64,000 nt of DNA from Streptomyces sp. RKND-216 (GTDB lineage Bacteria; Actinomycetota; Actinomycetes; Streptomycetales; Streptomycetaceae): positions 3,429,501-3,493,500 of the forward strand of contig NZ_SSBQ01000002.1 in NCBI RefSeq assembly GCF_004795255.1. The letters are read 5' to 3'. The position numbers were made by a program, and so were the translations under genes. Of this stretch, positions 1 to 64,000 are shown in pieces. Below the pieces are notes generated by a model. It worked only from the letters and a program-made list of their open reading frames with translations, ran no database searches and was not told the DNA's origin. The stretch's first letter is position 1. Every line of letters begins with the position of its first letter.

Positions 1-945
1 CCCATCGCGTCCCAGCTCAGCTCCGGACGCACCGGCGCCGTCGGCGTCGTCCTGCCCTTCGTCAACCGCTGGTTCTTCGGCCAGGTGGTGTCCGGCATCG
101 ACTCGGTGCTGCGCGCCCACGACATGGACCTGCTGCTCTACAACCTGGGCGACACCCGGGTGCACGAGCGGTTCTTCGAGAGGATGCCGGTGCGCCGCCG
201 GGTCGATGCGCTGATCGTGCTGACCCTGCCGCTGTCCGAGGACGAGACCCGCGCGCTCTCCTCGCTGGCGGTGCCGGTCGCCGTGCTGGGCGAGCCCACC
301 CCGCCGTTCTGGAACGTGCGCATCGACAACTCGGGGGCGGCAGCGACGGCCGTACGGCACCTGGTCAACCTCGGGCACCGGCGCATCGGGCTGATCACCG
401 GTGCCGCGCACGACCCGCGGCGGTTCGCCACGCCGATACTGCGCCGCGACGCCTACCGCACGGCGCTGGAGGCGGCGGGCATCCGGTACGACCCCAGGCT
501 GGAGGCGATGGGGCACTTCGGCATCGAGGAGGGCGCCGCAGCAATGGCGCAGCTGCTCACCCTGCCCGAGCCGCCGACCGCGGTCTTCGCCGAATCCGAC
601 GAAATGGCGTTCGGCGCGCTGCGCACGCTGCGCCGGATGCGGCTGCGCTGCCCCGAGGACGTCTCCGTCATCGGCTTCGACGACCACGAGACCGCCCACC
701 TGATGGACCTGACGACCATCGCCCAACCGGTGGTGGAGCAGGGTGCCTTACTCGCCCGCCTGGTGCTCAAGGCGCTCGCGGGCTCGCACGAGGAGCCGTC
801 GGACACGGTCCTCCCGACCCGGCTCGTCGTCCGGGGCACCACCGGAGTCGCCCGGCGCGACGCGGCTCCCGGCGTCCCGCCGTCACCCGGCGCCGCCACC
901 GACAGCGGAACCGGCACCCGCGGAGCCCGTTCCCCCGTCCCTTGA
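1..945 (+). CDS. LacI-family sugar-responsive regulator, 5' end missing
   Basis: The frame is open from base 1, so the DNA-binding headpiece lies outside the window and only the periplasmic-binding-protein-like effector and dimerisation domain is seen. Typical LacI elements are GAVGVVLPFVNRWFF near the start, GHRRIGLITG in the middle, and VSVIGFDDHE followed by a T-T-I-A-Q-P stretch near the end. It lies just upstream of a binding-protein-dependent sugar transporter and a glucosidase in the same direction, so it is probably the MalR-type repressor of that operon. The C-terminal 30 or so residues are Pro/Ala/Thr-rich and look disordered. One Leu is encoded by TTA at 748-750, a codon that needs the bldA tRNA in Streptomyces. 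Family assignment is secure; the maltose role rests on context. Confidence 0.9.
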   Translation, partial: PIASQLSSGRTGAVGVVLPFVNRWFFGQVVSGIDSVLRAHDMDLLLYNLGDTRVHERFFERMPVRRRVDALIVLTLPLSEDETRALSSLAVPVAVLGEPTPPFWNVRIDNSGAAATAVRHLVNLGHRRIGLITGAAHDPRRFATPILRRDAYRTALEAAGIRYDPRLEAMGHFGIEEGAAAMAQLLTLPEPPTAVFAESDEMAFGALRTLRRMRLRCPEDVSVIGFDDHETAHLMDLTTIAQPVVEQGALLARLVLKALAGSHEEPSDTVLPTRLVVRGTTGVARRDAAPGVPPSPGAATDSGTGTRGARSPVP

Positions 946-1083
946 CCCGGCGGGCACCGGCCCGCCCGCCGCCTGCACGACCCACATCCCCCATCGCACC
1001 ACCCGGCGCTCCGCACCCCCGGCCGGAGCCGTCGCGATCCGCTGCACCCGCAGCGCAGACATATCACAGAAAGGCGTGACACC

Positions 1084-2406
1084 ATGCTGCCCTCTCAGCG
1101 CCCACGCAGGACCGTAAGGAAGGCCGCGGCCGCCACCTGCGCGGCACTCACCGCGCTCACGATGGCGGGCTGCGGTTCCGGCGAGAGCGACGACGCGTCC
1201 TCCTCATCCGGTGAGTACACCGGACGCGGCCCCATCACCTACGTCGCCGGCAAGGACACCAGCGGCTACGTGCAGGACATGCTCGACGTCTGGAACAAGA
1301 AGCACCCGGACGAGAAGGTCACCTTCGTCGAGCTGCCCACGGACGCCGACGCGCAGCGGCAGCAGATGATCCAGAACGCCGAGACCGAGTCCGACGCCTA
1401 CTCCGTGCTCTCCGTGGACGTGGTGTGGAACGCCGAGTTCGCGGCGAACCGCTGGATCGACGAACTGCCGGCCGACGACTTCCCGACCGACAAGATGCTC
1501 GACCCGGTTGTGGAGACCGGCAAGTACCGCGACAAGCTGTACTCCATGCCCATGGCGTCCGACGGCGGCCTGCTCTACTACCGCACGGACCTGTTGGAGA
1601 AGGCCGGGATCGAGGAGCCGCCGAGCACCTGGGCGCAGATGAAGAAGGACTGCGCGGAGATCAAGAAGCTGCCCGAGGCCAAGGGCATGGACTGCTACGC
1701 GGGTCAGTTCGAGAAGTACGAGGGCCTCACCGTCAACTTCTCCGAGGCCGTCAACTCCGCGGGCGGCGAGATCGTCACCGACGCCGGCAAGCCCAAGGTC
1801 GACAGCCCGGAGGCGGCGAAGGGCCTCGACTTCCTCGTGGAGTCCTTCAAGGAGGGCACCGTCCCGAAGAAGGCCATCACCTTCCAGGAGGAGGACGGCC
1901 GCCGGGCGTTCCAGGGCGGTGACCTGATCTTCCACCGCAACTGGCCGTACATCCACAACCTCGCCTCCGCCGACGACGGCTCCAGCAAGGTGGCCGGCAA
2001 GTTCGACGTGGCCCCGCTCCCCGGCCTCGACGGCCCCGGCACCTCCAGCCTCGGCGGCCACAACCTGGCGCTGTCCTCGCACGCCAAGAACAAGGCGACG
2101 GCCGTCGACTTCATCAAGTACTTCACCAGCCACTCCAGCGCCAAGAAGCGCCTGGACATCGCCTCCATCGCCCCGCCGTACGCCGACCTGTACGACGACA
2201 AGGCCATGATCGATCAGTCCCCGTACCTGCCGGAACTGAAGGAGTCCATCCTCAACGCCGAACCGCGCCCGCGCGTCGTGAACTACGGCGAGGCCACCCT
2301 CGCCATGCAGGAGCAGGCGTACGCCGCCCTCACCGGCAAGAAGAGCACCGGCGAGGCCCTGGCGGCCCTCCAGAAGGAGCTCGGCAAGCTCACCAGCGCC
2401 CGCTGA
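1084..2406 (+). CDS. malE: Maltose/maltodextrin-type ABC transporter substrate-binding lipoprotein
   Basis: Extracellular solute-binding protein (family 1) of 440 residues that would capture an oligosaccharide and deliver it to the permeases downstream. The N-terminus is a lipoprotein signal: basic n-region, hydrophobic core, then lipobox M-A-G-C with Cys near residue 29, followed by a Ser/Asp-rich linker. The domain includes YRTDLLEKAGIEEPPSTW, typical of sugar-binding family members, and AFQGGDLIFHRNWPY. An AAAGG-like ribosome site (aaagg) sits 9 bases before the ATG. It is followed 52 bp later by the first permease. No ATPase gene is present; in Streptomyces such importers commonly share the MsiK ATPase encoded elsewhere. 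The exact sugar (maltose, maltodextrin or trehalose) cannot be decided from sequence alone. Confidence 0.88.
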   Translation: MLPSQRPRRTVRKAAAATCAALTALTMAGCGSGESDDASSSSGEYTGRGPITYVAGKDTSGYVQDMLDVWNKKHPDEKVTFVELPTDADAQRQQMIQNAETESDAYSVLSVDVVWNAEFAANRWIDELPADDFPTDKMLDPVVETGKYRDKLYSMPMASDGGLLYYRTDLLEKAGIEEPPSTWAQMKKDCAEIKKLPEAKGMDCYAGQFEKYEGLTVNFSEAVNSAGGEIVTDAGKPKVDSPEAAKGLDFLVESFKEGTVPKKAITFQEEDGRRAFQGGDLIFHRNWPYIHNLASADDGSSKVAGKFDVAPLPGLDGPGTSSLGGHNLALSSHAKNKATAVDFIKYFTSHSSAKKRLDIASIAPPYADLYDDKAMIDQSPYLPELKESILNAEPRPRVVNYGEATLAMQEQAYAALTGKKSTGEALAALQKELGKLTSAR

Positions 2407-2458
2407 CCCGGCACGTCACGTGACCGCGGCAGGGCCGCTGACGCCACGGAGGAACACC

Positions 2459-3538
2459 ATGCTCGACACCACGACGCGAGGGTCCGACGACGACAGCGTC
2501 CGCACCCCGCGCACCACCACGCCGAAGAAGGGCCCCGGCAGGCGCACCAAGCGCGCCACGGCCGGGGCGGGGCGGTTGGCCACGCTGCTCATCTCCCCGA
2601 CCCTGCTCGTGCTCGGCGTCGTCATCCTCTATCCGACGATCATGGCGATCCACACCTCCCTCTTCGGGGAGAAGGGGATCGACCCGGAGACCGGGTTCGT
2701 CAACGAGACCGAGCCGTTCGTCGGACTGGACAACTACGCCGCGATCCTGGGCAGCCGGGCGGACGAGTTCTGGAACGCCTTCTGGAACACCAGCTACTTC
2801 ACCGTCACCACGGTGGCGCTGGAGACCGTCATCGGCGTCGGCATGGCGTTGATCATGCATCAGGCCCTGAAGGGACGCGCGCTCATCCGGGCGAGCATCC
2901 TCATCCCCTGGGCCATCCCCACGGCCGTCAGCGCCCTGCTGTGGCGCTGGGTCTTCAACACCGACGGCGTCGCCAACGCGATGCTGCCCGGGACCACGCT
3001 GTGGACGGCGGACGGCGTGCAGGCGCAGTTCGCCGTCATCATCGCCGAGGTGTGGAAGACCGCACCGTTCGTCGGACTGCTCACCCTGGCCGGCCTCCAG
3101 CTCATCCCCCGGGAGGTCTACGAGGCGGCCCGGGTGGACGGCGCCGGCGCGGTGGGCCGCTTCTGGCACATCACGCTGCCGCTGGTGAAGCCCGCCCTGC
3201 TGGTCGCGGTGCTGTTCCGCACCCTGGACGCGCTGCGGATGTTCGACCTCCCGTACATCCTGATCGGCGCGCAGAAGGACTCCGTCGAGACCCTCTCCAT
3301 GCTCGCGCAGGCGGAGGCGTCGAACGTCAACTTCGGTCCCGCGTCGGCGTACGCGGTGCTGCTCTTCGTGTACGTCTTCCTCATCGCGCTGGCCTTCATC
3401 CGGCTGCTCGGCGCGGACCTGGTCGGCGGCGAGGACGGCGCCGGGGGCGGCGGGCGCCGCCGGGGACTGCTGAAGTCATTCGCGGGACGCGGCCGCACCG
3501 GCGCGCCGTCCCGCCGGAAGGAGGCGGTGGGCGCATGA
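2459..3538 (+). CDS. malF: Sugar ABC transporter permease, MalF type
   Basis: Inner-membrane permease of 359 residues for the binding protein encoded upstream. After a charged, Lys/Arg-rich cytoplasmic N-terminus come about six membrane segments, beginning LATLLISPTLLVLGVVILYP. The ATPase-contact (EAA) loop reads EVYEAARVDGAGAVGRFWHI, which matches the EAA-x3-G-x9-I-x-LP consensus. The ATG at 2459 was chosen over an in-frame GTG at 2420 because a GGAGG-like site lies 7 bases before it. The C-terminus is a Gly/Arg-rich tail. The stop codon overlaps the ATG of the second permease (ATGA), so the two are translationally coupled. Confidence 0.88.
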   Translation: MLDTTTRGSDDDSVRTPRTTTPKKGPGRRTKRATAGAGRLATLLISPTLLVLGVVILYPTIMAIHTSLFGEKGIDPETGFVNETEPFVGLDNYAAILGSRADEFWNAFWNTSYFTVTTVALETVIGVGMALIMHQALKGRALIRASILIPWAIPTAVSALLWRWVFNTDGVANAMLPGTTLWTADGVQAQFAVIIAEVWKTAPFVGLLTLAGLQLIPREVYEAARVDGAGAVGRFWHITLPLVKPALLVAVLFRTLDALRMFDLPYILIGAQKDSVETLSMLAQAEASNVNFGPASAYAVLLFVYVFLIALAFIRLLGADLVGGEDGAGGGGRRRGLLKSFAGRGRTGAPSRRKEAVGA

Positions 3539-4464
3539 GCACCGCAGCGAACCCCGCGGCCGGTCACCGGCCCACCGGACCGTCCGACCCCGCGGCATCG
3601 GGCCCCGCGGCATCCGGCCCCCGGCCGTCCGGGCCGAAGGGACAGCTCGCCCGCAAGGTGCTGCTGACCCTGGGCGTCGGTGCCGTCATCGTGTACTGCC
3701 TGGCGCCGTTCTACTGGATGGTCGTCTCCAGCCTGCGGCGCACCTCCGACATCTTCGAGATGTCGGCGCTGCCGTCGCCGCTGTCCTTCGAGAACTACGG
3801 CGCGGTGTTCGGCCCGGACCAGGGCTTCGCCCGCGCGCTGGTGAACAGCCTCGTCGTCGCGGGTACCACCACGGTGTGCGCGCTGGTCCTGGCGATCTTC
3901 ACCGCCTACGCGGTGGCCCGGCTGAGGTTCCGCTTCAAGAAGACGATCCTCAGCACCATCATCGCGATGTCGATGTTCCCGGTCGTCTCCATCGTCGTAC
4001 CGCTGCTGCGGCTGTTCACCGACATCGGCTGGATCAACACCTACCAGGCGATGATCCTGCCCAGCATGTCGTTCGCGCTGCCCCTCGCCGTGTGGAACCT
4101 GACGGTCTTCTTCCGGCAGCTCCCCGACGACCTGGAGCAGGCCGCGATGATCGACGGCTGCACCCGCGGGCAGGCGTTCCGCAAGATCATGCTGCCGCTC
4201 GCCGCACCGGGCGTCTTCACCACGGCGATCATCACCTTCATCGCGGCGTGGAACGAGTTCCTGATCGCGCTGTCGATGACGAACAAGGCGGAGCTGCAGA
4301 CCGCCACTGTGGCCATCTCCAAGTTCACCGGGGCGACGGAGTTCGAGACGCCGTTCGGCAGCCAGATGGCGGCCGGTGTGCTCGTGACCATCCCGCTGGT
4401 GATCATGGTGGTGATCTTCCAGCGCCGCATCGTCGCCGGTCTCACCGCCGGCGCGGAGAAGTGA
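3535..4464 (+). CDS. malG: Sugar ABC transporter permease, MalG type
   Basis: Second permease subunit, 309 residues. The first 40 residues are Pro/Ser/Ala-rich and probably disordered; membrane segments start at VLLTLGVGAVIVYCLAPFYW. The EAA loop reads EQAAMIDGCTRGQAFRKIML, followed by PLAAPGVFTTAIITFIAAWN, which is typical of MalG-like proteins. The ATG overlaps the preceding stop by 4 bases, so the heterodimer subunits are coupled. A Gly/Pro-Ser region (G-P-A-A-S-G repeats) in the N-terminus is encoded by a short direct repeat near 3580-3630. Confidence 0.88.
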   Translation: MSTAANPAAGHRPTGPSDPAASGPAASGPRPSGPKGQLARKVLLTLGVGAVIVYCLAPFYWMVVSSLRRTSDIFEMSALPSPLSFENYGAVFGPDQGFARALVNSLVVAGTTTVCALVLAIFTAYAVARLRFRFKKTILSTIIAMSMFPVVSIVVPLLRLFTDIGWINTYQAMILPSMSFALPLAVWNLTVFFRQLPDDLEQAAMIDGCTRGQAFRKIMLPLAAPGVFTTAIITFIAAWNEFLIALSMTNKAELQTATVAISKFTGATEFETPFGSQMAAGVLVTIPLVIMVVIFQRRIVAGLTAGAEK

Positions 4465-4588
4465 CCCCCACCCCTGCCCGCCCCGACCCCCGGCCCGTCC
4501 CGAGACGTTCCACCGCGACACCTCTGTCCGCCACGACACCCCGACCCCCACGACCCCACGTACGACACGCTGTCGAAACGGAGTATTC

Positions 4589-6256
4589 GTGCACAGCACC
4601 ACCCCACCGGAGACCACCGACACGCCGTGGTGGCGCACGGCCGTCATCTACCAGGTCTACATCCGCAGCTTCGCCGACGGGAACGGCGACGGCATCGGTG
4701 ACCTCGCCGGTCTCCGCGCGCGCCTGCCCTACTTGCGCGACCTGGGCGTCGACGCCCTGTGGATCAACCCGTGGTACCCCTCGCCGATGGCCGACGGCGG
4801 CTACGACGTCGCCGACTACCGCGACATCGACCCGTCGTTCGGCACCCTGGCCGAGGCCGAGGAGATGATCGCCGAGGCCCACGCGCTCGGCCTGCGCATC
4901 ATCCTCGACATCGTCCCCAACCACACCTCCGACGAGCACCCCTGGTTCGCCGAGGCGCGGGCCGCCGCACCCGGCTCCGCCGCGCGCGAGCGGTACCTCC
5001 TGCGCGACGGCAGGGGACCGGACGGCTCGCAGCCGCCCAACGACTGGCGCAGCGTCTTCGGCGGCCGGGCCTGGACCCGCCTCACCGAGCCCGACGGCAC
5101 ACCGGGCCAGTGGTACCTGCACCTCTTCGACCCCAAGCAGCCCGACCTCAACTGGGACAACCCCCAGGTGCGCGCCGAGTTCGAGGACATCCTGCGCTTC
5201 TGGTTCGACCGGGGCGTCGACGGCTTCCGCATCGACGTCGCGCACGGCCTCGCCAAGCATCCGGACCTGCCGGACATCGGCATCGACGACGACGCCGTCT
5301 TCGCCCCGATGGACCGGTACGAGGGCCACCCCTTCTGGGACCTGGACCCCGTGCACGACATCTACCGCACCTGGCGGGAGATCGCCGACTCCTACGACGG
5401 CGACCGGGCGTTCGTCGCCGAGGCGCACGCACGCCACGACCGGCTGCCGCTCTACCTGCGCCCCGACGAATTGCACACCGCCTTCAACTTCGACTACCTG
5501 AAGGCTCCGTGGGACCCGGAGGAGCTGCGGACGATCATCGACCGCAGCATCGCCTCGCACGCGACGGTGGGGGCACCGGCGACCTGGGTGCTGTCCAACC
5601 ACGACGTGGTCCGGCACGTCACCCGGTACGGGCGCGAGGAGACCGCCGAGCTGCCCAACGTGCCCGGCGACGCGCCCCCCACGGACCTGGAGCTCGGTAC
5701 CCGCCGCGCCCGCGCGGCCGCCTTGCTGATGCTCGCGCTGCCCGGCGGTGCGTACGTCTACCAGGGGGAGGAGCTGGGGCTCTGGGAGGTCGAGGACATC
5801 CCCGGCGAACTGCTCCAGGACCCCACGTGGGAGCGGTCCGGCCACACCGTGCGCGGCCGTGACGGCTGCCGTGTGCCGCTGCCGTGGTCGGGCGTCTCGC
5901 CGCCCTTCGGCAACGGTGGCGAGGACGCCGTGCCGTGGCTGCCGCAGCCCGCCGAGTGGAAGTCGTACACGGCCGCGGCGCAGACCGGGGAACCGGCCTC
6001 GATGCTGGAGCTCTACCGCGAGGCGCTGCGGCTGCGCCGCGCCGAGCCCGGCTTCGCCGGGAGCGGCCTGACCTGGCTCGACGCACCCGACGGCGTCCTG
6101 CACCTGGAACGCGGCGACCGGCTGCGGTGCGTGGTCAACCTGACCGCCGAGGGCTGTGCCCTGCCGGCCGGGGCGCGCCTGCTGCTGACCTCCACGCCGC
6201 TGGACGGTGCGCGCGTCCCGCGCGACACCGCCGCCTGGTACCGCGCCGCGGACTGA
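4589..6256 (+). CDS. aglA: GH13 alpha-glucosidase of the maltose operon
   Basis: Cytoplasmic glycoside hydrolase family 13 enzyme, 555 residues, expected to release glucose from imported maltose or short alpha-glucans. The TIM barrel starts with WWRTAVIYQVYIRSFADGNG. Catalytic residues are visible: nucleophile D216 in FRIDVAHG, acid/base E278 in FVAEAH, and D339 in SNHD; region I is DIVPNHTS. No signal peptide is present. The GTG start at 4589 is preceded by an AACGGAG ribosome site. The 124-bp gap from malG contains no strong terminator, so it is likely part of the same operon. Order regulator, E, F, G, glucosidase matches the maltose cluster known in Streptomyces; oligo-1,6-glucosidase activity is an alternative. 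Confidence 0.88.
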   Translation: MHSTTPPETTDTPWWRTAVIYQVYIRSFADGNGDGIGDLAGLRARLPYLRDLGVDALWINPWYPSPMADGGYDVADYRDIDPSFGTLAEAEEMIAEAHALGLRIILDIVPNHTSDEHPWFAEARAAAPGSAARERYLLRDGRGPDGSQPPNDWRSVFGGRAWTRLTEPDGTPGQWYLHLFDPKQPDLNWDNPQVRAEFEDILRFWFDRGVDGFRIDVAHGLAKHPDLPDIGIDDDAVFAPMDRYEGHPFWDLDPVHDIYRTWREIADSYDGDRAFVAEAHARHDRLPLYLRPDELHTAFNFDYLKAPWDPEELRTIIDRSIASHATVGAPATWVLSNHDVVRHVTRYGREETAELPNVPGDAPPTDLELGTRRARAAALLMLALPGGAYVYQGEELGLWEVEDIPGELLQDPTWERSGHTVRGRDGCRVPLPWSGVSPPFGNGGEDAVPWLPQPAEWKSYTAAAQTGEPASMLELYREALRLRRAEPGFAGSGLTWLDAPDGVLHLERGDRLRCVVNLTAEGCALPAGARLLLTSTPLDGARVPRDTAAWYRAAD

Positions 6257-6272
6257 CCACCCGCGGCCTTCC

Positions 6273-6312
6273 CCGTACGGCCTCGGCCACCCCTCCGGCC
6301 GGGGCCGTACGG
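6273..6312. terminator. Stem-loop between converging aglA and PhzF genes
   Basis: Sixteen-base arms (6273-6288 and 6297-6312) pair with one G-U wobble around an 8-base loop. The position between two converging genes suits a bidirectional terminator; there is no U-tract, as is usual in GC-rich actinomycetes. Confidence 0.65.
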
Positions 6313-6355
6313 CTCTCCCTGCCGGGCAGCCTGCACCCGGGCGCCGTCGCGCCCG

Positions 6356-7075
6356 TCAGGGCGCGGTCGCGTACAGCGCCTCGACCTTTTCCCGCACCTC
6401 CGCGCCCGGCTCGTCGAGCACGCAGCGCCCGCCGAGTTCGACGAGCCCGTCCCCGGCCCGCCGGGTCCGGATGACGGCGCCGTGGCGGCCGTGGACGACT
6501 TCGAGATCGCGGTCCAGCTTCAGCGTGAGCAGCATCGACGCGCTGCCGCAGGCCTCGTCCTCGCCCTTGCCGATGCGCGGCGCCCACAGACGCGCGCGCA
6601 CCCGGCCGGCGGCCTCGTCGAGCCAGGCCCACACCTGGGTGAAGTCCTCGCCCGCGGGGAGCCCCGTCAGTGCCTCGATCTCCCGGGCGCTCCCCATCTC
6701 GTAGTGGCGCCAGGGCTTCGACCACGCGGCCGGGGCGGTGAGCCACACGGTCCCGGCGTCGTCCCGTCGGCAGGCCACCGTGCCGGCCGTGGGGCTCAAC
6801 CACAGCACCGGCCTGCCGAGCCGGTGCAGCACCTCGGCGGTCGCCAGCAGCGGATGCCCGCCGAACCGGATGGGCGTGCCGTACGAGCCGTGGATGCGCA
6901 CCGTGCCCTGGTCGTCGGTGACGAACACGACCGCCGGGATGCCGAGTGCGTCGGCCAGCGCCTGCCGCTCCGGCTCGCTCGCCGGCCGGTGCTCCGGCTC
7001 GACGACGACCAGTGCGGGATTCCCGTGTGCGCCGTCGGCGTCGACGAACGCCCGGGCGAGCTGACATGCGACCAT
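6356..7075 (-). CDS. PhzF-family isomerase/epimerase-like protein
   Basis: About 239 residues with the two-lobed PhzF/diaminopimelate-epimerase-like pattern. The first lobe has GNPALVVV and GTPIRFGGHPLLATAEVL; the second has GKGEDEACGSASMLL, equivalent to the conserved GxxEDPATGSA region of the family. Members isomerise small acidic metabolites (PhzF itself acts in phenazine synthesis), but most genomic copies such as this have no known substrate. No phenazine genes are nearby. The start is uncertain: ATG at 7075, or an in-frame GTG at 7084 with a GAGG between them. The PHP-domain gene lies 25 bp or less upstream, so the two may be co-transcribed. Confidence 0.82.
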   Translation of the reverse strand: MVACQLARAFVDADGAHGNPALVVVEPEHRPASEPERQALADALGIPAVVFVTDDQGTVRIHGSYGTPIRFGGHPLLATAEVLHRLGRPVLWLSPTAGTVACRRDDAGTVWLTAPAAWSKPWRHYEMGSAREIEALTGLPAGEDFTQVWAWLDEAAGRVRARLWAPRIGKGEDEACGSASMLLTLKLDRDLEVVHGRHGAVIRTRRAGDGLVELGGRCVLDEPGAEVREKVEALYATAP

Positions 7076-7100
7076 GTGCCTCACGATACGCGGGCCACGC

Positions 7101-8621
7101 TCAACGCGGGTCGAGCCAGATGGGATTGGTCAGGGCGACCATCGGGCCCGGGACGGGCGAACCCTCCGGCGCGGGGTGCCGCACCTCGGCGCGCACGTAG
7201 GTGGCGAGGGACGCCGTCGTCCGCCACGTCACCACCCCGGACGCCGGGACCGCCGCGGCGTGCAGCTGCCCCTGGTCCGTCATCAGCCGCACCGCCGCGT
7301 CCTGCGGAGCACCGGAGACCTCCAGCCGCACGGTCACCTCCGCGTCGCCGCCCGCTCGCAAGCGGCCGCCGATCCCGGCGTGTTCGCCGCGCGGCCCGGT
7401 CGCCGAGAGCGCGACCGACACCGCCGAGGACTCGGCGACGTAGCTGCGCCCGGCCCGGATGCCCTCCAACAGCGCCTGCCGTGACAAATCGTCGGCGAGC
7501 ACCACGGTCTGGGGCAGGCCGACCTCCTGACCCTCCCGGTGCGCGTCGCTGTTCCCCATCGCGGGGAGCCATCCGTCCGGGCCGCCGTCGATGAGGGTGT
7601 TGTCCCACGCGGCCAGCGACACCTCGTCGTCCACCGTCCACGGGCCGTTCCACACCTCGACCGCGTCGGCGTCCTCGAAACCGAACTTCCACTGGCAGCC
7701 CACGAAGGGGCAGTGCGGGTGTGCGGGCACGACGAGGCCGCCCGCGCGGTGGATGCGCCGCGCGAACCGCTCGTACGCGTCGTCGCGGGCCCGGTACCGC
7801 CAGTCCAGATGCGTCCCCGGGTCGGTGCCGAGGGCGAGGAAGTGGCCGTTGCGGGTGGTGATCTCCTCGCCGCACAGCACCAGCAGCTCGCCGTCCGGGT
7901 GCGGGCCCCACAGCCCCTCCCACGCGCCGTGGGCGGAGGGGGTGTTGTGCTCGGTGGTGGTGAGGAAGTCCAGGCCCGCCCGCCGTGCCGCCGCGGCCAC
8001 GTCGGCGGGGGTGTAGCGGCCGTCGGAGTGCACGGTGTGCAGGTGGCAGTCGCCCCGGTACCAGGCGCGCCCGCGCCCGCGTCCCCGCTCCGGGGGGTAC
8101 ACCGGCGCGGGCGTCGTGCCCTCCGGGCCGTACCGCAGGGTGAGCGTCACCTCGTAGTCCAGGCCCTGCGGCGCGACCGTGTACGGGCCGAGGGCGACGT
8201 GCCACGTGCCGCGTCGCACCGGGCCGGGAAGGTAGCCGGGCGTCGCTTGTTCCGCGCTGATCGCGAACTCCGTCCGGGCCCCGCCCGACCAGCCGCGGAA
8301 GCCGCGCCCGCCGAGCCGGGTGCCGCGCTCGTCGAAGATGCCGATGTCCAGCGCGTTGCCCGGCGTCCCCGGCGGCACGTCCGGCTTGTCGTAGGAGTAG
8401 GAGACGGCGATCTCCCGCACCCCGCGCGGCACTTCCACCGGCAGGTACACCCAGTCCGGCGCTCCCGTGGGCAGATGGCCGCGTACCGTACGGGTCTCCT
8501 CGCCGTCGCCGGGCGGGCCGTCCGCGGCGTCGGCCGCGTGCGCGAAGGTCACGGAGTCGAGCGTAAGCATCCCGGCGGCTCCTGCGGCCGCCGACATCCT
8601 CAGTACGTCACGCCGTTCCAT
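7101..8621 (-). CDS. Tat-exported PHP-domain metallohydrolase (CehA/McbA-like)
   Basis: A 506-residue protein with an N-terminal Tat-like signal (MERRDVLRMSAAAGAAGML, cleavage near HAADAA). Residues 45-170 form a beta-rich region, then comes a PHP domain with the metal-binding signatures GDCHLHTVHSDG, TTTEHNT, VPAHPHCPF and GNSDAH. Such domains hydrolyse phosphate esters or related bonds using two or three metal ions; CehA/McbA-type members act on carbamates. The substrate here is unknown. Export suggests action outside the membrane. It is followed closely by the PhzF-like gene. Confidence 0.83.
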   Translation of the reverse strand: MERRDVLRMSAAAGAAGMLTLDSVTFAHAADAADGPPGDGEETRTVRGHLPTGAPDWVYLPVEVPRGVREIAVSYSYDKPDVPPGTPGNALDIGIFDERGTRLGGRGFRGWSGGARTEFAISAEQATPGYLPGPVRRGTWHVALGPYTVAPQGLDYEVTLTLRYGPEGTTPAPVYPPERGRGRGRAWYRGDCHLHTVHSDGRYTPADVAAAARRAGLDFLTTTEHNTPSAHGAWEGLWGPHPDGELLVLCGEEITTRNGHFLALGTDPGTHLDWRYRARDDAYERFARRIHRAGGLVVPAHPHCPFVGCQWKFGFEDADAVEVWNGPWTVDDEVSLAAWDNTLIDGGPDGWLPAMGNSDAHREGQEVGLPQTVVLADDLSRQALLEGIRAGRSYVAESSAVSVALSATGPRGEHAGIGGRLRAGGDAEVTVRLEVSGAPQDAAVRLMTDQGQLHAAAVPASGVVTWRTTASLATYVRAEVRHPAPEGSPVPGPMVALTNPIWLDPR

Positions 8622-8735
8622 GCGTCCTCCCAGGCCTTTGAGTGTCGGGCGTCACCGTTGTACGGGCGGACGGCCGGGAGGGAAAGACCTCCCGACCGGG
8701 CAGCGAACCCTCGGGAGACGCGGGACGGCGAGATC

Positions 8736-8764
8736 CGGACACGGGGCGGTCGGCGTGGTACGGT
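8736..8764 (+). promoter_or_regulatory. Candidate promoter of the cold-shock gene
   Basis: CGGACA (8736-8741) and TACGGT (8759-8764) are separated by 17 bases, an acceptable vegetative-type promoter. It would give a leader of about 160 bases before the cold-shock ATG. A very similar arrangement (AGGACA, 17, TACGGT) precedes the PP2C gene at 55869. Confidence 0.4.
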
Positions 8765-8800
8765 CTTTTCGTTGCAGTTGTGGTTCCCATGTACTTTTGT

Positions 8801-8845
8801 GTGCGCCTGCTGGATCTGATTCCGTCAGGCGCACTTTCTGTTTTT
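8801..8845 (+). promoter_or_regulatory. Stem-loop plus T-rich tract in the cold-shock leader
   Basis: GTGCGCCTG (8801-8809) and CAGGCGCAC (8826-8834) form a perfect 9-bp stem with a 16-base loop, followed at once by TTTCTGTTTTT. That is the shape of an intrinsic terminator inside the leader, 85 bases before the start codon, so it may act as an attenuator or RNA thermosensor. T-runs are rare in this DNA. Confidence 0.5.
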
Positions 8846-8930
8846 CCGGTGTTCATTCTCCGGCGGGGCGATCACCGCTACGACATGCGGGTCCGCAGGT
8901 CGCGGATCCACTGTCCCAAGGAGATCAGTT

Positions 8931-9134
8931 ATGGCTACCGGTACCGTGAAGTGGTTCAACGCCGAAAAGGGCTTCGGCTTCATCGCGCAGGACGGCGGCG
9001 GCGCGGATGTCTTCGCCCACTACTCCGCGATCAACGCGCAGGGCTTCCGCGAGCTGGCCGAAGGCCAGAAGGTGAACTTCGACGTCACGCAGGGCCCCAA
9101 GGGCCCGCAGGCCGAGAACATCACCCTCGCCTGA
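8931..9134 (+). CDS. Cold-shock protein, CspA family
   Basis: A 67-residue single OB-fold RNA chaperone. It begins [18 protein letters not shown], carries RNP1 (KGFGFI) and RNP2 (VFAHY), and ends PQAENITLA, all canonical. It binds single-stranded RNA and prevents or melts secondary structure. An AAGGAGAT ribosome site sits just before the ATG. The gene has a long structured leader, a strong terminator behind it, and is followed by a DEAD-box helicase, another cold-adaptation RNA-remodelling protein. Streptomyces genomes usually carry several close paralogues, so an exact symbol is not assigned. Confidence 0.96.
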
Positions 9135-9160
9135 CGACGTTCCGCGGCGTGACGCCGCAC

Positions 9161-9194
9161 GGTGTGGGCCCGTACCCAGGTGCGGGCCCACACC
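9161..9194 (+). terminator. Terminator hairpin after the cold-shock gene
   Basis: GGTGTGGGCCCG (9161-9172) pairs perfectly with CGGGCCCACACC (9183-9194) around a 10-base loop, 27 bases after the stop codon. It probably ends the cold-shock transcript before the helicase. Confidence 0.75.
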
Positions 9195-9435
9195 GCTGTC
9201 CACGTGCTGCGGAGCCATCGGTGGCTCCCCGCAGCCCTCTCCCGACGGCCCTGTTCCGTCCTGGCCCTTCCGTCCGGCGTCGCCCCGCACCGGCCCCACT
9301 CCGCCCACCCCGCCCGGCCCGCCCGCGGGCCCCGGCCGGGGCACGACGCGGACATGGCCCGGCCGCCGGACGCCCCGGTCGGCCGCCGTTCCACGGCTCG
9401 TTCCTGTGGTCTCCCGCAGTGCGCCTCACGCCTGC
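9195..9435 (+). other. Gene-free stretch ahead of the helicase leader
   Basis: I see no credible reading frame. Several GC-rich inverted repeats exist (for example around CCCGGCCGGGG near 9330), but none is distinctive. The helicase promoter should lie here, yet no convincing -35/-10 pair was found. Confidence 0.4.
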
Positions 9436-9474
9436 CGGAACCTCCTCGACACGTGCCGTCCCGAGGAGGTTCTG
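9436..9474 (+). promoter_or_regulatory. Hairpin that buries the helicase ribosome-binding site
   Basis: GAACCTCCTCG (9438-9448) is the perfect complement of CGAGGAGGTTC (9462-9472), and a G-U plus a C-G pair extend the helix to 13 steps. The right arm contains the whole Shine-Dalgarno sequence GAGGAGGT, and the helix ends one base before the ATG at 9476. The loop is 13 bases. Folded, it should block translation initiation. Confidence 0.6.
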
Positions 9475-9475
9475 C

Positions 9476-10882
9476 ATGAACCGCACCACCACCCCCACCC
9501 GTGCCCGCGACGCCCGGCGCAAGCGGCCCACCGCTCCCGCGCTCCCGCCGGTACGTTCCTTCGCCGAGCTGCCCCTGCCCACCGCGCTGCTCGACGCCCT
9601 CGCCCGTGAGGGCGTGACCGTGCCGTTCCCGATCCAGGGGGCCACGCTGCCGAGTTCGCTCGACGGCCGGGACGTCCTCGGGCGCGGCCGTACCGGCTCG
9701 GGCAAGACCCTCGCCTTCGGCCTCGCTCTCCTCGCCCGTCTCAGCGGCAGGAGGGCGGAATCCGGCCGGCCCCTGGCGCTCGTGCTCGTGCCGACCCGGG
9801 AACTCGCCCAGCAGGTCACCGACGCCCTCCTGCCGTACGCGCGTCCGCTGCGGCTGCGGCTGGCCACAGTCGTCGGCGGCGCGTCCGTCAACCGGCAGAG
9901 CAACGCGCTGCGCAGCGGTGCGGAGGTCGTCGTGGCCACCCCTGGCCGGCTCAAGGACCTCATCGAGCGCGGCGACTGCCGGCTGGACCAGGTGCGCGTG
10001 AGTGTGCTGGACGAGGCCGACCAGATGGCCGACATGGGCTTTCTTCCGCAAGTCACCGCCCTGCTGCGGCAGGTGCCCGCCGACGGCCAGCGGATGCTGT
10101 TCTCCGCCACCCTCGACCGCAACGTGGACCGGCTTGTCGAGCGGTTCCTGACCGACCCGGTCATGCACTCGGTCGACCCCTCGGCGGGGGCCGTCACCAC
10201 GATGGAGCACCACGTGCTGCACGTCGCCGACGAGCACAAGAACGACGTGGTGCTGCACATCGCCTCCCGCGACGGCCGGGTGCTGATGTTCACCGACACC
10301 AAGCGGGCCGCCGACCGGACGACCAAACGCCTCCTGGCCGGGGGTGTCCTGGCGGGTGCTCTGCATGGCGGAAAGTCGCAGTCCCAGCGCAACCGGGTGC
10401 TGGAGGCGTTCCGGACCGGCCGGGTCACAGCGCTTGTGGCCACCAACGTCGCAGCCCGCGGCATCCACATCGACGGCCTCGACCTCGTGGTGAACATCGA
10501 TCCGCCGAACGACCACAAGGATTACCTCCATCGCGGCGGACGCACCGCCAGGGCGGGGGAGTCCGGCAGCGTCGTCACCCTCGTCCTGCCGCATCAGCGA
10601 CGGGAGATGAACCGGCTGCTGTCCGTCGCCCGGGTCACGGCGGGATGCCTCGCCGCCCGCCCCGGGGAGGAGGAACTCGCCCGGCTCACCGGTGCCCGTA
10701 CGCCCTCCGGCGTCGCCGTCGTCGTCACCGCCACGGCCCCGGCGGCCCCCGCGAAGGCCCGCCCGCAGCAGGCCGCCGGCGACCGTTCCGGACGCCGTTC
10801 CGGTTCGTCCCGCCGCGGCCGACGACCCCGCGGCGGCTCCCGACGCTCCGGCGGCGGCCGTACGAATCCCTCCCCGAAGTAG
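9476..10882 (+). CDS. DEAD-box RNA helicase
   Basis: A 468-residue ATP-dependent RNA helicase with all core motifs in order: Q-motif region FPIQ, motif I GRTGSGKT, Ia PTRELA, Ib TPGR, motif II DEAD (in VLDEADQMADMGF), III SAT, V ATNVAARGIHIDGL and VI HRGGRTARAG. The C-terminus after about residue 410 is a basic, Arg/Gly/Ser-rich tail (RSGRRSGSSRRGRR) that would add nonspecific RNA binding. The family unwinds RNA duplexes in ribosome assembly and cold adaptation. The ATG at 9476 is preceded by GAGGAGGT; the upstream in-frame extension is non-coding leader. Placement behind a cold-shock gene supports a cold-response role. Confidence 0.95.
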   Translation: MNRTTTPTRARDARRKRPTAPALPPVRSFAELPLPTALLDALAREGVTVPFPIQGATLPSSLDGRDVLGRGRTGSGKTLAFGLALLARLSGRRAESGRPLALVLVPTRELAQQVTDALLPYARPLRLRLATVVGGASVNRQSNALRSGAEVVVATPGRLKDLIERGDCRLDQVRVSVLDEADQMADMGFLPQVTALLRQVPADGQRMLFSATLDRNVDRLVERFLTDPVMHSVDPSAGAVTTMEHHVLHVADEHKNDVVLHIASRDGRVLMFTDTKRAADRTTKRLLAGGVLAGALHGGKSQSQRNRVLEAFRTGRVTALVATNVAARGIHIDGLDLVVNIDPPNDHKDYLHRGGRTARAGESGSVVTLVLPHQRREMNRLLSVARVTAGCLAARPGEEELARLTGARTPSGVAVVVTATAPAAPAKARPQQAAGDRSGRRSGSSRRGRRPRGGSRRSGGGRTNPSPK

Positions 10883-10891
10883 CCGGGGAGG
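10869..10891 (+). terminator. Short stem-loop over the helicase stop codon
   Basis: CCTCCCCG (10869-10876) and CGGGGAGG (10884-10891) form an 8-bp stem that spans the stop codon. Weak terminator candidate. Confidence 0.4.
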
Positions 10892-11033
10892 CGAGTGCGG
10901 GGCCGGCTCAGTCGCCAGGGGCCGCTTGACGTCACCGCGCCCCACGACGACGCCTCCACCGTAACCGAGGGGCGACGGGGTGTGTGCGACGCCTCAGCGC
11001 GGACGGCACCGACCTGTGCGTAAGGTCGGGGGC

Positions 11034-13658
11034 ATGACCACCGGAGCCAGCGACGGAGTCCCCCCGCCGCCCGCCACCTCGCCGGCAACCGCCGCGACGC
11101 CGCCGACCGCCAACGCCATGCGCCGCGCGCTGCGCCGGGCACGGGACGGCGTGGCGCTCGACGTCGCCGAGGCGGCCGTGCTGCTCCAGGCACGCGGCGA
11201 GGACCTGGCCGGGCTGACGGCCGCAGCCCGCCGGGTCCGCGACGCCGGTCTGGAGGCCGCCGGGCGCCCGGGCGTGCTGACGTACTCGCAGAGCGTCTTC
11301 ATCCCGCTCACCCGGCTGTGCCGCGACCGGTGCCACTACTGCACCTTCGTCACCGTGCCGGGGAAGCTGCGCCGTGCGGGCCACGGCATGTTCCTGTCCC
11401 CGGACGAGGTGCTGGACATCGCCCGCAAGGGCGCCGCGATGGGCTGCAAGGAGGCGCTGTTCACCCTCGGGGACCGGCCCGAGGAACGGTGGCCGGAAGC
11501 CCGCGAGTGGCTGGAGGCGGAGGGCTACGACGACACCCTCTCCTACGTGCGCGCGATGGCCGTCCGCGTGCTGGAGGAGACCGGCCTGCTGCCGCACCTC
11601 AACCCCGGGGTGCTGAGCTGGACGGACTTCCAGCGGCTCAAGCCCGTCGCGCCGTCCATGGGCATGATGCTGGAGACCACCGCCGAACGCCTGTGGAGCG
11701 AACCCGGCGGCCCGCACCACGGCTCCCCGGACAAGGAACCGGCCGTGCGGCTGCGCGTCCTGGAGGACGCCGGCCGCTCCAACGTGCCGTTCACCACCGG
11801 CATCCTGCTGGGCATCGGCGAGACGCACGAGGAGCGGGCCGACGCGCTGTTCGCGCTGCGCCGCGTGCAGCGGGCCTACCACGGCATCCAGGAAGTCATC
11901 GTGCAGAACTTCCGTGCCAAGCCGGACACCGCGATGCGCGGCATGCCGGACGCGGAACTCGACGACCTGATCGCCACCATCGCCGTCGCCCGGCTGATCC
12001 TCGGCCCCGGCGCGCGCCTCCAGGCGCCGCCGAACCTGGTGGACGGCGAGTACGGGCGGGTCGTGGACGCGGGCATCGACGACTGGGGCGGCGTCTCGCC
12101 GCTGACCATCGACCACGTCAACCCCGAACGCCCCTGGCCGCAGATCGAGCGGCTGGCCGAGCACGCCCGCGCGTCCGGCTTCGAGCTGCGTGAACGACTG
12201 GCCGTGTACCCGGAGTTCGTCCGGCGCGGCGAGCCCTGGCTGGACCCGCGGCTGCTGCCGCACGTCGAGGCGCTGCTCGACCCGGAGACCGGGCTCGCCC
12301 GCGAGGACGCCGTCGTCGAGGGACGGCCGTGGCAGGAACCGGAGGACGTGTTCGCCGCGCGCGGCCGTACCGACCTGCACCGCACCATCGACACCGACGG
12401 CCGTACCGCGGACCGGCGCGACGACTTCGACGAGGTGTACGGCGACTGGGCCGACCTGCGGGAGCGCGCCGCCCCCGGGATGGCGCCGGAGCGGATCGAC
12501 GGCGACGTGCGCGCGGCGCTCGCCACCGCCGCGGACGACCCCACCCGGCTCACCGACGACGAGGCGCTGGCCCTGCTGCACGCCGACGGCCCCGCCCTGG
12601 ACGCGCTGTGCGGGATCGCGGACGCGCTGCGGCGGGACGTCGTCGGCGACGACGTCACCTACGTCGTCACCCGCAACATCAACTTCACCAACGTCTGCTA
12701 CACCGGCTGCCGCTTCTGCGCCTTCGCGCAGCGCCGCACCGACGCCGACGCGTACACCCTCTCCCTCGACCAGGTCGCCGACCGGGCCGCGCAGGCGTGG
12801 GACGTGGGCGCGGTCGAGGTGTGCATGCAGGGCGGCATCCACCCGGACCTGCCGGGGACGGCCTACTTCGACATCGCGCGGGCGGTCCGGGAACGCGTCC
12901 CCGGCATGCACGTGCACGCCTTCTCCCCGATGGAGGTCGTCAACGGAGCCACACGTACCGGGATGTCGATCCGCGACTGGCTCACCGCCGCCAAGGAGGC
13001 CGGTCTCGGCTCGATCCCGGGAACGGCCGCGGAGATCCTCGACGACGAGGTCCGCTGGATTCTCACCAAGGGCAAGCTGCCGACCGCGACCTGGCTGGAG
13101 GTGATCGGGACCGCTCACGAGGTGGGCCTGCGCTCCTCCTCCACCATGATGTACGGCCACGTCGACCAGCCCCGCCACTGGCTGGGCCACCTGCGCCTGC
13201 TGGCCCGCACGCAGGAACGCACCGGCGGGTTCACCGAGTTCGTGACGCTGCCTTTCATCCACACCAACGCGCCGGTGTACCTGGCCGGGATCGCCCGGCC
13301 CGGTCCCACCCGGCGCGACAACCGGGCCGTCACCGCCATGGCCCGCCTGCTGCTCCACCCGCACATCCCGAACATCCAGACCAGCTGGGTCAAGCTCGGC
13401 ACCGAGGGCGCCGCCGAGATGCTGCGGTCCGGGGCGAACGACCTCGGCGGCACGCTGATGGAGGAGACCATCTCGCGGATGGCCGGGTCGTCCTACGGCT
13501 CGTACCGCTCGGTGCGGGACCTGGAGGCGATCGCGGAGGCGGCGGGGCGTCCCGCCCGTCCGCGCACCACGCTGTACGGGGAGGTGCCGGAGGAACGCCT
13601 GCGCGCCGCGCGCGCGGCAGACGGGCACCTCCCCGAGCTGCTGCCGGTGGTGGACTGA
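11034..13658 (+). CDS. fbiC: FO synthase (bifunctional CofG-CofH), cofactor F420 biosynthesis
   Basis: An 874-residue fusion of two radical-SAM enzymes that makes 7,8-didemethyl-8-hydroxy-5-deazariboflavin (FO) from tyrosine and the flavin precursor 5-amino-6-ribitylaminouracil. The CofG half has the cluster motif C96-x3-C100-x2-C103 ([11 protein letters not shown]); the CofH half has C555-x3-C559-x2-C562 ([10 protein letters not shown]). Full length and fused order match actinobacterial FbiC. The first 25 residues are Pro/Ala/Thr-rich. ATG at 11034 follows a purine-rich GGTCGGGGG. It stands alone; the other F420 genes are not in the window. Confidence 0.97.
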
Positions 13659-13797
13659 GCGTGCAGCGGGCCGCTGCGGGCCGTGCGACCGGGAGCGCCC
13701 CCGGTGCACGCCGCGGCCGCCGGACGCGGGACCCGGCCGTCGCGCACGGCTACAGTGCTGACCGGGGACGTGGGGCGAACCGGAGGAGGGTGCGCGC

Positions 13798-14913
13798 GTG
13801 ACGACCGGCACCACGGCCATATGGGGCCGCACCGAGCAGCAGGACTTCCGCAGCCGCGTTCGCGGCTGCCTCCTCGGCGGTGCGATCGGCGACGCCCTCG
13901 GCGCGGGCATCGAGTTCGACTCCCTCGCCGCCATCCGCGAGCAGCACGGCTCCGCCGGCGTCACCGACTACGTGCCCGCGTACGGCCGCCGCGGTGCGGT
14001 GACCGACGACACGCAGATGACCCTCTTCACCGTCGACGGCCTGATCCGCGCCCACGTCCGCCGCGACACCGGCGCCTGGCACCCGCCGACCGACGTGCAC
14101 GCCGCGTACCGCCGCTGGGCGGCCACGCAGCGCGACTGGGGGCCGGACGAGCGGAAGAAGGACGACGGCTGGCTCGCCCGCGAGGAGTGGCTGTACGCCC
14201 AGCGCGCTCCGGGGAACGCCTGCCTCAGCGGCCTGGCCGACGACCGCATGGGCACCGTCGACGCGCCGAAGAACCCCCAGTCCAAGGGCTGCGGGGCGGT
14301 GATGCGGTCGGCGCCGTTCGGGCTGCTCGTCGGATGGGAGCCACAGCTCGTCTTCCAGCTCGCCGTCGAGTGCGCCGCCCAGACGCACGGTCACCCCACC
14401 GGCTACCTCGCGGCCGGCGCGACGGCCGCCATCGTGCACGCCCTCGCCCGTGGCGAGTCGCTGGACCACGCCGTGCAGCGCGCCCTGGCGCAGCTCGCGA
14501 CCAGACCCGGTCACGAGGAGACCACCGATGCCCTCAAACGTGCCCTGGGGGCCGTCCGCCAGGGCCTGCCGGGCCCCGAACGCGTCGAGTCCCTGGGCGA
14601 GGGCTGGGTCGCGGAGGAAGCGCTGGCGATGGCCGTGTACTGCGCCCTGGTCGCCGAGGACGTCCGGCACGGACTGCTGCTCGCGGTCAACCACGGCGGA
14701 GACAGCGACTCCACGGGCGCCGTCTGCGGCAACCTGCTGGGCGCCCTCCACGGCGAGACGGCCCTCCCCCCGGCCTGGGTCGCCGAGCTCGAGGGGCGGG
14801 CGACGATCCTCGAACTCGCCGACGACTTCGCCATGGAGATGACGCAGGGCCCGGCGCTGCACTCGCCGGGTGCTTCGTCCCCGGCCTGGCTCGCCCGCTA
14901 CCCCCGCGCCTGA
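13798..14913 (+). CDS. ADP-ribosylglycohydrolase family protein
   Basis: A 371-residue protein of the ARH/DraG fold, which removes ADP-ribose from proteins or small molecules using two Mg ions. Metal-binding motifs are seen: RGCLLGGAIGDALGAGIEF at the start, VTDDTQMTLFTVDGLI around residue 80, and NHGGDSDSTGAVCGNLLGAL near residue 300. Length is typical for the family. The GTG start at 13798 follows GGAGGAGGG. There is no recognisable ADP-ribosyltransferase partner next to it, so the target is unknown. Confidence 0.9.
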   Translation: MTTGTTAIWGRTEQQDFRSRVRGCLLGGAIGDALGAGIEFDSLAAIREQHGSAGVTDYVPAYGRRGAVTDDTQMTLFTVDGLIRAHVRRDTGAWHPPTDVHAAYRRWAATQRDWGPDERKKDDGWLAREEWLYAQRAPGNACLSGLADDRMGTVDAPKNPQSKGCGAVMRSAPFGLLVGWEPQLVFQLAVECAAQTHGHPTGYLAAGATAAIVHALARGESLDHAVQRALAQLATRPGHEETTDALKRALGAVRQGLPGPERVESLGEGWVAEEALAMAVYCALVAEDVRHGLLLAVNHGGDSDSTGAVCGNLLGALHGETALPPAWVAELEGRATILELADDFAMEMTQGPALHSPGASSPAWLARYPRA

Positions 14914-14952
14914 GCGGCGCCCCGGGCCCGGCCGTTCACCGGGCCCCGACCG

Positions 14953-14984
14953 TCACCGGGTCAGTGGGCTCACCGGGTCAGTGG
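14953..14984. repeat. Two perfect 15-bp direct repeats at the DUF397 3' end
   Basis: TCACCGGGTCAGTGG occurs at 14953-14967 and again at 14970-14984, a 17-bp period. The second copy covers the stop codon of the DUF397 gene. The function is not evident. Confidence 0.7.
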
Positions 14985-15184
14985 CGCCGCGAGGCACACC
15001 CGAAGCCGTCCAGGAAGGCGGCCCACGTCTCCGCGGAGAAGGCGACCACCGGACCTCGGAGGGCCTTCGAGTCCCGCACCTGCACGGGCTCCGGGCCGCC
15101 GGCCCGCACCTCGACGCAGTCGCCGTTGACCGCCGAATACGACGACTTGGTCCACGTCGTCAGGTCTGCGCGTCGACGAGTCAT
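14978..15184 (-). CDS. DUF397 domain protein
   Basis: A 68-residue protein with the DUF397 pattern: WTKSSYSAVNGDCVEV, then VRDSK and WAAFLDG. These small actinobacterial proteins are usually encoded beside Scr1/WhiJ-type XRE regulators and are thought to act with them, possibly as antagonists. Here the XRE gene lies directly upstream on the same strand. The ATG at 15184 was preferred to an upstream frame extension because a GGAG site precedes it and the conserved region begins soon after. Confidence 0.88.
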   Translation of the reverse strand: MTRRRADLTTWTKSSYSAVNGDCVEVRAGGPEPVQVRDSKALRGPVVAFSAETWAAFLDGFGCASRRH

Positions 15185-15287
15185 GTCACTCCGATCATTG
15201 GGGACGCGGGGAGAGCCCCGGGAAGCCCCGTCCGGGGCACTACCGGGGCCGACGCTACGCCGCGCCACCACCCTCGATCGGAAGCGT

Positions 15288-15303
15288 TCACTCGTTCGAG
15301 TGA
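15288..15303. promoter_or_regulatory. Palindrome upstream of the DUF397 gene
   Basis: TCACTCG (15288-15294) and CGAGTGA (15297-15303) are perfect inverted repeats with a 2-base spacer, about 105 bases before the DUF397 start and directly next to another GTGACTCAC near-palindrome. It is a candidate operator for the neighbouring XRE protein. Confidence 0.4.
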
Positions 15304-15376
15304 CTCACGTGCCGGAGTGCTCCGGCCGCGGCCTCCGGCCTCTACGCTGCGCTCCCGCGGGCGCCCTCGCGGCCGC

Positions 15377-16234
15377 TCAGGAGGCGTACTCGTCCCGCAG
15401 GCGTTCGATGAACTCCCGGGACTGTTCGGCGTTGAGGGCCTTCGCCCGGAGGTGTTCGTACATCACGCTGTAGTGCTGCACGTCGTTCGGCTTCTCGAGG
15501 TAGAGATCGCTCGTCACTCCCTCCAGGTAGACCACGCTCGCGTCCAGGGTGTCCTGGAACTCCAGAATGGAGAACTTGCCGTACATGCCCGGATGGGCGC
15601 CGACCTCGTTCGGCAGCACCTGCAGCGTGATGTGCGCCTCCCTGCTCAGGCGGACCAGGTGGTCGAGCTGGTCGGCCATCACGGCGCGGCTGCCGACCAC
15701 GCGCCGCAGCAGCGCCTCGTCGATCACCGCCCAGAAGCGCAGCGCCTCGTTCGGATCGCTGAGGCGGTCCTGTCTCTTCAGCCGGACCTGCACCCGCTTG
15801 TCCACCTCTGCGGCGGTCGCCTCCGGCCACATGCCGGAGATCACCGCCTGGGCGTAGTCGCGGGTCTGCATGAGCCCGGGCACGATGAGCGACTCGTACA
15901 CCCGCAGGGACGCCGCGTCGGTCTCCAGGCCGATGTACACGCTGTAGGGGATGTCGCCGAAGGCGTGCCACCAGCCCTGCTGACGGGACTCCTTGGCCAT
16001 CTGCATGAGGGAGTCGACGATCCGACGGTCCTCGACCTCGTACACGCCGCACAGGTCGCGCACGTCACGCTGGCTGATGCTGCGGCGGCCGTTCTCCAGC
16101 CGGCTGATCTTCGACTGGGAGACCAGCAGCCGGTCCGCGACCTCCTCCGCCGTCATGCCCCGGAGTTCGCGCAGCCTGCGCAGCTCCTGGCCCAACCGGC
16201 GGCGCCGTACGGTGGGATTGACCTGGGACGCCAC
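15377..16234 (-). CDS. XRE-family regulator with DUF5753 domain (Scr1/WhiJ type)
   Basis: A 285-residue protein. Residues 12-67 are a helix-turn-helix of the XRE type (LGQELRRLRELRGMTAEEVA, then SQSKISRLENGRRSIS); the rest is DUF5753, with GLIVPGL-like LIVPGLMQTRDYAQAV and EALLRRVVG. Such regulators pair with DUF397 proteins and influence development or antibiotic production in Streptomyces. The start is a GTG at 16234 behind GGAGGTG. The partner DUF397 gene lies 192 bp downstream. An inverted repeat lies just upstream and could be its own operator. Confidence 0.92.
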   Translation of the reverse strand: MASQVNPTVRRRRLGQELRRLRELRGMTAEEVADRLLVSQSKISRLENGRRSISQRDVRDLCGVYEVEDRRIVDSLMQMAKESRQQGWWHAFGDIPYSVYIGLETDAASLRVYESLIVPGLMQTRDYAQAVISGMWPEATAAEVDKRVQVRLKRQDRLSDPNEALRFWAVIDEALLRRVVGSRAVMADQLDHLVRLSREAHITLQVLPNEVGAHPGMYGKFSILEFQDTLDASVVYLEGVTSDLYLEKPNDVQHYSVMYEHLRAKALNAEQSREFIERLRDEYAS

Positions 16235-16252
16235 AGCGACTGCACCTCCGCG

Positions 16253-16272
16253 GGTAAGTACGACTACTCACC
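16253..16272. promoter_or_regulatory. Inverted repeat upstream of the XRE gene
   Basis: GGTAAGTA (16253-16260) and TACTCACC (16265-16272) are inverted repeats with one mismatch and a 4-base spacer, 19 bases before the GTG start. The right part, read on the minus strand, contains GTGAGTAGTCGT, which recurs at 26226-26237 next to a second XRE gene. Candidate autoregulatory operator. Confidence 0.4.
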
Positions 16273-16421
16273 AGAAGAGTGCCACCACTGTCCGCGTCCG
16301 CGCTGGGAAACGGCGACACAGGGTGCGCCGGTATGCGGCACCGGGTGACGGACGGACGTTGCCTGGGCGGCCGTCCGTCACCCGCCGGTCGTGGGTCGTG
16401 CGGCGTCGGTGTCGGCGTCGC

Positions 16422-17225
16422 TCAGCGCGCGCCGACGCGGGACATGCGGGACACCGCCGGCGTCCGCCGCGCCTGGTCCGGCACCGTGTGCCCCGCAGCG
16501 GGCCGCGGAGCGTGCTGAGCGGGCGGCTGGGCCGCCGCGCGCGCTCCGGTGCCGCGCCCGCCCGAGCCGCCTCCGCCGCCGCCCGGGCGGCGCGGGGCCG
16601 CGGCTGCGCCGTTCTGCACGTCCATCACGGCGTGCGCGACGAGGCCGCCCATCGGGTCGTGCCGGATCAGGTCCCTCAGCCGGGAGCGGCAGGACCGCCC
16701 CTCGTTGCCGGGGTAGAGGTGCTTGCCCAGCCCGACGGCGTGCGCCAGCGCGGCCAGCGCGGCGGTACGCGGGTCCGGCGGTACGCCGGTCCGTATCGCG
16801 GCATCGAGGCGGGTCCGTATCTCACGGCTGATGGCCGTGTCGGTCGCCTGATAGCGCGTCGTCGGAAGCACCCCGCACATCTGGCCGTTGACGGCATGGA
16901 CCATGCCGCAGCGCTCCAGGTGCGTGAGGTACGTCTGGCGCAGCCCGAGCCTGGGCCCGCCGATCCAGTGCACGGCCCGGACCGGGCTGCCGCGCCTGCG
17001 CAGCAGCTCCAGTGCGGAGTCCAGCGTCGGATCTCCTGTCGGCCGTGGTAGGACCACGGCGATACGGTCCCCGTCTGGGGCTATCCGGCCCGCCAGTGCC
17101 AGCTCGACGAGCTGTGCTCCGGCCAGGCCGAGGTCGAGCGACTGCGGCTGTGCAGTGGTACCCGTGGTCGGGTCCAGTGCCAGCAGCAGAAGCTCCTCCG
17201 GAATAGTTCTGCGGCTCCTGCCCAT
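16422..17225 (-). CDS. GPP34 (Golgi phosphoprotein 3-like) family protein
   Basis: A 267-residue protein whose first 200 residues match the GPP34 family: TIPEELLLLALDPTTG, AGAQLVELALAGRI, then a helical region with TRYQATDTAISREIRTRL. Eukaryotic relatives bind phosphatidylinositol-4-phosphate at the Golgi; the bacterial members are common in actinomycetes and have no established role. The last 60 residues are Gly/Pro/Ala-rich and disordered (a run of Gly near residue 215). The ATG at 17225 is preceded by GGGGAGG. It is divergent from the carboxypeptidase gene. Confidence 0.82.
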   Translation of the reverse strand: MGRSRRTIPEELLLLALDPTTGTTAQPQSLDLGLAGAQLVELALAGRIAPDGDRIAVVLPRPTGDPTLDSALELLRRRGSPVRAVHWIGGPRLGLRQTYLTHLERCGMVHAVNGQMCGVLPTTRYQATDTAISREIRTRLDAAIRTGVPPDPRTAALAALAHAVGLGKHLYPGNEGRSCRSRLRDLIRHDPMGGLVAHAVMDVQNGAAAAPRRPGGGGGGSGGRGTGARAAAQPPAQHAPRPAAGHTVPDQARRTPAVSRMSRVGAR

Positions 17226-17503
17226 CCATGCCTCCCCGCGTGGATGAATGACAGGGTGACCCCTCTCACAATCATCTGTCGAGAGCACCTGACCGGAATG
17301 TTAGGGAACCAGCAGGTATGTCGTTCTCGTCATCCCGGGTGGAAGGGGAGTGGCCCCTTGACGGTGCGTTACCGACGGGGAGCGGTCCGCGACGGCGCGG
17401 CCGGTCCGGGGCGGGGTACCGGGTCATCGGGGGGCGATCCCGGAGCCGGATCACTGTTTAACTGGTAGACCGGCGGCGAGAGTGAAGGCGACAGGAGGCA
17501 TCG

Positions 17504-20266
17504 GTGGCGGGCGAGTCCCCCGACAAGTCGGAGCGGGAAAGGTCGTCGGGGGAGACGACGGAGGACGCCGGTTCGGTTCCCGCGGCGCGACGACAGGACC
17601 CACGTGAGGCGTACGCGGCTGCCGCGGACACCGGCCCGGCGGGGGAGCCGGAGGCCGCGGCGGGCGTCCCCGAGGGGGCGGACGGCGCGGCGGAACCGGA
17701 CAGCGCGGCCGCATCGGACGGCGCGGAGCGCGACGGGCCGGGGTCCGGGAACTCGCGGCAGGACGCGGACGCCGCCGACGCGCCCGCGGACGACTCCGGT
17801 GACGCACGGCTGCGCGCGGCGGTCGCCGCGTGGGTCTCCTCGGCCGACGACGACCAGAGCGGTCAGGACGGTCAGGACGACCAGGACGCCGGGCCGGGTA
17901 CGCAGAGCAGCGACGCTCCCGCGGACTCGGGCTCCGGGGCGGAAGCACCGGCGGACGACTCCCCGCCAGGGGGCGGCGAGGACGGGGCCGTTGACGGCGC
18001 GAACAGCGACCTGCCGGTACGGCCGCGCGGTGCCGCGACCGAGCCCGGGACGGACTCCGCGGCGAAGCCCGCACCGGACACCGCCACCACGATGTTCGGC
18101 GTGCGCCCGGACGTGCTCGAACCGACCGACGAGACGTCCGCAGCCGCCAGGGCGGAGCGGATGACTGCGGCGTTCTTCGGCTCGTCCCGCAAGCCCGGCG
18201 AGCAGGACTCCGTGGCCGAAGCGACCTCCCCAGAGGGCGTCGGGGCCGACTCCGCTGCCGACTCCCCGCTCGACACCTCTGCCGACGTCGCGCCTGACCA
18301 GACGCCGGGGGAGGCGCGTGACGTGACCGAGCAGGCGCCCGCGGGTCCCGACGAGCCGGCGAGCGCACCGGAGGAGCGTGACGACGACGGAGACGCGGTC
18401 GACGCCCCGGCGGACGACGAGGAGTTGCCGGGCGACGACACCCCGGCGGACACTCCGGCGGACACGGCATCGGACTCGGCAACGGACCCCGACCCGGACC
18501 TCGACGCGCCCGACGCGGCAGGCGAGGAGCTACCGGGGAAGGACCGGAGGACCACCGCCTCCGGCGCCGTCGCCGCTTCGGCGGCCAAGACCGACGAGGA
18601 GAACCCGGGCGGGCCGGCCGCGCAGCGGGACCACGCGACGACGGCCCTCCGCCTTCCCCGGGAGGACGGGGACGAGGACACCCCGTCCGGCGAGACGACG
18701 GCGGTGGTGACACCTGCGGAGAAGCCGGCGGACAAGGGCGAGGACGAAGACAAGGGCAAGGACGAGGACACCTCCGACGGCGACGGCGAAAACGGCGGCT
18801 CCGGCGAGGGCGGGAGCCGGTTCGTCCCGCTGCGCTCCACCGACGCGCCGCGCACGCCCGACGGAGCCGGAACGCGGCGCCCGCTGCCGGACGCGCAGAC
18901 CAGCAGCACCGGCACGCCCGCCTCCGTCATCTCCGGCGTCGGTGGCGAACAGGAACGCACCAAGCAGCAGCCGGCGCCCGAGCCGCCGCCGCTGGAACTG
19001 CTGGCGCAGCTCACCAACACGCCCCCGCCGCCGGAGACTCCGCTGCGCACCGCCGTGCGCCGGGTCAAGATCTGGACGCCGCTGGTGCTCCTGCTGGCGA
19101 TCGTGTTCGTGATCGTGCAGGCCGTGCGGCCCCTGCCGGAACCGACGCTGACGCTGACCGAGCAGGCCACGTACACCTTCGACGGCGGCGAGCCGTCGCT
19201 GCCGTGGCCGACCGAGGGCCAGGCGTACGTGGAGGTCTCCGGGCTCGGTGTGCTCGGCTCGTACGGCGAGCAGAAGGCGGTGCCGATCGGCAGCGTGGCG
19301 AAGACCATGACGGCCTACCTCGTGCTGCAGAAGTCCCCGCTGAAGGAGGGCGCGGACGGGCCGAAGATCACCATCGACCAGAAGGCCGAGGACGACGGCA
19401 AGCGCGGCGCGGGCAACGGCGACGAGTCCGTGCTGCCCAGCGTCGAGAAGGGCGACAAGATCACCCAGCGGGACGCGCTGTCCGCGTTGATGATCCCCTC
19501 CGCGAACAACATCGCCCGTCTGCTGGCTCGTTGGCACAGCGGTTCCGAAGCGGCGTTCGTCGAGGAGATGAACGAGACCGCCGAGGAACTGGGCATGGAG
19601 AACACGAAGTACACCGACCCCAGCGGCCTGGAGGAGACCACCGTCAGCACCGCGAAGGATCAGGTGCAGCTGGGCAAGAAGGCCATGGAGATCCCGGCGC
19701 TGGTGGAGATCACCAGGCAGCCGTTCTGGAAGGACCCGTTCTCCGGCGAGCAGATGCGCAACTGGAACACGGTGGTGTCGAGCGCCGGCGCGATCGGCAT
19801 CAAGACGGGCACCACCACGGTCGCGGGCGGCAACCTGCTCTTCGCCGGTTACGAGGAGATCGGCGACACGCGGCAACTGGTCGTCGGCGCCGTGCTCGGG
19901 CAGCACAAGCCGCCCATCATCGACACCGCCAACGCCGTCAGCGACAAGCTGCTGACCGCGGCGGAGGGGACGCTGACCGCGGAGAAGATCGTGCAGAAGG
20001 GCGACGTCGTCGGCTACGTGGACGACGGCCTCGGCGGCCGTACGCCGGTCGTCGCGACCGAGGACGTGGCGGCCGTCGGCTGGGGCGGTGTGGAGGTCGA
20101 CCTCGCGCTGGAGCCCCTGAAGGACATGCCGCACACCGCCCCCACCGGGAAGCGGGTCGGCACGCTGACGGTAGGGGGCGGCCCCGGACAGGTCGAGGTA
20201 CCGGTGGCGCTGGAGCAGGACCTGCCCGAACCCGCCTTCGGGGACAAGCTGACGCGCATCCTGTGA
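17504..20266 (+). CDS. D-alanyl-D-alanine carboxypeptidase (peptidase S11) with long acidic N-terminal tail
   Basis: A 920-residue protein. Residues 1 to about 515 are low-complexity, very rich in Asp, Glu, Ala, Pro and Ser, and should be disordered and cytoplasmic. A single membrane helix (WTPLVLLLAIVFVIVQAV, about 525-545) anchors an extracellular penicillin-binding domain with S597-x-x-K600 (GSVAKT), S666-A-N668 and K767-T-G. It trims the terminal D-Ala of peptidoglycan stem peptides. The family usually has a cleavable signal and 350-450 residues, so the tail is extraordinary. GTG start at 17504 with AGGAGG 7 bases ahead. A large hairpin separates it from the next gene. Confidence 0.9.
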   Translation: MAGESPDKSERERSSGETTEDAGSVPAARRQDPREAYAAAADTGPAGEPEAAAGVPEGADGAAEPDSAAASDGAERDGPGSGNSRQDADAADAPADDSGDARLRAAVAAWVSSADDDQSGQDGQDDQDAGPGTQSSDAPADSGSGAEAPADDSPPGGGEDGAVDGANSDLPVRPRGAATEPGTDSAAKPAPDTATTMFGVRPDVLEPTDETSAAARAERMTAAFFGSSRKPGEQDSVAEATSPEGVGADSAADSPLDTSADVAPDQTPGEARDVTEQAPAGPDEPASAPEERDDDGDAVDAPADDEELPGDDTPADTPADTASDSATDPDPDLDAPDAAGEELPGKDRRTTASGAVAASAAKTDEENPGGPAAQRDHATTALRLPREDGDEDTPSGETTAVVTPAEKPADKGEDEDKGKDEDTSDGDGENGGSGEGGSRFVPLRSTDAPRTPDGAGTRRPLPDAQTSSTGTPASVISGVGGEQERTKQQPAPEPPPLELLAQLTNTPPPPETPLRTAVRRVKIWTPLVLLLAIVFVIVQAVRPLPEPTLTLTEQATYTFDGGEPSLPWPTEGQAYVEVSGLGVLGSYGEQKAVPIGSVAKTMTAYLVLQKSPLKEGADGPKITIDQKAEDDGKRGAGNGDESVLPSVEKGDKITQRDALSALMIPSANNIARLLARWHSGSEAAFVEEMNETAEELGMENTKYTDPSGLEETTVSTAKDQVQLGKKAMEIPALVEITRQPFWKDPFSGEQMRNWNTVVSSAGAIGIKTGTTTVAGGNLLFAGYEEIGDTRQLVVGAVLGQHKPPIIDTANAVSDKLLTAAEGTLTAEKIVQKGDVVGYVDDGLGGRTPVVATEDVAAVGWGGVEVDLALEPLKDMPHTAPTGKRVGTLTVGGGPGQVEVPVALEQDLPEPAFGDKLTRIL

Positions 20267-20285
20267 CGCGTCAGCGGTGACGACC

Positions 20286-20334
20286 CGTCCGGGGCAGGGC
20301 CGGCGCACGCCGCGCCGGTAGCCTGCCCCGGACG
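20286..20334 (+). terminator. Large stem-loop after the carboxypeptidase gene
   Basis: Arms 20286-20298 and 20322-20334 pair perfectly (13 bp), and an inner CCGGCGC/GCGCCGG stem continues the helix. It lies 20 bases after the stop and 27 bases before the next start, so it may terminate or attenuate. Confidence 0.7.
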
Positions 20335-20360
20335 CAGAAGCCACGTGGGGGAGACGACAG

Positions 20361-22406
20361 ATGACCACCCTGGGGCCCCCACCGCGCACGCGGGAGGCCG
20401 AGGCCGAGGACGGCCGGGCCGCGCGTGACGTCGAGGCCGCCGGGCGGATACCGGGCGGCCGCACGGCGCTGCTGCCGCGCCCGCGCCAGCCGCGCGCGGA
20501 CACGACGTCCGCCGCACGCACGGCCGTCGCGGCGCCGCCCGCGACAGTCGCCGGGCGGGTGGCGCGGTGGCTGCGGCACCCCGTGGGCGCGGCCCTGCTC
20601 TTCGGCTCGGTGCTGCACCTGCTCTGGCTGTGGCTGATCGCGAACGGCGGCGGCGACCTGGCCGCGCAGGACGCGTGGGCTGAGTTCGTCGGCCAGCACC
20701 CGCTGTCCGCGTACAACCTGGCCTGGTACGGCGGGATGCACCCCGTCTCGTACAGCGTGATCTCGCCGTACCTGATGGCCGTGGTCGGCGTGCGGCCCAC
20801 GCTGATCGCCTCCGGTGTGCTGTCCGGCGGCCTGCTGGCGTGGCTGCTGATGCGGTCACGCGCGGTGCGCCATCCTCTGGTCCCGGCGCTGTGGGGGGCC
20901 TTCGCGTTCGCCTGCAACGCGGCGTCGGGCCGCGTGACGTACGCGCTGGGCACGTTTTTCGCGCTCGGCGCGGTGGCCGTGGTGTGGGCCTGGCCGGTGC
21001 GGTGGCGGGACCGGCGTGCGCTGCGCGGCGGGCTGGCGCTGGTGCTGTCGGCGCTGGCGACGGGAGGCAGCCCGGTCGCGGGCCTCTTCCTCGAAGTGGT
21101 CGCCGGCGCGCTGATTCTGCGCGGACGTTGGCGTCCCGCGCTCGCCCTCGGCCTTCCGCTGCCGCTGGTGGTGGGCGTCAGCGCCCTGCTGTTCCCGTTC
21201 ACGGGCGTGCAGCCCATGCCGTGGGTGTCGGTGGCCTTCCCGCTGGTCACGACGGCGGCCGTACGGCTGCTGGCGCCGCGCGAGTGGCGCACGGTGCGGC
21301 GCGGCGCGGAGATCTACCTCGTCGGCATCCTGCTCACCTGGGCGATTCCGTCCCAGGTCGGCTCCAACGTGGAACGGCTCGCGCAGATCTTCGGGGGCGT
21401 GGTGCTGCTGGCGCTGCTGCCCCGGTTCCGCACCGGACGGTCGGCGGTGCGCGGGCGCCGGTTCACCGCGCTGGTGTGCGCGTTCGTGGTGACCGCCGGT
21501 TTCCAGATCGGCAAGCCCGTCTGGGACGTCGTGCACACCCGTCCGGAGGCCGCCTGGGCGCACAGCCTCGCGCCGCTGCTGCACCAGCTCCAGCAGGTCG
21601 ACGCGGACCGGGGCCGCGTGGAGGTGGTGCCGGTGCGCAGCCACCGGGAAGCTTCTGCGCTCGCCCCCTACGTGAACCTGGCGCGCGGCTGGAACCGGCA
21701 GGCCGACGCGGAACGGAACCCGCTCTTCTACGAGGAGGGCGCGTTCTCGGCGGACGGTTACCACGACTGGCTGCGGCGCTGGGCCGTCCGCTACGTGGTG
21801 CTGCCGCTCTCCGACACCCCGGACGTGGCGGCGCGCGAGGAGGCGCGGCTGGTCCGCTCCGACCCGGCCTTCCTCGAGCCGGTCTGGCAGGACGAGAACT
21901 GGCAGCTCTACCGCGTCACCGACCCGCTGCCGCTCGCCTCGGCGCCGGCGACGTCCGCGGAGGCGGGCGCGGGCGAGGTCACGCTGACGGTGCGCGAGCC
22001 GGGCGCCGTGCTCGTCCGCGTCCCCTGGTCGCCCTGGCTCGGGCTGGTCAACCGGGACGGCGACCGCATCGCGCCGCCGGGCGGCTTCGGCCGCAACGTC
22101 AACGGCTGCCTGCGCCCGGCGAATCCGCGGCCCGTGCAGTCGCCCCCGGAGGCGGCGCCCGGCGCGCACGCGCCGGGGCCGGGGTCCGTGCCCGACCGGA
22201 ACGCCCCCGGGAATGCGCCGGCCCCGGAGGACGGCGACGCCCTCGGCGTCCTCGCCTCCGGCGAGTACGACGAGCGGCGCACCGACCACTGGACGGTGCT
22301 GGAGGCGCCGCGGGCCGGCACGTACCGGATCGCCGCGCCGTACCGCCTGCCACGCGGCACGCCCTGTCCCGCGTCGTCCGCCGACGCCCCGCGCGACAGA
22401 CCCTAG
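20361..22406 (+). CDS. Polytopic membrane protein of unknown function (GT-C-like layout)
   Basis: A 681-residue protein. After about 70 residues of charged, disordered N-terminus there are roughly ten hydrophobic segments between residues 75 and 385, beginning VGAALLFGSVLHLLWLWLIA, followed by a soluble region of about 300 residues. The soluble part has a motif-like WAVRYVVLPLSD and a DENWQLYRV ending that resembles the extracytoplasmic tail of GT-C-type glycosyltransferase relatives. I do not recognise a catalytic signature, and automatic labels such as transporter are not supported by the sequence. It follows the carboxypeptidase gene, which hints at an envelope role. ATG preceded by GGGGGAG. 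Confidence 0.8.
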   Translation: MTTLGPPPRTREAEAEDGRAARDVEAAGRIPGGRTALLPRPRQPRADTTSAARTAVAAPPATVAGRVARWLRHPVGAALLFGSVLHLLWLWLIANGGGDLAAQDAWAEFVGQHPLSAYNLAWYGGMHPVSYSVISPYLMAVVGVRPTLIASGVLSGGLLAWLLMRSRAVRHPLVPALWGAFAFACNAASGRVTYALGTFFALGAVAVVWAWPVRWRDRRALRGGLALVLSALATGGSPVAGLFLEVVAGALILRGRWRPALALGLPLPLVVGVSALLFPFTGVQPMPWVSVAFPLVTTAAVRLLAPREWRTVRRGAEIYLVGILLTWAIPSQVGSNVERLAQIFGGVVLLALLPRFRTGRSAVRGRRFTALVCAFVVTAGFQIGKPVWDVVHTRPEAAWAHSLAPLLHQLQQVDADRGRVEVVPVRSHREASALAPYVNLARGWNRQADAERNPLFYEEGAFSADGYHDWLRRWAVRYVVLPLSDTPDVAAREEARLVRSDPAFLEPVWQDENWQLYRVTDPLPLASAPATSAEAGAGEVTLTVREPGAVLVRVPWSPWLGLVNRDGDRIAPPGGFGRNVNGCLRPANPRPVQSPPEAAPGAHAPGPGSVPDRNAPGNAPAPEDGDALGVLASGEYDERRTDHWTVLEAPRAGTYRIAAPYRLPRGTPCPASSADAPRDRP

Positions 22407-22462
22407 CCCTCGCCAGCGCCCCCTCCCGGGCTCGGCCCGCACGTCGCTGCGGACGGCGCGGT

Positions 22463-24061
22463 TCAGGGACGCAGCGCGGCGAGGACGGTGTCGATGGTGT
22501 CCGCGTCGTCCGGGCGCTTGTCCTCGCGGTAGCGCACCACGCGTGCGAACCGCAGCGTGACGCCCGCCGGGTAGCGCGAGGAGCGCTGCACCCCGTCGTA
22601 GGCGATCTCCACCACCAGCTCGGGCCGTACCAGGACCCCCCACGGCTCCTCGCTGACGGTCAGCTCCCGCAGGCGCGTGGTCTGCCACGCCAGCAGCGCG
22701 TCGGTGAGGCCCTTGAAGGTCTTGCCCAGCATGGTGAAGGTGCCGTCGGCGCGCCGGGCGCCGAGGTGGAGGTTGGAGAGCCTGCCGGTGCGCCGCCCGT
22801 GACCCCACTCGGCGCCGAGGACGACCAGGTCCAGCGTGTGCACGGGTTTCACCTTCAGCCAGGAGGCGCCGCGCCGGCCGGCGCTGTACGCCGAGTCCAG
22901 CGCTTTGAGGACGACGCCCTCCTGCCCGCGTGCCAGCGCCTCCTCCGCGAACGCCCGGGCGTGCGCCTGCCCGGACTCCCCGGCGTCCTCGACCGCCGTC
23001 CGGCGCACCCGCAGTGCCTCGGGGACGACGCGCGCCAGCTCGGCGTGCCGTTCGCGGACGGGCAGGTCCAGCAGCGAACGGTCGTCGAGGGAGAGCAGGT
23101 CGAAGAAGGCGACGGAGACGGGGAGGGAAGCCTGCGCCCCGGCGACGTCGAGCCGTGACCCGACGCGCCCGGAGGTCTCCTGGAAGGGCCGGGGGCGGCC
23201 GTCGGCGTCGCGCGCGACGACCTCGCCGTCCAGCACGGCGCGGGTGACTGGCAAGTCCGCGGCGGCGGCGACGACCTCGGGGAGCCGGTCGGTGATCTCG
23301 TCGAGCGTCCGCGTCCAGACCCGCACGACGGGACCCTGCCGGCCTTCGGGGCGCACGCGCACCGGGTGGGCGGGTTCGCGGGGGTCCTCGCCCTCGTGAT
23401 CGATGTGGACCTGGACCCGGATGCCGTCGAGTTTCTCCTCGACGGCGCTGGGGCCGAGCCGGTCGAGCGCCTCGTCCACGTCCTTGGCGCTCTGCGCCAG
23501 CATGGGCTGGACGGGGCGGCCGACCTCCAGCCGGAAGTCGGCCAGCGCGGCCGGGCCGCCTTCCAGCAGGGCCCGGGCCACGGAGCCGAGCGACCCGCCG
23601 AGCATCACCGCGCGGCGCACCTCGGCCGCGTCGGCGCCGACAGCGACGGCGAGTGCCTCGACGGCGAAGGCGTCCAGCGCGCCCTGCCGCAGTTCTCCGC
23701 CGATGAGGCGGACCAGGAAGTCCTGCTCCGCAGCGGTGGCGCGGCCCAGCAGTTCGCCGAGGAGCCGGCGGCGTTCGTGCTGGGAGCCCTTGCCGGAGAC
23801 CAGGGCGATGCGGTCCAGCGCGCGGTTGACCTCGCCCAGGGTGAGGGTCGGGGTCTTGGCGGGGGCGGGGCGGTCGACGAGGGTGCGCCAGCCGATGCCC
23901 GTGCGGCGCTGGGGGAGGCGTCCGGCGAGGTAGGTGATGGTGACCGGGGCCTCGGCGGGGTCGGCGGTGCGGAACAGCTCGGCGAGCAGTGCGACCTTCT
24001 CCGTCCGGGCGGAGGTGGCCGCGACGGCGAGCGAGGTACGGGCGATGTCGGCCAGGAGCAT
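22463..24061 (-). CDS. ATP-dependent DNA ligase
   Basis: A 532-residue ligase of the archaeal/LigB-like class. An N-terminal helical DNA-binding domain (residues 1-190, with TYLAGRLPQRRTGIGW) is followed by the nucleotidyltransferase core: the adenylated lysine is K210 in EEKLDGIRVQVH, then a motif III-like VAFFDLLSL, motif IV EGVVLKALDS and motif V SWLKVKP, and an OB-fold ending RFARVVRYREDK. It seals nicks using ATP, as a repair companion to the replicative NAD-dependent enzyme. No Ku or polymerase gene is next to it. ATG at 24061 with a GAGG site 8 bases ahead. Confidence 0.93.
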   Translation of the reverse strand: MLLADIARTSLAVAATSARTEKVALLAELFRTADPAEAPVTITYLAGRLPQRRTGIGWRTLVDRPAPAKTPTLTLGEVNRALDRIALVSGKGSQHERRRLLGELLGRATAAEQDFLVRLIGGELRQGALDAFAVEALAVAVGADAAEVRRAVMLGGSLGSVARALLEGGPAALADFRLEVGRPVQPMLAQSAKDVDEALDRLGPSAVEEKLDGIRVQVHIDHEGEDPREPAHPVRVRPEGRQGPVVRVWTRTLDEITDRLPEVVAAAADLPVTRAVLDGEVVARDADGRPRPFQETSGRVGSRLDVAGAQASLPVSVAFFDLLSLDDRSLLDLPVRERHAELARVVPEALRVRRTAVEDAGESGQAHARAFAEEALARGQEGVVLKALDSAYSAGRRGASWLKVKPVHTLDLVVLGAEWGHGRRTGRLSNLHLGARRADGTFTMLGKTFKGLTDALLAWQTTRLRELTVSEEPWGVLVRPELVVEIAYDGVQRSSRYPAGVTLRFARVVRYREDKRPDDADTIDTVLAALRP

Positions 24062-24287
24062 GCGGTCATCCTCGCCCAGCCCTCACCCCGAGGCGCGGTA
24101 CGGCGCGCGGTCCTGCGCGCGCCCGGCGGCCGGCAGGCGACGGCGCCCGGGCCTCGCACGGGGCGGACCGTGCTCCGCGCACGCCGTGCGGCGGCCCTGA
24201 CGCGGCCGGAGGGGCGCCGTACGGGGTGCGGAGGGGGCGCGTCGCACAGGCGTGTGCGTCGGTCAAGAGGGCCCGTGGGTTGTGCAC
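24062..24287. other. Gene-free stretch between divergent ligase and methyltransferase genes
   Basis: Very GC-rich spacer with many short GCGC/CGCG runs and no credible reading frame. It must hold the two divergent promoters, but I cannot point to -35/-10 boxes. Confidence 0.4.
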
Positions 24288-24302
24288 TTGACGTGGCGTC
24301 AA
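24288..24302. promoter_or_regulatory. Perfect palindrome upstream of the methyltransferase gene
   Basis: TTGACGTGGCGTCAA is two 6-base inverted half-sites with a 3-base centre, about 100 bases before the methyltransferase start. The left half also resembles a -35 box, although no good -10 follows at 16-19 bases. Candidate operator. Confidence 0.4.
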
Positions 24303-24404
24303 CACCCCGCCGCGTGCAAAGCTGAGGAGCGCGACCGTCCGACTACGGACAGCGTGCGGTCACCCGTGCGCGCGCAAGCCTGTCTGAAGGGTGTGAGGTC
24401 TGAC

Positions 24405-25220
24405 ATGCGGCAGGAGAACCGCACGGTCTTGTCCGAGGTGGACGTCAACGTGCCGAGTGTGGCGCGGATGTACGACTACTACCTCGGCGGCAAGGACAAC
24501 TACGCGGTGGATCGTGCCGCCGTGGCCGAGCTGGACAAGGTGGTGCCCAGCACCAGACCGCTCGCGATCAACAACCGCCGCTTCCTCCAGCGCGTGGTGC
24601 GCGTGCTCGCCGAGGACTACGGCGTCCGCCAGTTCCTGGACCACGGCTCAGGTCTGCCCACGCAGGACAACGTGCACCAGGTCGCGCAGGGCATCGACCC
24701 GAAGTCGCACGTGGTCTACGTGGACGACGACCCGATCGTGCTCGCGCACGGGCGGGCGCTGCTCCAGGAGGACGACCGCACGGTCGTCATCCAGGCGGAC
24801 ATGCGCCGCACCGACCAGATCTTCGCGCACGAGGAGGTCAAGCGGCTGATCGACCTCTCCCAGCCGGTCGCCGCGCTCTTCGTCTCGGTGATGCACTGCA
24901 TCCCCGACCCGGGGCCGGAGGAGCTGGTGAAGCAGATCACCGAAAGGCTGCCGTCGGGCAGCTTCGTGGTGATCAACCAGCTGGTCAGCGAGAACAAGGA
25001 GACCCGCGACTTCGTCACGAACTTCATGGACGAGACCACCCAGGGCCACTGGGGGCGGGTGCGCGAGCCGCACGAGGTCGAGCGGTACTTCGACGGCCTG
25101 CAGGTCCTCGAGCCCGGGCTGGGCCGGATCAACCACTGGCGGCAGGACTCGGAGCTGGTCCTCCAGGAGCCGGACACCGGCGACTGGTACGAGTTCGGCG
25201 GCGTCGCGCGCATCCCGTGA
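24405..25220 (+). CDS. SAM-dependent methyltransferase (PF04672/DUF574 type)
   Basis: A 271-residue protein of the actinobacterial S-adenosylmethionine methyltransferase group. Diagnostic blocks are VPSVARMYDYYLGGKDNYAVD at the N-terminus, LDHGSGLPTQDNVHQVAQ (SAM-binding), YVDDDPIVLAHGRALL and the ending HWRQDSELVLQ. The natural substrate of this group is not known; genes of this type often sit beside XRE/DUF397 modules, as here. The start at 24405 agrees with where family similarity begins; the upstream in-frame extension is non-coding. It converges on the XRE gene through a strong terminator. Confidence 0.9.
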   Translation: MRQENRTVLSEVDVNVPSVARMYDYYLGGKDNYAVDRAAVAELDKVVPSTRPLAINNRRFLQRVVRVLAEDYGVRQFLDHGSGLPTQDNVHQVAQGIDPKSHVVYVDDDPIVLAHGRALLQEDDRTVVIQADMRRTDQIFAHEEVKRLIDLSQPVAALFVSVMHCIPDPGPEELVKQITERLPSGSFVVINQLVSENKETRDFVTNFMDETTQGHWGRVREPHEVERYFDGLQVLEPGLGRINHWRQDSELVLQEPDTGDWYEFGGVARIP

Positions 25221-25244
25221 GCGGGGCCTGAGGGCACGCGCCGC

Positions 25245-25291
25245 AGACGCCGGTGGCCGGCCCCCCATGGGGGGGCCGGCCACCGGCGTCT
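25245..25291. terminator. Perfect 22-bp bidirectional terminator hairpin
   Basis: Positions 25245-25266 and 25270-25291 are exact reverse complements with a 3-base loop. It lies between the converging methyltransferase and XRE genes, so it can stop both. Confidence 0.85.
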
Positions 25292-25295
25292 CTCG

Positions 25296-26207
25296 TCAGA
25301 ACTCCTCGCGCAGCTCTCTGAGGAACGCGGTGCTCCTGGTCGGCGTCTCCGCCGTCGCGCAGAGCCGGTCCATGACCACCATGTAGTTCTCCACCTCGTC
25401 CTGCTTGTCCAGGTAGAGGGCCGTGGTGAGCTGTTCCAGGTAGACCACGTCGGGCAGGTCGGGCTCGAGGAAGCGGAGTATGGTCACCGGCCCGCCCGCC
25501 GCGGAGAGCCCGCCGATGCTGAACGGCGCGATCTGCAGCGTGATGTTGCGCCGTGACCCCATCTTCAGCAGGTGCTCGATCTGGTCCCGCATCACCTCGG
25601 GCTCGCTGCCCAGCGGGCGCCGCAGCGCCGCCTCGTCGACGACCGCCCACAGCTTCGGGCCGAACTCGCTCTCCAGGGCGTTCTGACGCTCCATGCGCAG
25701 CCGCACGCGCCGCTCGATGTCGGCCTCGCTCGCGCGGGGGTGGCCGAGCCGGGTGACGGCGCGGGCGTACTCGGGCGTCTGCAGCAGGCCCGGCACGAAC
25801 TGCACCTCGTAGGTGCGGATGACGGACGCGGCCTCCTCCAGGCCGATCAGCTGCTCGAACCAGGAGGGCAGCACGTCGCTGTACTTGTTCCACCAGCCGG
25901 GGACGCTGGCCTGGCGGGCGAGGGCGAGGAAGTTCTCGACCTCCTCGGCGTCGTGCACGCCGTACAGCGCCAGCAGGTCGGCGACGTCCCGGTCCTTGTA
26001 GCCGGTGCGGCCCAGCTCGAGCCGGCTGATCTTCGCGTGTGAGCCGCGGATCGCGTCGCCGGCCGCTTCCCGGCTGATGCCCGCGGTCTCGCGCAGCCGG
26101 CGCAGCTGCGTGCCGAGCACGATGCGCAGGATGGTCGGCCCGCCCCGCGGGTGGTCGAGGATGCGCCTGACCGACGAACGGCTCTCCGGTTCCGGCTGTG
26201 CTGCCAT
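25296..26207 (-). CDS. XRE-family regulator with DUF5753 domain (Scr1/WhiJ type)
   Basis: A 303-residue paralogue of the regulators at 15377 and 30440. The helix-turn-helix is LGTQLRRLRETAGISREAAG then SHAKISRLELGRTGY (about residues 31-85); DUF5753 follows with PGWWNKYSDVLPSWFEQLIG, VQFVPGLLQTPEYARAV and DEAALRRPLG. The first 30 residues are a variable extension. The ATG at 26207 has a GGAG directly against it, which is tight; CAGGGG farther up may serve instead. Its likely DUF397 partner starts 510 bp upstream on the same strand. Confidence 0.92.
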   Translation of the reverse strand: MAAQPEPESRSSVRRILDHPRGGPTILRIVLGTQLRRLRETAGISREAAGDAIRGSHAKISRLELGRTGYKDRDVADLLALYGVHDAEEVENFLALARQASVPGWWNKYSDVLPSWFEQLIGLEEAASVIRTYEVQFVPGLLQTPEYARAVTRLGHPRASEADIERRVRLRMERQNALESEFGPKLWAVVDEAALRRPLGSEPEVMRDQIEHLLKMGSRRNITLQIAPFSIGGLSAAGGPVTILRFLEPDLPDVVYLEQLTTALYLDKQDEVENYMVVMDRLCATAETPTRSTAFLRELREEF

Positions 26208-26225
26208 CTCCTAGCCCCTGCTCCC

Positions 26226-26237
26226 GTGAGTAGTCGT
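26226..26237 (+). promoter_or_regulatory. Shared 12-base motif at an XRE gene start
   Basis: GTGAGTAGTCGT here is identical to the motif on the minus strand at 16261-16272 beside the first XRE gene. It lies 19 bases before the start codon of the second XRE gene. Candidate regulator-binding half-site. Confidence 0.35.
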
Positions 26238-26474
26238 CAGGATGCCCAGTGTCCCACTGTCAAGGCCCGGCGTACAGCCGAACACTGGCCAGGCGCATGT
26301 GACCGACGGCACGCGCCCGCGCTCGGTGTGGTGGGCGCGGGCGCGAAGTGGTGTCGTTCGGCGACTGCTCCGCTGGTCGGGCGGAAGGCCGGTCTCGGAC
26401 GGCCGGTCGCCGGAGTGGGGTGTGTGGGGGCGACGGGTGTGGGGGTGGTGGTCGGTGTGGTCCGCAGGCGGCGG

Positions 26475-26717
26475 TCAGGCGCCGGCGTCGAGCAGGTCGT
26501 CGAAGTCGCCGTCCTTGGCGCCCTGGATGAAGGCGGTGATCTCGGCCGGCGTGTAGAGGAGGGCCGGGCCCGTGGGGAAACGGGAGTTGCGTACGGCCAC
26601 TCCGCCGTCGGCGAGTTCGGCGAGCTCGACGCAGTTGCCGCTGGGGTTGCTGCGGCGGCTCTTGCGCCAGGTGACGTGACGGAGTCGGGGGTCCTGCATC
26701 GCGTGGTCGATGTGCAT
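26475..26717 (-). CDS. DUF397 domain protein
   Basis: About 80 residues: LRHVTWRKSRRSNPSGNCVEL, VAVRNSRFPTGPALLYTP, ITAFIQGAKDG, all typical of DUF397. Several in-frame starts exist; the ATG at 26717 is chosen because GGTGAT lies 4 to 9 bases ahead. An earlier GTG at 26753 would place the start inside the tandem repeat array and is less likely. It is the probable partner of the XRE regulator downstream (25296-26207). Confidence 0.85.
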   Translation of the reverse strand: MHIDHAMQDPRLRHVTWRKSRRSNPSGNCVELAELADGGVAVRNSRFPTGPALLYTPAEITAFIQGAKDGDFDDLLDAGA

Positions 26718-26742
26718 GGGCATCACCATGCCATCAGGCGAG

Positions 26743-26826
26743 TGTTCTTGCACCTGTTCTTACAGATGTCCTTGCGGGTGTTCTTGCATCTGTCCTTACG
26801 ACCGTTCTTGCAGATGTGCTTGCAGC
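26743..26826. repeat. Seven 12-bp tandem repeats
   Basis: Seven consecutive 12-base units with consensus TGTTCTTGCAGM: starts at 26743, 26755, 26767, 26779, 26791, 26803 and 26815. Each keeps the core CTTRC; the other positions drift. The array lies in the promoter region of the DUF397 gene (minus) and ahead of a small plus-strand frame. Its unusually low GC content stands out from the surroundings. Confidence 0.85.
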
Positions 26827-26893
26827 TCCGTCTCCGGAGGCGGATGATGGAGGCGACCTGTCCGAACCTGTGTCAGCTCGTTTCCAGGTACCG

Positions 26894-27091
26894 ATGACGG
26901 CAGTGGAGTTCGTGATGACGCCACCCCCTCTCTGCACCGAGACCGACGCACCGCACTGCGAGTGGGACGACCCGCTCACGCGGCTGCTCCTGCTGCTGGA
27001 GATCGCCGACGAGCCGTCCTGGCTGCGGGACGTGGCCGCGGCCCGCGCCGACCGGGCGGAGACTCCGCGGAGCCCTGCAAGCGGTCACTGA
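26894..27091 (+). CDS. Small hypothetical protein
   Basis: Sixty-five residues (MTAVEFVMTPPPLCTETDAP at the start, then HCEWDDPLTRLLLLLEIADE) with no recognised domain. An alternative start is the ATG at 26915, which has a GGAG 7 bases ahead. The central Leu-rich stretch is amphipathic rather than clearly membrane-spanning. It is divergent from the DUF397 gene across the tandem repeat. It may be non-coding. Confidence 0.35.
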   Translation: MTAVEFVMTPPPLCTETDAPHCEWDDPLTRLLLLLEIADEPSWLRDVAAARADRAETPRSPASGH

Positions 27092-27205
27092 CAGGGGTCC
27101 CGACCGGTCAATCCCGGAAAGCTTTGTGCAGGGTGGCGCAACACTGCGAAGCTTGGGCGGTCGGCCGCCCACAAGGCGGCGTTCGTCGATCCGCCGGAGT
27201 CACCC

Positions 27206-28288
27206 TTGGCCGAGCCCTCCCGCACCCACCCCGGTCGGTTGTTGTCGTGGTTGCCGTATGCCGCGATGGCCGCCGTGGCCGTCATCGACCTCACGGCCGG
27301 GCCGGGAGTCGGCTTCCTGCCGCTGATCGCGCTCGGCCCCGCGTTCGCCGGTCTCGCCGGCAGCATGCGGCGCACGGGTGCCATCAGCGTGCTCGCGATG
27401 GGACTGTGCCTCACACTCGGCCTGTACAACGGGCAGTTCGGGGACCGGCGCGGCTCGACGGCACTGCTCGGCGTCGCCGGGGTCTCGGCGGCCGGTCTGC
27501 TCGCCACGGCGGGACGGAAGCGCCGTGAGGCGGAACTGGCCAGCGTCCGCAGCATCGCCGAGGTGGCGCAGCGGGTGCTGCTGCGGCCGGTGCCGCTCAG
27601 CGTCGGCCCGCTGCGCATCGCCGTCTCCTACACCTCGGCGGTCGCCGAGGCCCGCATCGGCGGTGACCTGTACGAGGTGGTGACTTCGCCGCGCGGGGTG
27701 CGCGTGATCGTCGGGGACGTGCAGGGGAAGGGGCTGGAGGCGGTGGAGACCGCGGCCGTGGTGCTCGGCGCCTTCCGGGAGGCCGCCTACGACGAGGTGG
27801 ATCTGGTGACCGTCGGCGCCCGCCTGGAGCGTGCCCTGGGGCGACACCTGTCCGACGAGAAATTCGTGACCGCCGTGCTTGCCGAACTCTCCGACGACAC
27901 AGCCACGTTGCTCGACTTCGGGCACCCGCCGCCGCTGCTCGTGCGGCACGACGGGGGCGTCGAGTACGTCGAGGTGCCCGACCCGGCGCCGCCGCTCGGG
28001 CTAGGTTCGCTGGCGAAGGAGGAGCCGCTGCCGTACGCCCAGCCCTTCGCCCCGGGCGACCAGTTGCTCTTCTACACCGACGGCGTCACCGAGGCGCGAG
28101 ATCCGGACAACCGCTTCTACCCGCTCGCGGAACGCGCCGGACTACTCAAGGACCCCAACCCGCAGACCGCGCTGGACGCGATACGTGAGGACCTGGTGGC
28201 GCACGTGGAGCGCCCGTTGCGGGACGACGCGGCGATGTTGCTGCTCCGCCACCGCACGCGGGGAGATGTGTGCTCCCCGCGTGCGTGA
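27206..28288 (+). CDS. Membrane-anchored PP2C/SpoIIE-type serine/threonine phosphatase
   Basis: A 360-residue protein. Three to four hydrophobic segments fill the first 95 residues (YAAMAAVAVIDLTAGPGVGF and FLPLIALGPAFAGLAGSM), then a SpoIIE-like phosphatase domain with metal-binding elements GGDLYEVV, VGDVQGKGLEA, FYTDGVTEARD and RDDAAMLLL. Such proteins dephosphorylate anti-anti-sigma factors in stress and sporulation partner switches. The start is a TTG at 27206 with GGAG 7 bases ahead; no ATG/GTG fits as well. A hairpin overlaps the 3' end. All metal ligands appear intact, unlike the second PP2C protein at 55869. Confidence 0.88.
   Translation: MAEPSRTHPGRLLSWLPYAAMAAVAVIDLTAGPGVGFLPLIALGPAFAGLAGSMRRTGAISVLAMGLCLTLGLYNGQFGDRRGSTALLGVAGVSAAGLLATAGRKRREAELASVRSIAEVAQRVLLRPVPLSVGPLRIAVSYTSAVAEARIGGDLYEVVTSPRGVRVIVGDVQGKGLEAVETAAVVLGAFREAAYDEVDLVTVGARLERALGRHLSDEKFVTAVLAELSDDTATLLDFGHPPPLLVRHDGGVEYVEVPDPAPPLGLGSLAKEEPLPYAQPFAPGDQLLFYTDGVTEARDPDNRFYPLAERAGLLKDPNPQTALDAIREDLVAHVERPLRDDAAMLLLRHRTRGDVCSPRA
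28254..28284 (+). terminator. Terminator hairpin overlapping the PP2C stop codon region
   Basis: GCACGCGGGGAG (28254-28265) pairs perfectly with CTCCCCGCGTGC (28273-28284), loop of 7. The arms encode the last residues of the phosphatase. Confidence 0.7.
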
Positions 28289-28328
28289 CGTGGGGGACGG
28301 GGGAGGGCCCGGTGATCGTTCCGGGCAG

Positions 28329-28346
28329 GCGATACCGAAGCGATAC
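28329..28346 (+). repeat. Two GCGATAC direct repeats in a promoter region
   Basis: GCGATAC at 28329-28335 and 28340-28346, an 11-bp period, about one helical turn apart, ahead of the binding-lipoprotein gene. Possible activator site or -10-like elements. Confidence 0.35.
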
Positions 28347-28460
28347 GTGCTGTGATCTGGACGTCACGGTGCGGGTGGGGGAGACTCCCTGCCGCGTCGA
28401 ACGTTCACATCCGCCGTCCGGCATGTGAACGGCCGAAACCGAGCGAGGGCGGTGCGGGCA

Positions 28461-29759
28461 GTGCAGCGACGACGGAAGATCGGCCTGGTCGCGGCCGGGC
28501 TGGCGACCAGCCTGCTGGCGACGCTCACCGGCTGCGGTGGCGAGAACCCACTCGGCGGTGAGGTCAGCCTCAAGCTGATGGCGGTCGAGCACGGGGACCG
28601 TTCCGGCAACAGCTCCCAGCGGTTCTGGGACAAGCTGATCGGCGAATTCCGGTTCGAGCACCCCGACATCGACGTGGACGTCGACCTCTACGAGCGCGAC
28701 GCCATCGACGCCGAGGTGCGCGAGAGGGTGGCCGAGGACCGGATCCCCGACCTCGCCCAGACCAGCGCCTCGTTCGCCGGCTACGCCCGCCGCGACCTGC
28801 TCTACAGCGCCCGCGAGGTGCTCTCCACCCACACCCAGGCGTCCATCACGGCGTCCCTGGTCCAGGCGGGCACGGTCGGCCACGTCCAGTACGGGTTCCC
28901 GTTCTCCGCGAGCACCCGCGCGCTCTTCTACAACAAGGACCTCTTCGAGCAGGCCGGCGTCGAGGAGCCGCCCCGTACCTGGGAGGAGCTGCTGCGGACG
29001 GCCCGTTCCCTGAAGGCGGTCGGGGTGAAGACGCCGTACGGTCTCCCGCTGGGCGAGGAGGAGGCGCAGGCCGAGACGCTCAACTGGATGCTCGGGAACG
29101 GCGGCGGTTATCTCAGCGACGCCGGTTCGTACGACATCGACTCCCCGCAGAACGTCGCCACCTTCGAGTTCCTCCGCGACGAACTGGTCGGCCCGGGGCT
29201 GACCAACGAGAACCCCGCCACCACCGACCGCCAGGAGGTGTACGCGGCGTTCCTTGAGGGCGAGGTGGCGATGCTCAACGGCCATCCCGGGCTCATGCAG
29301 CTCGCGTTGGAGAGCGGTGTCCGCTTCGGCACCTCCCCGCTGCCCGGCCGCACCGCTCCCGCGCGGACCACCACCGGTGTCGCCGACTGGACGATGGCGT
29401 TCAAGGAGAACGGTCACGCGGAGGAGATCCGCACCTTCCTCGACTTCGTCTACCAGGAGCGGTACGTGGTCGAGTACGCCGGCACCCACAACATGCTGCC
29501 GGTGACCACCGAGGCCGCGTACACGATGCGGGAGGACGCGGCGCACAAGCCGCTCTGGCCCTTCATCGAGTCGCTGGACGTCGCCCGCTTCTACCCGCTC
29601 GGCAAGTCGTCCTGGGGAGAGGCTTCGCGGCGGCTGAGCGCCACCATCGGCAGCGCGGTCCTGGGTGGCGGTGCGCCGCGCACGGTACTGGGGCGGGTGC
29701 AGAGCGATGCCGTCGCCGGGGAGGAGAAGGTGGCGGCGGAAGCCGAGGCGGTGCCCTGA
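28461..29759 (+). CDS. Orphan ABC transporter substrate-binding lipoprotein
   Basis: About 432 residues of the family 1 extracellular solute-binding type, usually for sugars. Signal QRRRKIGLVAAGLATSLLAT ends in lipobox L-T-G-C. Domain features include FYNKDLFEQAGVEEPPRTWE, AAFLEGEVAMLNGHPGLM and DFVYQERYVVEYAGTHNMLP. The GTG at 28461 gives a normal-length lipoprotein signal; a GTG at 28425 is possible. No permease or ATPase gene is nearby, so it either joins a transporter encoded elsewhere or senses a ligand. It follows a PP2C gene but is separated by a terminator. Confidence 0.85.
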   Translation: MQRRRKIGLVAAGLATSLLATLTGCGGENPLGGEVSLKLMAVEHGDRSGNSSQRFWDKLIGEFRFEHPDIDVDVDLYERDAIDAEVRERVAEDRIPDLAQTSASFAGYARRDLLYSAREVLSTHTQASITASLVQAGTVGHVQYGFPFSASTRALFYNKDLFEQAGVEEPPRTWEELLRTARSLKAVGVKTPYGLPLGEEEAQAETLNWMLGNGGGYLSDAGSYDIDSPQNVATFEFLRDELVGPGLTNENPATTDRQEVYAAFLEGEVAMLNGHPGLMQLALESGVRFGTSPLPGRTAPARTTTGVADWTMAFKENGHAEEIRTFLDFVYQERYVVEYAGTHNMLPVTTEAAYTMREDAAHKPLWPFIESLDVARFYPLGKSSWGEASRRLSATIGSAVLGGGAPRTVLGRVQSDAVAGEEKVAAEAEAVP

Positions 29760-29780
29760 CGCCCGGCGCTGCGGACAGGT

Positions 29781-29816
29781 GAAGACCCCGGACTCCGCGA
29801 GGAATCCGGGGTCTTC
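29781..29816. terminator. Terminator hairpin between converging genes
   Basis: GAAGACCCCGGA (29781-29792) and TCCGGGGTCTTC (29805-29816) pair perfectly with a 12-base loop. Confidence 0.75.
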
Positions 29817-29848
29817 GAGGTGTCGGGGTCCGGGGCGGACGGGTCGGG

Positions 29849-30028
29849 TTACGCGGCGCGCGTCACCGAGCCCTGCGTGGCACTCATCCAGGCCCGCCGG
29901 AGGCGGGCGAGTTCCGCGAGGTCGGCCGGCGTCCACACCCGACGGCCCGCGACGAACTCGCGGATCGCCGTGTTGGCGTCCGCGGCGGCCGTCGAGCCGG
30001 AAGGCGTTGGTGTAGACGAAGTGGACAT
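29849..30028 (-). CDS. Small acyl-carrier-size hypothetical protein
   Basis: Fifty-nine residues: a Ser/Thr/Pro-rich start (MSTSSTPTPSGS) and a helical region with EFVAGRRVWTPADLAELARL. No domain is recognised; the helix has the feel of a small DNA- or protein-binding motif. There is no ribosome site; TAACCT lies just upstream, so transcription may start at or near the ATG (leaderless). Confidence 0.55.
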   Translation of the reverse strand: MSTSSTPTPSGSTAAADANTAIREFVAGRRVWTPADLAELARLRRAWMSATQGSVTRAA

Positions 30029-30439
30029 GTGTGCAAGGTTAGGGGAGGTGACCGACAATCTCACCCGGTGCGTTCGTACCGGAACGACCCGGATGCGCCC
30101 GCGTGCGCCCCGCCGAGCAGGGGTGCAGATCGGTCCTTCCGGCCTCATGGGGTGGAAAACCGCAGCTCAGGCGCGACACTCCCGATGCGGGCCGGTGGCA
30201 TGTGCCCCCGGCCCCTGCCGTCACCGAGCGCCGTCGTGCGCCCCCGCTCCGTGGCGCATCTCACGTGCCCGGAGCGTTTCCCGCCTCGTGCCAGGGGGTT
30301 GAGCCGTGTGGCCGGGGTCTCATCGGTGTCTCGATGCCGTCGTCGGACTTCACCCCGGGTGCATGTGCCATGCGAACATGGCAGACGCGCCTGACGGGCC
30401 GGCGCGTTCCGGCGGCCACCGACGGATGACGGAGTGAAC
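30029..30439. other. Long gene-free stretch upstream of the third XRE gene
   Basis: About 400 bases with no credible coding frame. It contains an inverted repeat TGCCATG (30366-30372) / CATGGCA (30377-30383) with the 4-base loop CGAA, about 60 bases before the XRE start, which may be an operator. The far end should carry the promoter of the small gene at 29849. Confidence 0.45.
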
Positions 30440-31363
30440 GTGGACACCTCACACACCGTGCGCGACCTGACCGTGAGCGGCGGCGACCCGGCGTGCCGCC
30501 CGGTGGAGCTGTGGCGGCCCGGTCCCACGGTACCGAGAAGGGCGCTCGGCGCCCGTCTGCGCGTACTGCGCGAGGAGAGCGGGCTGACCCACACCGAGGC
30601 GGGCGCCGCGATCGGGGTGTCACGGTCGAAGATCAGCCGTCTCGAACACGGCCGCACCGGGAGCAAGCAGCGCGACGTGGAGGCCCTGCTGGCGCTCTAC
30701 GGCGTGGTCGGCGAGGCCGAGCGCAGCGTGGTGCGCACCCTGGCGGAGCAGGCCAACACCCCCGGCTGGTGGCACCGTTACCTCGACCTCGTGCCCTCCT
30801 GGCTGCACGACTACCTCGGTGCCGAGCAGGCGGCGGACGTGATCCGTGGCTACGAGGTGCAGTTCGTGCCCGGCCTGCTCCAGACCCCGGCGTACGCGCG
30901 GGAGGTCGTACGGCTCGGGCACCCGGACGCGTCCGAGGACGCACTGGACCGGCACGTGGAGTTCCGGATGCGCCGGCAGGAGGTGCTCGACCGGCCGACT
31001 CCGCCGCACCTGTGGGTCGTGGTGGACGAGGCGGCGCTGCGCCGCCCCCTCGGTTCGCGGGCCGTGATGCGCGACCAGCTCGACCACCTCGCCCGGATGG
31101 CGCGGCGCCCGCACATCACCATCCAGCTCCTGCCGTTCGCCTGCGGGGGCCACCCGGCCCTGTGCGGCTCGGTGACGATGCTGCGGCTGCCCGGCGGCCA
31201 ACTCCCCGACATGGTCTACCTGGAGCAGCTGACGAGCGCCGTGTACCCGGACAAGCCCGCGGACGTGCACCACTACTGGGACGTGCTCAACCGCCTGGTG
31301 GTCCAGGCCGAGCGGGCCTCCCGCACCCCCGAGCTGCTGCGCGCCCTCCGCGACGACCTCTGA
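30440..31363 (+). CDS. XRE-family regulator with DUF5753 domain (Scr1/WhiJ type)
   Basis: A 307-residue third member of this family in the window. The helix-turn-helix is LGARLRVLREESGLTHTEAG then SRSKISRLEHGRTGS; DUF5753 follows with PGWWHRYLDLVPSWLHDYLG, VQFVPGLLQTPAYAREV and DEAALRRPLGSRAVMRDQL. It is closer to the copy at 25296 than to the one at 15377. The GTG at 30440 has GGAG 5 bases ahead; another GTG at 30434 overlaps that site. No DUF397 gene is adjacent. Confidence 0.92.
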   Translation: MDTSHTVRDLTVSGGDPACRPVELWRPGPTVPRRALGARLRVLREESGLTHTEAGAAIGVSRSKISRLEHGRTGSKQRDVEALLALYGVVGEAERSVVRTLAEQANTPGWWHRYLDLVPSWLHDYLGAEQAADVIRGYEVQFVPGLLQTPAYAREVVRLGHPDASEDALDRHVEFRMRRQEVLDRPTPPHLWVVVDEAALRRPLGSRAVMRDQLDHLARMARRPHITIQLLPFACGGHPALCGSVTMLRLPGGQLPDMVYLEQLTSAVYPDKPADVHHYWDVLNRLVVQAERASRTPELLRALRDDL

Positions 31364-31384
31364 GCCGGGCTTCCGCCCCGCCCT

Positions 31385-31417
31385 CCGCCCCGGCTGCCAC
31401 GACGGCTGCCGGGGCGG
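31385..31417 (+). terminator. Stem-loop after the third XRE gene
   Basis: CCGCCCCGGC (31385-31394) and GCCGGGGCGG (31408-31417) pair perfectly, 20 bases after the stop. Confidence 0.6.
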
Positions 31418-31511
31418 CGCGGCCGTCGTGGGGGCCGGGTCTTCCGCCCCGCCCCCGGGGCGGGCATCGTGGGAGCCGATACGCACCCCCGTGAGGAAGG
31501 CCGCACGCCCC

Positions 31512-33161
31512 ATGTCCCCGGAACGCTTCCTGCAGCCGGAGCCCGCTGACGCCGCCGTCCAGGCCCCGGCGTGGCTGTCCGACGCCGTCCTCTACCAGAT
31601 CTATCCGCAGAGCTTCGCCGACTCCGACGGCGACGGGATCGGCGACTTCGCGGGCATCACCGAGCGACTGGACCATCTCGCCTGGCTCGGCGTGAACACC
31701 GTCTGGCTCAATCCCTGCTTCGCCTCGCCGTTCCGCGACGGCGGCTATGACGTGTCCGACTACCTCACCCCCGCGCCCCGCTACGGCACCGTCGACGACC
31801 TCGCCAAGCTGGTCGACGCCGCACGGCGGCGGGGCATCCGGGTGCTGCTCGACCTGGTCGCCGGGCACACCTCCGACCAGCACCCCTGGTTCCGGCACGC
31901 GCTGGAGGACCCGGCGGACCACCGCTACGTGTGGACCGAGAGCGACCCGGTACCGGCGGGCTTCGCCCCCTCGCCGGGCCCCCGGCCCGGCGCGTACCTG
32001 CCCAACTTCTTCGTCTCCCAGCCCGCGCTCAACTTCGGCTACGCGCGCACGCACCCGGACGAGCCGTGGCGTCAGCCCGTCGACGCGGAGGGGCCGCGCG
32101 CGAACCGCGCCGCGCTGCGCGAGATCATGGACCACTGGCTGGGTCTGGGACTCTCCGGGTTCCGGGTCGACATGGCCTCCTCCCTGGTGAAGGACGACCC
32201 GGAGCACCGGGAGACCGTGAAGCTGTGGCAGGAGCTGCGCGGGTGGCTGGACCGCGCCCACCCGCGCGCGGTGATCCTCAGCGAGTGGGGCGATCCGTCG
32301 GTCTCGGTCCCGGCGGGCTTCCACGGCGACTTCTTCCTCCAGTTCGGCGGCCCGTCCAACGGCCTGCCCATGCGATCGCTGTGGAGCAACGGCGGCGGTA
32401 CCGTCGACACCTCCTGGGACCCGCTGAGCTGCTACTTCCACGCCGACGGCGAAGGCTCCCCGGACCGGTTCACCCATGCCTGGGAGGAAGCGGCCGCCGC
32501 CATCGGCGGCGCGGGACACATCGTGCTGCCGACCTCCAACCACGACTTCTCCCGGCTCGCGACTTCGCCGCGCACCCGCGAGGAGCTGCCGGTGGCGTTC
32601 GCCTTCCAGATGACGTGGCCGACGCTGCCCGCGATCTACTACGGCGACGAGATCGGCATGCGGTACGTGCCGGGGCTGCCCGACCACGAGGGAAGCGTCC
32701 TCGGCCCGCGGTACAACCGAGCGGGCTCCCGCACGCCCATGCAGTGGGACGACGGTGAGAACGCCGGATTCTCCACGGCACCGGCGGACGACCTGTACCT
32801 GCCGCTCGACCCGGACCCGGACCGCCCCACGGTCGCCGGGCAGCGCGCGGATGAGGATTCGCTGCTGCACCTGGTGCGCCGGCTGATCGCGCTGCGCCGG
32901 TCCACGCCGGAGCTGGGGCCCTCTGGGGCCGTGCGGGTGCTGAACACCGGCTACCCGCTGGTGTACCTGCGCGGGGAGCGCTACCTCGTGGTGGTCAACC
33001 CCCGCCGTGAGCCGGTCCGGATGCCGCTGCCCTGCATGCTGCCGCCGGGCACGACCCCGGCCGCGCTGGAGGTCTCCGGCGTGACCGTCACCCCCACCAC
33101 ACTCACCGCGGAGTCCTTCGCCTTCGGCGTCTTCGACCTGGGCGCCGGCACCGGCGTCTGA
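31512..33161 (+). CDS. GH13 alpha-amylase family enzyme
   Basis: A 549-residue cytoplasmic glycoside hydrolase family 13 protein. The barrel begins WLSDAVLYQIYPQSFADSDG; region I is DLVAGHTSDQ (Ala-Gly replacing the usual Pro-Asn before the His), nucleophile D220 in FRVDMASS, acid/base E258 in ILSEWGD, and D345 in SNHD. The C-terminal beta domain is present. It has no signal peptide. The ATG at 31512 is preferred; a GTG at 31491 is in frame. It differs strongly from the operon glucosidase at 4589 and could be a glucosyltransferase-like or oligo-glucosidase member; no transporter or regulator of sugars is adjacent. Confidence 0.86.
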   Translation: MSPERFLQPEPADAAVQAPAWLSDAVLYQIYPQSFADSDGDGIGDFAGITERLDHLAWLGVNTVWLNPCFASPFRDGGYDVSDYLTPAPRYGTVDDLAKLVDAARRRGIRVLLDLVAGHTSDQHPWFRHALEDPADHRYVWTESDPVPAGFAPSPGPRPGAYLPNFFVSQPALNFGYARTHPDEPWRQPVDAEGPRANRAALREIMDHWLGLGLSGFRVDMASSLVKDDPEHRETVKLWQELRGWLDRAHPRAVILSEWGDPSVSVPAGFHGDFFLQFGGPSNGLPMRSLWSNGGGTVDTSWDPLSCYFHADGEGSPDRFTHAWEEAAAAIGGAGHIVLPTSNHDFSRLATSPRTREELPVAFAFQMTWPTLPAIYYGDEIGMRYVPGLPDHEGSVLGPRYNRAGSRTPMQWDDGENAGFSTAPADDLYLPLDPDPDRPTVAGQRADEDSLLHLVRRLIALRRSTPELGPSGAVRVLNTGYPLVYLRGERYLVVVNPRREPVRMPLPCMLPPGTTPAALEVSGVTVTPTTLTAESFAFGVFDLGAGTGV

Positions 33162-33170
33162 CCGGTGCGC

Positions 33171-33215
33171 ACGGCGACGGGCAGCCGACGGTCACAGCCG
33201 GCTGCCCGTCGCCGT
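33171..33215. terminator. Bidirectional terminator hairpin
   Basis: Arms 33171-33187 and 33199-33215 are perfect 17-base inverted repeats with an 11-base loop, between the converging GH13 and small zinc-binding genes. The right arm touches the stop codon of the latter. Confidence 0.8.
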
Positions 33216-33361
33216 CAACGGCGCTTGCCCTTCCGCTTCCCGGAGCCGTACGACGACCAGGCGCCGCGATGCAGGTGGCAGCGTGAGGCGCCCTTCATCG
33301 CCAGGTTCTGACAGTTCCCTCCATTCTTCGTCCACGCCCTGCACTTCGACTGTGTACCCAT
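33215..33361 (-). CDS. Small Cys/His zinc-binding protein
   Basis: Forty-eight residues. The pattern CRAWTKNGGNCQNLAMKG then RCHLHRG gives Cys7, Cys17, Cys28 and His30/His32, very like the short C-x9-C-x10-C-x-H zinc motif seen in small phage-borne and genome-encoded proteins (RCGAxTRxGxPC...GRCxxHGG type). The C-terminus is strongly basic (KRKGKRR), suggesting nucleic-acid binding. The ATG at 33361 has AGAAGGG ahead. It follows the peptidoglycan amidase genes on the same strand. Confidence 0.7.
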   Translation of the reverse strand: MGTQSKCRAWTKNGGNCQNLAMKGASRCHLHRGAWSSYGSGKRKGKRR

Positions 33362-33504
33362 GCCGACCGCCCTTCTCGTGCCCACGACAGGTGTCACATC
33401 GTGGGCGCCGGACCCGCCGCCGGGGAGGGCGCAGACCGTGCCGTCGGGGGCGCACCCGGCGCGCGAGCGGCGCCGGATGCGCCCCCGATCGGCGGCCGAC
33501 CCCG

Positions 33505-34251
33505 TCAGGAGAAGGTGGCGTTCCAGGTGTCCGGGCCGACGACGCCGTCGACGGTCAGACCCTTGCGGCCCTGCAGTGTGCGGCAGGCGCTCTCGGAGGC
33601 CGGCCCGTACTGGGAGTCGACGCCCAGGCTGAAGCCGTGTGCACTGTTCATCTTCGACTGCCAGGTCGCGACGCTCGGGTGGTTGAAGATCGGCGGCTGG
33701 GTGAAGTACACGCCCGGCCAGGACGGCGTGCCGCCGCCTCCGCCCGGGTTGAGCGTGCCGTCCAGCACCAGCGGATAGAGGTTGCCGGGGCAGGCGGTGG
33801 CCTTGTGGTCCTGGTGGCCGTTGACCGCGCCGGCCGCGCCGCCCTGGTTCCGCAGCCGCGTAATGGCGTGGTGGAAGGCGTCGATCAGACCGCTGGTGAT
33901 GCTGTCGTAGTTCGACGAGCTGCCCCCGACGAGGCCGCACACCGCGTACCAGTTCTGGTTGCCGGAGGTGGTGCCGTTGGCGGCGGTGCGGACGTTCTCG
34001 CCGCGGCCCTCGAAGACGTAGCCGTGCACGCAGACGAGGTGGCTGTAGGCGATGTCCGACCAGCCGTTGCCGTCCATGTGGTGGTTCTGGTGCCCGCGGA
34101 CCTGGCCCGCGCACGAACTGTGGCTGGACGCGGCGACCTTGCTGCCGCCCACGTGGTGGACGGTGACGCCGCCGTTCTGGGGGGTGATATTGCCGCTGGT
34201 GCTGCGCGGGGGACGCGCGCCCCACTGAGCGCGGGTGACGAAGGTGGCCAT
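33505..34251 (-). CDS. PGRP-type N-acetylmuramoyl-L-alanine amidase with peptidoglycan-binding domain
   Basis: A 248-residue amidase_2/peptidoglycan-recognition protein. It begins at the catalytic domain itself (MATFVTRAQWGARPP) and so lacks any signal peptide. Zinc ligands are H32/H33 region (VHHVGG), H146 in NGHQDHKATACPG and C154; the Tyr/Lys region is also kept. It should cut the bond between muramic acid and the stem peptide. Residues 165-248, after a Gly-rich linker, form a peptidoglycan_binding_1 domain ending LTVDGVVGPDTWNATFS. The ATG overlaps the stop of the upstream Tat-signal gene (TGATG) and has GGAGG 8 bases ahead. Confidence 0.9.
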   Translation of the reverse strand: MATFVTRAQWGARPPRSTSGNITPQNGGVTVHHVGGSKVAASSHSSCAGQVRGHQNHHMDGNGWSDIAYSHLVCVHGYVFEGRGENVRTAANGTTSGNQNWYAVCGLVGGSSSNYDSITSGLIDAFHHAITRLRNQGGAAGAVNGHQDHKATACPGNLYPLVLDGTLNPGGGGGTPSWPGVYFTQPPIFNHPSVATWQSKMNSAHGFSLGVDSQYGPASESACRTLQGRKGLTVDGVVGPDTWNATFS

Positions 34252-34493
34252 CAGCGGGTCCTCCGTCCGTGCAGCTCGCAGTCGACGCTGGCGTTCAGGG
34301 GCTCGGCGTGGGCGTTGCGCCCGTCACCGGAGGCGTAGACCGCCGCCGGGTGGTCGGGGCGGTTCACGACGGGCAGTTCACCTCTGCCGGCCACGGCGTG
34401 CGCGGGGCCGGAACAGATGACGGGGACGGCGGCGGCGCCGCCCAGCGCTGCGGCGGCGGTGAGAAAGCCCCGCCGGGTGGGTCGGGTGGTCAA
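34251..34493 (-). CDS. Small Tat-signal secreted protein coupled to the amidase
   Basis: Eighty residues from a TTG start with AGGAGG 4 bases ahead. The N-terminus is a clean Tat signal, TRRGFLTAAAALGGAAAVPV, ending near GPAHA. The mature part is only about 47 residues (AVYASGDGRNAHAEPLNASV, then a single Cys) with no known domain. An in-frame GTG at 34526 would add 11 residues but ignores the ribosome site. The stop overlaps the amidase start by one base. Confidence 0.7.
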   Translation of the reverse strand: MTTRPTRRGFLTAAAALGGAAAVPVICSGPAHAVAGRGELPVVNRPDHPAAVYASGDGRNAHAEPLNASVDCELHGRRTR

Positions 34494-34564
34494 CGTGCCT
34501 CCTGGGGTGTGGGGGTCCGTACTCACGAGTACTGCGTGGAGAGGCGTTTGTCATGAGCACGGGC

Positions 34565-34592
34565 ACCCCTAGCGCGGGGGTAGGGGTTTTTT
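34565..34592 (+). terminator. Intrinsic terminator between divergent genes
   Basis: ACCCCTA (34565-34571) pairs with TAGGGGT (34581-34587) and runs into six T residues (34587-34592). It is a textbook rho-independent terminator on the plus strand, although no plus-strand gene ends here. Upstream, GTACTC (34520-34525) and GAGTAC (34528-34533) form a short palindrome. Confidence 0.7.
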
Positions 34593-34760
34593 GCGTATCC
34601 GTAGTTCGGCCCACCCGTATAGGTACGCCGCGCATCCGGTCGTACGTTCTCCGTGATCCGCCTCACATCCGGCAGTTCGGGGTGCGAGGTCTGGCGGTTC
34701 ACCGCGGCGGCTGGGAGGCCGGCGTGGAGGCGACCGTTCCCCCACACAAGGAGATTTGAC

Positions 34761-35309
34761 ATGCTCGGAACAGTTCGAAGAGTCGCAGGCGCCGCTCTCG
34801 CCGCGGCCTTGGTGTTCATGCTCCCGGTGACCGCCAACGCGGCCGAGCCCACGGACACCCCGCCCGCCTACTCGGCGACCCTGCTCGGCGAGGAGGGCAA
34901 CCTCGTCGGCGACACCCACGGGGACCACGCCCACTCCGACGCCCCGGCGCCGGCCGCCGAAGACCGCGCCGCCTTCCAGGTCCCGGCCTGGAGCTACCAC
35001 ATCACCGCTTCCTGCAGCGGCTACGAGAGCGCCATCCGCCAGGGCGCCAACTACTGGGGCAGCGGCACCGAGACCTCCTCCAGCGGCACCCCGGTCGAGT
35101 GCACCGGCGGCTACGTCTCCGGCTGCGGCGGCGGCAACGTGGTCGGCTGCAACTGGGGCATGGGCGACCGCATCATGCTCTCCACCATGGTGAACGACTT
35201 CGCCCTGCTCGCCGCGCACGAGTTCGGGCACAACTGGTACGGCCACTCGGCCTCCGGCTGCGCCGACTGGTCCAGCCCCTCGGCGGTGATGCGCACGACC
35301 ATGTGCTGA
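34761..35309 (+). CDS. Secreted small zinc metalloprotease (snapalysin-like, tentative)
   Basis: A 182-residue secreted protein. Signal peptide VRRVAGAALAAALVFMLPVT ends near TANAA; a propeptide with a His/Asp cluster (GDTHGDHAHSD) runs to about residue 75. The mature domain has H153-E-F-G-H157, the zinc-binding HExxH, and six Cys that could form three disulphides. Snapalysins (M7) have HExxHxxGxxD; here the sequence after HEFGH is NWYGHS, giving a histidine at 162 and no Gly/Asp at the normal places. So the fold is metzincin-like but the third ligand is unusual. ATG with AAGGAG 7 bases ahead. Confidence 0.72.
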   Translation: MLGTVRRVAGAALAAALVFMLPVTANAAEPTDTPPAYSATLLGEEGNLVGDTHGDHAHSDAPAPAAEDRAAFQVPAWSYHITASCSGYESAIRQGANYWGSGTETSSSGTPVECTGGYVSGCGGGNVVGCNWGMGDRIMLSTMVNDFALLAAHEFGHNWYGHSASGCADWSSPSAVMRTTMC

Positions 35310-35360
35310 CCGGTCACCGACCGGAGAGCGCCGGCCCCCCACCGGCACTCGGCACCACGA

Positions 35361-35390
35361 ACGGGCCGGCCGCAGCAGCGGCCGGCCCGT
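35361..35390. terminator. Terminator hairpin between converging genes
   Basis: ACGGGCCGGCCGC (35361-35373) pairs perfectly with GCGGCCGGCCCGT (35378-35390), 4-base loop. Confidence 0.8.
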
Positions 35391-35447
35391 CCGCGTGTCC
35401 GGAAACGGCAGCGTCCGGACACCGCCCCGCGTGCGCGCACCGCGGGG

Positions 35448-38330
35448 TCACGGTGCCGCTTCCCCGCCTCCACCGGCCACCCGGTGGTGCTCGGCCAGCG
35501 CCTGCCGTGAATCGACGCCCAACTTCCGTATCGCACGGGCCACGTGGTGCTCCACGGTGCGGGGCGAGAGATGCAGCGTCGCCGCGATCTCCCGGTTCGT
35601 CAGGCCGGTCGCGGCCAGTTCCGCCACCTCCGCCTCACGCGGCGACATACGCTCCGCGTACGCCGGTCGTCCCGGTCGTCTGCGCTGTGCGGCTGGCTGG
35701 TGGGCCCGCAGCACGGCCCGTACCCGCGCCGCGTCCCACGCCGCGCCGAGACCGGTCAGAAGCTCCACGCACCGGGCCAGTTCCCCGCCCGCCGCCTCCG
35801 CCTGCGGACGGTTCCGCCACACGGCGCACCGCCCGGCGCCCTCGGCAGTGAGGGCCTCGGCATAGGGATGGGGCAGGCGGGCGAAGGCGGCGCTCGACTC
35901 CCGGTACAGGCGGGCGGCTTCCTCCCACGCACCGTGGCCCGGCTCCCGCCCGGCGGCTCCGGCCTCCCCGGCCGAGTACCCGACGGCGTGGCCGACGTCG
36001 AGCCCGGCGGCGTGCCCGGCGACCGTCACCGCGTGCGCCACGGCTGCGCCCTCCGCGTCCGCCTCCGCCACCACGGCCCGACACCACAGCAGCGCCGCCT
36101 CCGCCCACGGCGCGTCCCGCCCGTCCAGGCCCGCCGCGAACTCCGCCACCATCGCCCGCGCCGGCTCCCGGTGCCCCGCTCTCACGTGCGCCTCGACCGC
36201 CCAGGGCGCGAACCCCGCGGCCCACACCCACACCCCCTTGCGCCGCAGCCAGTCCCAGGACGCCGTCGCCGCCGCGGACGCGGCCTCCGTCCGCTGCCGC
36301 GCCATCAGCAGTCGGATACGCGCGCCCGCCGCCGTCGCCGCCACTGGTGCCTCGAACACCTCGGACGCCGGCGGGTCGTCGTCCGGCAGCCAGTTCTCCG
36401 CCGTGGCCCAGTCGCCCTTGGCCAGCGCGAGCAGGGCGAGCACCACCCGTGCGTCGTTGGCGATGCCGTCCTCCGCGACCAGCCCGGTGCAGCGTTCGGC
36501 CAGACCCGCCCAGCGCCCGGCGAGCCAGTCGCGGACCAGCCCGGTACCGCGCCCGACACGCTCCAGGAACGGTGCCCCGCTGTTCCGGGCCAACGCGACG
36601 CCTTCGTCCAGTAGTTCGTCGGCCCGCCGGTAGTGGCCCAGGTAGACCGCGCCGTTGGCCGTGTTGCACAGGCCGCGCGCCACCTGCTGCCGCGAGGCCC
36701 GGTCGGTGGCGTCCCGGGGAAGCCGGGCCACCAGCGGCCATGCGGCCGGATCGCCCGCGTTCATCAGCACCGTCGCCCGGCACGCGTCCACCGCCGTCAC
36801 GGCGCCGTCGTCCGCCGACGCGGCGGCCGCCTCCTCGGCGCGCCGCAGCCAGCCGAGGTTCTCCTCCAGCGAGGTACCGGGGAAGAACGGATTGGCCAGC
36901 GCCGCCATCGCACGTGCCGCCAGCGCTGGACGTTCCGTCAACTCCTGTGCCGCACGACGGAGTTCGACGCGACCCTCATCGAAGCGCCGCTTCCGGTTGT
37001 GCAGCAGCAGCCCCAGCTCCAGCCGTATCTCGCCCCGGACGGCCCTCGGCAGCGCCGGGTCCTCCACGATGCCGCGCAGCGCCTGGGCGGTGCCCTCCGA
37101 CCGCACCCCGAGCATCGCGCCCCGGGCGAGGGTCAGCGCCAGCCGGCCACGCCGCTCCGCGGGAACGCCCTTCTCCGCCAGCGCCTGCTCCAGCAGGGCC
37201 AGTGCCGCCGTGTCCTCGCGGACCGCCGCCTCGCCCTCGGCGAGGCGTTCGGCCGCGCGCAGCCAGTCCTCCGTACGGCCGCCTCCGCGCCAGTGGCGGG
37301 CGACCGCCGCCCACGGCGCCGGCTCGCGGGCCGCCAGCAGCGCGGCCGCCCGGTGATGCAGCCGCTCCCGCACCGGGCCGGGCAGCACCCGGTACACCGC
37401 CGAGGCGGCCAGCGGCACGGCGAAGCCGTACCTGCCCTGGCCCGTCTCGTGCAGGGCGGCACACCCGAGCGCGGCGACCAGCGCCCGGTGTCCCTCCTCT
37501 TCACCGAGCCCCGCGACGGCCGTCAGGTCCTGCACCCCGGCAGGCTCGCCCAGTACCGCCGCCGCCCAGACCACGGGGTGGTGCGGCGCGTCCAGGGCGT
37601 CGAGCTGGTCGAGCACCGCCTCCGCGAGCCGCACGGGCACGCCCGCCTCGTCCACGTCCTCGGCGGTGAAGTGGTCGCGTACGTCCGCGTGGTCGCGGCT
37701 CTCGTCAGCGTCGCGCAGCATCCGCAGCAGGTCCACCAGCACCTGCGCCACCCCGGCGGAGTCGCGCAGCAGCCGGTTCACGAACTCCTCCGGGCACCGT
37801 TCCGCGCCCAGCACGTCCCCGGCCAGCGCCCGGACCTGCGCCTCGTCCAGCGGCGGCGGCACGTACCGCAGCACCGACAGCTGCGCCGGATAGTTCGCGG
37901 CACCTCCCAGCGGCAGACCGCGCCGGGGCAGCTGTTCGGGCCGGTAGGTGAGCACGGCGGCGAACCGCTGCGGCGGTTCGCGCAGCAGCCCGCGCAGCAA
38001 CCTCAGGGAGTCGTCGTCCGCGTGCTGCACGTCCTCCACGACCAGCAGCAGCGGACGTACCGCGTTCAGCGCTGCCTCCAGGGCCAGGCAGGCGGTCGCC
38101 GCCCGGTGCTCCGCGGCGGGTGGCTCGGCCACGGCCAGCGCACCGGAGGACCGGAAGCGGACGGCCAGCCGCGGCACCGTGCGCGCCTGGGGCAGTTCCA
38201 GCAGCGCCTCGATCAGGTGGCTCTTGCCGGTCCCGGCGGCCCCCTCGACGAGCAGCAGGGCCGGACTCCCGGCGTCCGCGTCGTCGGTCAGCGCCTCGGT
38301 CAGCGCCCGCTCCCACGCCCGCTCGCACAT
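35448..38330 (-). CDS. Large ATP-binding LuxR (LAL) family regulator
   Basis: A 960-residue regulator of the MalT/LAL type. The N-terminal STAND-like ATPase has Walker A GAAGTGKS (about residues 30-37) and Walker B LLLVVEDVQHADD; the middle is a long helical TPR-like region; the C-terminus is a LuxR helix-turn-helix (MSPREAEVAELAATGLTNRE, then TVEHHVARAIRKLGV). These proteins usually activate transcription after ligand and ATP binding, often inside biosynthetic clusters. The nanocompartment operon starts beyond the next gene, so it could be its pathway regulator, but it is separated by a lipoprotein gene and terminators. ATG with GAGGAGC ahead. Confidence 0.9.
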   Translation of the reverse strand: MCERAWERALTEALTDDADAGSPALLLVEGAAGTGKSHLIEALLELPQARTVPRLAVRFRSSGALAVAEPPAAEHRAATACLALEAALNAVRPLLLVVEDVQHADDDSLRLLRGLLREPPQRFAAVLTYRPEQLPRRGLPLGGAANYPAQLSVLRYVPPPLDEAQVRALAGDVLGAERCPEEFVNRLLRDSAGVAQVLVDLLRMLRDADESRDHADVRDHFTAEDVDEAGVPVRLAEAVLDQLDALDAPHHPVVWAAAVLGEPAGVQDLTAVAGLGEEEGHRALVAALGCAALHETGQGRYGFAVPLAASAVYRVLPGPVRERLHHRAAALLAAREPAPWAAVARHWRGGGRTEDWLRAAERLAEGEAAVREDTAALALLEQALAEKGVPAERRGRLALTLARGAMLGVRSEGTAQALRGIVEDPALPRAVRGEIRLELGLLLHNRKRRFDEGRVELRRAAQELTERPALAARAMAALANPFFPGTSLEENLGWLRRAEEAAAASADDGAVTAVDACRATVLMNAGDPAAWPLVARLPRDATDRASRQQVARGLCNTANGAVYLGHYRRADELLDEGVALARNSGAPFLERVGRGTGLVRDWLAGRWAGLAERCTGLVAEDGIANDARVVLALLALAKGDWATAENWLPDDDPPASEVFEAPVAATAAGARIRLLMARQRTEAASAAATASWDWLRRKGVWVWAAGFAPWAVEAHVRAGHREPARAMVAEFAAGLDGRDAPWAEAALLWCRAVVAEADAEGAAVAHAVTVAGHAAGLDVGHAVGYSAGEAGAAGREPGHGAWEEAARLYRESSAAFARLPHPYAEALTAEGAGRCAVWRNRPQAEAAGGELARCVELLTGLGAAWDAARVRAVLRAHQPAAQRRRPGRPAYAERMSPREAEVAELAATGLTNREIAATLHLSPRTVEHHVARAIRKLGVDSRQALAEHHRVAGGGGEAAP

Positions 38331-38526
38331 GAGAGCGCTCCTCGCTGTCGTCGGTGGGCACGTCCGGTGCCGTCGCCGCCGCCGGTCCCGATGCCACGCT
38401 GCCTATCACGCGCGGGCCCGCACGGACCAGACGTCGTACCAGGTCACCGTGCTTTCCCCCAGGGGCGCCCGACGGATCACGCGGTTCCGCTGGCGGGCCC
38501 CGCGCGGCGCCCTTACGTTGTGCGGC

Positions 38527-38952
38527 ATGCAGAGACGCAGACCCCTCCTACGCCTGGCGGCGACGCTCCTGGCCGCCGTGACGGCCGCGAGTCTCACGGC
38601 CTGCGGCACGAACGGCGCGGACCCGCAGGCGGAGGGCGATCCGGGCGCGTCCGCGACAGCAACGGCCTCCCCGACCCCGAAGCCGCCCGAGCGGATCTGC
38701 GCGGAACTCGTCGGCTACTGGGCCAAGAGGGAACTGAGCGGGGACGGCGGCTACGGCGACTACCAGTCGCGCGGGCTGTCGGACAGCCAGAACAACATCC
38801 TGCTAGAGGTCGTGGCTGAGGCGAAGGCGGAGCGGAGGAAGAACGGCGCCGCCGCGGCGGAGAAGTTCGCCGAACGGGAGGCGAAGCGGCGCTGCGTCGT
38901 CCTCTACGAGAACGGCGGACCCACCGGCTCCTCCGACGGCTGGCCCGCGTAG
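38527..38952 (+). CDS. Hypothetical lipoprotein
   Basis: A 141-residue protein. Lipoprotein signal LLRLAATLLAAVTAASLTAC (lipobox L-T-A-C), then a Pro/Thr/Ala spacer and a small helical domain with Cys in RICAELVGYW and RRCVVLYENGG, which may form a disulphide. The pattern recurs in streptomycete lipoproteins of unknown role. No ribosome site is apparent upstream, so transcription may begin close to the ATG. Confidence 0.75.
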   Translation: MQRRRPLLRLAATLLAAVTAASLTACGTNGADPQAEGDPGASATATASPTPKPPERICAELVGYWAKRELSGDGGYGDYQSRGLSDSQNNILLEVVAEAKAERRKNGAAAAEKFAEREAKRRCVVLYENGGPTGSSDGWPA

Positions 38953-38959
38953 CGCCCTC

Positions 38960-39007
38960 CGGCGGACGAAAGGGGCGCGCGCGTGGCGCGGCCCCTTTCG
39001 TCCGCCG
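38960..39007. terminator. Perfect 17-bp terminator at the end of the nanocompartment operon
   Basis: Arms 38960-38976 and 38991-39007 are exact reverse complements with a 14-base loop, between the converging lipoprotein and MFS genes. It should end the long minus-strand operon. Confidence 0.82.
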
Positions 39008-39034
39008 AGACCCAGCCGGCCCCGGAGAGAGGCC

Positions 39035-40237
39035 CTACGCGCGGGCGCGTGCCGCGGCCGTCCTGCCGGCCAGCAGCGACCCCAGCGCCGCCACCGAGGC
39101 GGCGGCCAGGACCGCGGTGTAGCTGAACTCCGCGAGGACGCCGCCCAGCAGTCCGGCCACGCCGACGCCGATGTCGAAGAACGACGTGACCGCCCCCAGC
39201 GCGGCACCGCGCTCGTTCTCCGGGGCGGCGTCGATGGTGATGAGGGCCAGCGCCGGGTACAGCAGCGTGAAGCCGCCGCCCGCGATCAGCGCGCCGAGCG
39301 CCGCGACCCACAGCGAGGGCGCGAACGCGATCAGGGCGAGGCCCGCCGCCTCCACGAGGGCCGAGATCAGCACCACCCGCAACGCGCCCACCCGGTCCGG
39401 GATGCGCCCGGCGAGCACGCGGACCGTGACGTACGCGGCGCCGAACGCGGACACCAGGACCGAACCGTCGGCGATGTCGCGGGCGGTCATCGCCAGTGCC
39501 CCGAAGCTCACCAGCACGCCGTAGCCGAACGAGCCGCACAGCAGGGAGACGCCGGGCAGCACCGCGGCGCGCGGCAGCAGCTTCGCGGACACCTGCGCGC
39601 CGCGTGCGATGCGGTCGGTCAGGAGGCACACCACGGCGAACGCGACCGCGGGCAGCACGGCCACCGCGATCCACACCGCCGTGAACGAACCGGCCCGGTA
39701 GACCACTTCGCCGAGGATCGGGCCGACGGCGAACCCGGTCCACATGGCGAGGCCGTAGAAGCCGACGATCTGGGCGCGCCGGTCCTGCGGGGCGAGACCG
39801 ACCGTCCACAGCGAGCCCGCCATGAACAGCAGGGCCTCGCCGAGACCCAGCAGGAACCTGCCGGTCCACAGTCCGGCCAACCCCAGCGGCAGCGCGTACA
39901 CGCCCGCGACCATCGTGATGACCAGCGCGCCGAGCATCATGACCTTGCGGCAGCCGTACTGCTGCGCGAGCCGGCCCGCGTACGGGCGTACCAGCAGTGC
40001 CGTCACGCCGGAGACGGCGAAGGTGACGCCCACCTCGAAGGCGGAGCCGCCGAGTTCGCCGGTGACCAGCCGGGGGACGACCGGGATCACCATGCCGACG
40101 GCGGTGAACGTGCACAGCAGTGCGCAGACCAGTCCGACGAAGGTGCCCACCCAGGGCTGCTTCGGGCCCGGCTGCGCGGCGGAGCCCGTACCCGCCGCGC
40201 CTGCCGCCGCGCCCGTGCTCTTCGCGGTGTCAGCCAT
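39035..40237 (-). CDS. MFS exporter of the nanocompartment cluster
   Basis: A 400-residue, 12-helix major facilitator protein. After a 30-residue Ala/Gly-rich N-terminus, helices begin TFVGLVCALLCTFTAVGMVI; the conserved loop 2-3 motif reads GRLAQQYGCRKVMM and helix 5 carries GFAVGPILGE (antiporter motif C-like). It likely exports the pathway product or a related drug. It is the last gene of the operon; its ATG lies inside the shell-protein gene (8-bp overlap), so the two are translationally coupled. Export is inferred from family and position. Confidence 0.88.
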   Translation of the reverse strand: MADTAKSTGAAAGAAGTGSAAQPGPKQPWVGTFVGLVCALLCTFTAVGMVIPVVPRLVTGELGGSAFEVGVTFAVSGVTALLVRPYAGRLAQQYGCRKVMMLGALVITMVAGVYALPLGLAGLWTGRFLLGLGEALLFMAGSLWTVGLAPQDRRAQIVGFYGLAMWTGFAVGPILGEVVYRAGSFTAVWIAVAVLPAVAFAVVCLLTDRIARGAQVSAKLLPRAAVLPGVSLLCGSFGYGVLVSFGALAMTARDIADGSVLVSAFGAAYVTVRVLAGRIPDRVGALRVVLISALVEAAGLALIAFAPSLWVAALGALIAGGGFTLLYPALALITIDAAPENERGAALGAVTSFFDIGVGVAGLLGGVLAEFSYTAVLAAASVAALGSLLAGRTAAARARA

Positions 40238-41078
40238 GTCGGACGCCCCCCTCCGGCACGACGTGGAAGAAGTGGGTGGGCAGCTGGACCGCGACGCCCT
40301 CGTACACCTCGGCGCACACGGCGGTGCCGGGCCGGTCGAAGGTGCCGGCCGGGGGCTGGGCCACCTTCATCACGGACCGGCCGGACTCCAGCAGCCGGGC
40401 GGCCATGGAGAAGTCGCCGACCAGCGCGCAGCCGGGTGCGACGTGCCGGTTGCGGCAGATCTTGACCTTCTCGCGCGCGAGGTCGTCGAGCACGCTGCCG
40501 GAGCCGACCAGTTTCCCGTAGTAGTCGACCGGGTTGACGACCATGGCGTGTCCGGTGCCGCCGGTCTGCTCGATCTCGTCGAATGCGGCGAGCAGCCCGG
40601 AGACGTACGAGCCGCGGTAGGGCAGTTCGGCCACGTCGGGGTGGTCCACCACGTCCAGGGTGAGGGCGCGGTTCTCGGCGGTGCCGAGCCGCACCATCAG
40701 GCGGCGGTCGATGAACTGGACCAGGCTCTCGGGGTGTTCGGCCAGGCCGTCGGGTATCTGCACCCAGCCGGTGATGGGCCGCAGCCGGTACTCGGCGAGG
40801 TCGAAGCGGAACGCGGCCTCGCGCAGCGCCGCCGCGGTCCCGGGCTGGTACGGGCGGGTCTCGAACCAGCCGCGGACGGTGTCCCCGGCGACCCGCTGGT
40901 GTTTGAAGAGGTTGCGGGTGGTCAGGCGCGGCCGGTCCTCGACGGGCTGGAAGGCGTCGCTGAGCGTGTAGTCGAACCACACCTCCGCCTCCGGGCCGTG
41001 GTCGAGGTAGGCGCGGGCGAACCGCTCGCCCGGGGACAGGGCAGTCGCCTTCGGGTCGGTCTCCTGCACGGTGGTCAT
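40230..41078 (-). CDS. HK97-fold encapsulin-like shell protein (natural-product/family 3 type)
   Basis: A 282-residue protein with the layout of HK97-type capsid/encapsulin subunits. An extended arm region (about 65-102) is followed by the spine helix (IPDGLAEHPESLVQFIDRRL, about 108-127), then the A domain with MVVNPVDYYGKL (179-190), the hallmark CALVGDFSMAARLL (217-230), and P-domain strands AEVYEGVAVQLPTHFFHVV (256-274). These correspond to the conserved vNPxd and lvGDf features of the fold. No phage genes surround it; instead it sits inside a biosynthetic operon between a sulfotransferase (22 bp upstream) and an MFS gene (8-bp overlap). It would self-assemble into a nanocompartment. The ATG at 41078 has GAGGA 8 bases ahead; 41084 and 41093 are alternatives. 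Fold call is by eye but strong; function is inferred. Confidence 0.8.
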   Translation of the reverse strand: MTTVQETDPKATALSPGERFARAYLDHGPEAEVWFDYTLSDAFQPVEDRPRLTTRNLFKHQRVAGDTVRGWFETRPYQPGTAAALREAAFRFDLAEYRLRPITGWVQIPDGLAEHPESLVQFIDRRLMVRLGTAENRALTLDVVDHPDVAELPYRGSYVSGLLAAFDEIEQTGGTGHAMVVNPVDYYGKLVGSGSVLDDLAREKVKICRNRHVAPGCALVGDFSMAARLLESGRSVMKVAQPPAGTFDRPGTAVCAEVYEGVAVQLPTHFFHVVPEGGVRHG

Positions 41079-41100
41079 GTGCATCGTCCTCACGGTCGTC

Positions 41101-41835
41101 TCAGGTGGTGGTCAGGGCGTGCTCGACGAGCCGCTCGTAGTAGGGCAGGTGGTGGGCGTGGAAGGCGCGCAGCCGCGGGTCGTCGTGCACGGAGGCCGCG
41201 AACTCCTTGACCGGGGCGCGGAAGCCGGAGCTGGCGATGGCGTCGAGGTGCCAGCGGCGGTTCTGTTCCCACTCGGGGCGTTCGCCGGGCTGCCATTGCA
41301 TCGCCTCGGGCCGGAACGGCAGCCCGACGTGCGCGCAGTACGCCCGTACGACCGCCGGCGGGTCGGCGAGCAGCGACTCGGCGGTGAACACCAGGGGGCG
41401 TTCGCCGGTCGTCTTCCACAGGTGGGTGAAGAGCCGCCACTGGTGTTCGTAGCCGATCTCCGCGCAGGCCAGCGAGGGCTTGACGGCGTGGTGCGAGGCG
41501 ATGGTGCGGGCGGGTTCGCGGACGATGAAGGTGTGCCGGAAGGCGGCCACGTCCTCGGGGTGGTCGAAGAGGTGGGCGTACCGGTACTCCAGGGTGTCCT
41601 TGAAGAACACCGGCCCGTGCGCGCCGAGTTCGGCCAGATGCCGGTACAACTCGCCGGGCGCGCGCACGGTCGTCGGACCCGCGCCGCCCGGCGGCGCGGG
41701 CAGCCGCGTCTCGCCGTGGTCGGTGAGCAGGACCATCGGCTCGTGGACGACCGTGACGTCGCCGCGTTCCATCATCATCCGGACGAACGCGGTGGACACG
41801 GCACGCGGGTGCGCCCAGAGAGCGATGACGGTCAC
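41101..41835 (-). CDS. Sulfotransferase-family enzyme
   Basis: A 244-residue sulfotransferase-like protein that would move a sulfo group from PAPS to a hydroxyl or amine. The 5'-phosphosulfate-binding loop is at the very start, WAHPRAVSTAFVRMM (family form xPRSxST); a 3'-phosphate-binding region is FIVREPARTIASHH. The middle has FFKDTLEYRYAHL and HQWRLFTHLWKTTGERPLVF. The start is a GTG at 41835 that overlaps the aldo-keto reductase stop by 4 bases (GTGA). Sulfotransferases are a recurring partner of natural-product encapsulins. Confidence 0.85.
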   Translation of the reverse strand: MTVIALWAHPRAVSTAFVRMMMERGDVTVVHEPMVLLTDHGETRLPAPPGGAGPTTVRAPGELYRHLAELGAHGPVFFKDTLEYRYAHLFDHPEDVAAFRHTFIVREPARTIASHHAVKPSLACAEIGYEHQWRLFTHLWKTTGERPLVFTAESLLADPPAVVRAYCAHVGLPFRPEAMQWQPGERPEWEQNRRWHLDAIASSGFRAPVKEFAASVHDDPRLRAFHAHHLPYYERLVEHALTTT

Positions 41836-42815
41836 ATCGACCACGCGGTCGGCTGCCGGTCCCAGCGGTGCGCGCGCAGCTCCTCCCGCAGCGCCGGGTC
41901 GAGCGGACGCCCGTCCGAGACGCCGAGGTTGGCGGTGACGTGCGCGGAGCGGCGCATGCCGGGGATGACGGTGGAGACGGCCGGGTGGTCGAGGATGAAG
42001 CGCAGCGACAGCTCCGGCAGGCTCATGCCCTCGGGCAGCAGCTTGGCCAGCGCCTCCGCGCGGTCCACGGTCGGGCCGAGGTTCTCCGGGCCGAAGTAGA
42101 CCGCGCGCCAGTCGTCCTCGGGGAAGACGGTGTCGCGGGAAAGCCTTCCGGTGAGGCCGCCCTCGTCGAAGGGGACGCGGGCGATGATGCCGATGTCGTC
42201 GCGCTGCGCCCGGGCGAACAGTTCGTCCTCGGGAGCCTGGTCGAAGAGGTTGTAGATGACCTGCACGACGTCGACCAGACCGGTGTCGATCGCGCGCAGG
42301 ACGTTGGCCGGCTCCCAGCGGTTGACGCTGATCCCGAAGCCGTCGATGAGGCCGTCGGCCTTGAGTTCGGACACAACGCGTTGCCAGCGCTCGTCGTCGG
42401 CCCAACGGTCCTCCCACACGTGGAACTGGAGCAGGTCGATGCGCTCGACGCCCAGATTCTCCAGGCTCTTGTGGACGTACTCGCGGATGTGGCCGGGCGG
42501 GAAGGCGTCGTCCAGTGTGTCGCCGGGGCGCGGCGGCCACTCGCGGTTGAGCGGCGGCACCTTGGTGGCGATGCGCAGCCGCTCGCCGGGGTGGCGGCGC
42601 AGCAGGTCGCCGAGCATCCGCTCGCTGACGCCGCGGCCATAGACCCAGGCGGTGTCGAAGAACGTGCAGCCCTGTTCCACGGCCTGGTCCAGGCAGGCGG
42701 GCGCGGTGTCGTAGTCCCAGCCGGTGAAGCCGCCGGGGCCGCCGCCGATGCCCCACATGCCGTAGCCGATCTCGCTGACCTGCCAGCCGAGCCGGCCCAT
42801 CGTCCTCTGTCGCAC
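41832..42815 (-). CDS. Aldo-keto reductase
   Basis: A 327-residue NADPH-dependent (alpha/beta)8 reductase. Catalytic tetrad residues are seen in order: Asp and Tyr in FFDTAWVYGRGVSE, Lys in IATKVPP, His in DLLQFHVW. The cofactor end is present in LSLRFILDHPAVSTVIPGMR. In this operon it would reduce the aldehyde released by the NRPS-like reductase domain (inference). The GTG at 42815 has AAAGGA 6 bases ahead; an ATG five codons later is possible. A small stem (GGCCTC 42841-42846 / GAGGCC 42857-42862) lies in the 53-bp gap after the NRPS-like gene. Confidence 0.9.
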   Translation of the reverse strand: MRQRTMGRLGWQVSEIGYGMWGIGGGPGGFTGWDYDTAPACLDQAVEQGCTFFDTAWVYGRGVSERMLGDLLRRHPGERLRIATKVPPLNREWPPRPGDTLDDAFPPGHIREYVHKSLENLGVERIDLLQFHVWEDRWADDERWQRVVSELKADGLIDGFGISVNRWEPANVLRAIDTGLVDVVQVIYNLFDQAPEDELFARAQRDDIGIIARVPFDEGGLTGRLSRDTVFPEDDWRAVYFGPENLGPTVDRAEALAKLLPEGMSLPELSLRFILDHPAVSTVIPGMRRSAHVTANLGVSDGRPLDPALREELRAHRWDRQPTAWSM

Positions 42816-42868
42816 GGTCGTTCCTTTCGAGCGGTGGTGTGGCCTCTGGGGTTCCGGAGGCCGGTGTT

Positions 42869-45800
42869 TCAGGAGTGGAGGGAAGGGAGTTCGGTGAGGG
42901 TTCGCACGTAGGCCGCGACCGCTGCGGCCTGCGGCTGCGCAGGGAGGTCCGGGGCGTCGCCGGAGCCGTTCCGGGCGGGATCGTCGCTCAAGCCGTGCCG
43001 GGCGGCGAGGGCGTCGGCGGCGTCGGTGGTGAACAGCGCGGGGTTGTCCACCAGAAGGCCGGTCAGCAGTCGTTCCGCCTCCGCGTCCGTCGGGGTGCCG
43101 GTGGTGTCCTCGGCGGCCAGGTGGCGCCGGGCCGTGAGTATGCCGTGCAGGAGCGGGAGGGGGGAGCCGGGCTCGTCCTCGTCGTCCGCCGCCGCCTCGG
43201 CGACCGCGGCGAGGAACGCGCCGGGCGGCACGCTGCGGGCCGGTGCCCCCTCCGTCACCGGCAGTTCGGCGAAGTCCACGCTCTCGCGCCGGAGGACGTG
43301 CAGCGCGCCAGGGCCGGTGCAGGGGTCCTCGCCGAGAGCGGCGATCAGCGTCGCGGCGACCTCGTCCACCGGTGAGTAGTCGGAGCGCATGGGCACACCG
43401 GGCCGCAGCCCGAGACGGCGGAACGCGGCCAGCAGCAGGTGGGTGAGCGCTTTGGCGTTGGGCGCGCCGTTGTCCGCGGCCGGCATCACCTCGCCCAGCC
43501 GGTACACGCGGGCCGGCATTCCTGCCGCACGCGCGGCCAGCACCAGGCGTTCGGCCACCCACTTGGACCGGCTGTAGCCGCCGGCCGGGCGCAGGGCCGC
43601 CGCCGGGTCGAAGTCCTCGGGCACCGGGGCGTCCTGCCGGGCCGCGTGCCGGTCGAGAACGCCGAGCGTGGAGACGTGGTGGAAGGTCTTGCGGCGCCCG
43701 GTGAGGGCGAACCGCAGCGCCTCCACCGTGCCCAGGACGTTGGCGGGGCGGTGCGCGCGGTAGTCGAAGAGGAAGTTCACGAGCGCTCCGACGTGCAGCA
43801 CGGTGTCGCACTCCGCGGCGTGCGCCTCCCACTCCGCCGTGCGCCAGCCGAAGCGCTGCTCACCCAGGTCGCCCGCCCGCACCTCCAGACGGTGCGCGAA
43901 CTGCTCATCCCAGAGGTCGAGTTCGCGTAGCGTCCGGATCAGCCGGTGCCGGGCGGCGGCGTCGTCAGGGGCGCGTACGACGGCCAGCGCGCGGGCGTCG
44001 GTGGCGCTCAGCAGGCGGTGCACCGCGCGGGAGCCGACGAACCCGCAGGCGCCGGTGACCAGCACCGTTCCGGGGCCGGCGGGGGACACGGGCGCGGTGC
44101 GCGAGGCTGCCGCCGGACGTGCCGCTGCGTCGGCGAGGCCGGGCGGCAGCACCGCGTCCCGTTCCATCAGGGCGTGGTCGTCGGCTCCCGGCCCGGCCAC
44201 CGCGCGGGCACGTTCGGCGAGAGCGTCGGCCAGCGCCTGCGGGGTGCGGTGGGCGTACAGGTCGGCCACGCCCGCCTGGAGCGCGAGGTGTTCGCGGATC
44301 CGCATCACCACCCCGAGTGCGGCCAGCGAGTCGCCGCCGCGGGCCACGAAGTCCTCGTGCACGCCGAAGCCGGGAAGGTCCAGGGCCCGGCCCATCAGGT
44401 GGGCGATCCGCTCGGCGGGCGGCACGTCCGCGCCCTCCGCCAGGTCCACGTCCCATACCGCCGGGAGGGCGCCGGGGCCGTCGTCCAGTTTCTCCTCCAC
44501 CAGTGTCCGCAGCGCCGCGAGGTCCACCTTGCCGTTGTCGGTCAGCGGCAGCGTCTGCAGCACCAGGCAGTGGTGCGGCACGTGAATGCGGGGGAGCGAG
44601 GCGAGGAGGTGCGCCCGCAGCGCGTCCGTGGTCGTGCCGTCCTCGCCGGCGACGGCCACGGCGAGCCGGGTGCGGCCGTTGCGGCGCAGGACCAGGGCCT
44701 TGGCCTGGATGACGCCGGGGCAGCCCTCGGCGCAGGTCTCGACCTCGCCCAGCTCGACGCGGACGCCGGCCACCTTGGCCTGCCGGTCGCGGCGACCGGC
44801 GAAGCGGAGCAGCCCGTCGCCGGTGAACCGGCCGAGGTCGCCGGTCCGGTACAGCCGCGGACCGGGCACGTCCCCCAGGGGGTTGCGGACGAACGCCTCG
44901 GCGGTGCGGGCCGGGTCGCCCAGGTAGCCGGCGCCGAGGCAGGCGCCGCCGATGACGATCTCGCCGATGTCGCCGGCCGGGACCGGGCGGAGGTCCTCGT
45001 CGACGACGGCGGCGTAGCAGTTGTCGATCGGCGTGCCGAGCGGGATGCGGTCGCCGTCGGCGTCGGTCACCCGGTGGAAGACCATGCCGATGGACGCCTC
45101 CGAGGGACCGTAGCCGTTGGTGATCTCCAGTCCGGGGAGCAGGGCGCGCAGGCGGTGCACGGCATGCGGGATGATCTCTTCGCCGCCCACCACGAGGTGC
45201 CGCAGCGACGCGACGCGCCGCAGCTGCGCGGGATCGGCGTCGAGGAGGGCGACCAGCATGCCGAGCGTCGCCGGGACGAAGTCGGTGACGGTGACCTGCT
45301 CGGAGCCGACGGCCTGCACGATGTGCTCCAGGTCCAGGAACTCGCCCTGGTCCGGGATGGCGGTGCGGCCGCCGGTCGTCAGCGGCCACAGCAGCTGCCA
45401 GATCGCCGAGTCGAACGTGTGGCGGCTGTTCTGCAGCACCACCTCCTCGCCGGTGGCCGAGAAGTAGGCGGACATGAAGCGGAAGCGGTTCGCGAGCCCG
45501 CCGTGCACGTTCAGCGCGCACTTCGGGGTGCCCGTCGAGCCGGAGGTGAACACCCCGTAGGCGGGCAGGTCGGCCGGCAGCGGGACCTCCGGGCGGCGCG
45601 GGGTGGGCCGGATGGCGTCCACCGACACCGGCCGGGCGTCGCGTCCGCCGCAGGTCTCGGGCCCGGCGGTGAGCACCGTGCGCGGTTCGAGGGCGGTGAA
45701 GATCGTCCGCAGCCGTTCCTCCGGCCACGCCGGGTCGCAGAGCAGGAACGCGGCACCCAGCTTCATCACCGCGACCATACAGACGGGCAGTTCGAGGCTG

Positions 45801-46048
45801 TTGCCGAGCACGACAGGCACCGCGTCGCGGTGGCGCACCCCCGCTGCACGGAGTTCGGCGGCGAGCCCGTTGGCCAGTTCGTCGAAGCTCCGGTAGGTCA
45901 GGCTGCGGGACACCGGGCCGAGGTGCGTGACGGCGCGCCGCTCGGGCGTGCGCCGGGCCTGGTCCTCGATCAGGGTGACGACGGACGCGTACGGTCCGTG
46001 GTCGACGTGGCGGCCCGCGACGCGGGGAGCGGTGTGGGTGGCGTCCAT
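42869..46048 (-). CDS. NRPS-like A-PCP-R protein (carboxylic/amino acid reductase)
   Basis: A 1059-residue, single-module enzyme. Residues 20-510 are an adenylation domain (A3 FTSGSTGTPK, A5 NGYGPSE, A7 YRTGDL, A8 VAGVRVELGEVE, A10 NGKVD with K507). Residues 545-615 are a carrier domain with S574 in GGDS. Residues 660 onward are a thioester reductase with Rossmann motif TGACGFVG and catalytic YSRSKWVAE. There is no condensation or thioesterase domain, so it should activate one acid and release it reductively as an aldehyde or alcohol. My reading of the specificity positions is D-S-W-D-V-G-G-I-G-K, with an acidic residue at 278; I cannot name the substrate. The last 60 residues are a loose, Ala/Pro-rich tail. 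Confidence 0.92.
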   Translation of the reverse strand: MDATHTAPRVAGRHVDHGPYASVVTLIEDQARRTPERRAVTHLGPVSRSLTYRSFDELANGLAAELRAAGVRHRDAVPVVLGNSLELPVCMVAVMKLGAAFLLCDPAWPEERLRTIFTALEPRTVLTAGPETCGGRDARPVSVDAIRPTPRRPEVPLPADLPAYGVFTSGSTGTPKCALNVHGGLANRFRFMSAYFSATGEEVVLQNSRHTFDSAIWQLLWPLTTGGRTAIPDQGEFLDLEHIVQAVGSEQVTVTDFVPATLGMLVALLDADPAQLRRVASLRHLVVGGEEIIPHAVHRLRALLPGLEITNGYGPSEASIGMVFHRVTDADGDRIPLGTPIDNCYAAVVDEDLRPVPAGDIGEIVIGGACLGAGYLGDPARTAEAFVRNPLGDVPGPRLYRTGDLGRFTGDGLLRFAGRRDRQAKVAGVRVELGEVETCAEGCPGVIQAKALVLRRNGRTRLAVAVAGEDGTTTDALRAHLLASLPRIHVPHHCLVLQTLPLTDNGKVDLAALRTLVEEKLDDGPGALPAVWDVDLAEGADVPPAERIAHLMGRALDLPGFGVHEDFVARGGDSLAALGVVMRIREHLALQAGVADLYAHRTPQALADALAERARAVAGPGADDHALMERDAVLPPGLADAAARPAAASRTAPVSPAGPGTVLVTGACGFVGSRAVHRLLSATDARALAVVRAPDDAAARHRLIRTLRELDLWDEQFAHRLEVRAGDLGEQRFGWRTAEWEAHAAECDTVLHVGALVNFLFDYRAHRPANVLGTVEALRFALTGRRKTFHHVSTLGVLDRHAARQDAPVPEDFDPAAALRPAGGYSRSKWVAERLVLAARAAGMPARVYRLGEVMPAADNGAPNAKALTHLLLAAFRRLGLRPGVPMRSDYSPVDEVAATLIAALGEDPCTGPGALHVLRRESVDFAELPVTEGAPARSVPPGAFLAAVAEAAADDEDEPGSPLPLLHGILTARRHLAAEDTTGTPTDAEAERLLTGLLVDNPALFTTDAADALAARHGLSDDPARNGSGDAPDLPAQPQAAAVAAYVRTLTELPSLHS

Positions 46049-46112
46049 CCGTCATCTCTCTTGCCAGAGGGGGAACCGAGGGGCGTGCGTGCTGCTGCGG
46101 TGGTGTGGACGG

Positions 46113-47264
46113 TCAGCGGACGGGCGCCGCCAGGGACCGGCCGGGCGCGAGTGCGGGAGTCAGGGGCGCCGTCGCGGCCGGCGGGGTGTTTCCGGCGGCC
46201 AGCGCGGCGAGCAGTGCGCCGACGGCCGGGGCGGTCTGGATGCCGTAGCCGCCGAGTCCCGCGAGCCAGAAGAACCCGGGTGCGGCAGGGTCCTCGCCGA
46301 GCACCGGGGTGTCGTCGACGACGGATGTCCGCAGTCCGGCCCAGGTGTGGCCGACCCCGCGGATGCGCAGGTCCACGGCGGCGTGGAACCGTTCGACGGC
46401 GATGGCCACGTCCAGGTCGTCGGCGCGCACCCGCCCCGCCGGGTCCGCCACGGGGGTGCTGTCGCACGGCGAGAGCAGCAGGCCGCCCGCCTCGGGCTTG
46501 GCGTAGAAGGTGTCGGCGACGTCGGTGACCATCGGCCATGCGGACGGCCCGGGATCGCCGGGCGGATCGGGGAGCGTCACCAGCGCGGCCGTGCGACGGG
46601 TGCTGCGCAGGCCCGCGGGCGCCACGCCCGCCGTCTGCGCGACCCGGTCCGCCCAGGCCCCGGCCGCGTTCACCAGCACCGGAGCGGCGTACACGGCCTC
46701 GTGCGGCCCGCCGGTGCGCACGTGCCAGAGCCCGCCGACGCGGGTCGACTCCCGTACGGGTGCCCGCGTCACGACGCGGCCGCCGCCCGCCCGCAGGCCG
46801 CGCAGGAAGAGCTGGTGGGTGGCGTCCACGTCGATGTCGCAGGCACCGGGCTTGTACAGCACCCGGTCGAACGCGTCCCGCCTCAGGACCGGGCAGAGCC
46901 GCTGCGCCTCGTCGGGTGTCAGTTCTACCACCGGGCGTTCGGCCAGGGCGCCCGCCGCGTGGGCCTGTGCGAACGCGTCGGCCGTGTCCGGCGATCCGAG
47001 CGCGAGGACTCCGCGGGGGCGCAGCAGCGGTGTGGTGCCCGTGCCGTGGGAGGCGTAGAACGCGCGGGAGGCCGTGGTCAGGGTGCGGACCGCCGGGCCG
47101 CCGAAGTACTCGGAGTACAGCGCCGCCGAACGCCCTGTTGCGTGCATGCCAACCGAGGCTTCGGCCTCCAGCAGGGTGACCCGCCCGGAGGCGCTCAGGA
47201 AATAGGCGGCCGCCGCCCCGGCGATGCCGCCCCCGACGACCAGGAAGTCGCTGCTGTCACTCAC
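46113..47264 (-). CDS. FAD-dependent oxidoreductase (D-amino-acid oxidase/DadA type)
   Basis: A 383-residue flavoenzyme, first gene of the operon. The dinucleotide-binding motif opens the protein (DFLVVGGGIAGAAAAYFLS), then ARxG-like HATGRSAALYSEYF, and the C-terminal FAD motif GLGGYGIQTAPAVGALLAAL. The family oxidises amines or amino acids to imines, with O2 or a quinone as acceptor. The GTG at 47264 is used because the fold starts immediately after; the long upstream in-frame extension is leader. Residues 356-383 form an extra Pro/Ala-rich tail (ending APGRSLAAPVR) beyond the normal fold, a possible shell-targeting tag. Confidence 0.88.
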   Translation of the reverse strand: MSDSSDFLVVGGGIAGAAAAYFLSASGRVTLLEAEASVGMHATGRSAALYSEYFGGPAVRTLTTASRAFYASHGTGTTPLLRPRGVLALGSPDTADAFAQAHAAGALAERPVVELTPDEAQRLCPVLRRDAFDRVLYKPGACDIDVDATHQLFLRGLRAGGGRVVTRAPVRESTRVGGLWHVRTGGPHEAVYAAPVLVNAAGAWADRVAQTAGVAPAGLRSTRRTAALVTLPDPPGDPGPSAWPMVTDVADTFYAKPEAGGLLLSPCDSTPVADPAGRVRADDLDVAIAVERFHAAVDLRIRGVGHTWAGLRTSVVDDTPVLGEDPAAPGFFWLAGLGGYGIQTAPAVGALLAALAAGNTPPAATAPLTPALAPGRSLAAPVR

Positions 47265-47311
47265 GCCGGCCACCCGGTTCCACCCGTCGCCCAGGCCAAC
47301 TCCACCTGGGT

Positions 47312-47371
47312 GCCTGTCAACTGAGCCTGTCAATTGAGCGGGGAGTGTAGGAGAGACGTTCGGGTGTGGCA
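47312..47371 (-). promoter_or_regulatory. Candidate promoter and tandem operator of the nanocompartment operon
   Basis: On the minus strand a -10-like TACACT (47344-47349) lies 16 bases after a weak -35 TGCCAC (47366-47371). Immediately downstream are two tandem 13-bp repeats, GCTCAATTGACAG and GCTCAGTTGACAG (47314-47339), which would lie at or just after the start site, where a repressor could act. Each repeat also contains TTGACA. Confidence 0.45.
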
Positions 47372-47548
47372 TAGATCTCGCACGCGAGTCCCGGGTTTCT
47401 ACCGGACGCTCCCGGAACGGCCCGCGCCCGGGCCCCTCCGTGTGCTGTGCTGACCGGCTCTCCCGGACCTGCCCGGCCCACTCGGGTGACATCCACTGGA
47501 ACGGGCGGCTTCACCCGCCGGCGTGGCGGACTTCTTTCTCGCCGCCGG

Positions 47549-48118
47549 TCACACGCCGCCGGTCGACCGCCCGGCGGGCCCGGCCATCTCGCGGGCCGCT
47601 GCCAGTGCCAGGTGCCACGGATACTCCTGAGGGCGCGCCTCGCCGGGAGCCTTCGGCACGAAGCCGTCCTTCCCGCCATAGAGCATGCGCACGCCCGCCC
47701 CGCGCAGGGTCTCGACGCTGCGCCCGAACTGCGGGTGCGTCGCGTACGCCGCGTTGACGCACGGCAGCACCGCCAGCGGCCACCGCTTGCCGACCGCCTC
47801 GGCGACGTACGCGGCCACGAAGTCCGGGGTGAGGCCGAGCGCGTAGGTGTTGACGCCGTTGAGCGTCGCCGGCGCCACCACGGCCACGTCCGCGTCCGGC
47901 CACAGCGCCGTCTCGTCCGGGCGGCGCAGTGCGCTGCGCACCGGACGTCCCGTCAGTTCGGCCAGTCCGTCGACCTCGTCCGCCAGCCAGCCCCGCGCCG
48001 TGGGCGTCAGCCCGAGGCACACCTCCCACCCGGCGCGCTGTGCCTCCCGCACCACGTCCGCCACGCCCAGCACGGGCGGAGCCGCACACCCCAGCAGATA
48101 GAGCACCTTCGCGTCCAT
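47549..48118 (-). CDS. Flavoprotein of the HFCD (PPC-decarboxylase-like) family
   Basis: A 189-residue flavin-binding protein of the homo-oligomeric Cys-decarboxylase superfamily: VLYLLGCAAPPV at the start, VAVVAPATLNGVNTYALGL (the PxxxN-type flavin/substrate region) and VLPCVNAAYATHPQF (PAMN-like loop with N-A). Family members decarboxylate phosphopantothenoylcysteine or peptidyl-cysteine (LanD). It is not the housekeeping Dfp/CoaBC because it lacks the synthetase half. It is upstream of, and in the same direction as, the nanocompartment operon but about 280 bp away, so membership is uncertain. Confidence 0.82.
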   Translation of the reverse strand: MDAKVLYLLGCAAPPVLGVADVVREAQRAGWEVCLGLTPTARGWLADEVDGLAELTGRPVRSALRRPDETALWPDADVAVVAPATLNGVNTYALGLTPDFVAAYVAEAVGKRWPLAVLPCVNAAYATHPQFGRSVETLRGAGVRMLYGGKDGFVPKAPGEARPQEYPWHLALAAAREMAGPAGRSTGGV

Positions 48119-48178
48119 CGGCCCACCCCACCACACCCGAGCAGCGCGCCGAGAACCGTCATGAAAAGCTGACGAACT

Positions 48179-48652
48179 ATGAGTGACTCTCCGCACGTAC
48201 CCGGTGACGCGGACGACAGAATGCTGCTCGCCCAGTTACGCCTCGACCCCTCCCACGACGACGCGTGGCGCCTCCTCACCGCCACCGCCCGGGACTTCGC
48301 CGCCCAGCCGCAGGCGGACGGCGACACCTGCTGGGTGCAGAGCACCCGCGGCTCCGACGGCGTCGTGACCGTCGGCTACCCCGAGTACAGCGCCCGCGTG
48401 CAGCGTGCCTGCCGGGCCCTCTCCGACGTCGGCGCTGTCACCCCGGCCTACTCCTGGATGCAGCGACGTCCTCCGGCCCTCCCCGACGACGGCACGCCAC
48501 CCGGCGCCGCCGACGCCGTCCGCCTCGCCACCACGATCATCCGCGGCGAACGCTTCTGCGACGGCACCATCGGGCAGGCCGTCGAACGCGGCACCCTCCA
48601 GGCCGTCCTCACCTCCCTGGCCGCCTGGTACGACGCCCGCCGGTCCGCATAG
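48179..48652 (+). CDS. DUF6508-like protein
   Basis: A 157-residue soluble protein. The C-terminal half has AADAVRLATTIIRGERFCDG, IGQAVERGTL and SLAAWYDAR, which I associate with DUF6508; function unknown. Leu20 is encoded by TTA (48236-48238), so translation should need the bldA leucyl-tRNA in Streptomyces and be delayed until development. It is divergent from the flavoprotein gene with only 60 bp between starts. Confidence 0.7.
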   Translation: MSDSPHVPGDADDRMLLAQLRLDPSHDDAWRLLTATARDFAAQPQADGDTCWVQSTRGSDGVVTVGYPEYSARVQRACRALSDVGAVTPAYSWMQRRPPALPDDGTPPGAADAVRLATTIIRGERFCDGTIGQAVERGTLQAVLTSLAAWYDARRSA

Positions 48653-48821
48653 GCGGCCCGCACGCAGCGGCGGGTGCGGCGGCCCGTGGTCCGGGTCGTG
48701 GCAAGTGTCACGCCTTCGCCGCTTCCCGCAGGGGGGCGCCGCCGGGCCCTGGTGAGTCCGGCGGAAGCCCCCTAGCCTGCTGCGGCACTCGTCAACCCCC
48801 CAACGGGAAGGGCCCCTTCGC

Positions 48822-49772
48822 ATGCGATCCGGCAGATCCGTCCCCCTCGGCGCCACCGTGCTCACCGTGCTGACCGCGTTCCTCCTCGCCCTGCTGCCCG
48901 CCACCCGCGCCGACGCCCTCCCGGCCTGGCCGTCCGTCAGCCAGGGCGCTTCCGGCACGGACACCAGGACCGCGCAGTACCTGCTGCGCCACCACGGCCA
49001 CGGCATCGCCGCCGACGGCCAGTTCGGCCCCAACACCCGGTCGGCCGTCGTCGGCTTCCAGAACGCGCGCGGGCTCACCGCCGACGGCGTGATCGGCTCA
49101 CAGACCTGGCCGCACCTGATCGTCTCCGTGCGGCAGGGCGCCACCGGCGACGCGGTGCGCGCCGCCCAGACCCAGCTCAACGCGTACGTCCACGGCATCG
49201 CCGTGGACGGTCAGTTCGGCCCGGCCACCGACGCCGCCGTCCGCGCGTACCAGAGCGCCCACGGCCTCGCCGCCGACGGCCTCGTCGGCCCGCAGACCTG
49301 GCAGAGCCTCATCGGCGGCGGCGACGGCGGGGGCAACCCGTCCGGCTACGCCCTCCCGCTCGACCGCAGCGCCGCCGGCCGCGCCGACTACGCCGCCTCG
49401 CACTGGAACGGCAACCCGGCCGTCGACCTGATCGTGAACTACGTCCCGACGTACGCGATCCGCGGCGGCGTCGTCGACCACTACGACTCCTCGTCCTGCG
49501 GCATCGGCATCCGCCTCCTCCAGTCCGACGGCTCCCGCTTCGTCTACTGCCACCTCTCCGCCCGCTCCGTCGGCGACGGCGCCCAGGTCTCCGCCGGGGC
49601 CCGGCTCGGCACCACCGGCGACACCGGCAACTCGGGCGCCCCGCACCTGCACGTCGAGATCCGCACCGCGGACGGCGTCGCCCGCTGCCCGCAGACCTAC
49701 CTCACCGCCATCTACGACGGCCACACCCCGCCGGGGCTCTACACCCTCCCCACCTCCGGCTGCACCGCCTGA
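48822..49772 (+). CDS. Secreted M23 peptidoglycan endopeptidase with two peptidoglycan-binding domains
   Basis: A 316-residue exported protein. Signal peptide [20 protein letters not shown] ends near ADA. Two peptidoglycan_binding_1 repeats follow ([20 protein letters not shown] and [20 protein letters not shown], each ending DG-x-[IV]GxQTW), then a Gly-rich linker and an M23 (LytM) domain with zinc-ligand regions [10 protein letters not shown] and HLHVEIR, plus [12 protein letters not shown]. It would cut peptide cross-links in the wall. ATG at 48822, GAAGGG ahead. A very strong terminator follows. Confidence 0.9.
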
Positions 49773-49789
49773 TCCGCACGAGCTCACGG

Positions 49790-49836
49790 AAAGGGGGTGG
49801 GTGGACGCGCGTCCTGCGCGTCCACCCACCCCCTTT
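49790..49836. terminator. Perfect 21-bp bidirectional terminator
   Basis: Positions 49790-49810 and 49816-49836 are exact reverse complements with a 5-base loop; the minus-strand side ends in three T residues. It lies between converging protease genes. Confidence 0.88.
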
Positions 49837-49866
49837 GGTGTCAGCCGTTCCCGGCAGCCGGAAGGG

Positions 49867-52800
49867 CTACGGGACGACGACCTCCTCGATCTGCACACTG
49901 CCCGCGCCCGTCGTGGTGCCCCGCGCGTTGACCAGCTGCACCTCACCGAAGAAGGTGCGGCCCTCTGGTGCGTCGCCGGCCACCACGACCTCCGCGTCGA
50001 CGGTGGCGGACTCGCCGTTGCCGAGGGCGACGGTCCGGTTCTCGTCGACCTTCACCTCGCCGAGTGCGGAGGAGAAGTAGACGTCGCGGTAGTCGAACGC
50101 GGTGCTGCCGGCCGGCACGGAGTATCCGTCCACGGTGATCGTGTACGTGCCCGCCTCCGGACTCAGCAGCGTCACCGACTCCTCCGAGTCGCCGTCGGCG
50201 TCCGAACCGACGACCTCACCGTCGAGGGAGACGCTCAGGTCCAGGTCGGCGCCGGTGTCGGAGGTGGAACCGATCACGACGTCCACGCGCGAGACGCCCT
50301 CGCCGATGACGAGAGTCCTCTCCTGGGACTCGCCGTCGGAGATGGTGGGACGCTCCTGCCGGGCGGACCCCAGCTCGCCGCCTCGCAGCGAGCCGTCGAC
50401 GGCCCCGAACTCGTTCGTGACCTCCCACTCGACCGGAGCAGGGGTCCCCACCTCGGCCTCGGGAAGCGTCTGCACCGCGGGGTCGAAGGTGGTGCCCAGC
50501 GCCATCGCGGTCAGGGTGAACGGGTTGTTCAGCCGCGGCGAGGTGCGCCGTGCCTCGACCTCGAACTCCCAGACGCCCGGAAGCGGTTCCTCGTAGGAGC
50601 GCAGGTCGGGACGGCAGGTGTTGTCCGGGTTGTCATAGTTGTTGTAGCAGTAGACCGTCGACGTCGGATCGGCGGGGAGACCGTAGGGGTTGATCGCGAC
50701 CCAACGGGTCTGGCTGTTCTTCCTCAGGCCGCTCATCGCGACCTCGAGCGTCTTCGCGCCCTCGGGCACGGTCACGAAGTACGACCGCGTGCCGTTGCGC
50801 TGCACCGACCCGCGCTCCTGCACGGCGTAGGCCGGGGTGACCTGGTCCTCCGCCGCGACGACGGTCGCGAGGATGTGCTTGTCGACGCCCTCGGTGCGCT
50901 CGTCGTCCAGGGTGAGGGAGGCACTGTGGATGCCCGCCCGCTTCGCCTTCGCGCGGAGCTTCACGGAGACCGGCTCGTTCAGCGGCAGTGCGATCTCGTC
51001 GTCGCCGACCAGCCGGAAGGTGCCGTCGTCGTTGCTCAGGCCGAGTTCGTGTTCCACCGGCCGGACAGGACCGCTGGTGCGGGTGATGTCGACGGTGTAG
51101 GTGCGGCGTTCGCCGACGGTGAGACCGCCCTCGCGGTCGTAGAGGCCGCTGCCGAAGCCCGGCTCCTTCAGGAAGCCGGACAGCGCCGTGTCCACCGGCG
51201 CCTTGACCGTGTACGCGTGGGCCGTGGCGCCGCGCCTGATGGACTTCCAGGCGTCCTCGACGTCGATGAGGCCCGCACCCTGCTCGTACGCCTGCCGGCC
51301 CTTGATGGTGTCGGCCGTGCTGGTGAGAGCGGTGCGCAGGCTGAGAGGGCTCAGCTCGATACCGCGCCGCTTCGCCGCCGAGATCAGCAGCGCGGAGGCG
51401 CCCGCCGCCTGCGGGGAGGCCATCGACGTGCCCTGGAACATGCCGTAACCGGGCGGCAGGTCGTAGCCCGCCTCGGGGACCGGCTGGCCGGGCTGCCAGC
51501 TCGGCACGGTGTTGACGGAGGCGCCCGGAGCGGCGATCACCGGGGTGAAGCCACCGTCCTCACGCGGTCCGCGGGAGGAGAAGGGCATCATGTCGTACTT
51601 CGTCTTCACCCTGGAGCCGTAGTTGGCGGCCCACGTCTCCTTCGAGACCGACGCACCGACGCTGAGCACCTTGTCGGCCAGCGAGGGGTCGCCGATGGTG
51701 TTGGCGCCCGGACCGCTGTTCCCCGCGGAGATCACCAGTTGCACGCCGTAGGTGTCGATGAGCCGGGTGTAGAGCTCGGCGCGTGCGTTGTTGCCGTCGT
51801 TCAGCGCCGGCAGACCGCCGATCGACATGTTCACGATGTCGACGCCGCGCTCGGTGACCAGATCGATCATGCCCTCGGTCAGTGCGACGCTCGTGCAGCC
51901 CCCACTCCACGAGCAGGCGCGCGAGGAGACCAGCTTCGCGCCGGGGGCCGCGCCGTCCATCTCGCCACCGAACAGGCCGTTGGCCGCCGTGATACCGGCG
52001 ACGTGGGTGCCGTGCGCGGACTCCACGACGCCGATGTTGACGAAGTCGGCCTTCTTCCCGACCCAGTCGCCCCCGTAGGGGTCCATCGGGACGTCCTTGC
52101 GGATCTCCACGACGAACGGGATGCGCTCGGCGATCTCCGTGTTCGGGTCGTCCTCGCCGAACCAGCCGATCTGGAAGCCGTCCTTGTACGGCTTCATCGC
52201 CTTCTGGTCGCCGAAGTTCCCGTCGTCGTCGAGGTCGACGCGCACCGTGCCGGTCGCGGGCTCGTACAACACGCCCCAGCGGTCGGTGGTGTCACCGTCC
52301 CGGTTGAGGTCGCCGGCCATGTCGCCGCCGGTGGTCACCGACTCCGAGAAGCGGCTGATCTGGTACGACCCGGCGGGCGCGGACCACGTGCGGTCCGCGT
52401 ACTCGAACGTCGGGCCGGAGACCGAGGTGACCATCGGGCGCCACGTGCCGTCACCGTCGATGATCGGGTCGGTCGCGGTCACCCAGTCGACGATCTTCCG
52501 CTCGCCCGTGGTCGTCTTCTGCAGCGCCGGGTGGCCGAGGTCGACGCCCGAGTCGAGAACGCCGATCGTGACGCCGCGTCCGTCCGCCCTGGGGTTGTCG
52601 TCGACGAAGTCGACGGCGCCGGTCTCGGCGGCGGGCTGGTACGGGTTGTCGGCGGGGGTGTCCTCGCCCGGGCCGGGCTGGGACCCCCGCTTGCCGTTGT
52701 TCGCGCCCTTGGCGCGGTCGGCCTCCGGCGCCGGATCGGGCAGCGGGATCTCCTGGAGCAGGTCGATACCCACCACGTCCGACAGCTTCTTCGCCCGGTC

Positions 52801-53178
52801 GATCGCGCCCTCCGCCCGGCCGGTGGGCACAGTGGCACGGACGTACCCGAGCTTGTCGTCGACGCGGCCCACGGAGCCGCCCTTGACGGAGTCCAGCTGG
52901 CCGGCGACCTTCTCGGTGGCACCGGGCCGGGTGGCGAGCATCATGGTGACGTTCTTGTCGCCCTCGGCCACGGCTTCGGCCAGGAGCTCGGCATCCTGCG
53001 AACCGAGCTTGTCGTCGGCCGACTTGGCCGGAGTAGCGGGGACGGGATCACCGTCCGCTGCGACGACGGCAGCCGGGCTGGTCGCGGCGATGGCCACCAC
53101 CAGCCCGGCTGCCAGAGCCAGACGCGCCGTGCGTCTCACCCCCGAAGAGGCGGGCGCGGGTATCCAGAAGGAAGGCAT
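49867..53178 (-). CDS. Large secreted subtilisin-family (S8) serine protease
   Basis: A 1103-residue exported protease. Signal TARLALAAGLVVAIAATSPA ends near VVAA; a propeptide runs to about residue 190. The triad is D209 (GVLDSGVD), H389 (SAHGTHVAG) and S585 (GTSMASP). The 180-residue gap between Asp and His is larger than usual and holds an Asp-rich insert (DLNRDGDTTDR, DLDDDGNFGD) that looks calcium-binding. About 500 residues follow the catalytic domain as beta-sandwich-like repeats. ATG at 53178 has GAGG 6 bases ahead. Such large subtilases are common in Streptomyces and probably act on external or developmental proteins. Confidence 0.9.
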   Translation of the reverse strand: MPSFWIPAPASSGVRRTARLALAAGLVVAIAATSPAAVVAADGDPVPATPAKSADDKLGSQDAELLAEAVAEGDKNVTMMLATRPGATEKVAGQLDSVKGGSVGRVDDKLGYVRATVPTGRAEGAIDRAKKLSDVVGIDLLQEIPLPDPAPEADRAKGANNGKRGSQPGPGEDTPADNPYQPAAETGAVDFVDDNPRADGRGVTIGVLDSGVDLGHPALQKTTTGERKIVDWVTATDPIIDGDGTWRPMVTSVSGPTFEYADRTWSAPAGSYQISRFSESVTTGGDMAGDLNRDGDTTDRWGVLYEPATGTVRVDLDDDGNFGDQKAMKPYKDGFQIGWFGEDDPNTEIAERIPFVVEIRKDVPMDPYGGDWVGKKADFVNIGVVESAHGTHVAGITAANGLFGGEMDGAAPGAKLVSSRACSWSGGCTSVALTEGMIDLVTERGVDIVNMSIGGLPALNDGNNARAELYTRLIDTYGVQLVISAGNSGPGANTIGDPSLADKVLSVGASVSKETWAANYGSRVKTKYDMMPFSSRGPREDGGFTPVIAAPGASVNTVPSWQPGQPVPEAGYDLPPGYGMFQGTSMASPQAAGASALLISAAKRRGIELSPLSLRTALTSTADTIKGRQAYEQGAGLIDVEDAWKSIRRGATAHAYTVKAPVDTALSGFLKEPGFGSGLYDREGGLTVGERRTYTVDITRTSGPVRPVEHELGLSNDDGTFRLVGDDEIALPLNEPVSVKLRAKAKRAGIHSASLTLDDERTEGVDKHILATVVAAEDQVTPAYAVQERGSVQRNGTRSYFVTVPEGAKTLEVAMSGLRKNSQTRWVAINPYGLPADPTSTVYCYNNYDNPDNTCRPDLRSYEEPLPGVWEFEVEARRTSPRLNNPFTLTAMALGTTFDPAVQTLPEAEVGTPAPVEWEVTNEFGAVDGSLRGGELGSARQERPTISDGESQERTLVIGEGVSRVDVVIGSTSDTGADLDLSVSLDGEVVGSDADGDSEESVTLLSPEAGTYTITVDGYSVPAGSTAFDYRDVYFSSALGEVKVDENRTVALGNGESATVDAEVVVAGDAPEGRTFFGEVQLVNARGTTTGAGSVQIEEVVVP

Positions 53179-53425
53179 AGGCATCCTCAGTTCAGAACTT
53201 CCCTGTCCGGCGGTCCGGAGCCGGATCGCTCGCACTTTCGTCCATGGGACGTATGTTGGGGAAGAAGGCGCCCATACCGTAATGGGGTCGTAACCCGGTG
53301 CTGGGGCGCCCAACGCCTTTTCGGTACCGACCGGTTCGGTGACGAGGCTCGGCTGCGGCGAGCCCCGGCCCGTCCGGATCAAAATGGATGGCCGGGGGCG
53401 AGTCTGACGCGGCAGGATGCTCCGC

Positions 53426-53998
53426 ATGACGCTGCCCACCCCGAAGCTGCACACCTCCCGGCTCCGGCTGCGGCCGTTCACCGACGCCGACGCGGCGCCG
53501 CTCTACACGCTGCACAGCAACGCCCGCGTGCTGCGTTACTGGGACTCCCCGCCGTGGACCGAACCGGCCCGCGCCCAGCGCTTCCTCGCGACCTGCCGGA
53601 CGATCGAGGAGGAAGGCACGGGCGCGCGCGTGGCCGTCGACCGCGTCTCCGACGGCGCGTTCATCGGCTGGTGCGGCCTGTCCGACTGGAACCCGGACTT
53701 TCGTAGCGCGTCCCTGGGCTACCTCTTCGACGCAGCCGCGTGGGGCCACGGATATGCCACGGAGACCGCCCAGGCCGTCCTGCAGTGGGCGTTCGACGCC
53801 CTGGACCTGAACCGCGTCCAGGCCGAGGCCGACACCCGCAACGTGGCGTCCGCGCGGGTCCTGGAGAAGCTCGGCTTCGTCCGCGAAGGCACCCTCCGCG
53901 AGGACTGCGTCGTCAACGGCGAGGTCTCCGACTCCTGGGTCTTCGGCCTCCTCCGCCGCGAATGGCACCCGACGGCCACGCCGACGGCCGGCCGTTAG
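53426..53998 (+). CDS. GNAT-family N-acetyltransferase (RimJ/RimL-like)
   Basis: A 190-residue acetyl-CoA transferase. It begins TSRLRLRPFTDADAAPLYTL; the acetyl-CoA-binding region is WGHGYATETAQAVL and the C-terminal signature is NVASARVLEKLGFVREG. Members acetylate ribosomal-protein N-termini or small molecules. The ATG at 53426 was chosen because AGGA lies about 9 bases ahead; an ATG at 53417 is too close to that site. Confidence 0.9.
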   Translation: MTLPTPKLHTSRLRLRPFTDADAAPLYTLHSNARVLRYWDSPPWTEPARAQRFLATCRTIEEEGTGARVAVDRVSDGAFIGWCGLSDWNPDFRSASLGYLFDAAAWGHGYATETAQAVLQWAFDALDLNRVQAEADTRNVASARVLEKLGFVREGTLREDCVVNGEVSDSWVFGLLRREWHPTATPTAGR

Positions 53999-54105
53999 GC
54001 TTTTCGTCCGCGTCTTGCAAGGCTTCCCGCGTGGCGCCGTGTGCCACACGTCGAGCGGGGCGAGCATGTGCGGGCCGAGTCTTCTCCCCGCACCGAGGCG
54101 ATGCG

Positions 54106-54642
54106 ATGTCCGACCGTGCCGACCACGTCCGCCGCGCAGCAGGTGCACCAGGGGGGACCCTGCTGCATCAGCGGCCGGAGCGGTGGCTGTTCCGCGGCGT
54201 CTACGGACTCGTGCTGGCCAGCGCCATGGTGGCCGCACTGGACGCGACGGGCGACACGGCCGACCCCGGCCCGGACGCGCTGTGGGTCCTGCTCAGCGCT
54301 CTGGCGTCGGGAGCCGCCCACGGCTTCGCGCACGTCATCGCCCAGCGTGCCTCCGCCGACGAGGCAGCCACTCTCAGCCGACTGCGGTCGGTCCTGGCCG
54401 AATGGCCTCTGGTCGCCGCAGTCCTGCCGACAGTGGCGTTCCTGCTCGCCGCGCTGGCCGGATGGTGGCCGGAGAACACAGCCGTCGACGTGGCCCTGCT
54501 GTTCAACACCGCGGCCCTGCTGGCCCTGGGAACCGCGGCAGCCCGCATCGCCGGCCGCAGCTGGCCGTACTCCTGCCGCGCAGGCAGCCTGGACATGCTG
54601 CTCGGCGTGGTGATCATCTCCGCATACGCCCTGCTCGAATAG
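54106..54642 (+). CDS. Small integral membrane protein of unknown function
   Basis: A 178-residue protein with about four hydrophobic helices: GVYGLVLASAMVAALDA, ALWVLLSALASGAAHGFAHV, LVAAVLPTVAFLLAALAGWW and LLGVVIISAYALLE. A His pair in AAHGFAHVIA lies in the second helix. No family is recognised. GAGG about 9 bases before the ATG at 54106. The 3' end overlaps the converging antitoxin-like gene by 29 bases. Confidence 0.75.
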   Translation: MSDRADHVRRAAGAPGGTLLHQRPERWLFRGVYGLVLASAMVAALDATGDTADPGPDALWVLLSALASGAAHGFAHVIAQRASADEAATLSRLRSVLAEWPLVAAVLPTVAFLLAALAGWWPENTAVDVALLFNTAALLALGTAAARIAGRSWPYSCRAGSLDMLLGVVIISAYALLE

Positions 54643-54943
54643 CCGATCCCCTGGGCCCCGGTAGCCGGGCTCCGCATACTCGGGGATTCGGCGAACCCGA
54701 CCGCGCCTTGTCACGCCATCCGTCGATGGCGGCGATGCGGTTGAGTGCTGCTTGCTGCTCGTCGTCCGACTCGGCACCGTGGTCTTCTTCGAGACGTTCG
54801 GCCAGCTCGCGCAGCCGGTCCATGCCCTCCGGCTGAGCGACGGCGGCCGCGATGCAGGCGGACACCCCGCGCGCGTTCACGCGTTCTTTGATCGATTCCG
54901 CCCGCTCTTCCGGCACGCTGATGGTGATCTTCCGGGTTGCCAT
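54614..54943 (-). CDS. Orphan ribbon-helix-helix antitoxin-like protein
   Basis: A 109-residue protein. The N-terminus, MATRKITISVPEERAESIKE, is the beta-strand plus helix start of ribbon-helix-helix antitoxins, followed by acidic DRLRELAERLEEDHGAESDD, a typical toxin-binding region, ending near AAIDGWRD. About 28 extra residues (Pro/Arg-rich) continue into the converging gene and look like run-on. No toxin gene follows. The ATG at 54943 is inside an inverted repeat and has no ribosome site, so it may be leaderless. Confidence 0.7.
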   Translation of the reverse strand: MATRKITISVPEERAESIKERVNARGVSACIAAAVAQPEGMDRLRELAERLEEDHGAESDDEQQAALNRIAAIDGWRDKARSGSPNPRVCGARLPGPRGSAIRAGRMRR

Positions 54944-54957
54944 ACTGTACATATGGC
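54939..54957. promoter_or_regulatory. Inverted repeat at the antitoxin-like start
   Basis: GCCATA (54939-54944) and TATGGC (54952-54957) flank an AT-rich centre with TGTACA. Ribbon-helix-helix antitoxins commonly repress their own promoter at such sites. Confidence 0.45.
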
Positions 54958-54987
54958 ATGAGCTGCGATCCGCGCCCCTCGGCATTT

Positions 54988-55003
54988 CCCCCGGCAGGAC
55001 TCG
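54988..55003. repeat. Partial copy of the tRNA-Arg 3' end
   Basis: CCCCCGGCAGGACTCG matches the T-arm/acceptor sequence of the tRNA gene at 55082-55097 in 15 of 16 bases, same orientation, 94 bp apart. This is the pattern left by site-specific integration at a tRNA 3' end, or a decayed tRNA. Confidence 0.6.
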
Positions 55004-55040
55004 GCTGATCGCCGCTGTCGATGTCAGAGCTGGATGTCGA

Positions 55041-55070
55041 ACGCCCCGGAGCTTGATCGCTCCGGGGCGT
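55041..55070 (-). terminator. Terminator of the tRNA-Arg gene
   Basis: ACGCCCCGGAGC (55041-55052) and GCTCCGGGGCGT (55059-55070) pair perfectly with a 6-base loop, 6 bases downstream of the tRNA 3' end. Confidence 0.8.
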
Positions 55071-55076
55071 CTTGGC

Positions 55077-55152
55077 TGGTGCCCCCGGCAGGATTCGAAC
55101 CTGCGACACCCGCTTTAGGAGAGCGGTGCTCTATCCCCTGAGCTACGGAGGC
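55077..55152 (-). tRNA. tRNA-Arg (anticodon CCU)
   Basis: A 76-nt cloverleaf including encoded CCA. The acceptor GCCTCCG pairs with CGGGGGC (one G-U), the D-arm region is GCTCAGGGGATAGAGC, the anticodon loop is CTCCTAA giving anticodon CCT (reads AGG), and the T-arm is GCAGGTTCGAATCCTGC. AGG is rare in high-GC genomes, and this tRNA is a common integration site. Confidence 0.97.
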
Positions 55153-55274
55153 GGGACGGGAGAGCGGACCGGGGGTCGCGCTCCGGGTGCGTCCGGGAAC
55201 CTCGGCGCAGGGGCGCCGGGCTCCGGGGACAGCCTAGCGGATGTGATCGAACGGGGCCCGCGTGGCCGCACGGG

Positions 55275-55517
55275 TCAGAACGGCATACGGCCGCGGGCGC
55301 GGCGGCCGGCGGAGCCGCTGCGGCCCAGGGCGCGGGAGCTGCTGCGGAAGGGCTTGCTGAAGAGGCGGCCCAGGGGGCCGGGGGCCTTGCCCGCCGTGCG
55401 GGAGCCGGCGCCGAGGGTCTTGTGTGCGCCGCGCTCCGGATGCCGCGAGAGGCGGGGGAGGAGGAAGGCGAGGGCGAGCAGGAGTACGCATCCGGCGATG
55501 ATGGCCACGGCCGTCAT
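55275..55517 (-). CDS. Small membrane-anchored basic protein (DUF6411-like)
   Basis: Eighty residues. One N-terminal helix, AVAIIAGCVLLLALAFLLPR, then a basic, Ser/Arg/Gly-rich tail (SRTAGKAPGPLGRLF, RSGSAGRRARGRMPF). The combination is well conserved among streptomycetes and I associate it with DUF6411; function unknown. ATG at 55517 with AGGGAG ahead. Confidence 0.75.
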   Translation of the reverse strand: MTAVAIIAGCVLLLALAFLLPRLSRHPERGAHKTLGAGSRTAGKAPGPLGRLFSKPFRSSSRALGRSGSAGRRARGRMPF

Positions 55518-55868
55518 GGACTTCTCCCTTCGTGAGGTGCCGCCCCTGCTGTCCGGCGGAGGGCGGGGCGGCTCGTGGGGGCCGGGTTCCCGTTGCGCGG
55601 GTGGTCATGCGCCGACGGGCCGGGAGGGGCGTGGGCAAGTCCGCTGCGGGGGCGGGCGGTACGGGGATCTGGGGCCGGGCGTGTGCGGTGCGGGCGAGGT
55701 CCGTGCGGCCCGCCGGGTGGAGGGTGCGGGTGGTCGGCGGCCGCGGGGCGGCGGGATGAGGTGTCGCCAAGGTCACGCGCGGACGGCATCGTTGCCCCAG
55801 GACAAGTGACCGACCCGGCGGTACGGTGAACGGGAAGGCTCACCACAAACAGAAGGAAGCCGAACGAA
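55518..55868. other. Intergenic region with a candidate promoter for the PP2C-like gene
   Basis: No credible gene. AGGACA (55799-55804) and TACGGT (55822-55827), 17 bases apart, form a likely promoter reading toward the gene at 55869. The remainder is GC-rich spacer between divergent genes. Confidence 0.45.
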
Positions 55869-57041
55869 GTGGTCGGTATCCCCGCCGTGGAGCGTGCGCT
55901 GCGCGATGCCGCCCCGCATCAGCTGCTGGACGTCGTGACGGCGGCCATGAAGGACCAGTACGGTGCCACCGGCGTCGAGCTGCGCATCGCCGACTACGGC
56001 ATGAAGTCGCTCCAGTCCGTCGAGTTCGGCCCGCTGGCCGTGGAGCCGCTGCCCCTGCACGACAGTCCGCAGGGGAGGGTGTTCGGCGCGCAGGAGCCGC
56101 TGGTCGTCCGGAAGGCGCCGGGGCTGGCCACGGTGCACATGCCGGTCACGGTCCGGGGTGACCGGATGGGGGTGCTGTCCGTCACGCTGCCCGAGGAGCA
56201 GTACCGCGAGGCGGCGCTGCCGGAGATGCAGCACGTGTGCGCGGCCCTCGGGCACGAGATCCTGGTCGCTGAGCGGGACACCGACCTGTTCCAGGTGGCG
56301 CGCCGCACGTCCCGCCTCACGCTCGCCGCCGAGATGCAGTGGCAGCTGCTGCCCGGCCGCTCCTGCGCCCGCCCGGAGTTCGCGCTTGGCGGCCACCTGG
56401 AGCCCGCGTACGCCATCTTCGGCGACAACTTCGACTGGTCGGCGTCCCGGGACCGCCTGACCCTCGTCGTGACCAACGGCATGGGTGACGGCATCGAGGC
56501 CGCTCTGCTGTCCAGTCTCGCCGTCAACGCGCTGCGCAACGCGCGTCGCGCCGGGCTCGGCATCGCCGACCAGGCCGCTCTGGCGGACCAGGCGCTGTAC
56601 GCACAGCACCACGGCGAGCGGTACCTGTCGGTACTGCTGCTGGAGTTCGACCTGGCCACCGGCGCGGTGACGGCCGTGGACGCCGGCTCGCCCCGGCTGT
56701 GGCGGCTGAGGGAGGGGAAGGTCGAACGGGTCACGTTCGAGGCGCAGTTGCCGCTGGGCATGTTCGAGGAGACGCCGTACGTCTCCGAGTGCTTCCAGGT
56801 GCGGCCGGGGGACCGTCTCCTGATCACCAGCGACGGGGTGTACGACACGCCCTCGCCCGGCGGAACGGGCTACGGCGAGCGGGCCCTGGCGCGTTCGCTC
56901 GCCGCAACGCGCCTGCTCCCCGCGGACCAGGTGCCGCGTGCGGTGCTGCACGAGCTGACCGACTACCGGGGCCGGGGCCCGCTGGAGGACGACGCGCTGG
57001 TGGTCTGCCTCGACTGGCACGGACGTCCGGCCCTGGTGTGA
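55869..57041 (+). CDS. GAF-PP2C/SpoIIE-type phosphatase-like protein with altered metal site
   Basis: A 390-residue soluble protein. Residues 1-130 look like a GAF sensor domain; the rest is SpoIIE-like. The first metal motif is kept (FGDNFDW), as are TSDGVYD and EDDALVVCLDW, but the strand that normally reads DVxGHG or DVxGKG reads VTNGMGDGIEA: the Asp is replaced by Thr-Asn and the basic residue by Asp. Activity may be lost or changed, so it could be a sensor or scaffold in a partner-switch rather than a phosphatase. GTG start at 55869 with GAAGGAAG about 10 bases ahead. Confidence 0.85.
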   Translation: MVGIPAVERALRDAAPHQLLDVVTAAMKDQYGATGVELRIADYGMKSLQSVEFGPLAVEPLPLHDSPQGRVFGAQEPLVVRKAPGLATVHMPVTVRGDRMGVLSVTLPEEQYREAALPEMQHVCAALGHEILVAERDTDLFQVARRTSRLTLAAEMQWQLLPGRSCARPEFALGGHLEPAYAIFGDNFDWSASRDRLTLVVTNGMGDGIEAALLSSLAVNALRNARRAGLGIADQAALADQALYAQHHGERYLSVLLLEFDLATGAVTAVDAGSPRLWRLREGKVERVTFEAQLPLGMFEETPYVSECFQVRPGDRLLITSDGVYDTPSPGGTGYGERALARSLAATRLLPADQVPRAVLHELTDYRGRGPLEDDALVVCLDWHGRPALV

Positions 57042-57080
57042 AACACGGGGTCGGCGGGGTGGGACGTCGTTGCGGCTGTT

Positions 57081-57584
57081 TCAGGCCGGGCGGGTGTCCC
57101 CGGCGCCCGGAGGTTCTCCGGAGTGTGCGTGCTCTCCCCGCGCGGCGAACCGGAAGCTCTCCAGCCCGCGGGCGAGGTCCCGTCGGGCCTGGGCGGGCAT
57201 CCGGTCGAGCACCTTCAGCAGAGCCTCTTCGCGGCGGGCGCGCAGGTCCGTCAGGTACGTGCGGGCCTTGCGGGTGAGGTGCAGTTGCAGTTCCCGCCTG
57301 CTGACCGGGCTCGGCCTGCGCTCGACGTAGCCCGTGGCCTCCAGGCGGTCGCACAGCCGGCTGACCGACGACGCTCTCGAATCGAGCAGTTCGCCGAGCC
57401 GGCGGAGATTGATGCCCTCTTCGCGGTCCAGGCTGTACAGAACGCGCAGCTGGAACGCGGAGACCGGCGCGGGTGAGGCGGCGTCGAAGCCGCGCTCCCA
57501 CAGTACCTCCAGCATCTCGATGGCCTCCGCCGCCGCCCGTGCGGCGGCGTGGGACGGCTGCGGCGAGGAAGAAGGCGCGCCCAT
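57081..57584 (-). CDS. MarR-family regulator, copy 1
   Basis: A 167-residue winged-helix regulator. Core: SAFQLRVLYSLDREEGINLR, LGELLDSRASSVSRLCDRLE (recognition helix), GYVERRPSPVSRRELQLHLT (wing), then a helical dimerisation region. The ATG at 57584 has GGAGTGGCA ahead, nearly identical to the leader of the second copy at 58736-59233. It is divergent from the sigma-factor gene and may regulate it. Confidence 0.88.
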   Translation of the reverse strand: MGAPSSSPQPSHAAARAAAEAIEMLEVLWERGFDAASPAPVSAFQLRVLYSLDREEGINLRRLGELLDSRASSVSRLCDRLEATGYVERRPSPVSRRELQLHLTRKARTYLTDLRARREEALLKVLDRMPAQARRDLARGLESFRFAARGEHAHSGEPPGAGDTRPA

Positions 57585-57828
57585 AACTGTGCCACTCCAC
57601 GTGATCCGTCGTCCGCCCGCGAGGAGGTCGGCCTCACGGGCCTGCGGGGACGAGGGAGATGCCGCGTCCCGGTCTCTCAGGCCTCCATTTGCCCGCATTC
57701 TCCCCCGCCACACGTGCATCCGGCCGACCATGGGGCGTGGAATTCGGTGGCGGCAGGTGTAGACGCCTCCCGGCCGGGCACATTCCCCCATGCCTGATGA
57801 CAACAGTTGCCTTTCGGAGAGTGTCGAA

Positions 57829-58713
57829 ATGAGCACCGCAGCGCGAGTCCCGTCGGCAGTCGAGGCCGGCACCAGCGTCGCACGCCCGCACGAGGCCGCC
57901 GAGGCGGGCCTGCCGCACGTCGCCGAACCCGGCGCCGTGGCCCCGCACGACGCACGCGAGTTGTCCGTTCTGTTCTTCCGGCGCCTGCGGACCCTGGAGG
58001 AGGGCACGCCCGAGTACCAGTACGCGCGCAACACCCTCATCGAGATGAATCTGACGCTCGTCCGCTACGCGGCGGGCCGCTTCCGGCACCGCCACCAGTC
58101 GGAGGAGGACATCGTCCAGGTCGGCACCATCGGACTGATCAAGGCCATCGACCGGTTCGACCTCGACCGCGGAGTGGAGTTCACCTCGTACGCGGTGCCG
58201 TACATCACCGGCGAGATGCGGCGCTTCTTCCGCGACACCACCTGGGCCGTGCACGTGCCGCGCCGGCTCCAGGAGCTGCGCATCCGGCTGGCCATGGCGA
58301 ACGAGGAACTGCTCGCCGAACTGGGGCGCCCCGCCTCGGCGGAGGAGGTCGCGGGCCACCTCGGCATCACGGTGGAGGAGGTCGTCGAGGGGCAGGTCGC
58401 GGCCAACGGGTACTCCGCCGAGTCCCTGGACGGCGCGCTGAGCGACCGCGACGAGGCCGACGGCCACAGCCTGGGCGACCGGCTCGGAGCGTGCGACCCC
58501 GCTTTCGACGCAATCGAGGGATTCGAGGCGGTGCGTCCGCTGCTCGCCGAACTCGGCGACCGCGACCGCCGGATACTGGAACTGCGCTTCGGCGAGGAGC
58601 TCACCCAGTCCCAGATCGGGGAGCGCCTGGGCATCTCGCAGATGCACGTGTCGCGTCTGCTCTCCGCCTGCCTCAAACGCCTCCGTACCGCTGTGAACGA
58701 GGACAGCGCCTGA
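57829..58713 (+). CDS. RNA polymerase sigma factor, SigB/SigF/SigG class
   Basis: A 294-residue group 3 sigma factor. After a 45-residue variable N-terminus: region 2 (ARNTLIEMNLTLVRYAAGRF, EEDIVQVGTIGLIKAIDRFD, GVEFTSYAVPYITGEMRRFF), region 3 (VPRRLQELRIRLAMANEELL) and region 4 (LGDRDRRILELRFGEELTQS, IGERLGISQMHVSRLLSACL). Such factors run stress or sporulation regulons and are usually controlled by anti-sigma and PP2C proteins; a PP2C-like gene lies close by. ATG at 57829 with GGAG ahead; an ATG at 57790 is in frame but lacks a site. Confidence 0.94.
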   Translation: MSTAARVPSAVEAGTSVARPHEAAEAGLPHVAEPGAVAPHDARELSVLFFRRLRTLEEGTPEYQYARNTLIEMNLTLVRYAAGRFRHRHQSEEDIVQVGTIGLIKAIDRFDLDRGVEFTSYAVPYITGEMRRFFRDTTWAVHVPRRLQELRIRLAMANEELLAELGRPASAEEVAGHLGITVEEVVEGQVAANGYSAESLDGALSDRDEADGHSLGDRLGACDPAFDAIEGFEAVRPLLAELGDRDRRILELRFGEELTQSQIGERLGISQMHVSRLLSACLKRLRTAVNEDSA

Positions 58714-58735
58714 CCGTAGGGCGGCGCCGCGGGGG

Positions 58736-59233
58736 TCAGGCCGGACGGGCTTCGTCGTCCGGTGCGCTGCGGCGACCGGTGTCGACGGTGCGGACGGCGG
58801 TGGCGAAGCTCTCCAGCCCGCCGAGCAGCCGCCGCCGTTCCGTGGCGGGCATGCGGCTCAGTACGGCCTCCAGGGCGTCCTCGCGGCGAGTGCGCAGCTC
58901 GGCCAGGTACGTCACCGCGCGCCGGGTCAGGTGCAGTTCGAGTTCGCGCCGGCTGACCGGGCTGGGGTGGCGTTCGAGGAGGCCCATGGCCTCCAGCCGG
59001 TCGCAGAGCCTGCTGACGGACGGCGGGGCGGAGCCCAGCAGTTTGCCGAGGCCGCGCAGGTTGATGCCGTCCTCCTGCTGGACCACGTGGAGCACGCGGA
59101 GCTGGGACGGCGAGACGGGCTTGGTCGGCACGGCGTTGCGGCCCTGCTCCCAGAGCACCTCGAGCAGTTCGACGACGTCGACGGCGACCCGGGCGGCGGG
59201 GGATGTGGAACTGCCCGCGGAACTCGCGCCCAT
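58736..59233 (-). CDS. MarR-family regulator, copy 2
   Basis: A 165-residue paralogue of the protein at 57081-57584, sharing SQLRVLHVVQQEDGINLRGL, SVSRLCDRLEAMGLLERHPS, PVSRRELELHLT and the MGA-x-S start. It converges on the sigma-factor gene with a 22-bp gap. The two copies flank the sigma gene on both sides in the same orientation. Confidence 0.88.
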   Translation of the reverse strand: MGASSAGSSTSPAARVAVDVVELLEVLWEQGRNAVPTKPVSPSQLRVLHVVQQEDGINLRGLGKLLGSAPPSVSRLCDRLEAMGLLERHPSPVSRRELELHLTRRAVTYLAELRTRREDALEAVLSRMPATERRRLLGGLESFATAVRTVDTGRRSAPDDEARPA

Positions 59234-59388
59234 AGCCTGCCACTCCCAAGATCATGTCTCCGGCGCACGCGTTCCTCACGCCGCCGGCCCCGTCCCCGCA
59301 CCCTAGCCGACCCTCCGTGCACCGGCCGGTGGGGAGTGGCGCGGCGGCTGCGGAGGAGGGGCGTGCGGCGGCGCTGCGTGCGGAGGTG

Positions 59389-59919
59389 TCAGCCGGGGCG
59401 GTAACCGGACCTGCGAGCGCTGCGCGCCCAGAGGGAGCCGGCCAGGCCGAGGATCAACACGATCGCGCCGGTGGCCCATTCGAGCCGCGGGGCGCCGACG
59501 GCCGCGTTCGGAGGTTCGCCGTAGTTCCACAGGAACGGGGAGACGATCAGCCACGCGCCGAGCAGCGCGATGCCGACGGAGGCGAAGAGCTGCCGCAGCG
59601 GGCGCAGGAAGCGACTGAGCGCGAGGAACAGCAACAGGACGCCGACCACGGATTCGTTGAGGTAGGCCTGGCCGCCCTTCTGCGTCTCGGCGTAGCCGAC
59701 CGCCCAGGCGCCGATGCACAACCAGAACGCCACCGGGACGCACAGCAGGGCGGTGGCCTGGTCGCGCACGACCAGGTTGTCGAGGCGGCGGGCGCGGTCG
59801 ATGCGCGCGCGGTCGGCGGGGGAGAGGTCGGTGCGTGGGCGGTCGCTGCGGGCGAGGCCGGTCCCGGACGGGGCGTGGCGGTCGGTGACGGTGCGGGCGC
59901 GGTGCGAGGCGGTGGCCAT
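59389..59919 (-). CDS. SPW-repeat membrane protein
   Basis: A 176-residue integral membrane protein. A 55-residue charged N-terminus is followed by four helices. The SPW signature reads IVSPFLWNY; the first half has a degenerate copy (ALLCVPVAFWLCIGAWAVGY). The family is common in actinomycetes and of unknown function. ATG at 59919 with GGGAG ahead. Confidence 0.8.
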   Translation of the reverse strand: MATASHRARTVTDRHAPSGTGLARSDRPRTDLSPADRARIDRARRLDNLVVRDQATALLCVPVAFWLCIGAWAVGYAETQKGGQAYLNESVVGVLLLFLALSRFLRPLRQLFASVGIALLGAWLIVSPFLWNYGEPPNAAVGAPRLEWATGAIVLILGLAGSLWARSARRSGYRPG

Positions 59920-60159
59920 GACGGGTGGCTCCCTTCCCGGCTGTACGGACCGGCTGTACGGACCGGCTGTGCCGCACCCCGGCTGCACCGATTCCGGTCG
60001 TGCCGCGCGGGGTGGAGGGCCCGGGTAGCCTCCGGAATCCGCCCGAAACGGACCGGTGGCCGGGATGCGGAAGGCGGGGGCGGGAAGGCGAGGGCTGCGC
60101 GCGCCGTGGAGCACGGCAGGCCCGTGCGGGGCGGGCGCGGCGTGGGGCGGTCCCGGCGG

Positions 60160-60357
60160 TCAGCCCACGTCGCCGACGGCGGCTCCGCAGCGGGGACATG
60201 TGGTGGGCGGTGCGGCGTCGGCGAGGCGGCCGCACGCGGGGCAGACCCGGTCGAGCATGCAGGCCGGCTCACCGCCGAGGTCCTGGTCGGCGGGTTCCCG
60301 CGCGTCGGCGCGCGGCGGGTGGGGCTCGGGAGCGTCGTCCTGCCGGTCACGGGTCAT
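60160..60357 (-). CDS. Small zinc-ribbon protein
   Basis: Sixty-five residues. The C-terminal half has two CxxC knuckles, VCPACGRLAD and TTCPRCGAAVG, a classic zinc ribbon; the N-terminal half is acidic, Pro/Asp-rich and disordered, with one extra Cys. No enzyme domain is attached, so it is probably a small regulatory or adaptor protein. No good ribosome site precedes the ATG; the 10-bp repeat array lies directly upstream. Confidence 0.65.
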   Translation of the reverse strand: MTRDRQDDAPEPHPPRADAREPADQDLGGEPACMLDRVCPACGRLADAAPPTTCPRCGAAVGDVG

Positions 60358-60370
60358 GGGTGCATTGTGG

Positions 60371-60429
60371 CGCGACAGGGCGCGACAGGGCGCGACAGGG
60401 CGCGACAGGGCGCGACAGGGCGCGACAGG
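60371..60429. repeat. Six 10-bp tandem repeats
   Basis: CGCGACAGGG repeats five times exactly (60371-60420) with a sixth copy missing only the last base (60421-60429). It lies between the zinc-ribbon start and the GH3 terminator. Such a perfect array suggests recent slippage expansion. Confidence 0.9.
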
Positions 60430-60430
60430 A

Positions 60431-60463
60431 GTGAGCCCCGGCGCGGGGGACGCCGGGGCTCAC
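60431..60463 (-). terminator. Terminator of the GH3 gene
   Basis: GTGAGCCCCGGCG (60431-60443) pairs perfectly with CGCCGGGGCTCAC (60451-60463), 7-base loop, just after the GH3 stop. Confidence 0.82.
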
Positions 60464-60486
60464 GTCGGGTGGCCGGAGGGGGCTCG

Positions 60487-62280
60487 TCAGTAACGGAGGC
60501 CGTGGCCGAAGGGGTAGAGGTCCTGGTCGGGGTCGTCGAGGGTGGGGATGGAGACGGGCAGCTTGCCCCGCGGGTCGAGCTTGCCGAACAGTGCGCGGGC
60601 CACCGCGTCCAGCGACGGGGCGCCGTAGGAGTACGTCGCGAGGTACGCGCCCACGTCAGGGAAACGGCGGATGTCGTACGGGTTCCGCACCGCGACTGCG
60701 ACGACCGGCGTGCCGGTGGCGCGCAGTGCCTCGACCAGCTTGGCCTGCGCGACGCCGCCCTCGCTGCCGGCTGCGGCCGCGTTGGCGGTGACGACGACCA
60801 GGTCGGCGTCCTCCGCCGCTGCGACCGTCTCGGCGATGACCGCGTCGGACGGGCGGGTGCCGGTGTCCTTCGCGGTGGCGGTCTGCCCGGTGTGCCGCGA
60901 CACGGCCTCCGCGAGCGTCGTGGTCGTCGAGGCACCCCAGCCGGCCACCAGCACCGAGCGCTGCGTCCCGGTCGACAGCGGCAGCACGCCCTCGTTGCGG
61001 ACCAGGGTGACGCTGTGGTCCGTGATCTCGCGGGCGGCGGACAGGTGGCGACGGCGTCCGACGACGCGTTCGGCGCGGCCCTCGCTGACGTAGGGGTTGC
61101 CGAACAGGCCGCGCCGCAGCTTGTGCAGCAGTACCCGGCGCAGCGAGGCGTCGATGCGGTCCTCGGAGATCTCGCCGGACCGCACGGCGTCCAGCACCGC
61201 GCCGAAGGCGGTGTCCAGGTCGGGGGCGAGCACCAGCTGGTCGCAGCCGGCCTGGAGGGCGCGCACGGGCGCGACGTCCGGCGGGAAGTCGTCGGAGGCG
61301 CCGCGCATGTCGAGCGCGTCGGTGACGATCAGGCCGTCGAAGCCGAGTTCCTCGCGCAGCAGGCCGGTGATGATCGGCTGCGACATGGTCGCCGGGACGC
61401 CGCTCGAGTCGAGCGCAGGCACGACGATGTGCGCGGTCATGATGGTGTCCACGCCCCGCCGGATCGCGGCGCGGAAAGGCGGCAGGTCGATGCTGTCCAG
61501 CTCCGCGCGGGTATGCGTGATGACCGGCAGGCCGTAGTGCGAGTCGGTGTCGGTGTCGCCGTGGCCCGGGAAGTGCTTGGCGGCGCTGGCGACGTCGCCC
61601 CGGTGGTAGCCGCGCACGCCCGCGCCCACCATGTCGGAGCACAGGTCCGGGTCGGAGCCGAACGAGCGGACGCCGATGACCGGGTTCTCCGGGTTGATGT
61701 TGACGTCGGCGACCGGCGCGTAGTTCTGCGTGATGCCGACGGCGGCGAGTTCGGTGCCGATCACGCGCGCGGAGTCGTACGCGTCGCCGGTCGAACGGGT
61801 CGCGGCCAGCGCCATGTTGCCCGGCATCATCGTCGCCGGCTCGGTGAGGCGGTAGACGACGCTGCCGCCCTCCTGGTCGACGGAGATGAGCAGCGGGACG
61901 CGGCTGGCGCGCTGGAGACCGTTGGATAGGCCGGCGATCTGCCGGGGGTTCTGCACGTTGTCCGGGCCGCGGCGGGCGTCGAAGTAGATGACACCGCCCG
62001 GCCGGTACTTGGCCAGCACCTCGGCGGGCGTGTCGACGCCATACAGCTCGCGGTTCCTGGGGTGTGCGGTGTCGGCGGTCTGTCCGTAGACCTCGACGAC
62101 GAAGAGCTGGCCGACCTTCTCCTCCAGCGACATGCGCCGGGTCAGTCCGTGCGCGTGCCGCAGCGCGGCGCGTTCGGCCTCGCTGCCGGTGGGCGCGGCG
62201 GTGGCGGTCTGCGCGATGCCGAGGGCGGCCACGGCGCCGGCGGCGCCGGCCAGAGTCTGTCTACGGGAGGGCTGCTGCAT
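60487..62280 (-). CDS. Tat-exported GH3 beta-N-acetylglucosaminidase/glycosidase
   Basis: A 597-residue glycoside hydrolase family 3 enzyme. Tat-like signal SRRQTLAGAAGAVAALGIAQ. The barrel holds the NagZ-type His-Asp dyad region KHFPGHGDTDTDSHYGLP (235-252) and the nucleophile D321 in IVTDALDMRG. A second alpha/beta domain follows (VVVTANAAAAGSEGG), as in two-domain GH3 enzymes. It likely trims GlcNAc from peptidoglycan or chitin fragments outside the cell. The ATG at 62280 is chosen; an in-frame GTG at 62301 lies over the GAGGAG site. Confidence 0.9.
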   Translation of the reverse strand: MQQPSRRQTLAGAAGAVAALGIAQTATAAPTGSEAERAALRHAHGLTRRMSLEEKVGQLFVVEVYGQTADTAHPRNRELYGVDTPAEVLAKYRPGGVIYFDARRGPDNVQNPRQIAGLSNGLQRASRVPLLISVDQEGGSVVYRLTEPATMMPGNMALAATRSTGDAYDSARVIGTELAAVGITQNYAPVADVNINPENPVIGVRSFGSDPDLCSDMVGAGVRGYHRGDVASAAKHFPGHGDTDTDSHYGLPVITHTRAELDSIDLPPFRAAIRRGVDTIMTAHIVVPALDSSGVPATMSQPIITGLLREELGFDGLIVTDALDMRGASDDFPPDVAPVRALQAGCDQLVLAPDLDTAFGAVLDAVRSGEISEDRIDASLRRVLLHKLRRGLFGNPYVSEGRAERVVGRRRHLSAAREITDHSVTLVRNEGVLPLSTGTQRSVLVAGWGASTTTTLAEAVSRHTGQTATAKDTGTRPSDAVIAETVAAAEDADLVVVTANAAAAGSEGGVAQAKLVEALRATGTPVVAVAVRNPYDIRRFPDVGAYLATYSYGAPSLDAVARALFGKLDPRGKLPVSIPTLDDPDQDLYPFGHGLRY

Positions 62281-62535
62281 CGGAATCGGAACGCTCCTCA
62301 CATGGGCGGCGGTTGGCCTGACGGCCGGGGACTCGGGGGGTTGGGGTGGTGCGTGTCGGGTGGCGAAAGGGACTGCGAGGACGGCACATCGTTGCAGCGC
62401 AGGGCGGGCGGGTACCAGACGCCGCGCGGACCTTTAGTGGTACAGACCAGTGGCACGGCGGATGGCGCATGCATCCCCGGGGCGGGGGTAAGGACTGCCA
62501 GACAGCCCCGAAACCCGAGTGGGGGGTGACGGAAC

Positions 62536-63438
62536 GTGCGTGCGTTCCTGTCCCGCATCACGAACACGGAACAGAGCAAACCGAGCAGAGCCGGCGCCGC
62601 GAAGGCCCGGGCCGGCGGTGCGAGCGTCAAGAAGGCCGCCAAGGGCGGGCGTGCGAAGGCGGGCGGCGGATCGCGCCCGGGCACCAGGACGAGGCCGGGC
62701 CGGAAGTCGGGCGCCTCGACAGGTGCGAAGGCCGGCGCGAAGCGCCGTTCGACGTCCGGCGGCACGGCCGCGGGGGCGTCCGGAATGGCCGGCGGGTTCC
62801 GCCGCTGGTGGACCGGCCGGGAACACGAGCCGGGAAAGACCGGCGGCGCCGCGCAGCGGACGTCGAGGTGGAGGGCGGAGCGGAAAACGGAGCGGGAGCA
62901 GGACGCCGCGAAGGGCGCGCCCGTCCCGCGCTCCGCTGACGAACGCCGCGGCCCCTCCGGGTTCGTGCGAGTGCTGGCGATGCTGCTGGCGTTCGCCGGG
63001 ATGGTCGCCTTCGCGGGCGTGCTGTCGCGGCTGACGCTGGAGCCGTCGGCGGCGTCCGCGTCCATCGCGCACACCAACCTCGAACCGGGCTCCTCCATCC
63101 AGGCATACCTCTCGCAGCCGGCGTTCCAGGACACCGTCAAGCAGCTCGGCGGCAACATCGTGCTGGGCATACCCTTTGGCCTGCTGCTGCCGGTGCTGGT
63201 CCCGCGTGCCCGCGGTCTCCTGCGCGTCACCCTGGCCACGGCGGTGGTGATGCTGCTCGTCGAACTGGTGCAGGGCGCGCTCATCAACGGGCGGGCGTTC
63301 GACGTCGACGACGTGATCCTCAACTGCAGCGGTGCGCTCCTCGGCTACCTGCTGCTCGGCCGCCGGCTGGGCCGGGCCGTTCACCCGCCGCGCCGCCGCT
63401 GGTGGCAGCGGATGACGGGGCGTCCGGTCGCGGGTTGA
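62536..63438 (+). CDS. VanZ-family membrane protein
   Basis: A 300-residue protein. Residues 1-150 are a very basic, Lys/Arg/Ala/Gly-rich disordered cytoplasmic tail; then come about four helices with the VanZ pattern LGGNIVLGIPFGLLLPVLVP, VELVQGALINGRAFDVDDVI and NCSGALLGYLLLGR. VanZ proteins lower sensitivity to teicoplanin or act on lipids by an unknown route; most genomic members are unrelated to resistance. GTG start at 62536. Confidence 0.86.
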   Translation: MRAFLSRITNTEQSKPSRAGAAKARAGGASVKKAAKGGRAKAGGGSRPGTRTRPGRKSGASTGAKAGAKRRSTSGGTAAGASGMAGGFRRWWTGREHEPGKTGGAAQRTSRWRAERKTEREQDAAKGAPVPRSADERRGPSGFVRVLAMLLAFAGMVAFAGVLSRLTLEPSAASASIAHTNLEPGSSIQAYLSQPAFQDTVKQLGGNIVLGIPFGLLLPVLVPRARGLLRVTLATAVVMLLVELVQGALINGRAFDVDDVILNCSGALLGYLLLGRRLGRAVHPPRRRWWQRMTGRPVAG

Positions 63439-63606
63439 GTGACCGGGCGGGACACGGATCCCGTAGTGCCGTCGCCCGCCGTCTCCCGGCTGCTTCCCGG
63501 GCCCGCGCCCCCTGCCGCCCCACCCCGGGGTCGATGCGTGTACACCGGGGGGCGCTCCGGCCTACCATGGCGAATGCCGCGCTCGTACGCACCACCGGGA
63601 GCCGCC

Positions 63607-64000
63607 ATGAGCCCGATCGCAGGCCCCGCCGGACGCCCGCCCGCGCGCCCCCGCCCCCGTACGGTGCCCGCGGCCCTCGTGACGTTCGCTGTCCTCGTGC
63701 TGACCCTCGGGCTGGCTTCCTGCGGCACCGCCGACGGGTCCGCGGACGGCCTCTCGCGGGACGTCGGCGTGGCGGCGTGGACCGACGCCCGGACCGGTGT
63801 GCTGGCGGTGGCACGGCAGGCGGACGCCCAGCTCGGCGCTGCCGCCGAGGCCGCGCGTACCGGCGCCGCCGACGCTGCCGAACGGGCGGCTGCGGAGCAG
63901 GCGCGCCGGGCGGCGGTCGAGGCACAGGGAGGCGCAGGGCAGCCCGCTGCCCGCCCCGGAGGTTCGGCGGCCGACGAACCCGCGCAGTGCACCACCCGGC
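63607..64000 (+). CDS. Lipoprotein, cut by the window end
   Basis: Open to the last base; 131 codons are seen. Signal VPAALVTFAVLVLTLGLASC ends in lipobox L-A-S-C. The mature part begins with a Ser/Asp linker and continues as an Ala/Glu/Arg-rich helix (AAEAARTGAADAAERAAAEQ) that may be coiled-coil, then a Pro/Gly stretch and a Cys near the end. ATG with GGGAG 6 bases ahead. Function cannot be told from this part. Confidence 0.7.
   Translation, partial: MSPIAGPAGRPPARPRPRTVPAALVTFAVLVLTLGLASCGTADGSADGLSRDVGVAAWTDARTGVLAVARQADAQLGAAAEAARTGAADAAERAAAEQARRAAVEAQGGAGQPAARPGGSAADEPAQCTTR

What the first reader, a model, noticed from the sequence alone, without database searches (positions are those of the whole stretch)
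39035..47264. Compact biosynthetic operon built around a nanocompartment shell protein
Seen: six minus-strand genes with tiny gaps or overlaps (64, 53, -4, 22 and -8 bp) encode a D-amino-acid-oxidase-type flavoenzyme, an A-PCP-R protein, an aldo-keto reductase, a sulfotransferase, an HK97-fold protein and an MFS exporter, ending at a perfect 17-bp terminator. Established: computational surveys have proposed a natural-product class of encapsulins (family 3) found in biosynthetic clusters with sulfotransferases and NRPS/PKS-type enzymes; cargo and products are essentially uncharacterised. Inference: this is such a system in a minimal form, with one-module chemistry and its own exporter.
Basis: partly seen in the sequence, partly recalled or inferred. 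Interest (0 to 1): 0.95.

Follow-up and report, generated by a model that had tools for sequence, protein, structure and literature searches.

The report
Protein-shell operon, likely aziridine-making
A Streptomyces chromosome carries a six-gene operon that pairs a protein related to virus shells with enzymes predicted to activate an amino acid with sulfate, which would likely yield a reactive aziridine for the shell to contain and a pump to export.

Summary

New here: a sulfotransferase lies on the shell's strand in 72 of 72 family 3 loci examined, across four gene sets; 14 of 72 also carry sulfate-activation (PAPS) genes, the window does not. Shell-free relatives of the A-PCP-R/AKR/sulfotransferase set exist, with nearly the same A-domain code and no flavoenzyme. 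Sulfating amino alcohols is a published aziridine route (review passages).

Best reading, inferred: amino acid, amino alcohol, O-sulfate, aziridine, with the shell containing a reactive step. Cargo, product and shell assembly are untested, and a co-evolution test did not favour the sulfotransferase as the shell's partner.

The parts
46113..47264 (-). DauA-like FAD-dependent amino acid oxidase/dehydrogenase (383 aa)
   Evidence: PF01266; closest solved relative D-arginine dehydrogenase DauA, E 6.3e-78; residues equivalent to R222, Y249, R305 kept in 31 of 31 rows
42869..46048 (-). A-PCP-R protein: adenylation, carrier, thioester reductase (1059 aa)
   Evidence: PF00501, PF00550, PF07993; code DSWDVGGIGK, variants V/I and G/A only, in 32 of 32 rows with data; GGDSL and YSRSK motifs
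41832..42815 (-). aldo-keto reductase (327 aa)
   Evidence: PF00248, 171.5 bits; DTAWVYG, ATKV, FHVW motifs
41101..41835 (-). sulfotransferase (244 aa)
   Evidence: PF19798, 48.6 bits, cut-off 23.2; AlphaFold model pLDDT 88.0 finds sulfotransferases by Foldseek, best E 2.1e-5, TM 0.44-0.51
40230..41078 (-). family 3 encapsulin shell protein, HK97 fold (282 aa)
39035..40237 (-). MFS exporter (400 aa)
   Evidence: PF07690, 133.9 bits; relative directly downstream of the shell in 13 of 34 loci of this class
38960..39007 (.). inverted repeat, perfect 17-bp arms, 14-base loop, no T-run

Best explanation
This is a family 3 (natural-product) encapsulin operon that is predicted to reduce an amino acid to an amino alcohol, sulfate it and let the sulfate be displaced likely into an aziridine, with the shell predicted to contain a reactive step and the MFS pump predicted to export the product. 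Shown: gene content, predicted HK97 fold, family 3 model match, and constant linkage of such shells with a sulfotransferase. Inferred, step by step: the A domain loads one amino acid (an Asp in the pocket suggests a basic or polar side chain; the amino acid is not named); the R domain releases it as an amino aldehyde; the AKR makes the 1,2-amino alcohol; the sulfotransferase turns the hydroxyl into a leaving group; the neighbouring amine displaces it. The DauA-like flavoenzyme keeps the residues that hold an alpha-carboxylate, so it likely acts on an amino acid, before the carboxyl is reduced. It is found with the shell and not in the five shell-free sets, so it and the sulfotransferase are the two best cargo candidates; which is inside, if either, is open.
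For: Family 3 shell. Sulfotransferase on the shell's strand in 72 of 72 distinct loci, 68 within 1 kb, over gene sets as different as A-PCP-R/AKR, amino-carrier-protein/transketolase, DegT/NRPS and a transaldolase set, against three sulfotransferase genes in the whole 5.61-Mb genome, one of them this one. PAPS-supply genes in 14 of 72 loci. Amino-carrier-protein loci match in gene content the azinomycin route, whose sulfated amino alcohol closes to an aziridine (review passages). A review states that sulfotransferases generate aziridines after sulfating hydroxyls near amines (passage). AKR, sulfotransferase and A-PCP-R relatives in shell-free loci share the code DSWDxGxIGK, one with CysD and CysN beside it. 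An MFS gene in 32 of 34 loci of the class.
Against: No PAPS-supply gene in the window. Shell-free AKR/sulfotransferase/A-PCP-R sets show that this chemistry does not need a shell. Partial correlation of pairwise distances is -0.06 for shell and sulfotransferase, 0.20 for shell and flavoenzyme, 0.40 for shell and A-PCP-R. No enzyme shows a recognisable targeting peptide. No dedicated aziridine synthase was identified; AziU3/U2 was not searched for, as its sequence was not at hand. The sulfate could simply stay on the product. The Myxococcus and Mesorhizobium classes of family 3 are not in the sample.
Confidence: 0.42

Rival explanations
1. The shell sequesters a reactive aldehyde: A-PCP-R and AKR are the cargo or dock to the shell, as the 2021 survey proposed for family 3 in general, and the sulfate is only a tailoring step.
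For: The survey proposes sequestration of aldehyde or ketone intermediates (PMC8346489, passage). A-PCP-R and AKR are constant in this class; of the pairs with the shell, A-PCP-R has the highest partial distance correlation, 0.40.
Against: The A-PCP-R/AKR pair occurs without a shell in five loci. Family 3 loci of other classes have no A-PCP-R/AKR pair of this kind but do have a sulfotransferase. A-PCP-R is the longest protein, so its distances are the least noisy, which raises its correlations with every gene.
Confidence: 0.25
2. The operon makes a stable sulfated amino alcohol: no aziridine forms, the shell holds the sulfotransferase or the flavoenzyme for other reasons (peroxide, cofactor or product inhibition), and the pump exports the sulfate ester.
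For: The survey expects sulfated hydroxyl groups in family 3 products. Sulfotransferase constant in 72 of 72 loci. The flavoenzyme goes with the shell in this class.
Against: The two published precedents that share gene content, by review passages, use the sulfate as a leaving group. A flavoenzyme relative is not found in the amino-carrier-protein and transaldolase loci that also have shells.
Confidence: 0.22
3. The shell gene is a domesticated capsid remnant that no longer forms a compartment and acts, if at all, as a scaffold.
For: No family 3 chain was found in the solved-structure set by the single sequence, and assembly cannot be tested here.
Against: HK97 architecture predicted with confidence over residues 15-278; 54 invariant columns in 36 relatives; no match in phage or plasmid records or PHROGs.
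Confidence: 0.08

Closest known systems
Family 3 (natural product) encapsulin systems, Andreas and Giessen 2021 (PMC8346489; passages and outline seen)
   Same: HK97-fold shell in a biosynthetic cluster with sulfotransferase and NRPS-type enzymes; mainly Streptomyces and other actinomycetes; NCBIfam encap_f3 match.
   Different: The passages seen do not mention an aldo-keto reductase, exporter, PAPS supply or aziridine. This operon adds one-module A-PCP-R plus AKR chemistry, a DauA-like flavoenzyme and an MFS pump. The paper's supplementary figures could not be seen, so its class for this operon is not known to me.
Sulfation-based aziridine formation (azinomycin/vazabitide AziU3/U2 route; sulfotransferase route of Yue et al. 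2020, recalled as ficellomycin)
   Same: Works alike if the reading is right: an amino alcohol is sulfated and the neighbouring amine displaces the sulfate (review passages). Shell-free loci with relatives of AKR, sulfotransferase and A-PCP-R, one with CysD/CysN, two with an argininosuccinate-synthase-like gene.
   Different: A capsid-like shell and a DauA-like flavoenzyme are added; no PAPS genes in the window; product unknown. That L143, L144 and L147 are ficellomycin-like is recalled, not tested.
Family 1 encapsulins such as Myxococcus EncA
   Different: 11% identity in that alignment; no recognised targeting peptide on the enzymes of this operon; cargo unknown.

Membership tests
Family 3 encapsulin | HK97 fold of the shell protein | tested here: met
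Family 3 encapsulin | Passes the curated family 3 model | tested here: met
   NF041188 324.4 bits, cut-off 180
Family 3 encapsulin | Lies in a biosynthetic cluster, not in a prophage | tested here: met
   Biosynthetic genes in the operon; flanking LuxR-type regulator, flavoprotein, M23 peptidase and subtilase by Pfam; shell has no phage-record or PHROG match. Flanking genes were not scanned against PHROGs.
Family 3 encapsulin | Self-assembly into an icosahedral shell | not testable with these tools
   needs expression and electron microscopy
Family 3 encapsulin | Dedicated cargo loading | not testable with these tools
   no targeting peptide recognised; that does not exclude loading
Sulfation-based aziridine pathway | PAPS-dependent-type sulfotransferase in the cluster | tested here: met
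   PF19798 over cut-off; weak but consistent fold matches to sulfotransferases, best E 2.1e-5. Activity not tested.
Sulfation-based aziridine pathway | Enzymes that set an amine next to a hydroxyl | tested here: inconclusive
   A-PCP-R and AKR are present; that they give a 1,2-amino alcohol is inferred
Sulfation-based aziridine pathway | PAPS-supply genes in the cluster (common, not strictly required) | tested here: not met
   none in the window; present in 14 of 72 related loci. I therefore say it works like this pathway, not that it is a member.
Sulfation-based aziridine pathway | Dedicated aziridine synthase (AziU3/U2 type) | not tested
   sequence not at hand
D-arginine dehydrogenase DauA (flavoenzyme gene) | Carboxylate-binding R222, R305 and Y249 (roles recalled) | tested here: met
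   31 of 31 rows
D-arginine dehydrogenase DauA (flavoenzyme gene) | Acidic residue for the cationic side chain (E87, role recalled) | tested here: not met
   V in 29, A in 1, L in 1 of 31 rows: same family, not a D-arginine dehydrogenase

The most novel reading that the evidence does not exclude
Family 3 encapsulins are containers for sulfate-displacement chemistry: whatever the carbon skeleton, each shell travels with a sulfotransferase that turns a vicinal amino alcohol into an amino sulfate, and the aziridine warhead forms inside or at the shell before the pump sends it out. The operon in this window would be one of the smallest complete versions, small enough to rebuild in a test tube.
Probability: 0.3. 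Interest if true: 0.9.

Novelty: new member of a known kind. Interest (0 to 1): 0.72.

Why it matters
What family 3 shells do is open: the 2021 survey says that the one cluster studied by experiment left the shell's role unknown (PMC8346489, passage), and the literature searches made here listed no later family 3 study. A sulfotransferase at each of 72 examined loci, over four gene sets, gives one simple rule for what the shell serves, and a six-gene operon is small enough for reconstitution. If the aziridine reading holds, a virus-derived compartment would be tied to making an alkylating warhead; I made no search on whether such a case is already known.

Tried and rejected
AKR C-terminal motif HRWDRxPxxWS as a shell-targeting peptide: rejected. 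It is present in 33 of 34 shell-bearing loci (the other, L059, reads N there), but also in the four shell-free A-PCP-R partners whose tail was printed (L096, L097, L143, L144; L147's was not printed), while four AKRs with no A-PCP-R relative found in the fetched DNA end differently (L098, L099, L145, L146).

A-PCP-R C-terminal segment as a targeting domain: not supported; it reads like the end of the reductase domain (judged by eye and from recall).

Distance-correlation (mirror-tree) test for cargo: 29 rows, window included; six loci were dropped by name beforehand (L033, L051, L054, L057, L059, L063). Partial correlations with the shell: A-PCP-R 0.40, flavoenzyme 0.20, AKR 0.03, sulfotransferase -0.06. 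It speaks against the sulfotransferase as a closely co-evolving partner and cannot settle cargo.

Phage-capsid reading: no PHROG, phage-record or plasmid-record match of the shell. Sub-threshold hits of the family 3 model in other genomes were not followed.

Flavoprotein gene upstream (47549-48196) as a seventh operon gene: no relative in the 53 loci, so left out.

A-domain substrate: I recall no exact match to DSWDVGGIGK, so the amino acid is not named.

Does the sulfotransferase also occur alone across the genus: that search did not complete; the AKR searches served instead.

Family 3 work after 2021: searches list all 3, 2 and 1 papers found; one search lists 11 of 13; one search lists 15 of 478, so it shows little. 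Subscription journals and preprints are mostly not held.
Full report
OBSERVATION. Six minus-strand genes run from 47264 down to 39035 with gaps of 64, 53, -4, 22 and -8 bp. Pfam and NCBIfam give a DAO flavoenzyme; AMP-binding, carrier and thioester-reductase domains; aldo-keto reductase; Sulfotransfer_5; encap_f3; MFS_1. The shell has no Pfam match at E 0.5 but scores 324.4 bits on NCBIfam's family 3 encapsulin model, cut-off 180. The inverted repeat at 38960-39007 has perfect 17-bp arms, a 14-base loop and no T-run.

DISTRIBUTION. The genome has 5.61 Mb in two contigs and one family 3 shell. I take it for a Streptomyces because same-genus handles G214, G248 and G391 have contigs of the same lengths as named Streptomyces records. 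16 of 392 genomes of the genus and 9 of 394 of the class pass the family 3 cut-off, this genome counted in both.

NEIGHBOURHOODS. A genome scan with A1 returned 53 loci. In 34 of them AKR, sulfotransferase and shell lie together. A-PCP-R is found in 33 of the 34 (in part in L057 and L059); L054's contig starts at the AKR. The flavoenzyme is found in 30 of 34: L033, L057 and L063 are cut contigs and L059 has runs of N. In L043, L046, L047, L048 and L054 the flavoenzyme lies elsewhere in the locus. An MFS gene is found in 32 of 34: 13 like the window's, after the shell, and 19 of a second type (DHA2-like by my reading); L033 and L063, the two without, are cut. The A-domain code is DSWD(V/I)G(G/A)IGK in 32 of 32 rows with data, window included.

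THE CONSTANT PARTNER. The other 19 loci have shells at 35-41% identity and other gene sets. In the 15 from Actinomadura, Fodinicola and a Streptosporangiales bin there is a transketolase in 14 and LysX in 13, the misses being the cut contigs L070 and L077; kinase, semialdehyde dehydrogenase and M20 peptidase accompany LysX. The 4 Dyella loci have a DegT aminotransferase and an SDR, and L065, annotated in full, also methyltransferase and NRPS genes. All 19 have a sulfotransferase. As a second sample I fetched the 23 other loci over the cut-off from the genus and class searches: 23 of 23 have one. Sulfotransferase: 72 of 72, on the shell's strand in 72, within 1 kb in 68. By two Pfam models the own genome has three sulfotransferase genes, one of them in this operon. 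Homologues of PAPS-supply genes (CysC, CysD, CysN) lie in 14 of 72 loci and not in the window. In L032, of the window's own class, CysD overlaps the end of the shell gene. Pfam agrees for genes of L032, L101 and L107. The amino-carrier-protein loci match in gene content the azinomycin route as a review describes it: kinase, reductase, transketolase, amino alcohol, sulfation, aziridine (PMC9570651, passages).

SHELL TREE. On 72 rows (71 loci and the window; L059 left out as a fragment) the A-PCP-R class is one side of a branch, support 99/97, and the four Burkholderiales loci group within it, which suggests horizontal transfer. Long branches make deeper joins unsure.

SHELL-FREE RELATIVES. Plasmid records of Embleya (L096) and Tistrella (L097) hold an A-PCP-R and AKR pair without sulfotransferase, flavoenzyme or shell in the DNA fetched. 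In the genus 23 of 384 genomes have AKR matches at E 1e-80, 24 places: seven at 81-100% identity, all in family 3 operons; two at 61%; fifteen at 45-47%. In the class 3 of 394 genomes match at E 1e-95, one of them (64%) new. The three 61-64% places (L143, L144, L147) have AKR, sulfotransferase (42-43%) and A-PCP-R (about 41%) and no shell or flavoenzyme in the DNA fetched; L147 is 14 kb of an 18-kb contig. L143 and L144 have an argininosuccinate-synthase-like gene, L147 has CysD and CysN. The code in L097, L143, L144 and L147 is DSWDLGTIGK and in L096 DSWDVGAIGK, so the substrate is probably alike. I recall, from no call, that ficellomycin clusters combine such genes and that their sulfotransferase acts on 2-pyrrolidinemethanol. 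A review cites Yue et al. 2020 for sulfotransferases that generate aziridines after sulfating nearby hydroxyls (PMC12559475, passages); the cited paper is not held.

THE FLAVOENZYME. Its closest solved relative is D-arginine dehydrogenase DauA, E 6.3e-78. Positions equivalent to R222, Y249 and R305 are kept in 31 of 31 rows; E87 is replaced in 31 of 31, and Q336 is L in 31 of 31 (roles recalled). An amino acid other than D-arginine is the likely substrate. No relative was found in five of five shell-free loci or in the amino-carrier-protein and transaldolase shell loci; L121, of the DegT class, has a DAO-family gene next to its shell.

THE SULFOTRANSFERASE. Sequence search against the PDB found none; a profile finds CurM at E 0.0029; a model of pLDDT 88.0 matches sulfotransferases by Foldseek, best E 2.1e-5, TM 0.44-0.51 for the first three. 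These are weak but consistent. The other classes use Sulfotransfer_3 proteins, so the sulfation, not one sulfotransferase lineage, goes with the shell.

MECHANISM. Shown: gene set, predicted fold, linkage. Inferred: amino acid to amino aldehyde (A-PCP-R), to amino alcohol (AKR), to amino sulfate (sulfotransferase), to aziridine by displacement; containment by the shell; export by the MFS pump. Why the shell is needed is not known, since related sets run without it. The 2021 survey proposed sequestration of aldehydes or ketones and expected sulfated products (PMC8346489, passages and outline); PAPS and aziridine do not occur in its main text.

VERDICT. A real member of the family 3 encapsulin kind with the usual content of its class. 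New are the rule that these shells travel with a sulfotransferase, and the link to sulfation-based aziridine formation, which makes the function of these shells testable.

Noticed in passing
window 35448-38330, minus strand: 960-aa regulator with AAA_16 and a LuxR-type GerE domain, just beyond the operon's inverted repeat.
   Followed up: partly
window 47549-48196, minus strand: Flavoprotein-family gene (PF02441) upstream of the flavoenzyme; no relative near the 53 family 3 loci.
   Followed up: partly
window 47312-47333, minus strand: Two copies of TTGACAGGC, 13 bp apart, upstream of the operon's first gene; the only two in the window. Possible operator or promoter element.
   Followed up: no
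window 49867-53481, minus strand: 1204-aa subtilase with a PPC domain.
   Followed up: no
L050, L051: Nonomuraea sp. NEAU-A123 has two family 3 operons with identical shell rows on two scaffolds; Nonomuraea sediminis has two divergent ones (L040, L053).
   Followed up: no
L059: Streptomycetaceae bacterium MP113-05: the closest named relative; its shell is split and the locus has runs of N, probably an assembly fault.
   Followed up: no
L107, L108, L109: Family 3 shell and sulfotransferase with a transaldolase-family gene and CysC, CysD and CysN homologues: a gene set whose product I cannot guess.
   Followed up: partly
L121: Family 3 shell next to a DAO-family gene, an Asp/Glu-racemase-family gene, a RamC/LanC-like kinase-cyclase gene and ABC transporter genes.
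   Followed up: no
L076:3057-5384: A lantibiotic-dehydratase N-terminal domain gene close to an amino-carrier-protein family 3 locus.
   Followed up: no
L047, L048, L054, L057: Burkholderiales family 3 operons group inside the actinomycete A-PCP-R shell clade, which suggests horizontal transfer.
   Followed up: partly
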